Shown here: piece after piece, positions 1-64,000 of the stretch
Position numbering within the stretch: position 1 is the first letter of the stretch
Layout of the letters: each line of letters opens with the position of its first letter
Source: Liolophura sinensis
Taxonomy: Eukaryota > Mollusca > Polyplacophora > Chitonida > Chitonidae
Assembly (NCBI RefSeq): GCF_032854445.1
Contig: NC_088295.1
Span: 48,409,385-48,473,384 of the forward strand
Length of the DNA: 64,000 nucleotides
Direction of reading: 5' to 3'
Program-made: the position numbers and the translations under genes
The notes under the pieces: model-generated
Database searches by the model: none
Seen by the model: only the letters and a program-made list of their open reading frames with translations
What the model was told of the DNA's origin: nothing

Positions 1-499
1 TTTGTCATGGTGACATCTGAAGATGTGCCACCAATTAACTGTGGATTGTAGTGCATCAACTGTTTTATCAGTATTATTAAAGGCTTCCAATTCAGTTTAT
101 GTGATATTGTGGAAAGGACTTAATCAGAATGTTCCGATTGCCGCCTTCTCGTTGGTCCTGTTGTCTTCTCCACTTAAAATGAAGCATTGAAATGTTGATT
201 GGACCAACTGTCTGTCCTGTATTTAATATCGCACAAACTGAACAAGAAATCGTAACAAGAACTTTAACACAACAGAAAGGTCAAAAGTCATTCGACCGTT
301 AAAAGTAGAGATGGGCGAGTCCGAATCTGAAGAAACTCAGCTGGATATGTAGAAATATTTCTAGATAACCAGCTGTGTTTATTCAGATTGGGCGAGTCCT
401 TGTTCTCGATGTATGTACGATTGGTCAATAAGGTTAGGCGTTCAAATCCAGTTCTTGGTGGTTTCATTGCTGCCACATACACGTCAGGAAGTTTTTAGC

Positions 500-600
500 A
501 AAGGATGGTGGTCTCCACCGAGCTCTATTCGATTTCCCTCGATCACATGCCTAACCACCTTCGTCTAAGTGAAATATTCTTGAGTACAGCATAATACTAT
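500..600 (+). repeat. SINE family 1, degraded 3' fragment
   Basis: Contains the family tail GTGAAATATTCTTGAGTACA followed by a decayed end. Confidence 0.6.
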
Positions 601-1393
601 AGTAAAAAATGGCTGAGTTTTTAAATCAAACTCATTTGTCGCGAAGGTAAAGAAGTCCCCGCTGTGATCATGTGTCAAAAATGTTAAGTATTTGTTTTCT
701 GATCTTCATTTGTGGTAATAGTAATTTATTTATTTAATAAGTCCTGTAGGAAAGCTACAGGAACTTGTTAAGCAAATAAATAAATAAATATGGACAATCT
801 GTCTCGACTAATTTACACGTGGCCAATTTAACCAAGATATCGCTATACACTATGTCAAGGACGGGTGTTAAGATGTTTTTTGGTTTCATTATAGATGTAG
901 TGACTTCAAGGTGGCCTGTGTCAAATCACTGATTAAACTAGGGAGCGCAAGGCTAGAACAAGGGAGATGACTCTCAAAGACCCTTGATACACTGAGTACA
1001 AATACGGTAACCGAATCACGCGGTCATGGAGGGTAATAGCAACACATTTTAAAGCCCATCTTGTCGTACTGCCATATTTGCCGACAGGAATGAAATTTAG
1101 AGCGTAGATCTTCAAGGTAGATATTTAGCTGCCGCTTAATCGGTAAATCCGCTTTCGTAGCTCTAGAAGGGGCGATTCTGGGTGTGTGGGTTGTTTATAC
1201 CGCTTTCCACGATAGATGAGCGATGTTATTCACAATATACTAAATGAGGGCTGGTGTAAGCAACGAAACGAAACGAAACGTCCGGTAGTGTTATTAAAGA
1301 AGTCAAATAACATCGGTATATAGAAAGAAAATGATGCTTACAATCCAGTTATAAAGTATAATACAACGGTAAATTTGTACAGCACTTTATTTC

Positions 1394-1741
1394 CGCAGTT
1401 TTCATACGGTTATTCAGGAACAAATAACCAGGTACACCAATAAATAACATTTTTAAGATTGAGAAACTCTAGAAAAATTTGGTCCCTGGCCCCATTATCC
1501 CAAGTCTTCGCAGAAAGACTTCGTTCTGTGAATGGTGTCATCTTAATGACGTGTTAAATCCGCTAATGATACAAGCGCAGGTTTCATACGGTTATTTAGG
1601 AACAAATAACCAGGTACACCAATAAATAACATTTTTAAGATTGAGAAACTCTAGAAGAATTCGGTCCCTGGTCCCTGTAGAAAGACTTCGTTCTGTGAAT
1701 GAAGTCATCTTAATGACGGGTTACATCCGCTAATGATACAA
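1394..1741 (+). repeat. Tandem duplication, period about 182 bp, two copies
   Basis: Two copies starting near 1394 and 1576 share long near-identical blocks, for example ATAACCAGGTACACCAATAA and GAAAGACTTCGTTCTGTGAA. The second copy lacks about 20 bp in the middle. Confidence 0.9.
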
Positions 1742-2111
1742 TGGAGGAAAGGATTGAAATAGTGAGGTTTAATGACATATCTACAGTACTTTGACCATGC
1801 CTTTGCAAAACATTTTCCCCAAACTTACGAGTTAAAAGAATTGCCATGTCGGCAAAATATTTTCTTGGTGGGTATATCCCCCAAAAATGTGTTTAAATAG
1901 CAATGTTGTAGAGTATACATCTAGCGTAGACAGACTTCTAACGATATCTTGGCAATTACAGTCCCAAGAAAAATGCATTTCAATATAAACACCTCAATAA
2001 TCTCGAAACAAAATGCACTATTTTTCAAAGACTGAGAAATTTCCCACAAGGAAGCTTTGTGAAGGAGGATCGCTGTGTTAATCTTGGAGTGTAACAAAGA
2101 ATGGTTTAAAT

Positions 2112-2590
2112 TTAATAAGCCTCTTCGGATTTCGGTCTTTTGTCCGTTCCCTCATGTGCATCTCCGGGATGACATCGCTTTCCCGCCGGTTGTTCTTGCA
2201 CATCCGTCATATTCAGCTGAGTGTCGTCCTGCATAACAGTCCTACAGCTACAGTCACAGTGCAGTGACCTATTATGACTTTGCCAGGCAGGAGATGACTG
2301 GCACTCCAGAGAGCTTCCAAACCCACGGCTTCCACACGTATGCATAGTCTTTAAACTTGAGCTGTACTGTTGTAAAAGCAACGTGCTGGCAGTGAAGTCG
2401 TCCCGTTCTTTAGAGCATAGTTCCAGCGAGTACAGCCCCGGGACGTGGGCTGGGGGTGGAGGGTATACAGGGTCCTTAAAACCACACCAGGACAATGCTA
2501 CAGGGTGGAGGAAACTGGTACTGGGCGGAAGACGGGAGGTTGATGGTACTGTCGTCTGTTCCTGTAACTGTCCATGGTTCACGCAAAATG
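2112..2590 (-). CDS. Probable C-terminal exon of the T-box gene, Ser/Pro/Cys/His-rich
   Basis: An open frame of about 158 codons starts after a good acceptor (pyrimidine-rich TTTTTCAG at 2591-2592) and ends in TAA at 2112. It is rich in Ser, Pro, Cys and His, which suits the unstructured C-terminal region of a transcription factor. A basic stretch near the end (GKRC...DKRPKSEEAY) could be a nuclear localisation signal. It lies downstream of the T-box exons on the same strand. The exon needs one base of the preceding codon, but the exon at 5364-5428 leaves two, so an unseen exon must lie between them, or this belongs to another transcript. No known domain was recognised. Confidence 0.5.
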
Positions 2591-3282
2591 CTGAAAAATA
2601 TGGGACAAAGTTCGTGGGTTGAAATCGATTTATATATACATATAAGGCCTTCAACAAGATACCAGTCCTACTCCATCACTACAAGCATAGTTTTTCAAAG
2701 TTTTTTTTTTTGAAAATTTGGAAGACTGTTTTACCGATTAATACTTTTCGGACCCCCTTATTTCTCTTATATGGGGAGCCTTTCCGTCCTAAACTACTTG
2801 GCTTCAGAGACTGTATTCAACAGTTTATCCCTCCCTTTGCAACGATGACGGATAAATTATTAACTTAGTACTAATGTATTACAAAAGAACAATGGTCTAT
2901 CCAGCTTGGACCCGAATCACCACTGCTCAGGAAAAGGGCACTGCTTGAGGTGATGCAATAGCTGCCCTAGGCTCTACAGCCTAACCCCCAATAGCATTCT
3001 TCACGGCCTATAACATCTGAAATATTCTTAAGCACGATGTAACCATGCAAAGAAGAATAAAGTAATCTTGTTATACAAACCATTAAGTATACAATTCCAC
3101 CAGTGATGCCCATATATTATAATATAATAATTCCTCCAACTACGCATTGCCCCATCAAGCAAACAAGGAAAAAGTAATCTTCACACGCAAACCAGTTGAA
3201 GATCCGCTAAACTGGCACTAATCCTATAAATATGCAGTTACCAGTGGTACCCATGTACGCTTACAAAACCCAGAACGTCGTC

Positions 3283-3515
3283 ATCTAAGTGAAGAATTCT
3301 TATGAGGGCGCCAATCAAATAAGCTGTGAGTTCAAGTCCAGCTCATGCTGGCTTACTCTCTGGCCTTACGTGGGAAGGTTTGCCACCAACCTGTGGATGG
3401 TCGTGGGTTCCTCTTGCTCTGCCAGGTTCCCTCCAACCATAATGTTGTCCACCGACATATAAGTGAAATATCGTTGAGTACGGCGTAAAACACCAATCAA
3501 ATAAAATAAATAAAG
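3283..3515 (+). repeat. SINE family 1, partial copy preceded by a second SINE tail
   Basis: A tail-like piece (3283-3325) is followed by GAGTTCAAGTCCAGCTCATG and the rest of a SINE to an A-rich end. The tRNA head is missing. It lies antisense in the T-box gene. Confidence 0.85.
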
Positions 3516-4228
3516 TAGAATAAAATAAGCAGATATTCCCAAACACAAGTGCAGTAATTCGATCGGTGGAACCTACATGTTTATTTATTTCTTTTGAATA
3601 TTCATTGGCGTGAAAGTTGTCTTTTAGCCAGGAGCCATCTAATTGGCGACTGTGTTTAGTGTATTAAACAAAAAGTTGTGTGCTGTGACTGCAGTGTTTA
3701 ATATCAAGAAGGTGACAATAGTAGTTTTATTCATTCGCCAGCATACCGACCTTCAGATTTGATATGACCGAGTTTATCATCGCGTAATGACGGCATCTTG
3801 GAGGATAATGATAATCTGAATGAAGCCATGATTGCGTCCAGTGAACTTCTGAAAAGAAATTATTATAAAGATATGATTATTATGATTATTAAAAATTCAT
3901 TCATTTATACTTTTCACTGCATGGTGCTGGAACGATTTGCGTTCCTCAAAACTAGTAATCACTTATACGATGTTTGTCAGTTTTACGAGTTTTCGTGTAA
4001 AAAATCATTGCAAATGAAAGCAGTATGTATTGATCAGGATCGCGCCTACAATGTGCATTTACAAAATAAATTTTTCCCAATGAAGAGTTCAAGAAACAAA
4101 AATGTTGGATTTCTTCGTCTACTATTATTTCAATCATATGACATCAAAGTGGAACCAAACAAGTGACTGTTATGAAAACATCAAAGGCTGGATGATATAC
4201 GGCAAAAACTTTCTTAACATCGAGACAA

Positions 4229-4519
4229 ATTCTTTGGAGGGGCCTCCGTGGCTCAGTTGGTTAGCGCGCTAGCGCACCGTAATGACCCAGGAGTCTCTCA
4301 CCAATGCGGTCGCTGTGAGTTCAAGTCCAGCTCATGCTGGCTTCCTCTACGGCCGTACGTGGGAAGGTTTGCCAGCAACCTGCGGATGGTCGTGGGTTTC
4401 CCCCGGGCTCTGCCCGGTTTCCACCCACCATAATGCTGGCCGCCGTCGTATAAGTGAAATATTCTTGAGTACGGCGTAAAACACCAATCAAAAAAAAAAA
4501 AAAAAAAATATTCTTTGGA
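4229..4519 (+). repeat. SINE family 1, full-length copy with target-site duplication
   Basis: The body runs from GGCCTCCGTGGCTCAGTTGG (A-box region) through GAGTTCAAGTCC (B-box region) to a long A tail. It is flanked by perfect repeats ATTCTTTGGA at 4229-4238 and 4510-4519. It lies in the last large intron of the T-box gene, antisense to it. Confidence 0.95.
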
Positions 4520-5363
4520 TACGATGACTTGTCTTCATACGTAATATTATTGAGACTAATTTGATATAACTTCAAAGAAACAGACAATAAAACAGAATTA
4601 ATACGGAGGTAAATATTTTTAGGCAATTTTTTTTTTCTCCAAATCAAAGCTGATTTTAGAACTGTCGAGAGATTAGACAACTGTGCTAGTCGAAAAAGTA
4701 AAATTGTTGACCTAAATATTACGCCTTTTGGCAGCCAATTCGATCCATTGGTTACAGCAATTATACTGGGCGAATTTCGTGTATGTGTCTTGTTTCGTTA
4801 CTGATCGTATGTCACCTTACTGACCTAAATTAAGGTCAGCGGTATCTGGGTGACCGTTGGAATTAAGGTGATCACGACTCGAGCTCATGCAAAAGCTATA
4901 ATCCACGATCCGATATTATACCTTAGATTTATCATACCCTATTCCATATAGCCATACATCACATGATTGAAGAAATGAAGATTACACACCATCAATGAAT
5001 GATGATTGTATTGGTTATCGCTCAGAACGTGGTGCGTTGTAATCTATCTACAGACATTACTTAAGCGGACAAAGGCATTTATACCGCTATCTGTGCATAT
5101 CTGCACAGACGTGCGGCACTCTACTAGTGATCTGTCAATCAAACGTCAGCGGACAGCCCACTTTAAACAATGTAATAACAAGGGTGTGGGTATTGGGCCA
5201 GGCGCCACAATAGAGATAAGTAAACCATTTACTTGGGTTCTTTTTATATCTGAAAGGGTGCAAAAAAAATAGACAAAGACAAAAGCAAACAGGAAACATA
5301 AGCTCTTGAGCTATCCCCCCTCCAGGCGGTCGCCCAGTCTTATCAGGGCCGTATCATAGCTAC

Positions 5364-8300
5364 CTTGTTTTTCCGGCCTCACGAAAACCCTTGGCGAACG
5401 GATTCCGAGCAATTTTTAAACGGGTAATCTGAAAGAAATGACATAATTTATCATAATATTTTATTTCATAAATACTTATGAAATAGTTATGATTGGTACA
5501 TCCATCTTTTTTCTGTTCTATATCTTGAATAATACATTCATAAGAAAGTCCAACAGAAGTGCCTCTCTTTTTATGTTATCTGAACTGTTATAAAGGATTT
5601 TGACATCAAAACTCAGTTTTATCTTGATTTCGTGTCTGAAAAATCAACGACGTCATCCTGACGTCACTGAAACATCCTGTTTGCTTTTCTTATTCTGTGA
5701 ACCGTGTTTCTTTGTTAAATGCGTTAAAGTTCGTTTTAACTAATCTGATAAATTTGTCAAATGGGAGGGTTTTCATGTTGGACGAGTATTACACGAATGT
5801 AAGAACTGAAGCTCTAAGCTGAGGAATTTCGCTCAAGGTTTGGACAAGGTTTAGGTTTGGGGTCTGTGCCTTAAAATGCAAAGCTTTAACAAATAAGAAT
5901 GCGAGTAAGAATATAAGTGTGTAGGAAGTGTTTTTGATCATTCCTGCATACATTCAAGTAAGTTTTTAATTCACCAAATATCGGTCATCTAACACTGCAG
6001 CCGACAATACTGGACAAAGATTGTACTTTCCGAACCACTTTTTTAAAAGCAGGTTTCGCAGTCTGCTTAGTTATCATGTTTTACGTACATATTTAAGAAA
6101 AAACGCATTCAAAGACACTCTCTGTCAAAATACGACAAAAATGACTAACTATAATGAACATTTCCGCAAATCGTCAGTAATCCAAAAGTCAGCACATTTC
6201 TCTGTGTGGAATGGACTTTAATCATATCGGGCACATATAGTCTTAAAATGACTTTTTTTTCCCACGGTTTTGTGAACGAACGCACATATGTGATATCTGG
6301 GGTGTTAAACGACCAAGCACTCATATCATCACCGACCACTCGACCAGATAAAGGTTAGTCCTTGTTATCTGAGACAAACCTAGAGCATCCCGTTATCTAT
6401 GTCTATCAACAACACATGATGCGTCCAGGGCCCTCGTGACAGACCGGTTTTCTCACCTATTGTCTATATGCCAAACAAAAACCTCGCTATACCTGTCGAA
6501 ACAGTGCAATGATATGACGTGGTGCAAAGCGCTCGGATGTCACCGTGCTGCTATACCAGATAGTACTTAACGCCTGGTCACAGAGGGTCTTTATTGACAG
6601 CTACCGATCTATTTTATCTAGATGTTTGTTATATGAGATAACCGTTCATAAAAGAAAACAAGATATCCGCACTCCTTTGGTCGGCCCAAACTAAACATTG
6701 AACTGATTCATGACCTGACCAATACATAAACGAAGTAGAATTCAAGTCCAGACAGTACTGTAATGTTTCTACATTAGTGCAGACAGTATTGTAACGTTTC
6801 AGTACGTGGACATTTGACTTCATATTCTGAAAGGCAGGAGTGGCATTAAAAATTCTTACACCATTATTATTTTTGTTATTTTATTTCTATTTAATGTAAT
6901 ATTTAGTGTTGTAAAGATATTTCATTCAACATTCCTGGTCAGTATTTTTAAAATGATTTTGCACTCAAATATGAATTAAAAAATCTGTTCTGGCACTCGT
7001 TTTCATATCGTCGTTCCGAGTCAGCTCTGATAAATATGCGTAAATTTGTTTAGAAATTAGATCCATGAAGTGCGTGACATATTGCGCTGTAATAGCCGAT
7101 TTTCATATTGAAAGGTAAAAAGGTCAAACAGTCAACAATGCGAAGGAATGACTGATATAGACAATAGCTCTTATACTGTATCATAGGAAGCCTGGCGTTA
7201 ATTTCTGTTGTATTTCTTTCATCTATTTGTTTTGTTTATTAGATGTTTTACGCCGTACCCAAGAATATTTCACTTATACGACGGTCGTCAACATTACGGT
7301 GGGACGACAATGGGTAGAGCCCGAATGAAACTCACAACCACCCGCTGGTTGGTGGAAGACCTTCCCTTGTACGACCGTAGAGGAAGCCAGCAAGAGCTGG
7401 ATTTCACTTACAACAACATGTCTAGTCAAACGTTTTGCCACAACAGGCAATGGAAATTAGCCATTACACCCCGTTCCACTCTCATTAAGCCTAGGTTAAA
7501 AATTCCTCGGTTGTAGTGATTCGTTTATAATGAAGTTGGGGCCGTATTACCATCACGGACTATATTTAAATCAGTTTGTTTTTTAATAATTACGGTATAT
7601 TTTAAACTCTCATTGTTCACTTGTTAATGGAAGTTGCATGGTTTCAATTTATGTAACGACTTATACCTGGTTTCTTTTATACGAAGAAACTAAAGGGAAA
7701 TGGGTAGATTTCAAGAGGAACGCCGCAAATCACGAGGTATAAACCAACATGACCTAAGCTGCAACCTCGAATAAGCGGAGGCTGGGTTCGAACTCGCGAC
7801 TTCACTGGTGTTGAATTAATCATCCTCCTTGGCACCTCATTAGGCAGCTTGACAAGCAAAGCGCACTGTGCGGTATATTTACAGACAGCTTTAGTTTAGA
7901 TTTATTTATTCATTTATTTGATTGGTGTTTTACAACGTTCTCAAGAATATTTCACTTAAACGACGGTGGCCAGCATTATGGTGGGAGGAAACCGGGCAGA
8001 GCCCAGGGGAAATCCACGACCATCCGCAGGTTCTTTAATTTAGAAAATAAATCCATAACGTGAGCGACTGCTATACGGCATCCGAAAGTCAAATTTGACG
8101 TGAATTATTGTAAACATCTGCTAACTTTTTAAATGTCTTAATTACTGCATCATTTACCGGGCGATTATAGATCTTCGACTCCAGACATTAACAGTTTAAA
8201 TACTATATTTGTAAATTCCTCAAAATGGCAAATCCGCTAAATAAAGCGCGTAAGTAGTCTGATTACGAAGTCCAGTCTCCATAATTACTTAGTGAACATA

Positions 8301-11300
8301 TGCTTGCAAATTTTCTTTGCACGAACGCAGGCTCAGTTATAAACTTTATATCCTGAAAAACCTGGATTCCTGCTGGTTTACAAGTAATATACTGATTCAC
8401 TTTTGGAATTCCATTTTTGTCTCTGATGACATCTGTGATCATATTTCATCTCCTACTTTTGTACTTGTTAAATTGAACTCACCTCCTGATTCTGGTAGGC
8501 GGTCACCGCCATAAAAGAAGTCTGCGGAAATGCGAAAACGAGGTCCTCGCCTGGTGATGTCATTTTCTCTGCGTTGAGGTTTCCTGGAAAAACCTCCGTA
8601 ATTCGTATACGAGGTTGAAACTTCTGCATGGATACCAGGGAAATCTGGAGGCAAATCAGATCAAATTTAGTTTTCGGGTACCGGTAAGAAATATAGCGTG
8701 CAAATGTACCAAGTTTTAGTTCTGCATGAAGACGAAGCTTCAGTAAGTTTCTTTCAACCTTAGTGGAGCCGTGATGTGCACATTGGATTATTACTAAGTC
8801 ACATCTGTGATATAAGAAAAATGAAAATGATATAAGAAATTGATTTAGCATTTCTTGAAATAATGCTTATGGCTTAGCACCTCACCACATTGCAGCCATA
8901 GTGTGGTAAAGCATATTTGGAAAGATAGGATGATAGCCATACTGACAGTTAATGCCATAGTCACGAATTTCAAATCAAAATTCAAAAGTCGCGTGATCGA
9001 ACAAATGCTAGACCTACGGTCCATTCCACCATGAAGAAAAAAAAAATGAGGCGCTTTAACTGCAGTTGTTTACAGGCCTACGTATAGTCCATTTACGTCA
9101 ATGTTATTTACGGTAATGCTATTGCTATGTGGTTCACGTTGCCGAGTAAAACACCACAATATCATACACCTTTTCTTGGAATATAATTTATATTTACCAA
9201 TTAGATTTACAGTATTTGTTTTTATTCCATTGATATTTATATAATGTCGAACTGTGGAATTTTTCTCTAAAGAGACAGCTGTCAAAGTTATGGGTGGAAG
9301 AAATCGTATTTTCACGAGAGAGTAATCAACCGCGTTTCGTCAATGCAGACAACCAACTAATTTAACCAATAAAATTAAAGTAGCCTTGTAGACAAGCAAT
9401 CTCATATGCCTTGAAGTATAGAGGACACAACAGGTTAATAAACCAAGCTCTCACCTGTCCCTCTTTTGGAATATTACTGTTGGTCAATTTGATCCTCTCG
9501 AAAGAAACGACCTGTCCGTCCAGGTGAATGCCCTCTAGTGGAGAATCAGAATGTTCATAAACTTGTCCCGGCATCATCTGATCTCCTGGACCTGCGACCA
9601 TCCATTTGGAGCTGTCGTATATAGTGCAGGTATAAAATTTTCATTTTAGAAAAACGAAATAAAGGATGTAATGATAAGAGATTATACTTTCTGATGAAAC
9701 ATTATGATCTGGTTAACAAAAAACGTTGATGTATTTATTTTTAACGCTTTTTTGAGTTAATGAAAAAATGCATTTTGAGATATATTGTTAAAAATAGTTT
9801 TAAACTGTCTTAACCTATAGTTGTAATATTAGTCACTCAAACGCTTAAGGTAAATATCAGTGTTCTTCTCCGAAGGAAAACTTAATATAATCAGGGGAAA
9901 ATGAAATAATAAATGATTACAGAAAAAAATACATTAAAAATCTAATCAATGCTGTATGCCGATTGCGGATAATTCGATTACTTGCTAACTTCTATCGATC
10001 TTACCTGTGATAGACGTATCGATATTTGTTCTGATCAATAGAGACGAAGTGAATAGAGATACGATAGCAGGAGTCTGGCTTCAGGCCTCTAAACTTCACC
10101 CTCAACGCCGGAAACATCCGTCTTTAAACAAAACAATTACGCAAAGTTACATCAAACAATCATGCATGATACTGTGCTTTTTCATTTTATGCTTATTTAT
10201 TTACTTATTTGTTTCATTGAAGCGTGTCTTAGTCGAGTGGGCGAGACGCTTCAATCACTATGGGATACGCAAGGTGCGGGTTCAATCCGGGCCTTGGACT
10301 GGGACTTTGTAGATTGTCCCGCTCTCTTGGGGCCTTGCATGGTGGCAAAAAGCTGTCTAATACCACTTGAGTAGTCTAGAAACCACTGTAGGCCACTTGA
10401 CTCCAACCACGTGGTGTGGTAAATCTGTTAGTACGTTATACGTGAGAAAGTTTGTCATTAACTTGCCAAAAGTCAGCATTCAGTTGACGACAGGCCCTTC
10501 GGTGCTCTCCATCTATAAGGCAACATAATTGCCATCGCATAAATGAAAAATTTTCGGGAATGGTTTTAAACAACAATAAAATAAAAAATAAATAAATTTA
10601 ATTGGGATTTTACGCGATACTATTTCACTTATAGGAAGGCTGTATAAGGTTTATAAGTGGAAGAATTAAAACCGATATACCCGAGAGACCTTCTTTAATG
10701 AAAACATACGAGCTGGAAAGCGTTGAATTCGAACCCTTAATCTAACCGGCATGGCAATATAGTGATCTGCTTTGCTCTGAATGATCGTTGGCTGAGATAT
10801 GTTTTGATTGAATAATTTAAGAAGTTTGGATTAATTCATTTACCAAGGTTATATAATTATTTTTCCATTTCTTAAAATATTTAGCCCTGCGTTAATTTTT
10901 GACGTGATCGTTAAAATATAAAAGGCCTAATATTTATTTTATTTTTTTTTAAATTTATTTATTTATTTATTTATTTATTTATTTGGTGTTTTCCGTCACA
11001 TTTCAGAACTTCGGTCAGTATTATGGTGGGAGGAAACCATACAGAGCCCGGGGGAAACCCACGCCCATCCGAAGCTTACTGGCAAATTAACCTTCTCATA
11101 CGACCGGAGGGGAAGCCTGCATGATCTGGACTTGAACTCAGAGCGACTGCATTTTTGAGGGGCTCCCAGGTCTTTGTGCCACCAGTTAGACAGGAGTTTA
11201 TTCTTTTAAGTTATCTCTTTTATTCTTTGAAAATCTCTTAGCGAATGAGGAACCGGAATGTTTCCGTCGGCTGGAACAACCATACGGCCCTTTGATCCTA

Positions 11301-11619
11301 CTGCAATGAATTATGGTATGTATATTTATTTTTATTATTTATTCGCACAGCGACCGCATCGGTTAGCCGCTCCGATTGTGGTATGTTTATTTATGCATTT
11401 ATTTAATTGGTGTTTTCACTTATACGAGGCGTTGTAGTGGGAAGACAGATTATGTTATGTAAAGGTTTACCACTTAAGTGTTAAGAGCACACGTATTTTA
11501 TCTTCTTATTTTTTACCTTCCAGTTTTGGTGATAATCATTTCCGTGCCCAGCGCGTTGAAGGCCTGCCATAGGTCACCATGACACAGTTCCGCCGTGATC
11601 TGACAACTGCCACGCGATT
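5364..11619 (-). CDS. T-box transcription factor, Tbx15/18/22-like, five core exons
   Basis: Exons in transcript order: 11517-11619, 10005-10121, 9455-9611, 8483-8644 and 5364-5428. All are flanked by AG/GT and all join in phase. The translation is a nearly complete T-box DNA-binding domain. Landmarks in order are LGTEMIITKTGRRMFPALRV, KYRYVYHSSKWMVAGPGD, VSFERIKLTN, QKFQPRIRITEVFP, FMAVTAYQNQE and ITRLKIARNPFAKGFREAG. T-box proteins bind DNA in the nucleus and control developmental gene expression. The block YRYVYHSSKWMVAG and the ITRLKI-RNPFAKGFR end resemble the Tbx15/18/22 group. Several positions are divergent: QKF replaces the usual HKY before QPR, and the usual HPDSPATG stretch reads HSDSPLEG. 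The start and N-terminal region were not found upstream of 11619. The exon at 5364 ends with two bases of a codon, so at least one more exon follows. Family is certain; subfamily is inferred. Confidence 0.93.
7228..7412 (-). repeat. SINE family 1, partial copy
   Basis: Reverse-complement tail (TTTTACGCCGTACCCAAGAA) followed by the middle region and the B-box region. It is in sense orientation within the T-box gene. Confidence 0.85.
7770..7850 (-). repeat. tRNA-like SINE head, separate family
   Basis: The minus strand carries GAGTTCGAACCC, a strong B-box match, but the surroundings do not match SINE family 1. Family assignment is uncertain. Confidence 0.4.
7903..8034 (-). repeat. SINE family 1, 3' half
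   Basis: TTTGATTGGTGTTTTACAAC, the tail, then the GGTGGGAGGAAACCGGGCAG block; the head is absent. Confidence 0.9.
10215..10300 (+). repeat. tRNA-derived SINE head, different family
   Basis: TTAGTCGAGTGGG (A-box like) and GGGTTCAATCC (B-box like) lie about 50 bp apart, as in a tRNA. There is no cloverleaf of normal length. Confidence 0.5.
10590..10645 (-). repeat. SINE family 1, decayed tail
   Basis: Short reverse-complement tail remnant (GGGATTTTACGCGATACTAT). Confidence 0.45.
10725..10780 (-). repeat. tRNA-like fragment
   Basis: The minus strand has GGGTTCGAATTC, a B-box match, with no clear family. Possibly the head of a decayed SINE. Confidence 0.35.
10945..11168 (-). repeat. SINE family 1, nearly full copy
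   Basis: A (TTTA)n tail, then the GGTGGGAGGAAACC block, GACCGGAGGGGAAGCC and an eroded B-box region. Confidence 0.85.
11390..11440 (-). repeat. SINE family 1, short tail fragment
   Basis: TTTATTTAATTGGTGTTTTC followed by CACTTATACGAGGCG. Confidence 0.5.
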
Positions 11620-11744
11620 CTGAAAAGCAAATCATCAAGGATTATTTATTGATTGATTTATTTATTATTTATTTTATTTCAATTCCTGCCCAGGAAACTA
11701 TAACAGACGACAACAAATACAACAAATCGACAGTCCAATCCACA

Positions 11745-11830
11745 TCTCCACTGGGATTCGAACTTTCAACTTCCCCTCTCTGTATGATTTCTGTCAGACC
11801 TCAAGAGTCCTCAACTTGTGTTCATGTCAC
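11745..11830 (-). repeat. tRNA-like SINE fragment
   Basis: The minus strand has AAAGTTCGAATCCCAG, a B-box match, preceded by a plausible A-box spacing. It sits 5' of the first T-box exon found. Confidence 0.35.
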
Positions 11831-11849
11831 TATAAGCCCTTAATAGGTT

Positions 11850-14800
11850 AATTTTAATAAAATAAATAAATGAATTGAAGAATTCTATACACAAATCCGC
11901 CCACTCGTGATCTCTCCTTTAATGTACATGTTCCTTTATACTTCCATTTAAAGTAATGGTGAAAAGTACTGCAACAATCCATCCCCATAGAACTGGGTTT
12001 TTTTTTCAACATAGAACGTTATCGAAGGCCAGATTTGTCTTTCACTTGGAAATCGACGTGTTGTCCATCAAAAGGCATTATTGTATAGGTTACAAATGAC
12101 TGTGAAACAGCCAAAACGTTCCCCGATTATGTCCTTGATTGCTTATTTATGATTACCCAAATTAGAAGTCGTGGGCTTCCCAAGAATTAATTAGGAAAGC
12201 CTATATGCATAACAACTTATTAAAACAAGCTCCTGAAATTTGATCAGTGTCTATGCATTTTTTTCAGAGCGCTAAACGTCAGGTTCAAATTTCTATTAAG
12301 TATAAGTGGTTGTTAAATGTATGTACTAATTTAAACGAAACCAAATATAAGGACGTTCATCTGCTAAAAAACAATATAGCATTTATGCTATACTCATTGT
12401 TCTCCACATAAAGATATAGCGAAAATAATTCTAATCCCAAACAAAGTAGCAAAGGGTATCAAATATATATTTTGGTTTGGCTAAGTCACATAGATACATT
12501 TTGACTACTTAGCCTTTATAACGTTTGTAATGTGGTTATAATTATCTTGTAATTCCAGAACTCACCGAAATGACACGTCACATACAACATAAGTAATTAA
12601 AACCAAACACGTGTCTCATTTTGACATAATGCCAAGATAAAGACCCGCATGGTATTATAAGTGCAGGGTCATCGGCTTTAGGTTTTTATCACTGGGGTGA
12701 TAATTATAAAGCTGATGAGGAACTATTGTATCCTATTTCTCCACAATTAACAACTATAGCTTCCTGTTTTGGCTATATCAGGATATTGCAAAACTACGGT
12801 TCATGTGTCAAAAACAAGTATGTAAATAGCCTTCACGCAAGAACAAACAAAAGTATAGAGAGAACAACAGGAGCCCATGATAACGCTGTATAAGCTACAA
12901 ATGCAAGTTAGTATTGCAAGTTGCTAGGCATATAGATGGCCATACATATATACAGTATATAAAGTATATAAAGTGAAGATATTCATGCATTTCACAAAGT
13001 TAAAAATGGTTGCATAAAAAATCATGCGCAAAATATTGGCAATACGGGACAAACTCAGAAATTTCTATCATGCATGTAACCAAAATACGGCATTGTAGAT
13101 GACTCATTATTTCTTTGGAGGAAAGATTTGGTTTTCGATTTAATATAATTTTGTTTTATTTCTTCCACCGGTGTTTTACGACGTTTACCTAAGAATATAT
13201 CTCTGTTACAGGAAGGTCAGGTGTAAAAGCGATCTTCAAGAGTAAACAACCCGAAGAAAGTGCTTATAATTGCCGTAAGATTCCAAATCAGCACACCATA
13301 TTTCAGCTGTAAATTAATAACTTTTACTGGGTTTGTGATAATGTGAAATGCATTCTGCATAAACAGACCCGACACTGCATTGTACACTTCACCTGCGTGG
13401 TTTAGCCATAAACAATCTCAAAAACATCTCAAAAGTTTGGATCTATTGAGTCGAACAATTTAGGGGACAATGAATCACTGCCATATCAAGGGCGGGAAAA
13501 TTGCTCTGGCATAAAGAAATATTGAAGAATGCCAATTTTCGGATTAACCATTTAGAGTGTGAAGGGGGACAGAAAATAACGACTAAGTAACCACAGTCTA
13601 GACGACCTATATGAAATAAGACTGAGTACTCACGCAGTTGAATGTCCTTTTACTGGGTTCTTCTATAATGAAGAATTTCCTCTTGTTCTATTATTATTAT
13701 ATTAAGTTTTTTCACAGCAGATGTGCTAGAATAGTCCATTGACAAGTTGCTACAGAACAGAATATATATCCTGCCAATTTCAATGTATCATTCTGGGTGA
13801 ATTTAACTTTTAATTTGATTCTCTTCAATGTTTGTATAGTTAGTTTCATTCTTTTGACAAGAAACAGACCTAGTTTCTGTCTGGTCAAATGTAAGTCTAT
13901 ACAGTCAACGGTGTTTCACCAGGAATGGATGCCATAGATAAGGCCTTTAGTACCATGGTTATCTTGACTCAATTGTATATTTATCGATGTAAAATCTTCA
14001 GCCTTGAAACATATTCTTAGATAATAAACTGGGAAGCTGATATCCTTTCTACGTACGGGGAAAGGATTGTCTATTAGCAGATTATGGTAAGTTTGGACAA
14101 ACGTATTTTTGACATATGAACCGTCTTAAGGTGGAGCACCGTAAAAATGTTACTGTACTGTAATTAAAGCCATGTATATATCTTTTCAGTATAAAAAAAT
14201 AATTTAAAAAGAACTATTCCTTGGTGGTAGTGCGCCGATCATTTGAGTCGAACAATTTAGGGGACAATGAATCACTGCCATATCAAGGGCGACCTCACCT
14301 GACTTACGACCACAAGAATCTTCTTTTAACAGGCACTCAATGGAGAAAGCCTTTGCTCTTTGGCTTAACATTGTTCACATTCGTCTGGCTGAGTTAGAAA
14401 ACTCCGTTTCTTCAACCTTTTCCGGTTCCTTGTACACAAAACGATGTTTCTTTCTTCAGATTTTCGTGATGAGACACCTTTATACCTGGAACCATTCAGC
14501 AAACCTTTCGTCTTCCTGTGCCGCCTTTATTTCCCGGAAGCCAAATTTCCAGTTGCTGACGGTTGGATGTGCACAGTGGTTCTGGGTTGACAAACTGCAG
14601 GAAAAGTTGTCAAGGCGTGTCGTGCTCCTGTCACACCTCTCCTGTCTACATGTGGTGTGTGTTTCTCTGGGACACTGGGTGAAGCCTGTTTACGCGACCA
14701 GCCGTGCGTTGTTTTACTGATAACAATGCCCGATGTTGTTTAATAAGCGATCTCATCCATTATCTTTGACCCTTACAGAACTATGGCTGATAACCAAGTG

Positions 14801-15400
14801 CACCCTGGGTAATTGTTCAAATAATGCTTTTGCCCGCCCCGCGTGGTGTCGGCCTAGCTGCATGATGACCCTCTTGGTTCTCCGATATCTGTGGCATGGG
14901 CCTAAATACCTTAGTTAGCGCAGGAACTGATTACATGAATGATTGATAGAGTGACTAATCATTAAATGACGAGAGTCGTTCGATTTGTGATAGATGATTA
15001 CCGGCTCTGTGGTCATTGGTTTAATTCAATTTTTATTTCACTGAATTACTGATTGACGTGTTGATTAACATCAAATTTTTGAATTATACGAGCAGAGTTT
15101 TTGTTGTTGAAAACACTGAAGGTAAAGATTTGCTAATACCTGGTTTGGAGTCTGGGAATTTAATGGAGATCAAGTGTTGTCGGATTTCTAACAATGTGAT
15201 GCCGCACCGACAGGTGCTGTAAAAAATGTTATTTCAGTTGGTAAGAATATGGTAACACCACGTGTAGGCGTTTTGGATAGACTACTCCGAATAAGGTTAA
15301 TCTTAAAGGTCTAGTCAATATTCGCTCAATTAATTTGGCCATAGACAGAGATTCGCTTAACATCAAAAGGAGAGCCAGCTCTCATGACAATCAAGGGGTG
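11850..15400. other. Gene-poor stretch 5' of the T-box exons
   Basis: No exon could be supported. It contains short SINE remnants (about 13155-13205), a 46-bp sequence repeated at 13450 and 14247, and an unrecognised 126-codon open frame at 14340-14720. The missing 5' exon(s) and promoter of the T-box gene may lie here. Confidence 0.5.
13450..14292 (+). repeat. 46-bp direct repeat, two copies about 0.8 kb apart
   Basis: A block beginning GAGTCGAACAATTTAGGGGA and ending CCATATCAAGGGCG appears at about 13450-13495 and 14247-14292 with no differences seen. Confidence 0.9.
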
Positions 15401-15409
15401 TACTGAGAG

Positions 15410-15965
15410 TCATTTTTCACCACAAGAAGAGAAATTCTATATCAGAATTACGGAGAGTCATTTCTCACCAAAGGAGAAAAATTTCTATGTCAGAATTACG
15501 GAGCCATTTCTCACCAAAGCAAAGAAATTTCTATATGAGAATTATTTCTCACCACAAGGAGAGAAATTTCTATGTCAGAATTATGGGGAGTCATTTCTCA
15601 CCACAAGGAGAGAAATTTCTATGTCAGAATTATGGGGAGCCATTTCTCACCACAAGGAGAGAAATTTCTATGTCAGAATTAAGGACAATCATTTCTCATC
15701 ACAAGGAGAGAAATTTCTATGTCAGAATTAAGGACAGTCATTTCTCACCACAAGGAGAGAAATTTCTATGTCAGGATTAAGGGCAGTCATTTCTCACCGC
15801 AAGGAGAAAATTTTCTATGTCAGAATTAGGGACAGTCATTTCTCACCCCAAGGAGAGACAGTCATTTCTCTCCTTGTGGTGATTATTGACAAATAACCTG
15901 GAGTCATTTCTCACCACCAGGAGAGAAATTTCTGTATCAGAATTGAGGTGGGTAATTTCTCATCA
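15410..15965 (+). repeat. Minisatellite A, unit about 49 bp
   Basis: Around eleven units built on TCATTTCTCACCACAAGGAG and GAAATTTCTATGTCAGAATT. The best-conserved copies lie at 15590-15780. Near 15855-15885 one stretch is inverted (CTCTCCTTGTGGTGA). Open frames through it are by-products of the repeat. Confidence 0.95.
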
Positions 15966-16169
15966 TCAGGCCGTCATCTCATTTTGTGATCTGTATACAT
16001 CTGTCCTATGTACAGCGTTACATATGACGTCATGTAGGACCTTTATGGAAAGACAACGTTGTATGTGCTGAACACAATGCAAGCACTATGCAAGGACGAT
16101 GCTTCGTTTCAGTGGAATGGGTGGAATTTCCCGAAGTTTTCAATGTAACTTGATAAAATATCTGACGTA

Positions 16170-17268
16170 TTAATAGCACTAATATTCACAAAACACCTGG
16201 TAAATCTCAAATATGAAACCCCAATATTCACAAATAACCTGGTAAATGTTTCAGGAACTCCAATACTCACAAATAACCTGGTAATTTCTGACATGAAACG
16301 CCAATATTCGCCAATAACCCGGTAAATTTCTGACATGAAACGCCAACATTCGCCAATAACCCGGTAAATTTCTGAAATGAAACCCCAATATTAGCAAATA
16401 ACCTGGTAAATAACCGATATGAAACCCCAATATCTGCAAATAACCCGGTAAATTTCTGACATGAAACCCCACTATGTGCAGATAACCTGGTGAATTTCTG
16501 ACATGAAACGCCAATATTCGCAAATAACCCGGTAAATTTCTGACATGAAACCCCACTATGTGCAGATAACCCGGTAAATTTCTGACATGAAACCCCAATA
16601 TTCGCAAATAACCCGGTAAATAACTGATATGAAACCCCAACATTCATAAATATCCCGGTAAATATCTGACATGAAACACCATCATTCACAAAATAACCTG
16701 ATAACCGTCTTATATGAAACCCTAATATTTACACATAACCCAGTTAATGTCTAAGGAACCCCAATATTCACAAATAACCTGGTAAATGTCTAAGAAACCC
16801 CAATATTCACAAATAACACGGTAAATGTCAAAGAAACCCCAATATTCACAAATAACCTGGTAAATGTCTAATGAACACCAATATTCACAATGTCTAATAC
16901 AAAACACATATATTCACAAATAGCCGGTTAAATGTCTGACATGAAACCACAATATTCACAAAAAACCTGGAAAAGCCCAATATTTACAAATAACCTGGTA
17001 AATGTCTGATATGAAACCCCAAAAATAACAAATAACCTGGTAAATGTCTATTTATGAAATCCCAATATTCACAAATAACCTAGTAAATGTCTGAAATGAA
17101 ACCCCAATATTTACAAATAACTTGGTAAATGTCTGATATGAAACCCCAATATTCGCAAATAACCTGGTAAATGTCTATTTATGAAATCCCAATATTCACA
17201 AATAACCTGGTAAATGTCTGATATGAAACCCCAATATTTACAAATAACCTGGTAAATGACTCGTATGA
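16170..17268 (+). repeat. Minisatellite B, unit about 42 bp
   Basis: Roughly 25 units of the form CAAATAACCTGGTAAATGTC plus TGATATGAAACCCCAATATT. Unit length is about a multiple of three, which produces 14-residue repeats in spurious minus-strand frames. One copy of the ATAACCTGG core also occurs inside minisatellite A at about 15892. Confidence 0.95.
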
Positions 17269-17419
17269 AACATTCAGTTCCAGGTAGTCAGTGGCGGGTT
17301 AATATTTATCAGGCTTATATTTATTTACTTCACATGGTTAAACTATTGTGTTGTGATTGTGAGGGCATCAGCCAACGATGTGACATGTTCCAATCCAGAG
17401 AAAACTACTGCCCTCTATC

Positions 17420-17500
17420 CAGCAGGCTAGATTCGAACCTCTCATCTCAGTTGTCGAAGGCCTGTCGAGAGAGGGAAGGTCATCGCCTTTGCTAAATTTG
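17420..17500 (-). repeat. tRNA-like SINE head
   Basis: The minus strand has AGAGGTTCGAATCTAG, a perfect B-box core. The rest is not assigned to a family. Confidence 0.4.
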
Positions 17501-18975
17501 GCGGCAGGAGATCACAGAAATATACATGCTTTATAAGAAAAAATACAAAAATTCGTCAGGATAACTGAACAGGTTTTTTTTCATATAAAAGTCTATATTC
17601 TTCAAGGATCGTACACATTTTATGTCTTAATTAATTAACAGGAAAAAAAACAATATAGCATGCGTAATTTAAACTTAAGCGGGCGAAAATCACGGAAAGA
17701 GAATTTCAGGCTTCCTTCTTTGTCTTAGAGTTGATATAATAAAAGCTTCGTCTTTCGGCGTATTTAAACACTTAGAGTTGGTTTGCATCGCTATTAAATT
17801 GTAATAAATGAGATAAATTAAATTGCAATTGTTAAACAGACTTCAACGAGATAAAAAATGTTTCGCACTGTCAGTTTTGAAAGCGCTTTTTCATGTTTAA
17901 AAATTAGGGTGACGTACGGGGTGTTTGATCTGCCTCGTGCTGTCAGCATTCGTAAACCATTCAAATTAAGTCGTCCAGTGGGACTGGAAATCAAATCCGC
18001 TCTTATTGTGTGAATTTTATACCGGGACCGGAATTAACAGATTAAAAATAGTGGTCAAACACGAAGATTAGAAGAGAAAGAACAGACAAAGCTAGACATC
18101 CGTGTTTGGGGAGTAGCGACACACGCTATTAACTACGAGATTACACCAAGGGTGAGAATAAAGTGTTGATTTTTTGACTGGATGAGAGATCACAACAAGG
18201 TGCCTTAGACGTATCAACCATCATCGATGGTATCAGGACGTCACGTGAGCTGTCGATTCCACGAGGTATCCATGGTGGCACGCGATGACTGTTTGTCATG
18301 TCCGGTGAAGTGTCGTCAAGGACTCTCGCCATAACTCCATTGTCACGATATCTTACCATTACAGGAGGGAAATTCAAGCTCCTTTACACTGTTAATCAGC
18401 AAATACCTTATCACAAATTAAAACCTGATGTTTTCTATTACTTAAGGTGTATTTACAATTGCTCTGGCGCGAAAAGTAACGTTGAGTAACTCCAAATATA
18501 CATTTTGCTTGCGCCATGCATGCAAGATTTTTTATTTTTATAAATTAATAACGACATCACCACCGAGCTATAATGAGCAGAGCACTGTTTCACAAATGTC
18601 CTAAGCTAAACCCTACGACTTCAAAGCTCAAACTTCATATACCTTACTAATTTCTTTATTTATTTCATTGAAGTTAAACGCCGTCGAGAATATTTCACTT
18701 ATACAACTGCGGATATGCCTTAGTAAGTGACAGTTGGTAAAACATATTAAGATCTACGACTTAGAATCTTTTAGTGAAAAGAAAGTCCGACATGGTGCAG
18801 GACGTATATTCCTAAAAGTTGATGTCGTATTTCTTATGCTTTTCTACTCTATATTAAAAAAGGTAAATGTAAGGGGATATAAGATTTAATCAGACCAGAA
18901 ATTTGGAAATAATGGACAGAAACCTCCACAATGCACCTTGATTGCAATTTTATGTGACATAGTTATTAAATTTGA

Positions 18976-19224
18976 TTAACACTCGTGGAAATGTTTGGCT
19001 GTGTTTATCGTGTACTTGTTACCTTCATCGAAAAGCAAAGCCGCTAACACGTACCTGTCTAAAATCTGGTGAAGCTGGGAGCTAAACACATGGTGTGCTA
19101 ATGTAGGTTTTGAGTTTAACATCGTACCTAGCAATTTTTCAATCATAGGTGTGGAGTCGCTAGGTGTGTGTATTGTGTCTTCATTTGGCAGGGCGAGTCC
19201 ATATCGCCAAATTGCTGCCACCAC
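18976..19224 (-). other. Unrecognised 82-codon open frame
   Basis: The frame is open from a TAA just upstream to 18976 and has a less biased composition than nearby random frames (contains AAIWRYGLALPNEDTIHTPS). No family was recognised and no splice partners were found. It may be an exon of an unknown gene, a decayed element or chance. Confidence 0.2.
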
Positions 19225-19361
19225 TGAAGCATCATGCCGGAGACACCAGACCAGGTCACATTATACTGACACAGGGACAGTAAGTCATGTTTCCTTGCTC
19301 TTACGTCTCACTGCTGAGTGCCAAGTGAGGCAGCAGCAAGTACCATTTTTAAGGACTTTGA

Positions 19362-19445
19362 TATGACCCGATCCGGGTTTGATCGAGGGTGTCCCGTCTT
19401 CTCGGCGATCGCTCTAACTATTAGGCCACCGAAGCAGTCCCCTGC
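19362..19445 (-). repeat. tRNA-like SINE head
   Basis: The minus strand shows GGTGGCCTAATAGTTAGAGC (A-box like) and CGATCAAACCCGG (B-box like) at tRNA-like spacing. Confidence 0.5.
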
Positions 19446-21676
19446 ACACAGCAGTACATGCTTTTTGAAATCGCTTAAATTTGTTTGATAGGTAACATAA
19501 GACAAAATTTTCAAGCGTCTCAGCACAATAATTTTATCTGGAAGGATCATAAAAATGAGTTTTTTGGAAAGTCTGCAACTTTTTTCCGTGTTTCCTCCAA
19601 TGTACAACGTATCTGTACGCCACATTGCCCCTCTCTTTAATGCAACATAAACTCTAACTATAGTTTTCGTCACAGACAAAATCCAATGGTAATAAACTCT
19701 TTTCTAGAAACAAAAATGCTCCTTTTCCACTATAGCTATATTATTCCCTCAAAGGTTTCAAAATAAAACTGAACACGACTAACAAATGTCAGTGATGGTG
19801 TTACACCTAAGCGAACACGGTGTATATCTCATCTCCCCCAATCGTCCACCCCACCACAACCTCCACCCCACCCCTACAAATCCCTCACCTCTTTCCATCA
19901 CATGCTGTTATCACATCTGTCTCTCAGGTAACCCACTACCCGCGGGTTCTCACCCGATTAAGACGATGCCCATATGAAAAAAAAAAACTCAATTAGGTAA
20001 TTGGTCTTAGTTTATTTTCCCACCCGTGTGCTGCCGAGCGTGTATGTGTCCGCGTGGAGCCTTAAACGAGTACGGTAACTCAAGACGCGCGGTAGCTAAC
20101 CGCCCCCTTGTTTGACTGCATCGTACAGGTGCGCTGACAACGTTGACACTCCGTGCGGGTTCCCTTATCTCACATCCTATACCTTTCATTTTATTATCAT
20201 CGCGTGCGGCCAGGCTGTGAGGGGACGTAAACTGTATCGATTTATAACGCTCTGTTTGGGTCTCGCAAGTGTTCGTTACTTTACCCCTTGCCTGTGTAAA
20301 TTGCCTGTTCAGTTAAAACGACCTTAACTTAAATGGAGACCACATAATTACATAAACTATATAAAATATTGGATTTTTAAAAAGAAATATATAAAAAAAT
20401 TACATGTTTATGTGATGAAAGGTTATGCAGTTTTTTTTATCGTTTCTTTACCTTTTCATTTCAATTTCTAGTTTCGCCAAGCCAGAATTAAGACACTGAT
20501 ATAGACAATCCGGGTAAATCGTTGATAAATCAAGTACCGTACAATGCTAGATTCATGTTGGATAGTGTTTATTCTTCAGCTAAAAGTACACATCCAATGT
20601 GAGTTCGAACTTCTCTGGTACTTTTTCAAAGAAATTTATTTTTTCTCAGCATTTTGAATACATGAAAAACAAACTGATGAAAAAAAAATTGCAGAACAAA
20701 AACTGTAGAACGGACCTTTTCACTAACACTTTTGTTCTGTCACAAATAAAATATTACATAAACTTCCTTGAACACATTTAAGATCTAAAAATGTCATATT
20801 TTCATTTTCACTGGAATCGATGAATAAGGTTTACTGTCGCATTGGCAATATTTCAACCACATTGTGACGACCTATTCATGAGATCTTCTCCATATCTTAT
20901 CACCACATATAAAGCCTAACAAATATTACCCTTATTTGATTCGGGTTTATATATATGGGCCCTATTTATTGGTTTGATTTGCGTGAAACGACACACCCAA
21001 TTGTCATTCATACTATGGCAGATAAGCTCATGGAGGGATTGATGGACACCGAATTGCCCCGAATAGAACACCGCCCTCAGCCAGGTATATCTGACAAACG
21101 TCTTAAACTTAATATGCGGGATTCGACTCTTGATCAGACCTCACTGATCAGTGGTTGATCGATTAAATAAATAAATGCAAAGTTCTTGTCTCTTGTTTCT
21201 TTCCTCTGAGTTAATGACGCTTTCATCATGATTTCCTTCCAATCATGACGACACATGACGGTCTTCACAGACTGATCCTTATGTCTAATTCCGGTCTGGG
21301 ACAGCATATTCTTCCTGCTGAATGAGATCGCCGCGTTAGATATATGAACGGTTGCAGTGAAAGCAAAGCCGAGATGCGCATACTGATTATCGACAACTTG
21401 TATAGAGCATGGTACACGATTCTGATACTGATTTAATTCGTTCGCTTAGAACATTCCTTGCGCCTAACATCATTGAAAACTGTTGACTTATTTTTGTTTT
21501 ATATGAATTTGTCTTAATTTCCTCCTTGACATACTTTCCTAATTCTTTGCCTGTTTGTGTTAAAGGTTGTTTTGGGAACTGGCTATTACTGACCGGTTTA
21601 CGTCTGTTTTGACGCCTAAAATTATGGAAGGCTACATGCAGATCTTGTGCAGATCGTTTATAACCACAAAAGAAGT

Positions 21677-21697
21677 GGGGGGGGGGGGGGGGGGGGG
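21677..21697 (+). repeat. Poly-G tract, 21 bases
   Basis: An uninterrupted run of 21 G. Its length may be unreliable in assembly. Confidence 0.95.
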
Positions 21698-22453
21698 AAG
21701 TGGGCTCGGTATCCTGGGATGGAGTGGGGGGTGATGCTAATCTCGAGGATTACATGTTCACGGAGGGTACTGGATCAGCGTTTGGTGTATCCTTTTAATT
21801 GAACGCCGCCATCAGGAGCTGCCCATAAAGGACATGCTGTTGTGACAGGACTAAAGTATTACAGGCGGCAATAAACCAAAAAAATTCACATAACAATTTT
21901 AGTCTCTAGATCGAAAAGCCGCGTTAAATAAATTAAGAAGTTGTATGGTCAACATCCTGTTAGTGTACTAAAGGACCCACCCACAATCCATACAGACATC
22001 TACGTCACATCAGCGGTCGGAATAAAGAGGACAGCCGACTTTTTGTCTGATGGACAACTATTTATGCTTTTTCTTACAGAACTTCTTTCATTGGGGGTGA
22101 CAAATTGCGGCTAGCCTATACATCCTTGCCTTGCCTTGCAACTAAATAGACACATCCGGCTCTTCGTGAAACGCCTTTTCCTTTAATTCTTCAGCCATGA
22201 TCGGTAAACTTGTTGCGAAAAGTGAAGATGAACAGGTATCAGAACTCGCATCAATTCTGGACAGTTAGTCCTAAGCACTTACATGTCAAAAGCATGATTG
22301 ACTAAACAGTCTCTCACCTCATAAACACAGCCTTTCCCGTCACGATCAGAGTCCAACTATCCTGATACAGAACTAATGCTCATTCTAATGTCCTCTAGAA
22401 ATCAATCTTCAAAGCCACTTTATTCAATCCAAATAATAGGTTGTAAGGTTGTT

Positions 22454-22640
22454 TCTTAAAGGGACACAGAATCGATTCTGACTGGCTGGCTTGAGAGATA
22501 GGCAAGTCCAGGCCATGATTTGCCTAAGCTGAATTTTAGGTATGGTCCAGTTATTTAAGCATGACCAAGGCTGCAAGGCTTAACACCCGAAATCCTATCT
22601 AAACTGTCAGCCAATCAGAGTCGATTCTGTATTCCTTTCA
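22454..22640. mobile_element. MITE-like element, copy 1
   Basis: Terminal inverted repeats of about 30 bp: AAAGGGACACAGAATCGATT at the left, and the reverse complement of AGTCGATTCTGTATTCCTTT at the right. The outer part reads onward as CTGACTGGCTGG against CAGCCAATCAG. No coding capacity. Confidence 0.75.
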
Positions 22641-22728
22641 GTAGGGCAGAATTTCATCTGTCTAGCGACATTGAAATGGCAACTTATAATTCACTGCTGC
22701 TTCTTTGACAATTACAGTAAATGACCTA

Positions 22729-22741
22729 CCCCCCCCCCCCC
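22729..22741 (+). repeat. Poly-C tract
   Basis: A run of 13 C. Confidence 0.95.
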
Positions 22742-22958
22742 TCAAAACAAAAGATGCATATTTAAGGACTTTTGGTACCTACATTTTCCCAGCAGGATAA
22801 CATCATACATGTACCTTCCCAACAACCCTTTCTAACCTAATAACTTTCTGCCAACAAAGAACTCCTGCAATCAAGCAAAAGGTTGAAGCACATACAAAGT
22901 TTAAATCTGATATTTTTCTGAGGCTATTTTGTCCCTTGGCAAAATCAGGAAGCTTTAC

Positions 22959-23102
22959 CTTTATTTATTTATTTATTTATTTGATTGGTGTTTTACGCCA
23001 TACTCAAGAATATTTCACTTGTGCCCAGCATTATGGTGGGATTAAACTGAGCAGAGCCTGGATGGAAACCCAACACTCTCTGAAGTTTGCTGGCAGACTG
23101 AA
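22959..23102 (-). repeat. SINE family 1, 3' half
   Basis: TTTGATTGGTGTTTTACGCC, tail and middle region. It lies just downstream of NUP37. Confidence 0.9.
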
Positions 23103-23303
23103 TCTTTACCTACTCATACAGTGAAAGAGTAGACATATTTTCAAGATTGATGCGGGCCTAACATGAAGAAGAAATTGGATGAAAATCTCTCCTGATTCAC
23201 ATGCTACATTTCTGCAGACTGCAGCACGCCATCAGCCATATTGTCCCTGGTGATTACTTTTAATGATGCAATGACTTTGATGATTTTAGATCTTATTCTC
23301 TCC

Positions 23304-26300
23304 TCAAGATGTCTCCACAAACCACAGATGAACTTTCTTATCTCCACCCACAGCCACGACAGGCAGCCGGAAATGCCAACTTAGGCCATTAGAGATTTGT
23401 AGTGTTTTATTCACTGCTACCTGAAAATAAAAGAAACAATTTTTCACCACACATACCTTTTAAATTTTGTTTGTCAAGTTACATGCTAAACAAATTTACC
23501 AGGCACACTTGTACATTAGTACAATGTGAAGGACCCTTAGCTGTTGGTCATTAACACAGGAGCCTGTTATAACAGTTCCATTTTTGACATTCAAAAACTT
23601 TAACATTCTAATCTTTACGAAAGAAATTTTTTGAAGCTGGATGGTATAAGTTGGGTTAAGCGGTACTGCACAGGCCAGAATCATTGGTCAAAGTTTTATC
23701 TATCTGAGCCATATGTTTAAGATTTTAATTTGGCTTACAATTTCAAGTTAAAGCCAGGTTTCATAAAGAAGTTTCTAACTCAGGCTCAAAATTCTAGATC
23801 TACTAAATTTTTCTGGGTAAAAATGCTCTTTTCGACTGTGCAATCTGTAACACTGCATTTCTCTGATTAAGCTTGAATTTTATATTCAAAAATGCATAAT
23901 TGACTCAAGTCAAAAACTGCATCTTGACCTCTTAGGGATAGAGAATTGAAGGTGATTGGCTGACAGTGGATTTCCTGGGTTAGGGTTTCCAGCGTTAAAC
24001 CCTACAGCTTTTGTAACACTGCCATGCGTAAAATTCAGCTCAGGCTTGGGATAGCCTGGACTTGCTTATATCTCATACCAGCCAATCAGAAACAATTCTG
24101 TATCCCTTTAATAAAACTTCTGAAACAGATTTGTAAGTAAGTTTTCACACAGATATATTTGAACAACGACCATGTGGAAAACTCAATACGAAATCTTTAT
24201 GCTGTAAGCTAGTTGTCAACAAAATGAGATATCCTGAGATATTCATGTAAGCCACAGGGACCAATATTAAAGACATGCACATTTTTCAGAAAGTAGCTTA
24301 AAGGATGCAGAAAAAAGAGCAATAGCAAAACAAAAATCATGGTTCTAAGGGAAATGAAGAAAGTTTATGCCAAAAAAAGAAGAATGCAAAAAAAAAAGTT
24401 TTGGGGGGTTTTTAAGGCATATTTTGCCTTTCTTAATAACCTACATCTACCAGGTATCATATGCATTATATCCTTCAATGGTCGAAAATATTGTCATTGG
24501 TAAACGTGGAACCAACTCAGCCCCACCACCCCACCCCACCCCCTCCATTCGAGCTCTTCCTTCTAGTTTGACGGCAATTATTGTTGACATCACAACTGCA
24601 GGCTACTTAATTTCTGGAGTGACTGCTGCCCAAGGAGCAAGATGAGTAACAGTGAACTATTATGTGAACTTCAGACAACCTAAACTGCATTTTAAGACTT
24701 GAAAACTTCACATATCCTTTAATTAAATTATCTGAAGTTTTATGTCCAGTTAATTGTCAGCTCAATGTACCAGACAATGGGTATACATTTATTCCAGCCA
24801 TAAACTGGCCTCACTAGTGACTGTCGTATAAATTCTTTAGTACAGTGTAAAACCACATAAAATAAATCAATCAAAAATGTAATCTAATGGCGAGACAATG
24901 CAGGACTAATTTGCAACATGCAAACATTGCAACAGTAAGTCAGTGACTACAGATTATGCTTTAATATAGCTTGTGAGACTTACTTTTTGGTTCCGCAAAT
25001 TGAATACTTTCAGCTGACAGCCTGGACGCCCTGTTGATGCAATAAGGTTCTCACTGGACTTTGACCACCGGAATGACCGACAACCCTCTGCATGAGCTTG
25101 GTGACTTTCTATGGGTCGGCTGTGAACAGTACATCACCCACGAATCAAGAAAAACATGTAAAACTACAAAAAACCCTGAATCACCCACGAATCAAGAAAA
25201 ACATGTAAAACTACAAAAACCCCAACATCATCCACGAATCAAGAAAAACAAGTAAAACTACAAAAAACCCTGAATCACCCACGAATCAAGAAAAACATGT
25301 AAAACTACAAAAACCCCTGATTCACCCACGAATCAAGAAAAACATGCAAAACTACAAAAACCCCAGCATCAAGAATGCATCAAGAATAACATCTAAAACT
25401 ATAAAACACCTGCCCAAAAAATCCATTGCTTAATTAAACTCTTTTCATTAAGAACTGTGCATATATAAAATAGAACTCTCTTGTCATTGCTCAAATCATG
25501 ACATGGGTGTGTAACGAAGAAATGACAGCTACCCAGTGTCAAATCATTACATAGGTGTGTGATGAAGAAACGACAGCTACGTCAGTGTCAAATGCTGTTC
25601 ATCTTGAAAGCAGGGTGAAATGAAAAAGTTTTTCATTATAAAAACTGCTATTATATGCTTCAGAGAATCACTGAGAAATTTCAATTTTTTTTGTGTTACC
25701 TCTTTTGCCTGGTCACACAAGAATGCACGGCATCCCCCCATTTCTGACGCCCGGCCTATGACCCTATAATTCCAACGCTTATAATGTCATTCCTATAAAC
25801 TTGCCTTACTCCCTGTCATATCTGCCTCATTCAATGTCGCATAAGAATATTATCACATGGGATCAGGCAATTTTACGTAACCTATCAAAGGTTTGTTTGA
25901 AGGACTCCTCAGTTTTAGAGGATTAAATAGTGTTATTCTTCTTAAATCCTTTCGAAGCATGCTGTTGGCTCAGTTCCATATGATTTACTTCATATCATTT
26001 TCCAATTTCAGCCTTGTGTCTAGGAACACAAATTAGTAGTTCTCCTCCTGCCACATTGGCAGTATTTCACCATATAATGGTGACTTATAAAGTAACGAGT
26101 TTCTGTATTTAACAGAAAATTTCGTATGTAAAAATGCACTTTTATAAGCACATAAAGGGCTTTAAAATGTTTCTATCAGTATAAAAAAAAATGTGTCACC
26201 TGAAAAATGCTCAACTTTAGGAGAAATGAAGTACTCCAGTCACAGATGTGTACAGTAAATGTGAGTAATGAGAATAACAAACCTGAAAATTTATTATTAC

Positions 26301-29300
26301 CTTGACCTGGATGTATCAAATATAAACCAATCAGGTCCTGTTACAACCCCGACTGCGAGGCAGTTATGATAGCACCAGTCAACAGCCATTAATGGAGAGG
26401 TCCCACAATCCAAGGACATGATTGGTTGCTGGTTGTGTAAACTGTAGATTCGTACTATTCCATTCTTTTGGGCAACCAATATCTAGGCAAGATAAATTGT
26501 AAATACAAATATCAGTTTCTTATCAAGCAGATATCCAACCAATATTAATAAACTGCAAAAAAAATTGTCTTTTTTGGAATTTCCTAAAGAAGCCAACTAG
26601 ACATGACAATTCCTCCACACTACTTTATGTAAATTTACACACCTCAATAATATTAGAGAAGATTTTGAGAGACTGATGAATCATGTGGGTATTCCATATT
26701 TATACAGAGTAACAAGCATGTAGAGTACCTTATACACACTTTAGGTGCTTAGCGTGCAGCACGGCACAGCGTCATGACCCAGGAGCCTCTCACCAATGCA
26801 GTCGCTATGAGTTCAAGTCCAGTTCATGATGGCTTCCTCTGCAGTCAGCAACCTGCTGATGATTGTGGGTTTTTCCCAGGATTTTACCCAGCTTCCTCCC
26901 ACAATACTGCTGGCCGCCGTTGTATAAGTGAAATATTCTTGAGCATGGCGTAAAACACCAATTAAATGAAAAAAACAAATATACACACTTTAGATCTATC
27001 TGACATCAAAGTCCTGCTCTAAAGTGTGATTTCACATTACACAAATTCCATACCCAGTACCTTCATGGGTTCCTCATGATGCCAGCATACCCCCATGCCA
27101 GGTGACCCCAGGGGGAAGCAGACTGTTTGAACCCCATCCTCTCCCCACACCCGACATGTCTGGTCATCCCCTACACTGGCGATCTGATTACCTTTGTCAG
27201 GGTCAAAGGTCACCCCATTTACGTAGCAGGTGTGGCCCTCCAAAAGCTGTAAAAATCAAAAAGTTATGTACATATAATTTCAAGGAAAGGAAGTAAATTA
27301 TTATTTCAAATTTGCCTTTTAAACACAAAAACAAGTGTTTATTTCCTTTTCTGACACATACTTGTGATGGAAAATGGTTCAGTTAACTTTATGAGCGTGG
27401 GGGTCAAGTACATCTAACTTAATATCCTCATCCTCATGTTGTCTAGTTACACTCTCTGATGCCCTTTTGTATTTATTCCTTCCTAACACACTGAAAACTA
27501 AACCTTGCCCTGGTTTATTGACCATCATAGTAAAGGAACATCTCAAACAAACATCTTTGGGTGAAGAAATGTATAAAAAAAAAAAAAACAAAAAAAAAAC
27601 AATCGGCATAAAATATTCCCTTTCTCTACAAGACAACATACCTTCACAGAGTCATCATCCTTCAAATCTGAAGAAAATATTCTTAGCTTGTGATCTGCTC
27701 CTGCTGTCACAAACCTGAAATACATGTATACAAGTGTAAGTTATGAAAACCACGCCAGCTTACTTTTGTCAAGAAATAGTGATCACTATACCATTGATGT
27801 GTCCCCATCTTTGGTCAAAGTTTCAAACTTTAACACAACCTTTAACTACATTATCCCCAAGAACTCAGGGTTCTTTACCAGATGATCTGGGTACAATGAA
27901 TCAGATGTGATAAACATCAAGATGCAGATTTGTTAGAATCCATTTTTACAACATATAACATTTTACAGTACTGTACATGTACTGGCAAATCTTATACAGG
28001 CCTCTTGAGTAAACGTGGACATTGGTTATCTGCCCTTGAGTTTTCCCAAAATGATTAATTACCCTGATTGACTATAAATTTCCTCCATGACAAACTTGTC
28101 CATTTTTCCTGATTGGAACATGGGATGATACTGTAGTGGAAAGTTTCAGCACCAAAAATAATATTTTGTGACATTTATTTGCCTCCAAAAAATGCACTTT
28201 TGTGGGCGGGATTTTAGGTCAATTAAGGTATTTTATTATCTGACCGCCTGTTTAATACCATATTTAATAAGGCGTATTTTACCTATATGAGGGTAGTGAA
28301 ATTTATCCGTTATCAAGTTTGTTTGTCTCAATATCAATGACGACGTCTACTGATAGTCAATAAACAACTGCTTCTGTAATATGTATGTATTACAGTACCT
28401 TACAAGTTTTGGCACGATACTTAGAGAAGTAGCTGGACTCCATGAAAGTGCTGTCACTCTTGTTCCATGGTGAAACTGTCTAAGCTGAGAGTACTCAAAA
28501 TCTTCAACTTCTTTGCTCTCTTCCTGGAGGAAAAAGAAAAACAGTAATACAGTACAATGCAGCCACAATAGAATACCACTATGCTAGTGGCATAGAGTTA
28601 AAAGTGTGTCTGCAATCAGAACAAGTTTTTGAAAGAAAACATGTGTAATTTAATATAAAGATATTTTATTGTTCTTCTTTAAAGAAATTAAGTCATGACT
28701 GCCTTAATCTCAAATTAAATTTTAAAAAAAAATTCGATTTTTTTGCCTTCTGTCAAATACACATTGTTTCAGATTATTTAAGTTATAAATACAGAATTTC
28801 CAAAATCTGTTTATTTATATGTATTAAAGCCTTTGCACCCACTGCTTTGTGCTAGATATACTCTAGATTCTGACGATTAATAAAAAAGTAGTGCACCTTA
28901 TAAATATGGCTATCACCTGATGTGGAAAATTCCCACGTTCTGCTAACTTTATTCGTCCTCCATCACATCAATGTTTTTTTTTCCTCAGTCCATGACAGTT
29001 TAAGATGGGGTCCACAACAGTTTTTTCGGCCAAAGAAGACAACAAACCAACATCAAAGAGTGCTCCAGTTAAAAACCTGATGCAGTTGTTGTGGTAGTTT
29101 GTCAGGGCGTTTGAGACAAAAATTACCCATCAAATATTGCTTGAAGTTTGCAGATGGTTTACCAATGCTGGTTTTGACATTACATTTCGAGGTTTTTAGG
29201 GAATCGGTGGATCGCAAAAATAAGGTAGGATTCGAGCCGTTTCTTTTAGTGAAACTGTCCGCGTGGAAGTCTATATGACCAAAGCTAGGCGTTACGGTAG

Positions 29301-29569
29301 GAACGCCTGGCTTAGTTTAATGATCACCAAGACAGTCGCACCTGACTGTAGACAAATGTGATCTAAAAGATGCAAATACTCTTTACTCATTTATTCAAAT
29401 CACTGTATGTCGTTGTTGTTACCGGTACCTGAAATCGACATGCTGTAATAGTGACCGTGTAATCCGTGCCGATTGCAATCAGCTGACTCGACCACTCATA
29501 CGGAGAAAACTCAATAGTGTGAACGACTTCATCACAGTCAATCGTGTATGTACTTTCGTCGTTCGTCAT
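23304..29569 (-). CDS. NUP37: Nucleoporin Nup37, seven exons, complete
   Basis: Coding exons in transcript order: 29429-29569, 28399-28523, 27642-27714, 27061-27246, 26301-26482, 24984-25119 and 23304-23420 (stop TGA). All have GT-AG borders and consistent phases, giving 319 aa against 326 in human. It matches Nup37, a WD40 beta-propeller of the Nup107-160 (Y) complex that scaffolds the nuclear pore and acts at kinetochores. Matching blocks include TYTIDCDEVVHTIEFSPYE at the N terminus, LRQFHHGTRV, LLEGHTCYVNGVTFDPDKG, ASVGDDQTCRVW, SPGMGVCWH, DTSRSSRP, RWSKSSENLIASTG and GLSWHFRLPVVAVGGDKK. The frame stays open about 28 codons upstream of 29569, but without an ATG; the ATG at 29567-29569 aligns with the human start. 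An ATTAAA on the minus strand at 23258-23263, about 40 nt past the stop, is a likely polyadenylation signal. CCT2 starts 409 bp away in the opposite direction. Confidence 0.96.
23930..24117. mobile_element. MITE-like element, copy 2
   Basis: Same family as 22454-22640: ends TAGGGATAGAGAATTGAAGG and CAATTCTGTATCCCTTTAA, with inner GATTGGCTGACAG and CCAGCCAATCAG. It sits in the last NUP37 intron. Confidence 0.7.
24780..24875 (+). repeat. SINE family 1, degraded 3' fragment
   Basis: GTCGTATAAATTCTTTAGTA, AGTGTAAAACCAC and a tail; antisense within NUP37. Confidence 0.6.
25133..25400 (+). repeat. Minisatellite, unit about 46 bp, in NUP37 intron 5
   Basis: About five copies of CACCCACGAATCAAGAAAAA followed by CATGTAAAACTACAAAAACC. 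The array starts about 12 bp from the splice acceptor of NUP37 exon 6 (25120-25121). Confidence 0.9.
25495..25592 (+). repeat. Direct duplication, about 48 bp, two copies
   Basis: Both copies contain AGGTGTGTGATGAAGAAACG or a close variant, followed by GACAGCTAC. Confidence 0.75.
26737..26972 (+). repeat. SINE family 1, nearly full copy
   Basis: GTCATGACCCAGGAGCCTCT, GAGTTCAAGTCCAG and the full tail; the head is partly eroded. Antisense in NUP37 intron 4. Confidence 0.9.
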
Positions 29570-29978
29570 GTTATCCAACTGCAATTGAAACCCTTCGGTT
29601 TTTTTTATGTTTGGCGGTATAACTGATACACTGCAGCATTTATTTGCCTCCACAGTTCTTGAAGTTTGTCTAAGGGGAGAGAACTGATGAACTGTGATGT
29701 TTTTTTAATGTATGCATATATATTTTTGGAAAGAGTTAATTTTTTTATCACATGCAGCAAAGTATTAGGCCAAAAAGCTATAATTCAGAGATGCGTGTTA
29801 CTAAAGGTGATATATGTCATCCCAATGCTCACAACGAACAGATTCAATAACGTGATGACAGAGACCGGGATTTCACGGGAGAACACGAGATCTGCGGCCG
29901 AAGCTTCGAGGTGTGCATGTGAAACTTTTCTGTCGATTCATTGTAAATTTTGTTGCTGGGCCAAGAAAACACATTATC
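29570..29978. promoter_or_regulatory. Putative bidirectional promoter between NUP37 and CCT2
   Basis: Only 409 bp separate the divergent start codons of NUP37 (29569, minus) and CCT2 (29979, plus). Both 5' UTRs and the core promoter must lie here unless there are further untranslated exons. The stretch around 29865-29915 is more GC-rich than its surroundings (contains GCGGCCG). No clear TATA box was recognised. Coordinated expression is an inference from the arrangement. Confidence 0.6.
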
Positions 29979-32900
29979 ATGGTAAGTTTCGTTGAAGTAC
30001 AGGCATAGTAAAAATACAATTAGTCCATCCAGGCCGACGCTATGGGAAAATAGTAGCTGCGCTTGAGTGAATCACACGTGTCTTGACAGATCCGGTGAAC
30101 TCACGTGGGTTGACAACAACAACAACATAACTATTTCTATGACTACCGAATTCACTGAGTGAAATTAGGACAAATTCCACCCCATTGAGCCACATGATTC
30201 AAATTATTACTTGGCTGTTGTAAAGACTAGGTTACTGCCCCCTTCTCAGATGTTTTTTTGAAAACAGTCTGGGTCTGGTCACATCCAAAGACCTTAAAAA
30301 AAGAAGTTGTGGCTTCCTTGCTTGCGTTCAGCATTAAGGGGATAGTACGACTGGTTGACCCGTATCAGTATAATGACTCGGGTAAGGTGGCTTACTTGTC
30401 TTCGGTAAGCCGTCTCAGTCAAGCTGCTCTAGATAAAAGAGCGATGGAAATCCGTCCTGCAACAAGGATGCACATTACACGTACGGACACTCTAAGGACT
30501 CCTTTGTTGTCATATGACAGAAAAATTGTTAAGTACATTGTTAAGCCCTAAGCACTCACTCACTCTTCAATAGTCTGAGATTGCTCTGATGTAAGGTTTG
30601 GCAAAAATTTTGTTGATAAGTTCTTTCTTATATCGTGAGGGCTTGAGATTATTTGGTAATGCTCAAAGCCACCTGCTGTACTGACAGCATTGACATATTT
30701 GGCAACTTGTAAATGCATCAGCTTTTTAAATGTAGCGGACGACAAATTCTTCAGTGAATTGACTTCACTCATGTTACGGCAACCACATCTTAACAAATCT
30801 CTAAGCACAAGTATCAGAAGCATTTATGTGGACTGTAATATGGACATAGGTAAAAGTTAGCCCCAGGTGGCTACTTCAACTCCTCTCTTTATACTGCGCT
30901 GGTGGAGTATTGTAGCCACACGGGCAACCAACGGTAAACCATACACAGATTCATGCCATGTCCGTTAAGTCCTTTATCAACAATGGCAGTGTTCCAAAAC
31001 TGTTGGCAACTTTGGCTCTTTCCTCTCAGCTTGACCACACACTCAACATCCCAAGTATGTTCCACTCTGAGATGGCTCACCAGCCCTGTATTCACAGCAC
31101 GGCAAACCATTTCTAAACAAGGCGGCGATTATGCTTGTCTTTACAGTTTTAACATGCATGCGCCATCTCGGAACAATAACTTGTTCAAGAGCAATAGCTG
31201 TGGTAAAGGCAGAATGGCTGCTGTGTTAGCAATGACTGTCATGTGAATTTGGGTGTCGTGTGTCCTTACAAAGTGGAATATAGATGAGATACTGCATGTG
31301 CAGGCGAGCTGAGAGGTAAGAGCCAAAGGTGTCTTTGGACCACAGCCATTGTTGAGAAAGGATTTATCGGGCATGGCATGAATTGATGTATGGTTTACCA
31401 ATGGTTGCCCTGTGGCTACGACACTTGGCCAGCCCAGTATAATGAGAGGAGTTAAAGTAGCCACCTGGGGCTAGTTAGAAGTCTCATATTGATACTAGGC
31501 TTCTGTGAATACTGTGCATCTATAACAAACTATTGGACTGGGGATGTTGTGGATGCTAGCTGTTTCCCCAATGCTTCCCCATTCTTATGGGCAGACATTG
31601 CTCAACATTCTTGCTTTTGTCAGCTGGGAATACAGACTGTAGCTTACTGCTTGAGCCATTTGGTAATCAAAAACGGCCCAGTCCAATATAGCAAGTCGTT
31701 TTATATACACACAATGGGGTCCTCCGTGGCTCAGTTGGTTAGCGTACTAGTGCAGTGCAATAACCGAAAAGCCTGTCACCAATGTGGTCGCTGTGAATTT
31801 AAGCCCAGCTCATTCTGGCTTCCTCTCCAGCGGCAAGTGAGAAGTCACTAATATTTCCTCCACATTTAGTTGATGTGGCTCACAAGGAATAAAATCTCTG
31901 CTACTATCTCATCTGAGCATACCACCAACCACCATGACTATGTTGTCACCTTTGCAAATTCAAGTTCAACTCCTGATACCGTGCACCCAGGACAGAAGTA
32001 ACAAGATGTTTACTATCACACGGAATGTGAATTCTGAAATTCACAAGATCGTGGCAAGAAGCCTGTTCAACAGCAATGTTTGAAAGTATTAGAGATTTTG
32101 TTTCCCTGGAGTTTGTGCTTGATGGGAAGTGCACCTGCTAAATTAAAAGGTTGAGGAGAAGACGTCATATTCCAGGTTTTATAAGTTTATCCTCTTTATT
32201 CAATATAGAATTACAATGGGGCATACTTATTTTAATATATATTCATTGTTGGCAGTTGGGGCCTCCGTGGCTCAGTCGGTTAGCGCGCTAGCACAGCGTA
32301 TTGACCCAGAAGCCTTTCATCAATGCGGTCGCTGTGAGTTCAAGTCCAGCTCATGCTGGCTTCCTCTCCGGCTGTAAGTGAGAAGGTCTGTTAGCAACCT
32401 GTGGATGGTCATGGGTTTCCCCCGGGCTCTGCCTGGTTTCCTCCTACCATAATGCTGGCCGCCGTCGTATAAGTGAAATATTCTTGAGTACAGAGTAAAA
32501 CACCAGTCAAATAAATAAATAAATTGTTGGCAGTTTGACTGGCATGATACAAGGAGAAGTTCAATGGCTTTCGTGTCAAAGATCCAGCATCATTGATTTA
32601 GATGTGAGTTTAATTCTGGGTGTTGAATCAGTGTCTGACATATTCCATTCGCTTAACAAGGCTCTTAAGTGTAAGGCAACAACCACTTTTTGTCTGATTC
32701 CTGTTACAGTTGTTGGGACTTTTGCTTGTTTTTCTGTTTTTTAACCATTCTTTTTGATGTTAATTTTGTGAGAGAAAGGAAAAAGCCCCCCTGGATAGAT
32801 GGTTCCCAGCCTTGTACGTTGTATGTTATTGTTTGTGTGTTAACAGGCGTCCTTAAACCCTGTCCAGATCTTCAGTGCTGGAGCAGAAGAGGAGAAGGCA

Positions 32901-35900
32901 GAGACTGCAAGACTTGTGAGTTTAATTGGAAAAAAAGAAAGAATGAAACACTAACCATTTATGCTATAGTCCAAAGACCAATAGTTAAGTTCAGCTCCCC
33001 CCAATTTTTGATCAGCTTGGTTGAGAAGTTGGATTAACATATACAGTATTGATTAATTGAATGAGGTATGGAGTTTTCATTCAAGCATACATTTTTCTCC
33101 CCCATGAACAGAACCTCATCTCCTCAACATCATAGACACGAGTAGGATTTCAGTGATACTCATCATTTCGTACTGCATGGTGTGAAGCACCAATCTAATA
33201 GAACTTCGGTCGTTTCTGGAAAAAAATCCTACCAAAAAAAAAAAAAAATACTATCAAGAGGGCAATACAAAATTACAAAGGGCCTTTTTTGGGGGGTTTT
33301 GGGTTGAAGGTTGATAAGTTTACACCTAACAAACATATTCTTAATGGTGGCCTAAATTGGATACAGTGACATTTTTGGAACGTATGTATTTTAAACAGGT
33401 AATAAAAGGAAAGTATCAGTTGTTAAAGATGATGTGAATTTACTGCACTTTATGGAAAATACTTGAAAATATGTTGATGATTTACAACCGTTTTGTTTCA
33501 GTCATCCTTTGTTGGCGCCATTGCCATTGGGGATTTGGTGAAAAGTACTCTGGGACCAAAAGGAATGGTATGTCAACGTTGTGCGAAACTAGACTAATTG
33601 CATAGGAATAGAAAAATGTGCTCATATATATCATTATATCATCTAACATATGTTTTGCTTACCGTTTCCTGTGAGTGTTAATTTCTTAAAGGCAGAAAAA
33701 GAACTCATCTGACAAAAACACAGATATGTGTGTGGCTTTAAATATTGTGGTTGATTTCATTTTGCCCTTGAAAGTTACTTTTGTCACAGGTATCTGTTCC
33801 TTTCGTATATATGCATGTCCTGTATAGTGAAAACACCTTGTTTTCTCATTTGCTAGGACAAAATTCTGACAGGGAGTGGTATAACAGACACAATTCAGGT
33901 GACAAATGACGGGGCCACCATTCTGAGGGCTATAGGAGTGGACAACCCTGCTGCTAAAGTTCTTGTGGGTATGTGAAGTGTTTTTATCATTGTGCACGAT
34001 GTCACCTTGTGATTCATCAGGTAATGACAGGGCCACATCTAGAGCCATTTTAGTCCCAGAAAACCTTTTGGGCGCCTAAACTTATCAGGCTGTATTAAAA
34101 CGAACAAGTGAATTGAACAACGTGATGGTTCACCAATAAAAAAAAATTTAGTTTTCAAATTTATTAACTGCACACAGTTATTTTGAAATACAATGTGTAA
34201 AAAATTGTTTGTGTCGCATTTATAGTATGGGATATGGCCCTGAAAGGGGATGGAATGTAACGTAAAATGCTGAGGTGAATATAAATTAAACCATTATTAA
34301 AAAGAAATATATTGGTAGTGTTTTTGAACATGATGTTAAATTTCAAAGGGATTATTTATCAGTAAAAGGTCAGTAAGGTTCAGCTAGGCCATATGTGTGC
34401 CTTTTCTGGCTCAGTTGATAAACTGTTCCTTCCAGTATATGGCTATTGAGGTGGTTTGTTAGAGTCATAATACATTGCTAAAAACCATGTGATCAACCTG
34501 GAATTTGTCTGGGTTTGTTTACAGACATATCCAAAGTTCAGGATGATGAAGTTGGAGATGGAACCACTTCTGTGGTGGTGTTAGCAAGTGAACTCTTAAA
34601 GGTAATGTTTATTTTTTTTTTTTTACATTTTTAGCAAAATATTTCTTTGAAATAATACTTTGGAAACTGCACAGTGACAACATTACACATCAACATGGTA
34701 GCTCTTTTTATTTGGGATTTACCCAATTTCTCACCTGCCAGAAACCTGACGGTGAAAGAAGTGAGAATGTCATAAAACCACTAAATAAATTAATTTCTTC
34801 AGTTATTGAAATGATTAAACATTTAAATCCATCAGTCCTCTCTATTCCTGTATTAAAGTTCAGTGGTTTAGCTCAGGTACTCCAGTACTCCACCCTTACA
34901 ACGTTGGTTAATTGGAAAATTTGTGAGTATGGCTTTAAGCACCAATTTGTCGTATTGTCTTTTCCCGCAGGAAGCGGAGAAGCTTGTGAGCATGAAGATT
35001 CATCCACAGACGATCATCTCAGGCTGGAGGAAAGCGACAGACGAAGCAAGGAAAGCTCTGACTGACGTTGCTAAGGACCATGGGTTAGTAGATCTTGTGA
35101 CTTAGTGGTAGGAGTTATGTCCCTTATCTAAAAGGATATTTCGTAGAGCAACAAGCAAATGGTTGTGGGTTTCCACCAGGCTCTGCCTGGTTTCCTCACA
35201 CCATAATGTTGGCTGTTGTCATGTAAGTGAAATGTTGTTTTGTGCAGCGTAAAACTCCAATCATTCAAATAAATAAATACTCTGGGTAAATATTCTGGTT
35301 TGTTCCACTGATAAACCGGAGTAGATGTGAGTGTAAAAAAATCTTATATGCTTTTTAAGTCTTGTAATGCAGTAAATAAATAAATCAAAAGGATGGTGAA
35401 GTTAGGGAATGACAGGCAAATTTCCATCCATCTCACACTGTGTAGATATTTTGTGTTATCAACTCCTCCCAGTCTCATTCTATCCATCTCACACTGTGTA
35501 GATGTTTTGTGTTATCAACTCCTCCCAGTCTCTTCTCGAATGTACAGTATATCAGTCAAGAACATAGTTTCAGTCGTTAAACTCACACAACAGTCGTTGT
35601 GAGTTCAAGTCCTGCTGCTTCCTTTTCAGCCATATGTAAGAAGGGTTTCCCCAGGGCTCTGCCAGGTTTCCTCCTATAATGCTGGCTATGGTCATATAAG
35701 TGGAATATTCTTCAGTATGGTATATCAAAAAATACCAATCAAATAAATCCAATAAAATACAAACTCTGGTTTTCTGCATTGTAAACATGAATGAGATTGT
35801 ATAATTGTATACTTGTAATTAATTGCATAATTGAGAAATTCTTGAGGAGAGATGTATGGGTTCCCTTGGGCTTTGCCCGGTTCCCTCCCACCATAATGCT

Positions 35901-38900
35901 GGCCACTGTCGTACAAGTGAAATATTCTTGAGTATGGCGTAAAACACCAGTCAAATAAATAAATAAATCAAAGAAGTATGTATTATGTAAGATGGTTATG
36001 AACCATGCTGACTGTCACATTTAAATAAGCCAGAGTCACCAGAGGAGCCAGAGGAAAAAAATGGTGGCTTCAGGTCGGCTTAGATGTATATAGCAAAAAA
36101 TGACCTAAACTAAGCCAGCTCCATTTCGGCCTGCTATTTCTTAACCACCAATTTTGGTGTCCTAAATTTATAGAGTGCCTGGGTTTAGTCTACTGTTTTT
36201 GTCGGTGTAAACATAATTAGCAATTGGTGGTTCATATACGTACTAATTCCCCATGTGACAGGTACCTAACAAGCAGGCAAATCAAACATCAGATTTATTG
36301 ATCAACGTATAAACAGAAGCAGCCTTAGAGTGGAGAACTTCACGAAGCTGGCTCCATTGCCAGACTTTTTCAATCCGGCAAATCTATGCTGGTGTATCAG
36401 GGGCTATAGTACTTTGTACAAGTTCATCACTGTTCCTTGCGTGACATACTTGACCTCTCAAATGTTTTGTTACGATGCACCACAGATTCTCATGTTGAAA
36501 TTAAACTTTTTCTACTATTTCAGGAATGATGAAAAGAAATTTCGAGAAGATTTGATGAACATTGCCAGAACTACCTTGAGCTCTAAAATCTTGACCCAGT
36601 ACAAGGATCACTTTGCTAAGCTCGCTGTGGAGGCTGTGCTAAGGCTAAAGGTGAACCCAGTCTCAATGATCATTTACGTGCTGGCACAGCACAATGCCTC
36701 TCAATAATGCAGTTGCCGTGAATTCAAGTTCAGCAAACTCTGACTTCCTCTCCGGTCATAAACAAAATAGTCACCAGCAAGTTGTGGATGGTCGTGGGTT
36801 CCCGCCCCAGTCTGTGCCTGTGACATGAATTCATTTTTGATTAGATTAAGGTGTACTATTGCAAAAATGTTAAAAATAAACAAAAGAAAAGACTTCATTC
36901 TTTTAAGCTGTACATAATGTTTAATCTTGATTCTGTTTTAGGGAAGTGGTAATTTGGATGCTATCCAGATAATAAAGAAGTCTGGAGGTGGTTTAGAGGA
37001 TTCATTCCTAGATGAAGGTGGGTGTGGTCAGAGGGATTTTCATCAAAAATCCAGGTTTTAGAATTAAAGAAAAAATGTTTGTTTACATAACTGATGTATG
37101 TAAATCTTTAATGTGTAAGGGCAGGTTTATGTTGACTTTGTAAGGGCAGGTTTGTGTTTACTTTGTAAGGGCAAGTTTATGTTTACTTTGTAAGCACAGG
37201 TTTCTGTTTACATTGTAAGGGCATGTTCGTATTTACTTTGTAAGGGCAGGTATATGTACTTTGTAAGTGCAAGTTGTGTTTACTTTGTAAGGGTAGGTTT
37301 CTGCTTACTTTGTAAGGACAGGTTTGTGTTTATTTTGTAAGGACAGGGTTTGTGTTCACTATGTAAACACATGAAGGAAACTGAATGTACAATACTCAGT
37401 ATAGGGCATGTGCTATCAGCGTAGGGTTGTGTGCTATCAGTGTAGGGGGGAATGCTGTCAGAGTAAGATGTGTGCTGTCAGTGTAAGTTGTTTACTGTCA
37501 GTGTAAGGTGTGTGCTGTCAGTGTAAGGTGTGTGCTGTCAGTGTAAGGTGTGTGCTATCAGTGTAGGGTGTGTGCTGTCGGTGTAAGGTGTGTGCTATCA
37601 GTGTAGGGTGTGTGCTATCAGTGTAAGATGTGTGCTGTCAGTGTAAGGTGTGTGCTGTCAGTGTAAGTTGTTTACTGTCAGTGTAAGGTGTGTGCTATCA
37701 GTGTAAGGTGTGCTGTCAGTGTAAGGTGTGTGCTATCAGTGTAGGGTGTGTACTGTCGGTGTAAGGTGTGTGCTATCATTGTAGGGTGTGTGCTATCAGT
37801 GTAAGATGTGTGCTATCAGTGTAAGGTGTGTGCTGTCAGTGTAGGGTGTGTGCGCTATCAGTGTAACGTGTGTGCTATCAGTGTAAGGTGTGTGCTGTCA
37901 GGGTAGGATGTGTGCTGTCAGGGTAGGGTGTGTGCTGTCAGTGTAGGGTGTGTGCTGTCAGAGTAGGGTGTTTGCTATCAGTGTAAGGTGTGTGCTATCA
38001 GTGTAGGGTGTGTGCTGTCAGGGTAGGGTGTTTGCTATCAGTGTAGGGTGTGTGCTGTCAGGGTAGGGTGTGTGCTGTCAGGGTAGGGTGTGTGCTGTCA
38101 GGGTAGGGTGTGTGCTGTCAGTGTAGATTGTGTGCTTCAGTGTAGGGTGTGTGCTGTCAGGGTAGGGTGTTTGCTATCAGTGTAGGGTGTTTGCTATCAG
38201 TGTAGGGTGTGTGCTTCAGTGTAGGGTGTGTGCTATCAGGCAAGGTGTTTGCTATCAGTATAGTGTGTGTGCTATCAGGATAGGGTGTTTGCTTTCAGTG
38301 TAAGGTGTGTGCTGTCAGTGTAGGGTGTGTGCTGTCAGGGTAGGGTGTTTGCTGTCAGTGTAGGGTGTGTGCTGTCAGGGTAGGGTGTTTGCTATCAGCG
38401 TAGGGTGTTTGCTGTCAGGGTAGGGTGTGTGCTTCAGTGTAGGGTGTGTGCTATCAGGCAGGGTGTGTGCTATCAGGCAAGGTGTTTGCTATCAGTATAG
38501 GGTGTGTGCTATCGGGCTAGGGTGTTTGCTATCAGTGTAGGATAGTCCTAGCAGCAGCTGATGCATCTGGGCTTGGGCAGTTTTATTAGGAGATAAAAAA
38601 AACGTTACATAAAGTTATTATTCAGTCAGTCAGTTTGAAAATTTGACTATACACTATTGTAAAAATGTGTTCCATTTCAAACCTAACTTAATCACATATG
38701 CACATACCTTGATATCTTCACTAAATTAGGATAGAGTTTTTACCATTGTTCCTTTTTTTCGCAGGTTTTCTGTTAGACAAAAAAATTGGTGTGCATCAAC
38801 CAAAGAAGATAGAAAAAGCCCAAATTCTGATTGCTAACACTTCTATGGATGCCGATAAGATCAAGGTATATTTTTGTATTTGTTGTTGGTGTAATGATAG

Positions 38901-41900
38901 TAGCTGGAAGTGTACTCCATCTATACCATGATAGAAAAACCGTGTTATGATTAATCTGTACATGCATTATACCTGTTGATGATTTCATTGTCTAAAATAT
39001 TGGTGGTAATCTCTGATTGTATTTTTATGTAGATTCGAGGTGCTTTGAATGAAATTCGTGGAATTTTTTTTTTAAACTGCAGTGTCTGAGACCGTTACCT
39101 GCTTTCGACAGTTTAATTGCGTGTAAGTGAAATATTGTTGAGTACAGCCTAAAACACCAATCAGATACATAAATAAATTATTCAGTTGGAACTGTTTTGT
39201 TTTATCTTCATGTCTTTATGTTTCTGTCAGGTATTTGGTTCAAGGGTAAGAGTTGATGCTGTGTCAAAAGTGGCAGAACTGGAGCTGGCAGAGAAAGAGA
39301 AAATGAGAGACAAAGTCAACAAGATCCTTAAACATGGCTGTAATGTTTTCATTAATAGGTATACATCCAGTGTTAGTTTAGAGTTAAACGAATTGATTAT
39401 ACTAGAAGAAAATTTAAGATCGTGATCCCAAATTTCGACCTCACATCATCACAGTGCAGAAAGAAATTTTAGGAAATGCATATCAAAATGATGCTCTCTG
39501 AGAGCTTTTGAGTCATGAAAGAATGAAAGAAATTTGTGTGGAAGCTAAACATTTTATTGGTAAACAATGATGTTTCTTGTTGAAATTATTTTTTAGTTTT
39601 ACTTCAACTTTGTGCTTCCAAGAGCTTGAAGTGAAACGTATTCCAGAACGAAAAGGTGTTCAGATATTTGCTTTGTTTTACATTCCAATTTTATACATTC
39701 CAATTTTATATTATAGAAGTAAACACATTTTTACAATTTTGACATGTACGAAGTTGGCCAAGCTACAGTTTTATGCACTAGCCTTAATTTGTCATGTTTT
39801 GTCTTAGCATTTATCTTGGTTATCTGGTAAGCAAAAATTGGTTTGTCTGGAGATCATCATTGCCTGGCCTTAGTAAGGGGAAGTAGTTTACTCTGAATGG
39901 GCATTGAAGAACCTCCGTGACCTAGAGACTGGGGCGGGAACCCACAACTTGCTGGCGCAGCAAGATGACCCAGGAGCCTCCAACCAATCAAGCCCAGCTC
40001 ATGATGGCCTCCTCCCCGTTGGTATGTGAGAAGGTCGTCCAGCAGCCCAGATGGTGATTGGTTTCCTTCCACCATAATGCTGGCTGCTATTGTACAAGTG
40101 ACATGTTCTTGATGGCAGCATAAAACTCCAATCAAATAAATAAATATTCTGAACATTCTGGTGCCCTGACTGGCGATGTAACCTTAAAATCACAAAAATA
40201 TATGAAGTGAAAAACTCATAAATATCTCTTGACAATGACATATTGTATGTTATAACACAGACAGCTGATCTACAACTATCCAGAGCAGCTCTTCTCAGAT
40301 GCTGGGGTCATGGCCATAGAGCATGCAGATTTTGAGGGAGTTGAAAGACTGGCGCTTGTCACAGGTGAAAAGAAAGTCCTGATCAAACTTAACTACATGA
40401 ATACCAACCCTACGTCATCTCTGCATGGCTTCTTTCCAGTTTCCTTCAGTCATAAACCCGAAGACACTTATCATACAAAATCTACTACCAATGCTTTAAC
40501 AGTTGGACTGAAACCAATTTGTGAAGTAAATTCTTTCCAAACTCATAGTTTTAAAAAAATTTCCCTTATCTTAGAAGCAATCATCCCTTTCATTTGCTGT
40601 TATTCTTGTTTTCCTGTTCCAGCATGTTGGGTAATAGCAGTTTTTAACATATACTCTAATTCCTCAACCCTTTTGTGTTTTAAAGCAATTTGTATTGCGA
40701 TGTATGCACCTTTTTAATTTGTGTTTGGAGACAAATCTATATTGCTTGGGTAAGGCCAATTTCAGGCCTTCAAAAAAATAAATTTTATCAGTCTATACAG
40801 AATAATGCTCTCAGATTATGCTTCTGTAAACATCTTGCAAACATGTGAAAACAAAACTGTTTATACCTTCATTTGAAAATATTCCCACATGATCTTCAAT
40901 TTCCCCAAAATAAGAAGATGATGTGATGAGTTAAACATGATTCTACATGGACTGTGGCTGTAGACATTATTTCATTGCGATAATGTTTTTTTTTTTCTGT
41001 TTGCCAGGAGGTGAAATCGTTTCAACATTCGATTCTCCAGATACTGTCAAATTAGGTCGCTGTGACTTGATTGAAGAAGTGATGATTGGGGAAGACAAAC
41101 TGCTCAAATTCTCAGGTAGGTTTGTGCTTTTGTGGAGTTTAGTTGGAATATATGGAGTAAATTCTCCATATATTTCTCATTTTGGTCTGTCATGTGTATG
41201 TTTGATTTTAGGTCTCTGCTTCATTCTGACATCTGTTCCATGGTAAAGTCAGTTTCTTTGTGATCTCTGCTTCATTATGACCTCTGTTCTATGATAACCT
41301 CTGTTTCTTTGTGATCTCTTCTTCGTTGTGACCTCTGTTCCATGGTAAACTCAGTTTCTTTGTGATCTCTGCTTCATTGTGACCTCTGTTCTATGGTAAC
41401 CTCTGTTTCTTTGTGATCTCTTCTTCATTGTGATCTCTTCTTCATTGTGACCTCTGTTCTATGGTAACCTCTGTTTCATTGTGACCTCTGCTTCTTTGTG
41501 ACCTCAGCTCTGTTGTAACTTTTGTTTCTTTGTGATCTCTTCCTCATTGTGACCTCTGTTCTATGGTAACCTCTGTTTCATTGTGACCTCTGCTTCTTTG
41601 TGACTGTTGTTTCTTCGTGATCTCGTCTTCATTGTGACCTCTGTTCAATGGTGGCCTCTGATTCATTGTTTCAATATGACCTCTGTTTCAATTCCCTATA
41701 GGAGTGGCCCTGGGAGAGGCGTGTACCATTGTGTTAAGAGGAGCCACGCAGCAGATTTTGGACGAGGCTGACCGGTCAATACACGATGCCCTCTGTGTGC
41801 TCTCCCAGACTGTCAAGGAGACGAGGACTGTGTATGGGGGAGGTCAGTTTATCCTTGGATGTAAAGTAGAATAAGTGTGCAAATATTATTGTTTTGTGTA

Positions 41901-44319
41901 GTTGGGGAAGGATGATGATTTCCCCCAGGATCTGCCCAGTTTCCTCCACCCATACATATGACTGCCTTCATACATGTACAAGTAAAGTATTCTCGAGGAT
42001 GCAATAAAACCCCTGTGAAGTAAATTATATAACAAAATGGAAAAATGCAGTGCAGGGATATGAAATCAGGATTAAGATTGCTGTGATATTGCCTGTTTTT
42101 CAAGAGATGTCTCAGGCAGAGATTAAATCTGTTGTTTGCCATTTGATTGCACTTCTGGTTGTCCTATCCACCTAAACCAGAAAAGTTTGTGCTGGCTTAC
42201 TGTGACTATCTCACCACTGAGGTCACGTGTTCAAATCCAGCGCTTGCTGTTCCAGCTTTGGGTTCAAGTCAAGTCCGTGATTTACTCCAGCACAATGATT
42301 TTCTCCATCCATAAACCTAACCATCATATAAGTAAAAAATTATCTAAGTATAAAAAATTATTAAAGTTGTCATTAAACACCAATGAAATAAAATATAAAA
42401 GAAGAAAAACAAAAACACAGACTTATTTGGATGTAACAAAATGTAATTACTTACTTGCCATGAAAATTTATGTTGAAACACCTGATGATCCTGTATTGAG
42501 ATTTTTTGGAGTCTTATCCAATACAACATATATTCTGTCTGCTAATTGTCCCTCAAGCTTTTACTGGTTTCATCTGTAGGATGCTCAGAGATGGTTATGG
42601 CCAATGCTGTCAGCGCATTAGCAGCCAGAACTCCTGGAAAAGAAGCTGTTGCCATGGAGTCCTTTGCCAGAGCTCTTTGCATGGTAAGACACACTATCCT
42701 AGAGCAGCAGGAGATTAAATTTTCCAAATTTGGTTAAAGAATGTATTTTACAAGTAGTTTCATCATGTTGATAGTGTCTCCGGCCGTAAGTGGGAAGGTC
42801 TGTCAGCAACCTGCGGATGGTCGTGGGTTTCCCCCGGGCTGTGCCTGGTTTCCACCCACCATAATGCTGGCCGCCGCATAAGTGAAATATTCTTGAGTAC
42901 GGCGTAAAACAACAATCAAATAAATAAAATAAAATGTTGATAGTGACATGTATAAGATGTCCAAAATTTAAAGCAACACAAACATCTGTCTAATCAATAA
43001 GTAATTAAGGTCTAAGAGTAATTGCTTGTTACATCAAGCAGTTTAAATTTTCTGAAATATTTAATACCATTGTAGCATTGGATCATTCATTCAAAACAGT
43101 GTATTGGAAATTTTAAAGGTTTAATACATCAGAATTTGGTGTCTTAGATTATTGAATTTGGGCATCTGACATGCTTGATATACATACTATTGTTAGAGAT
43201 AGGAAATAATATTTCACACTAGTATATTTCACTTGACGCATAAACCTGTTTTGTTCAGCGTGAATCACAAAGTAAATAATTAACCCAAAGCTAATGTTTT
43301 TTTTTTTTGTTTTGCTTTTTTTTTTAATGTTAGAATGTTAAATAAATTAATGGTCATGGTTTAATTCTCCCATTAAGATCCCCACGATCATTGCTGATAA
43401 TGCTGGATATGACAGCGCTGATCTGGTGGCAGAGTTGAGGGCTGCTCACACTGATGGCAAAAAGACCAGTGGATTGGGTGAGTTCCATAGGCAATATTAT
43501 TTTAGCGTTATAATATTTTTGATTTAAATTCTTTTCTCAGCAGAGGATGTACGTTCAGAACAGATCTATATGATTTATTTTGTGATGGGTTCTTGTGGCA
43601 AAACTGTATTAAAAAACTTATTCCTGGTACAGTTTAAAGTGGAATAATTTAGTGTATGTCGATCGTAACCCCATAGCCAGATTGTTATTTGTTTGTTATT
43701 CACTGTGAATCTTGTATGCAAGGTGTGTCCTAATGTTCCTAAGCTCTAGTTCATTTTGGGTCCTCAGTGGCTGGGTTGTTAGGGTGCCAGCACAGATCAG
43801 TGACCCAGGATCCTCTCATGAATGTGATCACTGTTAGTTCTTGTCCATTTCATGCTGGCTTCCTCTTTGGTCACACGTGTGAAGTATTCCGGAGAACCTG
43901 GGCACAGTTTCACGAAGATGCGCACATGTAGGGAATATGGTTCGGTAATAGTCACATACAAAATATCACACAACAAATGTACCGTTAAAAAATATTGTAG
44001 GCCGCTTTGTAAAACTGAGCCCACTACGGCGTAAAACACCAATAAAATAAATAAATGAATAAATCTTGTTCATGTTAGTTTTCTTAGTATTTAGTAGTTT
44101 TGATAGGAATACCACCGATACATGTACCCTCTTTTGTCTGTTACAGACATGACCAATGGCATAGTGACTGACGTAGAAGAGCTGGGGATCACGGAGTCAT
44201 ACCAGGTCAAGCGGCAAGTGTTGTTGAGTGCAGCGGAAGCTGCCGAGATGATCATCCGTGTGGATGACATCGTCAAGGCCGCACCCCGACAACGAGCCCC
44301 CGACGACAGATGTCACTGA
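29979..44319 (+). CDS. CCT2: T-complex protein 1 subunit beta (CCT2), sixteen coding exons, complete
   Basis: Coding exons: 29979-29981, 32847-32915, 33502-33567, 33857-33968, 34525-34601, 34971-35083, 36524-36650, 36942-37017, 38765-38865, 39231-39358, 40261-40364, 41008-41115, 41702-41842, 42580-42683, 43378-43477 and 44147-44319. All have GT-AG borders and phases agree; the total is 1602 bp, 533 aa (human 535). CCT2 is one of eight paralogous subunits of the cytosolic TRiC/CCT ring, which folds actin, tubulin and WD40 proteins using ATP. Family motifs: [13 protein letters not shown] (about residues 34-46), VTNDGATIL (61-69), the nucleotide-binding GDGTTS (94-99), TVYGGGCSEM and [14 protein letters not shown]. 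The C terminus reads [14 protein letters not shown]. Exon 1 holds only the initiator ATG followed directly by GTAAGT. That exon is inferred from position and phase; the other fifteen are certain. Introns carry many sense-oriented SINEs and two large minisatellites. Confidence 0.97.
30262..30566 (+). repeat. SINE family 2, 3' part
   Basis: Shares ACGACTGGTTGACCCGTATC, a GTGGCTTACTTG block and the end TTAAGCCCTAAGCACTCACT with copies at 50453, 53812 and 55448. It lies in CCT2 intron 1. Confidence 0.85.
30856..31476. mobile_element. Foldback element with long terminal inverted repeats
   Basis: Two arms of about 225 bp (30856-31085 and 31250-31476) are reverse complements of each other, with about 80 percent identity by eye, around a centre of about 165 bp. 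Outer ends read CCCCAGGTGGCTACTT and its reverse complement. GTTAG occurs on both outer sides and may be a target duplication. No coding capacity. It lies in CCT2 intron 1. Confidence 0.85.
31716..31850 (+). repeat. SINE family 1, 5' half only
   Basis: CTCCGTGGCTCAGTTGGTTA, the B-box region and GGCTTCCTCTCCAGCGGCAA; stops before the conserved tail. A copy with head but no tail is unusual here. Confidence 0.85.
32245..32535 (+). repeat. SINE family 1, full-length copy with target-site duplication
   Basis: The body 32258-32522 has the tRNA head, middle, tail and (AAAT)n end. Perfect 13-bp flanks ATTGTTGGCAGTT lie at 32245-32257 and 32523-32535. It is in CCT2 intron 1, about 300 bp before exon 2. 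Confidence 0.95.
35155..35280 (+). repeat. SINE family 1, 3' half
   Basis: GGTTGTGGGTTTCCACCAGG, CATAATGTTGGC and a tail with AAATAAATAAAT. Confidence 0.85.
35427..35533 (+). repeat. Direct duplication, period 56 bp
   Basis: Two near-identical copies of TCCATCTCACACTGTGTAGA plus TTTTGTGTTATCAACTCCTC. Confidence 0.9.
35575..35755 (+). repeat. SINE family 1, partial copy
   Basis: TTGTGAGTTCAAGTCCTGC through the tail; part of the middle is deleted. Confidence 0.8.
35845..35970 (+). repeat. SINE family 1, 3' half
   Basis: GGGCTTTGCCCGGTTCCCTC, CATAATGCTGGCC, GAAATATTCTTGAGTATGGC and an A-rich tail. Confidence 0.9.
36680..36830 (+). repeat. SINE family 1, degraded middle part
   Basis: CTCTCAATAATGCAGTTGCC, GAATTCAAGTTCAGC and GTGGATGGTCGTGGGTTCC; no tail. 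It begins about 30 bp after CCT2 exon 7. Confidence 0.7.
37120..37375 (+). repeat. Minisatellite, unit about 27 bp, in CCT2 intron 8
   Basis: About nine to ten units of TTTGTAAGGGCAGGTTTGTG followed by TTTAC. Confidence 0.9.
37400..38545 (+). repeat. Minisatellite, unit 20 bp, about 55 copies, in CCT2 intron 8
   Basis: Unit TGTGCTATCAGTGTAGGGTG with variants (CTGTCA, GTAAGG, GGGTAGG). Several copies are shortened. The array exceeds 1.1 kb, between exons 8 and 9. Confidence 0.97.
39110..39180 (+). repeat. SINE family 1, tail fragment
   Basis: GTAAGTGAAATATTGTTGAG, CTAAAACACCAATC and an A-rich end, just before CCT2 exon 10. Confidence 0.75.
39905..40145 (+). repeat. SINE family 1, rearranged copy
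   Basis: Starts ACCTCCGTGACC, contains GACCCAGGAGCCTCCAACCA, then middle and tail ending CAAATAAATAAAT. An internal piece (ACCCACAACTTGCTGGCGCA) is out of the usual order. Confidence 0.75.
40768..40858 (+). repeat. Interspersed repeat shared with 60229-60302 and 61010-61092
   Basis: CAGTCTATACAGAATAATGC and CATCTTGCAAACATGTGAAA match the copies in the BLVRA-like gene. Confidence 0.7.
41212..41690 (+). repeat. Complex minisatellite in CCT2 intron 12
   Basis: Repeated mixtures of TTTCTTTGTGATCTCTTCTT, CATTGTGACCTCTGTTC and TATGGTAACCTCTG, with a higher-order period. It ends a few bases before exon 13 (41702). Confidence 0.9.
41895..42030 (+). repeat. SINE family 1, strongly degraded
   Basis: GATTTCCCCCAGGATCTGCC, CAGTTTCCTCCACCC and a decayed tail. 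Confidence 0.55.
42155..42390 (+). repeat. Possible degraded SINE
   Basis: CTCACCACTGAGGTCACGTG, GTTCAAATCCAGCGC and ATATAAGTAAAAAATTATCT resemble SINE family 1 weakly. Confidence 0.4.
42775..42935 (+). repeat. SINE family 1, 3' half, well preserved
   Basis: CTCCGGCCGTAAGTGGGAAG through ACGGCGTAAAACAACAATCA and an A-rich tail. Confidence 0.92.
43755..44065 (+). repeat. SINE family 1, copy with internal replacement
   Basis: Head GGTCCTCAGTGGCTGGGTTG and middle GCTGGCTTCCTCTTTGGTCA are normal. About 43880-44025 is unrelated sequence, then ACGGCGTAAAACACCAATAA and the tail. It lies in CCT2 intron 15. Confidence 0.8.
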
Positions 44320-44603
44320 AACAAAAACTTCGCATTGTTTCCTATACCCTCTAAACCACGTCACGGACAACTTTCTCTGTGAAGTTTCGTTCCAAGCCAT
44401 ATTTGTGCCATGTTTGTTTATAATCTTTTCATGTCTTCATTTCTCTCGATGGGATGGATTAAATTAATGTTGATGTCTGGGATTAATGAGTGATCTTGCT
44501 ACAGCTGCAGGATCCAACTCAGTCATTTCGCAGTCGAAATTTTCCCCATCACAGACACTAGTGCTATTGTAATCTTTTGATATGACACAGAAAAAAAAAT
44601 AAT

Positions 44604-44609
44604 AATAAA
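44604..44609 (+). terminator. Probable polyadenylation signal of CCT2
   Basis: AATAAA lies 285 nt after the CCT2 stop codon, in an A-rich stretch. It is the first canonical hexamer downstream. The 3' UTR would be about 300 nt. Confidence 0.6.
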
Positions 44610-44789
44610 AGCAAAGATCAGATGTGAACGGTTTGTTGTGGGTATCTACATTATGTCTGCATAATCAGAATTTGTTGCTGTTCTTTTTGTCGAAATGAGA
44701 AGTCTCTCAAACTTTAATTGCATCAGAAGTCTTTATTCTATCCAATGCACTTAACGGTGTTAGGGCACTAATACTGATTTAAGAGGCGG

Positions 44790-44855
44790 TCGTGTAATTA
44801 AGCTTATTCTTTAGCACGGCGTAAAACACAACTCCAATAAATAAATATAATTAAA
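44790..44855 (+). repeat. SINE family 1, tail fragment
   Basis: GCACGGCGTAAAACACAACT and an A-rich end. Confidence 0.65.
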
Positions 44856-44863
44856 CTTTGGTG

Positions 44864-45240
44864 TGGACTCTGGGCCTAGTGGTTAGTGCTCTGGTGGGGA
44901 CTTGGGGGGCCTAGTGGTTAGTATTCTGGTGGGAACTCCGGGCCTAGTGGTTAGTGCTCTTGTGGGGATTCCGGGCCTAGTGTTTAGTGCTCTGTTGGGG
45001 ACTTGGGCCTAGTGGTTAGTGTTCTAGCGGAGCACTATGAGGAGCGTTAATCAGGAGCCGCTCATCATTGGGGTCAATGCGAGGTCAAGTTCAGCTCAAG
45101 CAGGCTTCCTCTCCATTGTTACGTGAGAATGTTTCCCAGCAATCTGAGGTTTACCCCTGACCCTGCTCGGTTTCCTCCCAACATAATGCTGGCCACTGTG
45201 GTATAAATGAAGTATTCTGGAGCACAGGGTATAAAACTAA
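44864..45240 (+). repeat. SINE family 1-related copy with tandemly amplified tRNA-like head
   Basis: The head segment GGGCCTAGTGGTTAGTGCTC recurs five times between 44864 and 45030 (period 31-36 bp). It is followed by a single middle region (GGTCAAGTTCAGCTCAAGCA) and tail. Confidence 0.8.
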
Positions 45241-45420
45241 AGCGAAAAATGTGTACACCACGTTTGATTGGTTGTGAGTATCGGGTTTAATTAAACCTTT
45301 TTGCGCATTGAACCGCAAATTAAATTCAAATTTATCCATCTTTAGATTATGGCAGTCATTTATTTTGGGTTGTACCAACATTATGGTACTTTACTCCCAC
45401 GGTACAAGGGTTTCACTTTT

Positions 45421-45536
45421 GGCAGAGAAATGCGCTTATAAAATCAGCGGGTATACCTCAGCAGGCTTTTCGTTTCGCCGAAAAGCCAGCTGAGGTATGC
45501 CCATCGATATTGTGAGCGTAGGCAGAGAAATGCGCT
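45421..45536. repeat. Hairpin flanked by a 16-bp direct repeat
   Basis: Arms 45449-45472 and 45479-45502 are reverse complements with two mismatches in 24 and a 6-base loop. The pair is flanked by GGCAGAGAAATGCGCT at 45421-45436 and 45521-45536. A small transposable relic or structured RNA is possible. Confidence 0.75.
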
Positions 45537-46095
45537 CAAAATATGCTTAGAAAAACATCAACCTTGTGGACATGTGAAAAGGTTGAAGAAATAGTGTAGG
45601 TAGTCCGCTTTCTGTCGGCCATAAAAAAGACCGCAGTCATTGAAATTTAATATTCTTCAACGCTGCCAATCATCAGTTAAATGAATTTTGCTACCTCTGA
45701 ACCTTTCCCGTTAAAATAACTTTCGCATGCATCACAGATCATTAATATCTAAATAATAAAAATAGTCCGAGAAACTATATAAGTAATAAAATGTTTTAAG
45801 TAAAATATTAAAGGTGAAAATTTACGGCTTAATACTACATTATCTCCTCGGGCGATTCATCTGAACCAAGTGGAATTTTGGGTTTAAGGAAATAATTAAT
45901 TTTGGAAACTGATAGCATCAATGTTTGCTTTAACATGGGACCAATTTTGATTGGACTGAGATTGGATCTATATCTAAGCTTATTTGAGGAGCATCTTCTG
46001 GAATCGTGGAAATTCAGCTTACAGCTGTTCGTCATTAGAAGCTTGTTATTTTGGGCAACTGTGGTCGAAAGGTTAGCACAGTTGAGCTATTGACC

Positions 46096-46190
46096 CTCCC
46101 CGTTTTCCACCCGCCATAATGCTTGCCGTTGTCGCATAAGTGAAATATTCTTGACTAAAACATAAAACACAGTTCAAATGAATAAATAGA
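46096..46190 (+). repeat. SINE family 1, tail fragment
   Basis: CCCGCCATAATGCTTGCCGT, GTGAAATATTCTTGAC and an A-rich end. Confidence 0.8.
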
Positions 46191-46664
46191 TCTTCATGAA
46201 ATAAAATTATCTATTTCGGCTCTCTGAAAAGTGCCCTATGAGTGGTGTTTATATATGAACGTGATACTTATCCTATCTAAAAGAATTCTTTCAAGCAATT
46301 GGAAAATGCATATAACATCGGTAACTCGTTTTGGGCTGCACAAGTATATATATCAGGAAAACTTCGGTTTCGACAATATCGTCCGAATTGTGACTCTGGA
46401 ATTAAGTTAAAGGGGGAAAGGGCCAAATCAAAAATAAAATTCGAGTTTGTCATACGTTTTTATTGGACTATTCGATATGACAAATAGCACCACGTGAACT
46501 GTGCTTTACATTATAAATTCGTCGATGTTACATACCGATGCATACAGTCCAAAACAAATTTCGAAAGGAGTAGGTTCCTGAAGCCTTTTGAGAGTGTATA
46601 AATATATTACCTCCATATGGCTTTTTAATTCCAAAAGAAATATGCCACCTTCTTAACGGTGCAA

Positions 46665-46830
46665 TTATCCCAGGCGCTTCTCACCAATGTGGTCGCTGTG
46701 AGTTCAGGACCAGGTCATGCTGACTTCTCCTGTCGTACGTGGGAGGATCTGTCAGCAACATACAGATGGTGGTGGGTTCCCCCTGGACTCTGTCCGGTTT
46801 CCTCCCACTGTAGTGTTAACAGTCTTCGTA
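46665..46830 (+). repeat. SINE family 1, partial copy without tail
   Basis: CAGGCGCTTCTCACCAATGT, GTCGCTGTGAGTTCAGG and GGTTTCCTCCCACTG. Confidence 0.8.
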
Positions 46831-47266
46831 TAAGTGTGTGCTGGATATGCAAGAACTTAATATGTAAATTTTCAGTAAAATCTCGAAAACCAACCACACC
46901 ATTTATTTTTCTATTGTTGAAGGATTTTTGCAGATATCAGCGATTTTCTCTGTAATATTTCATAACTCTATATGCTCTGATCTGCACTACCAAGCGTTCA
47001 CTGTCGGACAGGATGTTACCACTGACTAAATAAGGTATTTTAGGGCCCTTTCTGATTGGCTAAAGATAATTCAAGAGGCGTGACCGTCGAGACACAATGC
47101 CTCCCATTTTTATCACTGCATCTTAAATAACCATCTTAAGGTTCTCAGTATAAATATAATGAGACAATGGTTTGGAGCTCAGTTTCATTCGTTAACTGGT
47201 AGATCTCTATCTCTCATGTTTTGTTGTTTTTTTGTTTGTTTTTTTTGTGTCACAACGTCGTGAACG

Positions 47267-47406
47267 ATGTCTGCGGCGAAGAAAGCCAAGTACGGTGTAG
47301 TTATGGTGGGATTTGGACTGGCTGCAAAACTGAGATTGACAGAGTTCCAGGAAACTATCAATAATGAGATAACGGAGCGAGTACAGCTGAACGGTTTTGT
47401 CTCAAG
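47267..47406 (+). CDS. Duplicate BLVRA-like first exon (alternative first exon or orphan)
   Basis: A 140-bp open exon starts with ATG, encodes 46 codons plus two bases, and ends TCAAG|GTTTG. This matches the exon at 51384-51523 in length, phase and donor context. The encoded segments share about 23 of 46 residues, including KYGVV, QLNGFVS and the start MS. The dinucleotide-binding motif here reads GFGLAA, whereas the other copy has GLGRSG, so the third glycine is lost. No copy of exons 2-7 was found before 51384. It could splice in frame to 56174 as an alternative first exon, or be a relic of partial gene duplication. Expression is unknown. Confidence 0.7.
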
Positions 47407-48587
47407 GTTTGTCAATCTTAAAAAATCTTTGTGTTGAAAAGAGAATGAGTTACAGGCGCAGCCGAAATAGCTAGAAATGGATTCGACCACGCAACCTAAG
47501 TGGTCAAAAGCCTGACAATTGCAGCCAGCCAGCGGTTCAACCGTCTGAGCAAAGGTGCAAAGACGTAAACTGGCCATTCTCAGGAAATGAGCAAAGTTTT
47601 GTGGAAAGGTCGTAGCTTTGGCCAAAACTATATATGCTCAAAGTTTTTGATATTAAATGACACGGTGTTATAAATAGGACATGTTTTCAGAATTGCACAA
47701 TAACTGGTTTCCGGTTATAATTTTTATTACTTGATGATTACATTTTGAATAGTTTGAAATCGAGAAAGCCTGTGCGCTACCCTCGGGGATGGTCTAAATG
47801 AGGACGTTTATTCGTCAGTAACTTGTCAAAGGTCAGTGGTTTGGGAACGGGCACCACGGTATATTTTACGACAGAATAAAAGGTTGCTGTAAATAGGTTA
47901 CCGATAATTAAATTACTTCTGGACAAAGATTACTGAACTCAGTTACCACTGAATGACGTCTACGGATTTTAGCTGTGACATTACATCATGCTGGTGTATG
48001 TTTTTACCATTACAACACCGCGGCTGAAGAAAGAAAAACATAAGGCAATTTTGAGGATTTACAGCACCTTTTGTTGTAAACCTGTGCAATTAGGTGTAAA
48101 TTTATAGGCGGATGTGAGTTGTTTAGCTACAGAAAATGCACCGTATCCCACTGTCAGTAGGTTTCGGTAAAACTCCACCATTTTTATGACAGTGAAGTCG
48201 AACAAATTTGGTACATTTAACACCTATTGCTTGATTAGGATTGATTGATCTACCTTATATTATCATTTAAGAGTTTTGTAAAGTCGTGGTAATTTCCCAT
48301 CATCAAAATTATCATTTTACGGCCTTTATGAGATTCTGAAAGAACGTTTTTACATACCAAGCTTTAGGTAAAATACGGTACTCCGATTTGTTCACAAGGA
48401 ATGAATGTAATCTCTTCGTCTTCCCTACCAACGGGAATGTTAGAGATTTAAGTATTTAAGAGATTTAGAGATTCATATATATATTTACATTGAAATAGGA
48501 GAGAGGGATCAGGACAGTAATTCATAAGCTGATTTGAATGATATGTTTTGAAGCTGTAAAAATTCCGTATACGTAACAGACAGTAGA

Positions 48588-48715
48588 ACAGCTATTCTTC
48601 ATTAACGGTCTGTCTGATTACATCTTTATAGATTGAAATATATAGACCTATACAAATGCTGTTCGTTCATCTCTAAACCTGCCATCGTTATGCCAGGTTA
48701 GATTCCCCCAGGTTA
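48588..48715 (+). repeat. Duplicated intronic segment, paralogous to 53583-53702
   Basis: Both contain ACAGCT-TTCTT-ATTA, TCTGATTA, AGATTGAAATAT or a close form, then TCTCTAAA and a CCCCAG end, in the same order. Each lies downstream of one of the two BLVRA-like first exons. Confidence 0.6.
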
Positions 48716-48794
48716 GTTCAAGGTGTATCAAGATAAAGCGTTTTAATCAAACTGGTGTAATAAAATTGTGCATTTCATTACTATATTTTAAAAA

Positions 48795-48908
48795 AGTGGG
48801 AAGGTCTGACATCAACATGATGGGCGAGGATTTTCATTAAGGCTCTGCATGTTCGTATAAGTGAAATATTATCGATTACGGTATAAAAATAAATAAATGA
48901 ATAAATAG
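48795..48908 (+). repeat. SINE family 1, degraded copy
   Basis: GTGGGAAGGTCTGACATCAA, GTATAAGTGAAATATTATCG and an A-rich end. Confidence 0.65.
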
Positions 48909-49319
48909 ATTTGAAAGTCCCCACAGTCGATCAGGATCATGGCATTAGTGGGGTAAGGTGAGATGCAGTGGTGATAATCGCAATTTAATAGACAATGATT
49001 TAGAATTACTCAGAATGATGTGTTATGTCATTTAATACACGATCACACGGAGACACTTGGTTTTGAGGGAGAGAAGTCGTTTTTAAATATTTGTGTTCAT
49101 AATAGGCTCGCTATACAAGACAAAAATTGTAAGAGATGAAGATCGAATTCACGGTGTTTCTCTACGGGAGCTGAACAAGTGGTAAGGAAGACCAAAATAT
49201 GTACTACAATAAATTCAAAGTTTTGCATCGTTTAAAACTGAATGTTCATCAAATCATATAGGAAAAAAGAATACATGTTAACAGGTCACAGCTGGAAAAG
49301 CTCGTGTATTTGTCCGTTC

Positions 49320-49486
49320 GTTAGAATCTTGATATTGTAAACTGTATTTCGGTCAGAATCTTGATATTGTAAATTGTATCTCCGTTAGAAGCCTGATTTT
49401 GAAAATTGTATCTCCAGCAGAATCTTGATATTGTAAATTGTATCTCCATCAGAATCTTGATATTGTAAATTGTGTCCCCAGAACTA
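49320..49486 (+). repeat. Tandem repeat, unit about 34 bp, five copies
   Basis: Unit AGAATCTTGATATTGTAAAT plus TGTATCTCCATC. Confidence 0.9.
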
Positions 49487-49503
49487 GTGAACCGAATTTA
49501 ATT

Positions 49504-49792
49504 AAAATTGTTTTGATTTATTTATTTATTTGATTGGTGTTTACGCCGTACTCAACAATATTTCATTTATACGACGGCGGCCAGCGTTATTGTGGGAGGA
49601 AACCGGGTGGAGCCTGGGGGAAACCCACGACCATCCGCAGGTTGCTGACAGAACTTCCCACGTACCGCCGGAGGGGAAGCCAGCATGAGCTGGACTTGAA
49701 CTCACAGCGACCGCATTGGTGAGACTCCTGGGTCATTACGCCGCGCTAGCGCGCTAACCCACTGAGCCACGGAGGCCCCAAAATTGTTTTGA
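49504..49792 (-). repeat. SINE family 1, full-length copy with target-site duplication
   Basis: The body 49517-49779 is complete, from the (TTTA)n tail to the CCACGGAGGCCCC head. Perfect 13-bp flanks AAAATTGTTTTGA lie at 49504-49516 and 49780-49792. Confidence 0.95.
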
Positions 49793-49849
49793 AGCTGAAT
49801 TGCAAAGCAAAAACTAATATAGCTACGTATATGCCGGATACAAGACCAT

Positions 49850-49928
49850 GACAGCCATCGTGTAGATGGAAAATTCCTGAGTGTGGCGTTATAGACATCA
49901 ATCAAGTAAATCAAACAATAAATAAATA
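49850..49928 (+). repeat. SINE family 1, tail fragment
   Basis: GACAGCCATCGTGTAGATGG, GAGTGTGGCG and an A-rich end, decayed. Confidence 0.5.
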
Positions 49929-50452
49929 TTAAACATACAGGAAATAATGATTGTAAGATGTGCCATACACAGGAGCATAAAACCATTTCTGTTCCACTGT
50001 GTATACTGTCTAAATGGTACAACTAAAATAATGACAATTATTTGACCCCAGATTTTAGCTCGGAACCCAGAAATGTATCAAGGAAGTCTCATCTACATTT
50101 TTGCTTGAAATGATTCAATTTAAGGTAAATTCGCTGGATGCAGTAATTGCCCCTGATGTACATATTTGCACTCTGAATGCCGTCCTTGTGTATTAAGTGG
50201 TAGAAAACCCATGCGACGTCATCACTTGTCACAATATGAACAGCAAATGCCATGCACTTTTCAATCTTTACATGTTTCCAATGCATGTTATTCGACTGAA
50301 AATAGTTCTGTTGTCCCGGAGAATGTTTAAATGCCTTTCGTTTGACATATACTTTAGATTAGTGACTTATATGTACACATACAGTTTAGCTGAGGTGTTG
50401 TGTGGAACAAGGATGTACGTTGTGTCAGTAGGCCTACTCAATCTTGACTTGG

Positions 50453-50785
50453 AGTGAGTGATTGCTTGCTATTTAACGTCATACTTAACAATCTTTCAGT
50501 CATATGACGACAAAGGAATCCTTAGAGGGCATGTAATGTGCCTCCTTGTTTCAGGACGGATTTCCACCGCTCTTCTATCTAGTGCTGCTTCACTGAGACG
50601 CCTTACCGAAGGCAAGTAAGCAGCCCCACACGAGCCATTATAGTGATACAGGTCAACCAGTCGTTGTACTATATCCCCTTCATGCTGAACGCCTAGCGAG
50701 GAAGTTACAACTTCCTCTTTTAAGGTATCAGGTGTGACTCGACCCAAAACTGACCCCGGATCATACCGCTCCCGAAGCAGACGTT
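50453..50785 (-). repeat. SINE family 2, copy
   Basis: Starts GAGTGATTGCTTGCTATTTA, contains TCATATGACGACAAAGGAAT, and ends near the tRNA-like region (GACTCGACCCAAAACTGACC). Confidence 0.85.
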
Positions 50786-51383
50786 CATTTTGACTTGGAG
50801 GTCAAATTTAAATTATAAAATTATAAAACTTGAATGTGAGTTACAGATGTTTCATATAGACACATATCAAAAACAAACGTAGCCCTTATAAGGAAACATT
50901 TGGAGAGTGCAGACTTGCTGTATTTATTTCTAAAATACACAAACCCCCACTCGGTTAAGGTCTGTCAACGTTGATCTCTCGTCTAATGCCAAAAAAAGAG
51001 ACCTTCATGACAAAAAAACAACGAAATAGAAAATAAATCTGTTTAATTTTTTAGTTGTTAATAGCATCGCCATCAGCTAATAAGTTAGATGCATCTCACC
51101 ATTTACACTAAAATCTGCAGTGTTTATCGTCATAGGCAAGAGTGAAACCAGTCATGAGTTACATCCCCTTATTCCGAGTGATGCGCATCAGGGGAGACAA
51201 TTCAATGCCATGTTGCGAAACACGTGGTTATGTTTTCATTGCTAGCAAGTAACTTACTCAAGTTTCAGTCGATTGTACATATCATCAGGTGTTGATGTTG
51301 AGTACAGCATCAGTTATTTACAACAAATAGCAGGTAGATTTAACGCCTGTGAGTTATTGTAATAACGTCAACGTGAACGAACG

Positions 51384-54300
51384 ATGTCTTCTGCAATACA
51401 GTCTATGTACGGTGTTGTTGTTGTGGGACTTGGACGATCTGGGAAACCCAGAGTGAGGGATTTACAGAAAACTTTCGACAATGAGACACTGAAACGTATA
51501 CAGCTGAAAGGTTTTGTTTCAAGGTTTGTCGTTTATACTTGTGTTTAAATTAGAGCGTACATGTACGATAAACTTGTTTCCGGTTGTAAGTGAGGCCTAA
51601 CGGCCGTATGCTGATACGTAGCTCTATGGGGCTATGTTTATGTAAAAACGTGCATAAACATAGATGGTGTAATAGTTTCAGATTCTGACATTCATCGTGA
51701 CAGTGAATCCATCCCTGCCTCTCAAAAAATTCGCCACAGATTTCCGAACTCCAACTCGATGGAGCCGATCTCATTGAGGTCCACGCTCACTTCATGATGA
51801 ATGTCAGAAATTTAAATAGCACACTGACTGACTGTCTGGTTTCATGTGGATAAAACTCATTCATACGTAGTCGGAATTTTTTGACTAGAATTTGTCCATT
51901 CCCCCCTTTTTTTGTTCCTGCCATTTTGTGAGTAAGGGCTGCTTACATCCCATGTGCGACATCTAACAAACTGCAACATGCTATCAGGTTTATTGCAATA
52001 TCTGCTGAAAGTTCTAGTCAGAGAATTCAGGCTAATTCATACATTATAATATTAGCATACCCAAATGATTTTCAAAATTAATAGAAACCACAACAAACTA
52101 TATATTTTTGGAGAGTTCAAAACATTGCCTAAATATTTCATTCATGTTTCTCTGGGAAGTATATAGAGTTTATAATACTGATAGAAGATTGGTAACATTT
52201 AAGAAATACTGGCAGATTTAGGGGTATAAGTCGCAAAAAATGCAGAAGTTCACCTATTTGGGTACCTCATTTTGATTTCCAGAAGCCCGTTCTGGAAAAA
52301 ACTTTCAGCTTTGGTTAATATGTAACAAATAAAAATTAAGTACTAATACAGTGTTTGAAAGTTTTCATTTTTAACTCAAAATTAAGTAAGATATTCTTTT
52401 GTGAAGTCTACCCTGTGATTGCTTGCGGTAAAAGAAAGTACTGTCATATTTGTCAATTATTTTACCCTAATATTAACAATTATTTATTTTGTAAGGTTAC
52501 ATTACACCGTCCAAGCAAGTGCCGTAATCTCTTCACAAACAATCAGCTGTGAACTATTTCTGGAATGGGAGACACAAGGACGAACTACACAGAAGGTCCA
52601 AATGACAATAGAACGCATCGTTTTCTTCTGTGACATTGCAGTGTGTTTGTACTTCATATGTTATATGAGCACACGTACACTGATAATTACGGCGTAATAA
52701 AAGAACGAACATATGACTTTGCAGCTTTGAAACGTCTTGATACAGACGGAAAGGAGTTTTACGAGTCCCCCATTGCTTCTTGAGGCATATAAATTCCATC
52801 TTCTGTTGTGCAGATTTATTTTCTTTGTTTAATCACAAACATTTACTTACATCACATAGTTTAGCCAATAAGGTTGTCTTTCGTTTTAAACTGTTATCAG
52901 CTGTGTAATACACATAAAAGCAGCATTTGTATATTTCGAAAGTCTGTAGCGCAGAACCCTGGGCTTTGCCCACACTGTTTCCCACTGCCCAAAATGATGA
53001 GTACACAACCTCTAACACCTTGTTCTTCGACCACCCCCCCCCCCCCCCCACCCCCCCAATATATCGGGTGCTATTTGGATGTAATGATACAGAAAAACGC
53101 GGTGCAAAAAGGGTTGTTCAACCGGGTATCTTGGGATCAGTGTTCAGCCATTTAACAAAACAAACTGGTGGCACCCCTTAACGAGTTTTGGGAACCCTAA
53201 TAATATTGAGCATGGCTCAAGTTGAGGTCTGTTTTCAATAATTTCTGATCAGGTAAATATTAGAAATTGTTGAAAATAGACCTCAACATTTAATTTGATT
53301 GAACTTATATGGTCTTGCAAACTGCAAAAGAGTGACAGAAAACTTCAGATCATGTCCTCAAATCTAAAGAAGGGCCAAAAAAGATGCCAACATCTGTCTC
53401 CTCTTCTTCCCTCCTAAAATATAGTCCTGCATTTGTCCAGTGCATTAAGTGTTGAAGTCTGTTTTGAACAATTTGATGTTTGCTTATATACTTTTTAAAT
53501 GGATTGAAAGAAGGGAAAAAATGAAACAGTACAATAGACATTTTGCAAGATTGGTGATAGATAATGATCTGTTACTGTCACTGACAGCTGTTCTTTATTA
53601 GCAACCTATCTGATTAGATAAATTGAAATATGTACATACTCTTCTTTTATCTCTAAAGCTATCTAAATCTATCTTCTTTATTTTACTCCAAATTCCCCAG
53701 ACAAGTGTTTTGTATCAGTATTATCATTAATAAATACTCTCACAGCCAGACTATGCGTCCAGGAACCATTAAAGTAAAAGAAGGCTAACATAGGTCGTAA
53801 GTTTCATCATATAGAGTGAGTGAGTGAGTGCTTAGGGTTTAACGTCGTACTCAACAATTTTTCAGTCATATGACGACGAAGGAATCCTTAGGGTGCATGT
53901 ACGTGTAATGTGCCTCCTTGTTGCAGGAAGGATTTCCACCGCTCTTTTATTTAGAGCTGCTTCACTGAGACGACTTACCGAAGGCAAGTAAGTTGCCCCG
54001 CCCGAGCCATTATACTGATACGGGTCAACCAGTCGTTGCACTATCCCCTTCATGCTGAACGCCAAGCGAGGAAGTTACAACTTCCTCTTTTAAAGTCTGA
54101 GGTGTGACTCGATCAAGGATTGATCCTGTCATCATATAGACAACTGAAAACTATGCGTAAAAAAAAACTATTTTTTTTTAAGAGTGTAGAAAGACATTCA
54201 GATATTGGAATAGTATGGTGGGCTTTATGAGCCATACTGATGGGGTCTAGGAACTTTGTCATCATATCACCTTTTTGATTGAAGTTGGAAAAACTTCCTG

Positions 54301-57300
54301 TGACATCAGAGTTCCTACACTCTGATAGTATGGTCCATAAAGCCCACCTTAAAATTCAAATGTTTGAACGCCTTTAACTCTCTTAACGAAAATCTCGAAA
54401 AGTAAATGAAAGTATATTTACACATAGTTTTAACTGGTCTGTTTAGTGATACCTACTTCAATTTTTAGAGATCTTTACCTTTAAGGGAAAAAATACATTA
54501 AATTATGTTTTGATACATCATAAAAATAACATTTTAGCTGTGTTTTTTTTATACCATTAATCAAGCTTTCATGCATAGAATGATAAAGCAACAAATATTC
54601 CAAAAAGTTTATTTTGTTATCTAGTTCACTGAAGTTTAAAGTCATGCTCAAGAATATGTCAGCAGAATTTTGAATGGCAGTTCAGTTTGCATGTTGAGTA
54701 AACTGGTGCGAGACCAGGACCAGACCATTCCCATTCAGCAGATGCATTTTGTGTCAGTGTTCTAACCTCATTGACAAGTGGTTAGCTATTTAGCACAAAA
54801 CAGTGGCTTAGGAGCCTTTCACAAATGAGGTTGATGTGAGATAAAGTCCAACTCATGCTGGCTTCCTCTCCAGTGGTAAGTGGCAAGGTACCTGTGGATG
54901 GTCATGGCAGGCCCCTGCCCAGTTTTTTCCTACTACAATGGTGGCTACCATTCTATAATACTCTTCATTATGGCATAAAATATCACTCAGATAAGTAAAT
55001 AAATCATCAACTCACATGTATCTTATATCATGTGTGTCAGTTGAACTGCTTTGGTTATTCTTAGGTATTCTGATCCCAAAGATAGTCTACAGACAAAATG
55101 TCTTGCCCCAAGGCCAACAACAGTGTGTTAAGGATGGATTGGGTTGTCTTTGCTATATCTAGAATATTTTCTTGAGTTCTCTCAATCATAAAACAATATT
55201 AGAGAAAAGGACGTTTCATTTAACAAATCAAATGCGGAAAACTGTGCAATTAATACCAGAAAGTGATCTCTTGCTAAACTATCAAAACTTAATGTTGAAA
55301 GTTTATTTCAACTCTATGGTTATGCCCTTTTGTTTTTTTGGAAAAGTGTTATGAAGACAACTGCATAGAGCAATGATTTCACACATTTTTTTTTTTTTTT
55401 TTGGCTAGAGATTATCGTAACTTTCACAAGCTCTTTCTAATCCTAAATACCGGCCACAATGGCTCAGGTGGTGGAGCATCCGATTGGTGAGTGGGAGATC
55501 CAGGGTCAATCCTGGGTCTTGTCAGACCTAAGACTTTATAAGAGGAAGTTGTAACTTGGCGTTAAGTATGAAGGAGATAATGCAACGACTGGTTGACCCA
55601 TATCTATATAATAGCTCGGGTGGGTGGCTTACTTGCCTTCGGTAATTTGTCTCTGAAGCAGCACTAGATGAAAGAGCAGTGGAAATCCCTCCTGCAAAAA
55701 GGTGGCACATTACATGCTCTCTAAGGACTCCTTCATTGTCATATGAAATATTGTTAAGTACGATGTTAAACCCCAAGCACTCACTCACTCTGAACCTAAA
55801 TAGGAGCAGGGTTTTTGTGAATAAAGATTGATGTGTTTGCTGAAATGGCAGTGGTGAAATTGACAAGAGAGCTGATTTCATTGATTTTATTGGCCGTTTG
55901 ATAAGTCACACTGTTGTCGCTGCTCTGGTTGTACTCTCCATACTGCAGTCGTTTGTATTTATTATTATTAATAACTGACAAAGTTTTAAACCATAAATGT
56001 TACTACAAAAATGTCAGCCTATCATTCATTGAAAAAGTTGATAGCATTAATTTATCAAGTAACCATTAATTAGAGAACTCGAATCAATCAAATTAAATGC
56101 GTTGACTTAAAATTTTAAAATAATATTCAGAAATTTTGGATAAATTCAAGATTTTGACATTTTCTTGTTTTAGGAGAGATGTTTCAGAGGACGGCTTATC
56201 AAAGCTAAGCCTGGATGAGGCTTTGTCCAGGGATGACGTGGACATTGTTATTGTAGCTACAGAGCCTAAGATGCATGAGCAGTATGTCAGGTACATATAC
56301 ATGACTGAGCCCTTACTGAAAGTCAGTAAAACCATTTTGCTTTATAGTATTCCCTGTCTAACTTTCTGCAATCTTTGTTGGAACCCCTTTTTGTGTTCAC
56401 TGTGTCACAGACTCACTGACTCATCACCATGTATATTTGGGAGTTTGTCAGTTACTGGTGCGTGTCAAGATTTTAGACAGACTCTCAGAATGTAGTTTAT
56501 TCTCTATAAACACATTGGGTTGGCAGGGTTAAATTGTGCATCATGATGTGAAAAAGTGGAAAACTTTATTATTTAGATTCTTCAAAGGTGTGACATATAC
56601 ATACATACATGATTTTTATTTCTTGTTTAGGATGTAATCTTACAAAGATGGTACAAAAATGCTTCTCTGGCGTCTTCGTGGAGCTTAAAATGGCTTTAAG
56701 TCACAGTATTCTTAAGTTCTCAACTGGCAGTCTCTAAACTAAGTACATTTACTTGTAAGCTGAAGCCATGACCTGATTTGAGTGATAGTTGTCAAAGCAA
56801 ACTCTTCGGCATCAGATATTTTAATATCAGGCGGTGGGGAAGTGACCATGTTGTTATTATTATTGAAAATTTGTGGCTGAATTTTTGAAAAATTTACAAA
56901 ATTCAGCAGTGTAACTAAATATTCAAATGGTGTGAGAAAGAGAAACAATTTTGATGACATAATAGACTATTAGCACAGTCTTCATTTTAATTACATCTGC
57001 ATGTATTTAGGATTGGAAATTTAGTGATGTGATAACATAAATTACTTGCTTCCATGTATAATTAGGGTTAACTCACTGTAATTATCAGAAATATGTTTCA
57101 CCAATACATTTCATAATTAATGGTGAATGTAATGAATAAATTTTATGAGTTTTTATGCGTATTATTATTATTTGCTCTCTTTTCATTACTGACTGTATAC
57201 CTTCATTTATTTTTCTGACATCAGGAAGGTACTGGAGGCAGGAAAGCATTGTCTGGTGGACTATCCTCTGGCTCTAACCTCCGCCGCAGCCAAGGAATTG

Positions 57301-60300
57301 TACCAGCTAGCCAGGACAAAAGGTAGAACACCTTCATGACAGTCATTATAACACAAATCATTACAACTTTTAAGTAAAGGGGGCCTCCCTGGCTGAGGTA
57401 GTTATCACGCCAGCTCACCCCAATGAAATAAGAGCTTCTCACTAATTTATTTATTTATTTGATTAGTTTTTTACGCCTTACTCAAGAATATTTCACTTAT
57501 ACGACAGCAGCCAGCATTATGGTGGGAGGAAACCGGGCAGAGCCTGGAGAAATCCACAACCATCCGCAGGTTGCTGGCAGACCTTCCCACTTACGGTCGG
57601 AGAGGAAGCCAGCATGAGCTGGACTTGAACTCACAGCAACCGCATTGGTGAGAGGCTCCTGGGTCATTACGCTGTGTTAGCGCGCTAACCAACTGAGCCA
57701 CGGAGGCCCCTGCTTCTCACTAATGTGGTCGCTGTGAGTTCATGTCCCTCTCATGCTGGCTCCCTCTCCGACGGTTTGTGGGAAGATCTTTCAGTAACCT
57801 GTGGATTATTGTGGATTTTCCATGGGCTCTGCCCTGTTTCCTCCCACCATAATGCTGACCCCCGTCGTACAAGTGATATATTCTTGAGTGTGCCTTAAAA
57901 CACCAATCAAGGCAATAAAATAAATATTGCAATACAACATAGCGTTAGCTCTCAAATTTTTGTCATTGTTGCACACATCTGTACATGGTATTAAAAGTTT
58001 CACTCAAATCTTTTAGACATTTTTTCAGATTTTGTATCCTCTTAAGACATGTTAGAGGCTGTTGTTATCACAGTTTTAATGACAGCCACAATATAATACC
58101 CACTAGCATACACTTAAAATCTAGCATCAAACTGTGTGCAATTGTATATTATTCATGTCATGGCTCACAAAATTTTCAGATCTCTGGTAGCTCTTCAGAC
58201 AAGCTACCTGGAAAATTTGGTTGCCCGAAAAACTTTCTGGTAGCCCAAATTCAGCGAATAAAATAAGTGAAGTATTTGTTAAATCAATTTTAGGTGTTTG
58301 CAGAGTCATTTAAATAAGAGGAATTCATTTAAATCAGAGGAATTCATATCCAGTCCACAAACCTGTGTCATTAATGTTTGAATAAAGCTTGAACGGACAG
58401 TAAAGTGTCACGGTTTTTGTTTTTACACCTGGAATTTCCACTAGCCTGACAGGCAGGTGATTCCACTTTATAGGTTGCCTGACAAAAATTTCTACATGTA
58501 GTTGTCCTGGGATGTCAGATTAGCAATTTTACAAGCCACCAGTGGTTAATATACAGCACACCACTTGCATGCATTATATGTACAAAGTTAAACCCCACAC
58601 ACACACACACGCATACGCACACGCACACACACCATGAGGACCATCCTGCAGGTTGCTGTCAGTCCTTCCTCTGAACAGGCTCCTTTTCATTGGAGCAATA
58701 AATGTCATTGTGACGGTATTGACAAAATATGGTCAGTAAAGCCTACATTACAACTGAAACATTTTTGTGACATTTATATCAGTAAGGAAGACAAAGTAAG
58801 TAAAAGTTTTTCAGCCTCAAACTATAACTGGATAGGGCATCACAGTCTGGTGTCTTCAGAATGACACTCCAGTGAGCCATGAGTATATAGCCATTGAGAC
58901 CAACCCACAAGGAGGTGCTACCATATTATCCAGCTTGGTGTGACCTAAATAATTTTAATGTGACATTTAATCTGTCAACAAATAGTCATGTGGGTGCTGT
59001 ATTTTCTTGTAGGTGTATCATTACATGAAGAAAACATTGGCATCATGTCAAAAACAAGTCAATACCTGAGAGAGGAGCTAAAGAAGAGGCCACCAGTAAC
59101 AGAAGTAGACATGCTTCTGCTAGGTAATGGATGCATCCCTTCCTACCTTATGTCCAACCACCCCTTCACATAACAATGCTAATTATTGTTTTCAAAGTGT
59201 TGGCCTACGAATGGTGAAAAGAAGGCCGAAAATTAGGCGTAGCAGACCAACTTGAAATAGACCTGCCAACCCATCCACATACACCCCCGCACCTTTCAAA
59301 TAAAATCGCAGGCCAAGCCTGTGATGTCATTGTATGCACAACTATAAATTTTTCTTTCTAATGTTTGGCAGCATGACATAGATACAACAAATTTATTATT
59401 TGTTGCAGGACGGATAGATGTTACAAGAGATAACTTTGAGCTACTTAACAAATTATCTCCCTTTGCTTATGTGCGCTCTCATTGCTGCATGCACTTACGT
59501 TTTTGCCTCAACTAAAGAGAAACTAGTTGACTTTTTGTGTGGATTGACCATAAAAGGATCCTTTCAGTAACTCATACACATTTAAATCCATTTCGCACTA
59601 GTTATATGCAGATAATTTGATAAAGTGTTGACCTCTTTCTCTTCAAAATCTGTTTTTTTCTCTAAGGCAAACGGCAGAAAACATGGATGACGAGACTGTG
59701 AGAAAGCTGTGCAAACGATACACGATAGCTACAAGCCTTTACTGAAAGCTTTGGAGCTGACTGGGCAAAATGTTCTTTCAGTTTTTAATCCATGATGACT
59801 GATGAAACCATTGCTAAACTTGTCATTTAGGTCTGCATGGTCCAGTTAGTTGATTTTGCATATGTTTTGGTGTGTGGTTCCAAAATTTTAGTAGACCAAA
59901 TTTGCCATGACTGCTAAAAATTATTTTGACCATTGAGAAGGAAATATCTCTGTGGATATCAACAATGTTTTGACGTAGAAGTGGATTTATACTTGCAGGA
60001 GTGATAAAAGGGGTCATATTCCCTGAAGCTTTTGAGTGAATTTAAAGGCCCACTTCATTCCGCAAAGTGATTTTTTGGAATTCAGTGATTAAATGTTGAG
60101 GTAGGCAAGTATCAGAAATAGATGAAAATAGATCTCAACGTCAGGGCCTTGGTGATCTTTCATGTAGCCTTACATGAAGTTCTTTAAGGGACCACTTGGT
60201 TTGAACTGTATATTACTGTAATTCTTCAACCTTTTAGAATGTTTACAAGGTGTTTATTCAAGCATATTCTGAAAGCATTATTCTGTGAAGACTGACCCAA

Positions 60301-63300
60301 ATTTGGCCAATCAAAACAAAGTAGTTTTATCTCCAAAATCTAATCATATATATTTGCATAAATTGCTCAGAAAGCTACTGTTTCATATGTGAAAAGGTTG
60401 AGGAATTGGGGTGACCAAGACAGTGAACACCAGATCTGCTTATAAAGTGCAGTGTGAACTTGTTCAGATGTGACCTTGTGCAGATGTGACCTTTGGCAAT
60501 GGTGACCTCATGCAGATGTGACCTTGTGTTGATGTAAAACTAGAGTGCATCAAACTGTAACAGGTTCTGGTCTGAATGGTCTTACTCGCAAATAATATCA
60601 ACTACTGCTTTTGTGACCGTAGGTAATTACAACGGCTGGATTGAAGACTGGGAGAGTTCGGGTGGTCCGTTTGTCACGGGTAATGGCATGCTACAGACAG
60701 CTCTGTCCCTGTTCGGCCCCCTGGAGGTGGACGGAGCTAGCTTACAGCAAGAGGTGGACAAGTATTCGGCTGTTGGACATCTCTTTATGACCGAGAAAAG
60801 GTCAGGACTCGCTTCACTACCTGTTGAGACAACCTCTGTAGTAGTTGTACGATTGGACATGATCTGTCTACTGTCTAATAGAGAACAAGAATGAGAATTT
60901 TTCTTTTTTTTCTTTTTTTGCAGATTTTTGGATATCATTTTTTTGGGGGTACATTTTGTTTTCTTTAGGTACATTAGTTGGATTGGCCAGTATCAGGGTT
61001 TAACACAAAGTATAGTCAGTGTACACAGAATAATGCCTTCAGAATATTCTTGAATAAACACCTTGCAAACATGTCAAAAGGTTGAAGAATTAACACATTA
61101 ACACTGTCATACTAAATAAACACAAATGTTATTCATGAGAAAGTTTATGCAGTCTTTGGCTTCCTAACATCTGAATGCCATTAAAAGAAGCTGTAACATT
61201 TGAGATACATATGCATGTTAGATGTGAAAATTGGGAATAGGCATGTAGAATGCCATTAAAAGAAGCTGTAACATTTGAGATACATATGCATGTTAGATGT
61301 GGAAATTGAGAATAGGCATGCAGAATGCCATTAAAAGAAGCTGTAACATTTGAGATACATGTGCATGTTAAATGTGGAAATTGGGAATAGGCATGCAGAA
61401 TGCCATTAAAAGAAGCTGTAACATTTGAGATACATATGCATGTTAAATGTGGAAATTGGGAATGGGCATGCAGAATGCCATTAAAAAAAGCTGTAACATT
61501 TGAGATACATATGCATGTTAGATGTGGAAATTGGGAATAGGCATACAGAATGCCATTAAAAGAAGCTGTAACATTTGAGATACATATACATGTTAGAAAT
61601 TACATGTTAGAATACATGTGGAAATTGAGAGTAGGCGTGCACTGTTAGGTTTTGTCTTCTGGAAGAAGAATTCTGCCAAATTTGCGCATCTTGCTAAAAA
61701 AAAAAATTTTAGTTACAGTCGACTGTAAACATTAAAATTTACTTAACAATCAACTGTAAAAATAAGTGACTTAATAAAGAAGGTGCTTGCACGAAGGAGT
61801 TGTAAGGTGATAATATATATTTGAAGTTATGACTTGACTCGTTCGAAAATTTACTATCTACTAGTTTTTCTAAGGTACGTATTTGTACGTAACATTTTTT
61901 TCGGGTGATTGTAAATATTTAAAAATGGGTCGAGGCAATTGTAATCTTTGATGTAATGGAAATTACAACTATCATAGGTTACAATCCCTGCGTGCAAGAG
62001 GGGGTCAGCTGTAAGTTAAAGGAGAAGAAAACTTAAATATCAATCAAATACCATTGAAAAGAGTATGTATTTCCTCGCAGGTGCATGCCATAAAAAAAAT
62101 TCTAATATGTACCTCAAGTTGATAAAGTATAAAAAAAGTGAGTGCCAAAAGCCGTTGTGGGCGACTCCATTTTGCCTAAGAACTAGTCCTGAAGTCTTCT
62201 GTGTTAGGAAGAGAATTGTCGTCGGAAACCGCCGAAGTGCAATCTGTACATTTCCGGTAGAACTCTTCTTCCCAGAAGGTAGGGAACAGTACAGTTCGTT
62301 TTCTGCTGATCAGGAAACCGAAATGCTGGGCGTAGGTTCTGAGTTTACACGAACAAGCTGGCAGTTTTAACGACTCTCATTGGCTGAGAGGCAACACACC
62401 CCAGCATAAATTATGGGATGTTAAACATGGAGGACGCGATGGACTCAGCGATTTATGCCAGCTTTGCCGTTTTCAGGCTTTGTATGGCGAGGAAAAATCG
62501 CAAAGTTATGCAGCAGGCACCACCAGATAGAAAAAATGTGCTCTGTTCAGCCTATAGTGTCATTTTTTAAAGTTTTCTTCTCCTTTAAGGCTACGATGTA
62601 GTGTTAGCCATTTACTATGATCTTAGGCTTACAATATTTTTGTGCAAGCAGGCTCTGGTAACCTATAAATATGGATTTATTTTTTTCTTATTTTTTTGTT
62701 CTTCATTGAACTGAGAAATGATCTCAGCCATGGATTGATCACTTCAGGGCATGTATCACAAAATCATTGTCGTCCATTTATCAAATAAATAAATGAATAA
62801 TTTTCAAAAGGTTGTATTTCTGAGTGTGCTTCTGATTTTTTTCCAGACCTTTGAATTTAACATTACAGCGTGTGAAGGGAGAAGCCCAGAGGAGGAGTGA
62901 GTATGTGATTAAATTTGAAGATGGCAGTGTGATTGACAGCTTCCCCGATCACATCCTACAGCCTCCTAAGCCAGGGCACGTAGGTGAGAGAGTAAACAAG
63001 AAAAATATCCCAAAACTTAGACCCACTCTAACACAGAAATATTGCCACAGTAGAGAATCAACATCAGACAGGTGGTAGGTGATACATCACAAGACTGTGT
63101 GAAGTAACTCGTTGAGATAACATAAAAACATGTGTTTCGTATGAACGATGTACTCTGTGGAAACAGAAACTCAGGAGACCTGCCTTTGGGCTTGTGATAT
63201 TTACGGACTTTAGGCTTGTGATATTTACAGACTTTAGGCTTGTGATGTTTACGGACGTTAGGCTTGTAATATTTATGGACGCTAGGCTTGTGATATTTAC

Positions 63301-63628
63301 AGACTTTAGCCTTGTTATATTAGACTTTAGGCTTGTTATATTTAATGACCTTTATTCTTGTGTTTTTTACTGACCTTCATTCTTGTGTCTTGTACTGACC
63401 TTCAGCTTTGTGATATGTATTGACCTTCAGATTTGTGATACTTACTGACCTTCAGGCTTGTGATATTCACTGAAATCCAGATTTCTCTCTGTTTTAGGGT
63501 TATTCATGCAGGACTTGATCATGTTTGTGGATGAGATTGAAGGAAAACGAGATCCCAGTGAAAACATAGCCAGGACAATAAGGTCTCTAGAACTGGCACA
63601 GGAGATTCACTCTCACGTAGGCCTCTGA
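51384..63628 (+). CDS. BLVRA: Biliverdin reductase A-like oxidoreductase, seven exons, complete
   Basis: Exons: 51384-51523, 56174-56290, 57225-57322, 59013-59123, 60623-60800, 62847-62983 and 63498-63628 (stop TGA). All have GT-AG borders and correct phases, giving 303 aa (human BLVRA 296). The family reduces biliverdin to bilirubin with NAD(P)H in the cytosol and has a Gfo/Idh/MocA fold. Visible features: the Rossmann glycine motif GLGRSG (residues 15-20), [42 protein letters not shown] (about 91-104; Tyr99 aligns with human Tyr97), SLHEEN, and [11 protein letters not shown] in the C-terminal sheet domain. The human C-terminal Cys/His zinc-binding tail has no counterpart; this protein ends [13 protein letters not shown] diverged first-exon copy lies at 47267. 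The family is clear; the exact substrate is inferred. Confidence 0.9.
53031..53057 (+). repeat. Poly-C tract
   Basis: Runs of 16 and 7 C separated by a single A. Confidence 0.95.
53221..53287. repeat. Hairpin, 26-bp arms
   Basis: Arms 53221-53246 and 53262-53287 are reverse complements with two mismatches and a 15-base loop. Half-copies of an arm occur at about 53452-53480 and 60112-60140, so it belongs to an interspersed family. It lies in BLVRA-like intron 1. Confidence 0.85.
53812..54135 (-). repeat. SINE family 2, copy
   Basis: GAGTGAGTGAGTGCTTAGGG, TCATATGACGACGAAGGAAT, AGCTGCTTCACTGAGACG and GTGTGACTCGATCAAGGATT. Confidence 0.9.
54205..54360. mobile_element. Inverted-repeat (MITE-like) element
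   Basis: GGTGGGCTTTATGAGCCATA near 54219 pairs with a near-match on the opposite strand ending near 54344. Similarity continues inward through AGGAACT, so the whole piece can fold back. No target duplication was identified. Confidence 0.65.
54770..55005 (+). repeat. SINE family 1, degraded copy
   Basis: CAGTGGCTTAGGAGCCTTTC, CCAACTCATGCTGGCTTCCT and an eroded tail ending AAGTAAATAAAT. Confidence 0.75.
55448..55795 (+). repeat. SINE family 2, full-length copy
   Basis: CCGGCCACAATGGCTCAGGT (A-box region) and GATCCAGGGTCAATCCTGGG (B-box region) form a tRNA-like head. The family body and the end AAGCACTCACTCACTC follow. This is the most complete of four copies. Confidence 0.9.
57379..57915 (+). 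repeat. SINE family 1, outer copy split by a nested SINE
   Basis: The 5' part (57379-57446, GGGCCTCCCTGGCTGAGGTA) and the 3' part (57712-57915, GTGGTCGCTGTGAGTTCATG to the tail) are one element interrupted by the minus-strand copy at 57447-57711. Confidence 0.92.
57447..57711 (-). repeat. SINE family 1, full copy nested in another SINE
   Basis: Runs from its (TTTA)n tail to CCACGGAGGCCCC. The 13-bp duplication GCTTCTCACTAAT lies at 57434-57446 and 57712-57724, inside the outer element. Confidence 0.95.
58598..58632 (+). repeat. CA-rich microsatellite
   Basis: CACACACACACACGCATACG and similar. Confidence 0.95.
60226..60406. mobile_element. MITE-like element with short inverted ends
   Basis: Left end AATTCTTCAACCTTTT, right end AAAAGGTTGAGGAATT. 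Its left half is repeated in inverted orientation at 61010-61092. Confidence 0.65.
60466..60535 (+). repeat. Short tandem repeat, unit about 18 bp
   Basis: CAGATGTGACCTTGTG repeated about four times with variation, just before BLVRA-like exon 5. Confidence 0.8.
61010..61092 (+). repeat. Interspersed repeat, inverted partner of 60229-60302
   Basis: CACAGAATAATGCCTTCAGA and AACACCTTGCAAACATGTCA match the reverse complement of the upstream element. Confidence 0.8.
61170..61620 (+). repeat. Minisatellite, unit about 75 bp, six copies
   Basis: Highly uniform units containing GCCATTAAAAGAAGCTGTAA and CATTTGAGATACATATGCAT, in BLVRA-like intron 5. Confidence 0.95.
62016..62588. mobile_element. Non-autonomous DNA transposon with TTAA target duplication
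   Basis: A 565-bp element (62020-62584) has perfect 15-bp inverted ends, AGGAGAAGAAAACTT and AAGTTTTCTTCTCCT. TTAA lies on both sides (62016-62019, 62585-62588). TTAA duplication is typical of piggyBac-type elements. It has no transposase; the 101-codon frame inside matches no family I recognise. Confidence 0.85.
63185..63480 (+). repeat. Minisatellite, unit about 25 bp, in BLVRA-like intron 6
   Basis: Units of TAGGCTTGTGATATTTACGG change gradually into CCTTCAGGCTTGTGATATTC over about a dozen copies. Confidence 0.9.
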
Positions 63629-63693
63629 TGGATTGTCAAGAAGCTTTACGTCGTGCAGCATAGAATGACAATACTGGCATAATTTAACTTTAA

Positions 63694-63699
63694 AATAAA
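63694..63699 (+). terminator. Probable polyadenylation signal of the BLVRA-like gene
   Basis: AATAAA lies 65 nt after the stop codon at 63628, a usual position for a short 3' UTR. Confidence 0.55.
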
Positions 63700-64000
63700 T
63701 TTCAGTACACAAAACCGATAGCTAATTACTGCCCAAATTCATTTGAGTACACAGTATATATTCTTTATAAATATATATGTATTCAAGGGGCTACATATAC
63801 ATGTGAACAGCTTGTGAAGTCTTTGTCAGTTACATGCATTTGGATATTGGTATGTTTGAAAGGTGTACAGGTATGTCAGTATTCATATTGTTAAGAAGTG
63901 GGTAGATGACTAGTCTTTTTTAACTCCTTATCTATTGTTGAGGGTTATTTTTTATATGAATATTGAACAGATATGGTTGCAATGTTGGTGTGAATTGGAA

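Follow-up and report, generated by a model that had tools for sequence, protein, structure and literature searches.

A duplicated, putatively alternative first coding exon in a BLVRA-like gene of the mollusc Liolophura sinensis

Gene content of the locus

The window analysed is a stretch of 64,000 nucleotides from Liolophura sinensis (assembly GCF_032854445.1, contig NC_088295.1, positions 48,409,385 to 48,473,384 of the forward strand). It harbours a complete gene of seven coding exons (51384-63628) for a protein of 303 amino acids, the first exon of which (1b) possesses a second copy (1a) further upstream (Table 1). A CCT-beta (TCP-1 beta) gene is located upstream on the same strand; its last exon stops at 44319, and 1a starts 2.9 kb past its end. 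Exon borders were placed by eye from translations and splice signals, and all borders of the gene model are GT/AG with matching phases. The first-pass annotation, which had been made from the sequence alone, placed the next exon after the two copies at 56174, and this position is retained as exon 2 of the gene model.

Table 1 Features of the BLVRA-like locus (positions within the window)
Feature	Position	Strand	Basis
TATA box (TATAAAT), putative 1a promoter	47149..47155	+	motif scan
Initiator-like TCAGTT; predicted transcription start at the A in 47181, spaced 32 bases from first T of TATA box	47179..47184	+	motif scan
Exon 1a, upstream copy, GFGLAA, donor GTTTGTC	47267..47406	+	sequence, tblastn
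Intron segment 3' of 1a, similar to 53584-53660	48588..48680	+	self-match, shuffles
Exon 1b, downstream copy, canonical first coding exon, GLGRSG	51384..51523	+	sequence, gene model
Intron segment 3' of 1b, similar to 48588-48680	53584..53660	+	self-match, shuffles
Coding exon 2 (shared)	56174..56290	+	gene model, phase fits 1a and 1b
Coding exon 3	57225..57322	+	gene model, solved relatives
Coding exon 4	59013..59123	+	gene model, solved relatives
Coding exon 5	60623..60800	+	gene model, solved relatives
Coding exon 6	62847..62983	+	gene model, solved relatives
Coding exon 7 with stop codon	63498..63628	+	gene model, solved relatives

Comparison of the predicted protein with solved sequences (phmmer) yielded 42 matches with an E no higher than 0.01. 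Biliverdin reductase A takes the first three places (E 3.5e-39 to 2.5e-35), led by 2h63 (E 3.5e-39, over residues 8-299), and a further biliverdin reductase, 5b3t, comes fourth (E 1.6e-14); the remainder are other oxidoreductases. With regard to membership of the BLVRA family, the likeness extends over most of the length and is better than that to other oxidoreductases, and the 1b form possesses an N-terminal Rossmann domain with the GxGxxG motif, from which the 1a form departs at the third glycine. The N-terminal GVVVVGxGR start and the GFVSRR segment are shared with 2h63, 1gcu and 1lc0, which we take to be human and rat biliverdin reductase A; unlike these, the present gene has two first exons, and the similarity is moderate only.

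Both 303-residue forms match the Pfam family GFO_IDH_MocA (1b form, 71.2 bits; 1a form, 64.7 bits; cut-off 24), and all further Pfam matches are to Rossmann-type families, apart from two weak families below threshold. Pfam includes a model for the BLVRA-specific C-terminal catalytic domain; no match to this domain was obtained at E up to 0.1 with either form, in a search that had no positive control. Since the Pfam matches are of the Rossmann type and do not include the BLVRA-specific catalytic domain, the gene is named BLVRA-like here. Searched on its own, exon 1a still leads first, if weakly, to biliverdin reductase A: 1gcu (0.099) and 1lc0 (0.84) were the only two solved proteins retrieved at E up to 10. 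In Pfam, 1a alone gave no Rossmann match at E up to 1, and 1b alone gave a weak one (E 0.096).

Duplication of the first exon

Both copies are 140 bases long, carry an ATG at the 5' end, comprise 46 codons plus 2 bases and end at the common donor CAAG/GTTTGTC (slash, exon border). The first-pass annotation had described them at these coordinates as exons of the same length, phase and donor with about 50 % protein identity, and this description stands: compared without gaps, 101 of the 140 bases are identical, and so are 23 of the 46 residues. Alignment of the window with itself (blastn) pairs 47262-47413 with 51379-51530 (75.8 %, E 7e-22). Identity is complete over the 5 bases 5' of the ATG and the 7 bases 3' of the exon. 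Two one-base gaps in the early part of the exon alignment compensate each other, so that exon length is unchanged overall. The end of 1a and the start of 1b are separated by 4.0 kb. Across the whole window, tblastn detected 1a and 1b as the only copies of the exon (E 1.2e-12; next best match, E 1.2). An assembly error, i.e., a false duplication of a single exon, is highly improbable, as 39 of 140 bases differ and the flanking DNA is different, which is far beyond differences between alleles or haplotypes; nothing in favour of such an error came to light.

A full tandem duplicate of the gene upstream was rejected, since exons 2-7 have left no trace between 47406 and 51384; the best match has an E of 2.4, i.e., chance level, in agreement with the initial statement that no further exons lie between the copies. 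Likewise upheld was the intactness of the upstream frame: the phase of exon 2 suits 1a and 1b alike, and 1a joined to exons 2-7 is open over 303 amino acids.

A similarity between intron segments downstream of the two copies (initially delimited as 48588-48715 and 53583-53702) proved to be real but shorter. In its aligned core (48588-48680 with 53584-53660), which keeps the order and strand of the exons, each segment matches the other better than anything else in the window except itself (score 33 versus 19 and 22 for the next matches). None of 1000 dinucleotide shuffles reached this score. The regions of 200 bases upstream of 1a and 1b align weakly (score reached by 15 of 1000 shuffles, outside the top eight matches in the window), and the 300 bases immediately downstream of the exons do not align (286 of 1000). 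This pattern agrees with a segmental duplication, as the first-pass annotation had proposed, and with an old one, the exon and a single intron element being what is still recognisable of it; the duplicated intron element could represent a shared enhancer. Three further blocks (50452-50742, 53818-54112 and 55497-55790) were rejected as evidence for the exon duplication, since they belong to dispersed repeats with another occurrence near 30.3 kb.

Promoter-like sequence and predicted splicing of exon 1a

A TATAAAW word combined with TCAKTY at a spacing of 28-34 occurs once on the plus strand of the window (47149/47181), 86 bases before the ATG of 1a, and constitutes a promoter-like pair, possibly a promoter, at suitable distance from this exon. 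In total, 35 TATAAAW words are present on this strand, and a first-order random model predicts a mean of 0.275 such pairs per 64 kb strand (40 runs); motif and spacing were, however, defined after the pair had been spotted by eye, and the pair is therefore supportive rather than a clean test. An equal pair without known role is found on the minus strand at 26704. Upstream of 1b, only initiator-like words were detected, and a sequence match alone does not prove promoter use.

The predicted leader of 1a contains an upstream ORF of 15 codons (47216-47263), which could lower translation from 1a. Together with the promoter-like sequence and the altered glycine motif of 1a, this ORF would agree with a transcript that is mainly regulatory, acting as 5' leader or by read-through that dampens the 1b promoter, with a 1a protein of little weight. 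A purely regulatory transcript would have no need to keep a coding frame, and the spread of the differences between 1a and 1b over the codon positions (13, 8 and 18) tends towards that of coding sequence; a mainly regulatory role is judged decidedly unlikely.

A transcript starting at 1a would be expected to skip 1b, which as a first exon can do without a splice acceptor. In the roughly 200 bases that precede 1b, 14 AG sites are present with pyrimidine fractions of 0.35-0.65, compared to 0.65-0.80 for the six acceptors of the gene. Two of the 14 are, at 0.65, level with the two weakest of the true acceptors, and skipping of 1b is therefore not certain. Joining 1a to any of the 14 sites leads to an early stop (codon 48-81), so that among the joins tested only that to exon 2 yields the full protein. 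For these 14 sites, a coding transcript in which 1a is spliced to the 1b leader was thus rejected; as a non-coding event such splicing is possible.

Selection and neutral decay

The main rival to alternative first exons is that 1a represents a relic of a partial duplication, rarely or never translated, the frame of which was kept by chance or the function of which was lost recently. The loss of the motif arginine and of the third glycine in 1a would agree with such a relic, as would the rate of change of the two copies. Within the ungapped stretch of residues 8-27, 11 of 20 residues differ, and where both vertebrate enzymes match one copy only, they side with 1b at 6 positions and with 1a at 2, from which 1a has changed faster than 1b.

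Comparison of synonymous and nonsynonymous change between the copies, as suggested initially, gave a dN/dS of 0.49 (14 synonymous and 25 nonsynonymous differences), which is below 1 but has a bootstrap range of 0.25 to 1.00. Change between the copies is accordingly relaxed and not clearly constrained, and since the range reaches 1.00, purifying selection on 1a is not established; a value near 0.5 with this upper bound would also suit a relic.

Neutral decay was simulated with 1a neutral and 1b constrained (5000 runs per setting). Frame, ATG and donor GT all stayed intact in 5-11 % of runs, a figure that ignores indels and leaves some room for a relic; when the observed codon-position pattern was also required (at most 21 differences at positions 1 and 2, at least 18 at position 3), 0.1-1.5 % of runs remained. 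In a looser test (400 runs per setting, divergence of 0.25-0.45 per branch), 0-7.2 % of neutral copies were intact with nonsynonymous change not exceeding that observed. The chance of zero indels amounts to 0.04-16 % at an assumed 0.05-0.15 indels per substitution, and is given no weight because of the compensating gaps in the alignment of the copies. Overall, neutral decay accounts poorly, though not impossibly, for the intact frame, start and donor of 1a.

Further points against a relic are the unchanged net length, the borders identical on both sides of the exon and the TATA-plus-initiator pair at suitable distance from 1a, and we regard a relic as somewhat unlikely. Taken together, the TATA pair, the dN/dS, the decay runs and the faster change of 1a favour an exon that is used but diverging.

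Glycine motif and cofactor binding

The dinucleotide-binding motif reads GLGRSG in 1b and GFGLAA in 1a, as originally noted. The first two glycines of the loop are kept in 1a, the third is replaced by alanine, and the arginine following the second glycine, which 1b has in common with the solved vertebrate enzymes, is replaced by leucine. A review describes GxGxxG as the form typical of NAD enzymes, assigns GxGxxA to NADP enzymes and states that alanine at the third glycine has been used to ease NADP use (PMC5817062); another paper gives GXGXXA/G as the motif for NAD(P)H (PMC8564101).

The 1a motif fits the GxGxxA form as given in the review (PMC5817062), with the difference that it additionally contains leucine where 1b and the vertebrate enzymes have arginine. 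As GxGxxA is the form assigned there to NADP enzymes, 1a need not be crippled, and the motif change may tune cofactor binding instead of destroying it. The different cofactor binding proposed in the first-pass annotation is plausible in this respect, while the change is milder than had been implied, since two glycines stay and the third position takes the NADP-type form. A more specific version, in which promoter choice would equal cofactor choice, with 1b keeping GxGxxG, 1a (GxGxxA) preferring NADPH or another ligand and the substrate site unchanged, is quite doubtful.

Probable alternative first exons of one gene

The two possibilities originally considered, alternative first exons and a partial duplication with a kept frame, both still stand. 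The evidence leans to the former, since 1a has a promoter-like pair and a copy under neutral decay would rarely retain frame, ATG and donor all at once. The reading we favour, with modest confidence, is that of a single BLVRA-like gene whose first coding exon has been duplicated, 1a and 1b serving as alternatives to each other, with separate promoters and both spliced to exon 2. An old segmental duplication would have taken in the exon and part of the DNA around it, and each copy would have its own promoter, that of 1a with TATA box and initiator, that of 1b without TATA box. The transcript from 1a would run past 1b and skip it, joining the donor at 47406 to the acceptor at 56174. Two proteins of 303 residues would result, with residues 47-303 in common and with all differences confined to the first beta strand, the glycine loop and the first helix of the Rossmann fold that binds the cofactor.

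The layout of variable first exons is known, and the BLVRA-like gene is probably a new example of it. In the UGT1 cluster, variable first exons, each with a promoter, are followed by common downstream exons (PMC3325998). The tandem homologous first exons ahead of one shared exon set observed here resemble this arrangement, and own promoters as described there for the UGT1 first exons are proposed for 1a and 1b (PMC3325998). A search of literature made up largely of openly accessible papers showed no account of the biliverdin reductase A gene having alternative first exons. The variable exon of UGT1 codes for the substrate-recognising part; unlike UGT1, the present gene has two first exons only, and what they encode is the part of a reductase that binds the cofactor.

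Use of both exons would make the gene a clean natural experiment, with two enzymes that are identical from residue 47 on and differ only in the loop that binds the nucleotide and in the first helix; the variable-first-exon design would then act on a dehydrogenase-type enzyme at its cofactor site. Should the gene be confirmed as a biliverdin reductase, the arrangement would also be relevant to the bile-pigment chemistry of the animal. In a study of pearl oyster colour, bilirubin and biliverdin signatures are described from shells, and BVR genes, though absent from the study's own data, are stated to be expressed in molluscs (PMC7998362).

Neighbouring genes and dispersed repeats

The direct upstream neighbour of the BLVRA-like gene is the gene for CCT-beta (TCP-1 subunit beta), located on the same strand. 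Its last exon, with the stop codon at 44319, is backed by PDB matches and the exons at 40–43 kb by Pfam, while those upstream of 40 kb, picked from the ORF list, are presumed to belong to the same gene. An ORF with a T-box domain match is probably a single exon of a T-box gene. Within the predicted leader of 1a (the upstream copy of the duplicated first exon), a short upstream ORF ends just 5' of the 1a ATG.

Self-alignment of the window revealed two dispersed repeats. The ~270-base repeat, which looks like a tRNA-derived SINE and is regarded as a candidate for one, is present in numerous copies; the segment 57445–57925 forms a self-pairing inverted repeat, resembling two copies that face one another. 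Copies of the ~300-base repeat share 77–88 % identity.

Features in the window
Feature	Position	Strand	Basis
T-box domain ORF	8468–8866	-	PF00907, E 1.3e-11
CCT-beta gene	about 36.3–44.3 kb	+	PDB, Pfam, ORF list (by exon group)
Upstream ORF, 15 codons	47216–47263	+	
Repeat, ~270 bases	4238–4505, 32256–32525, 49516–49779, 57445–57925, others		Self-alignment
Repeat, ~300 bases	30270–30566, 50452–50742, 53818–54112, 55497–55790		Self-alignment
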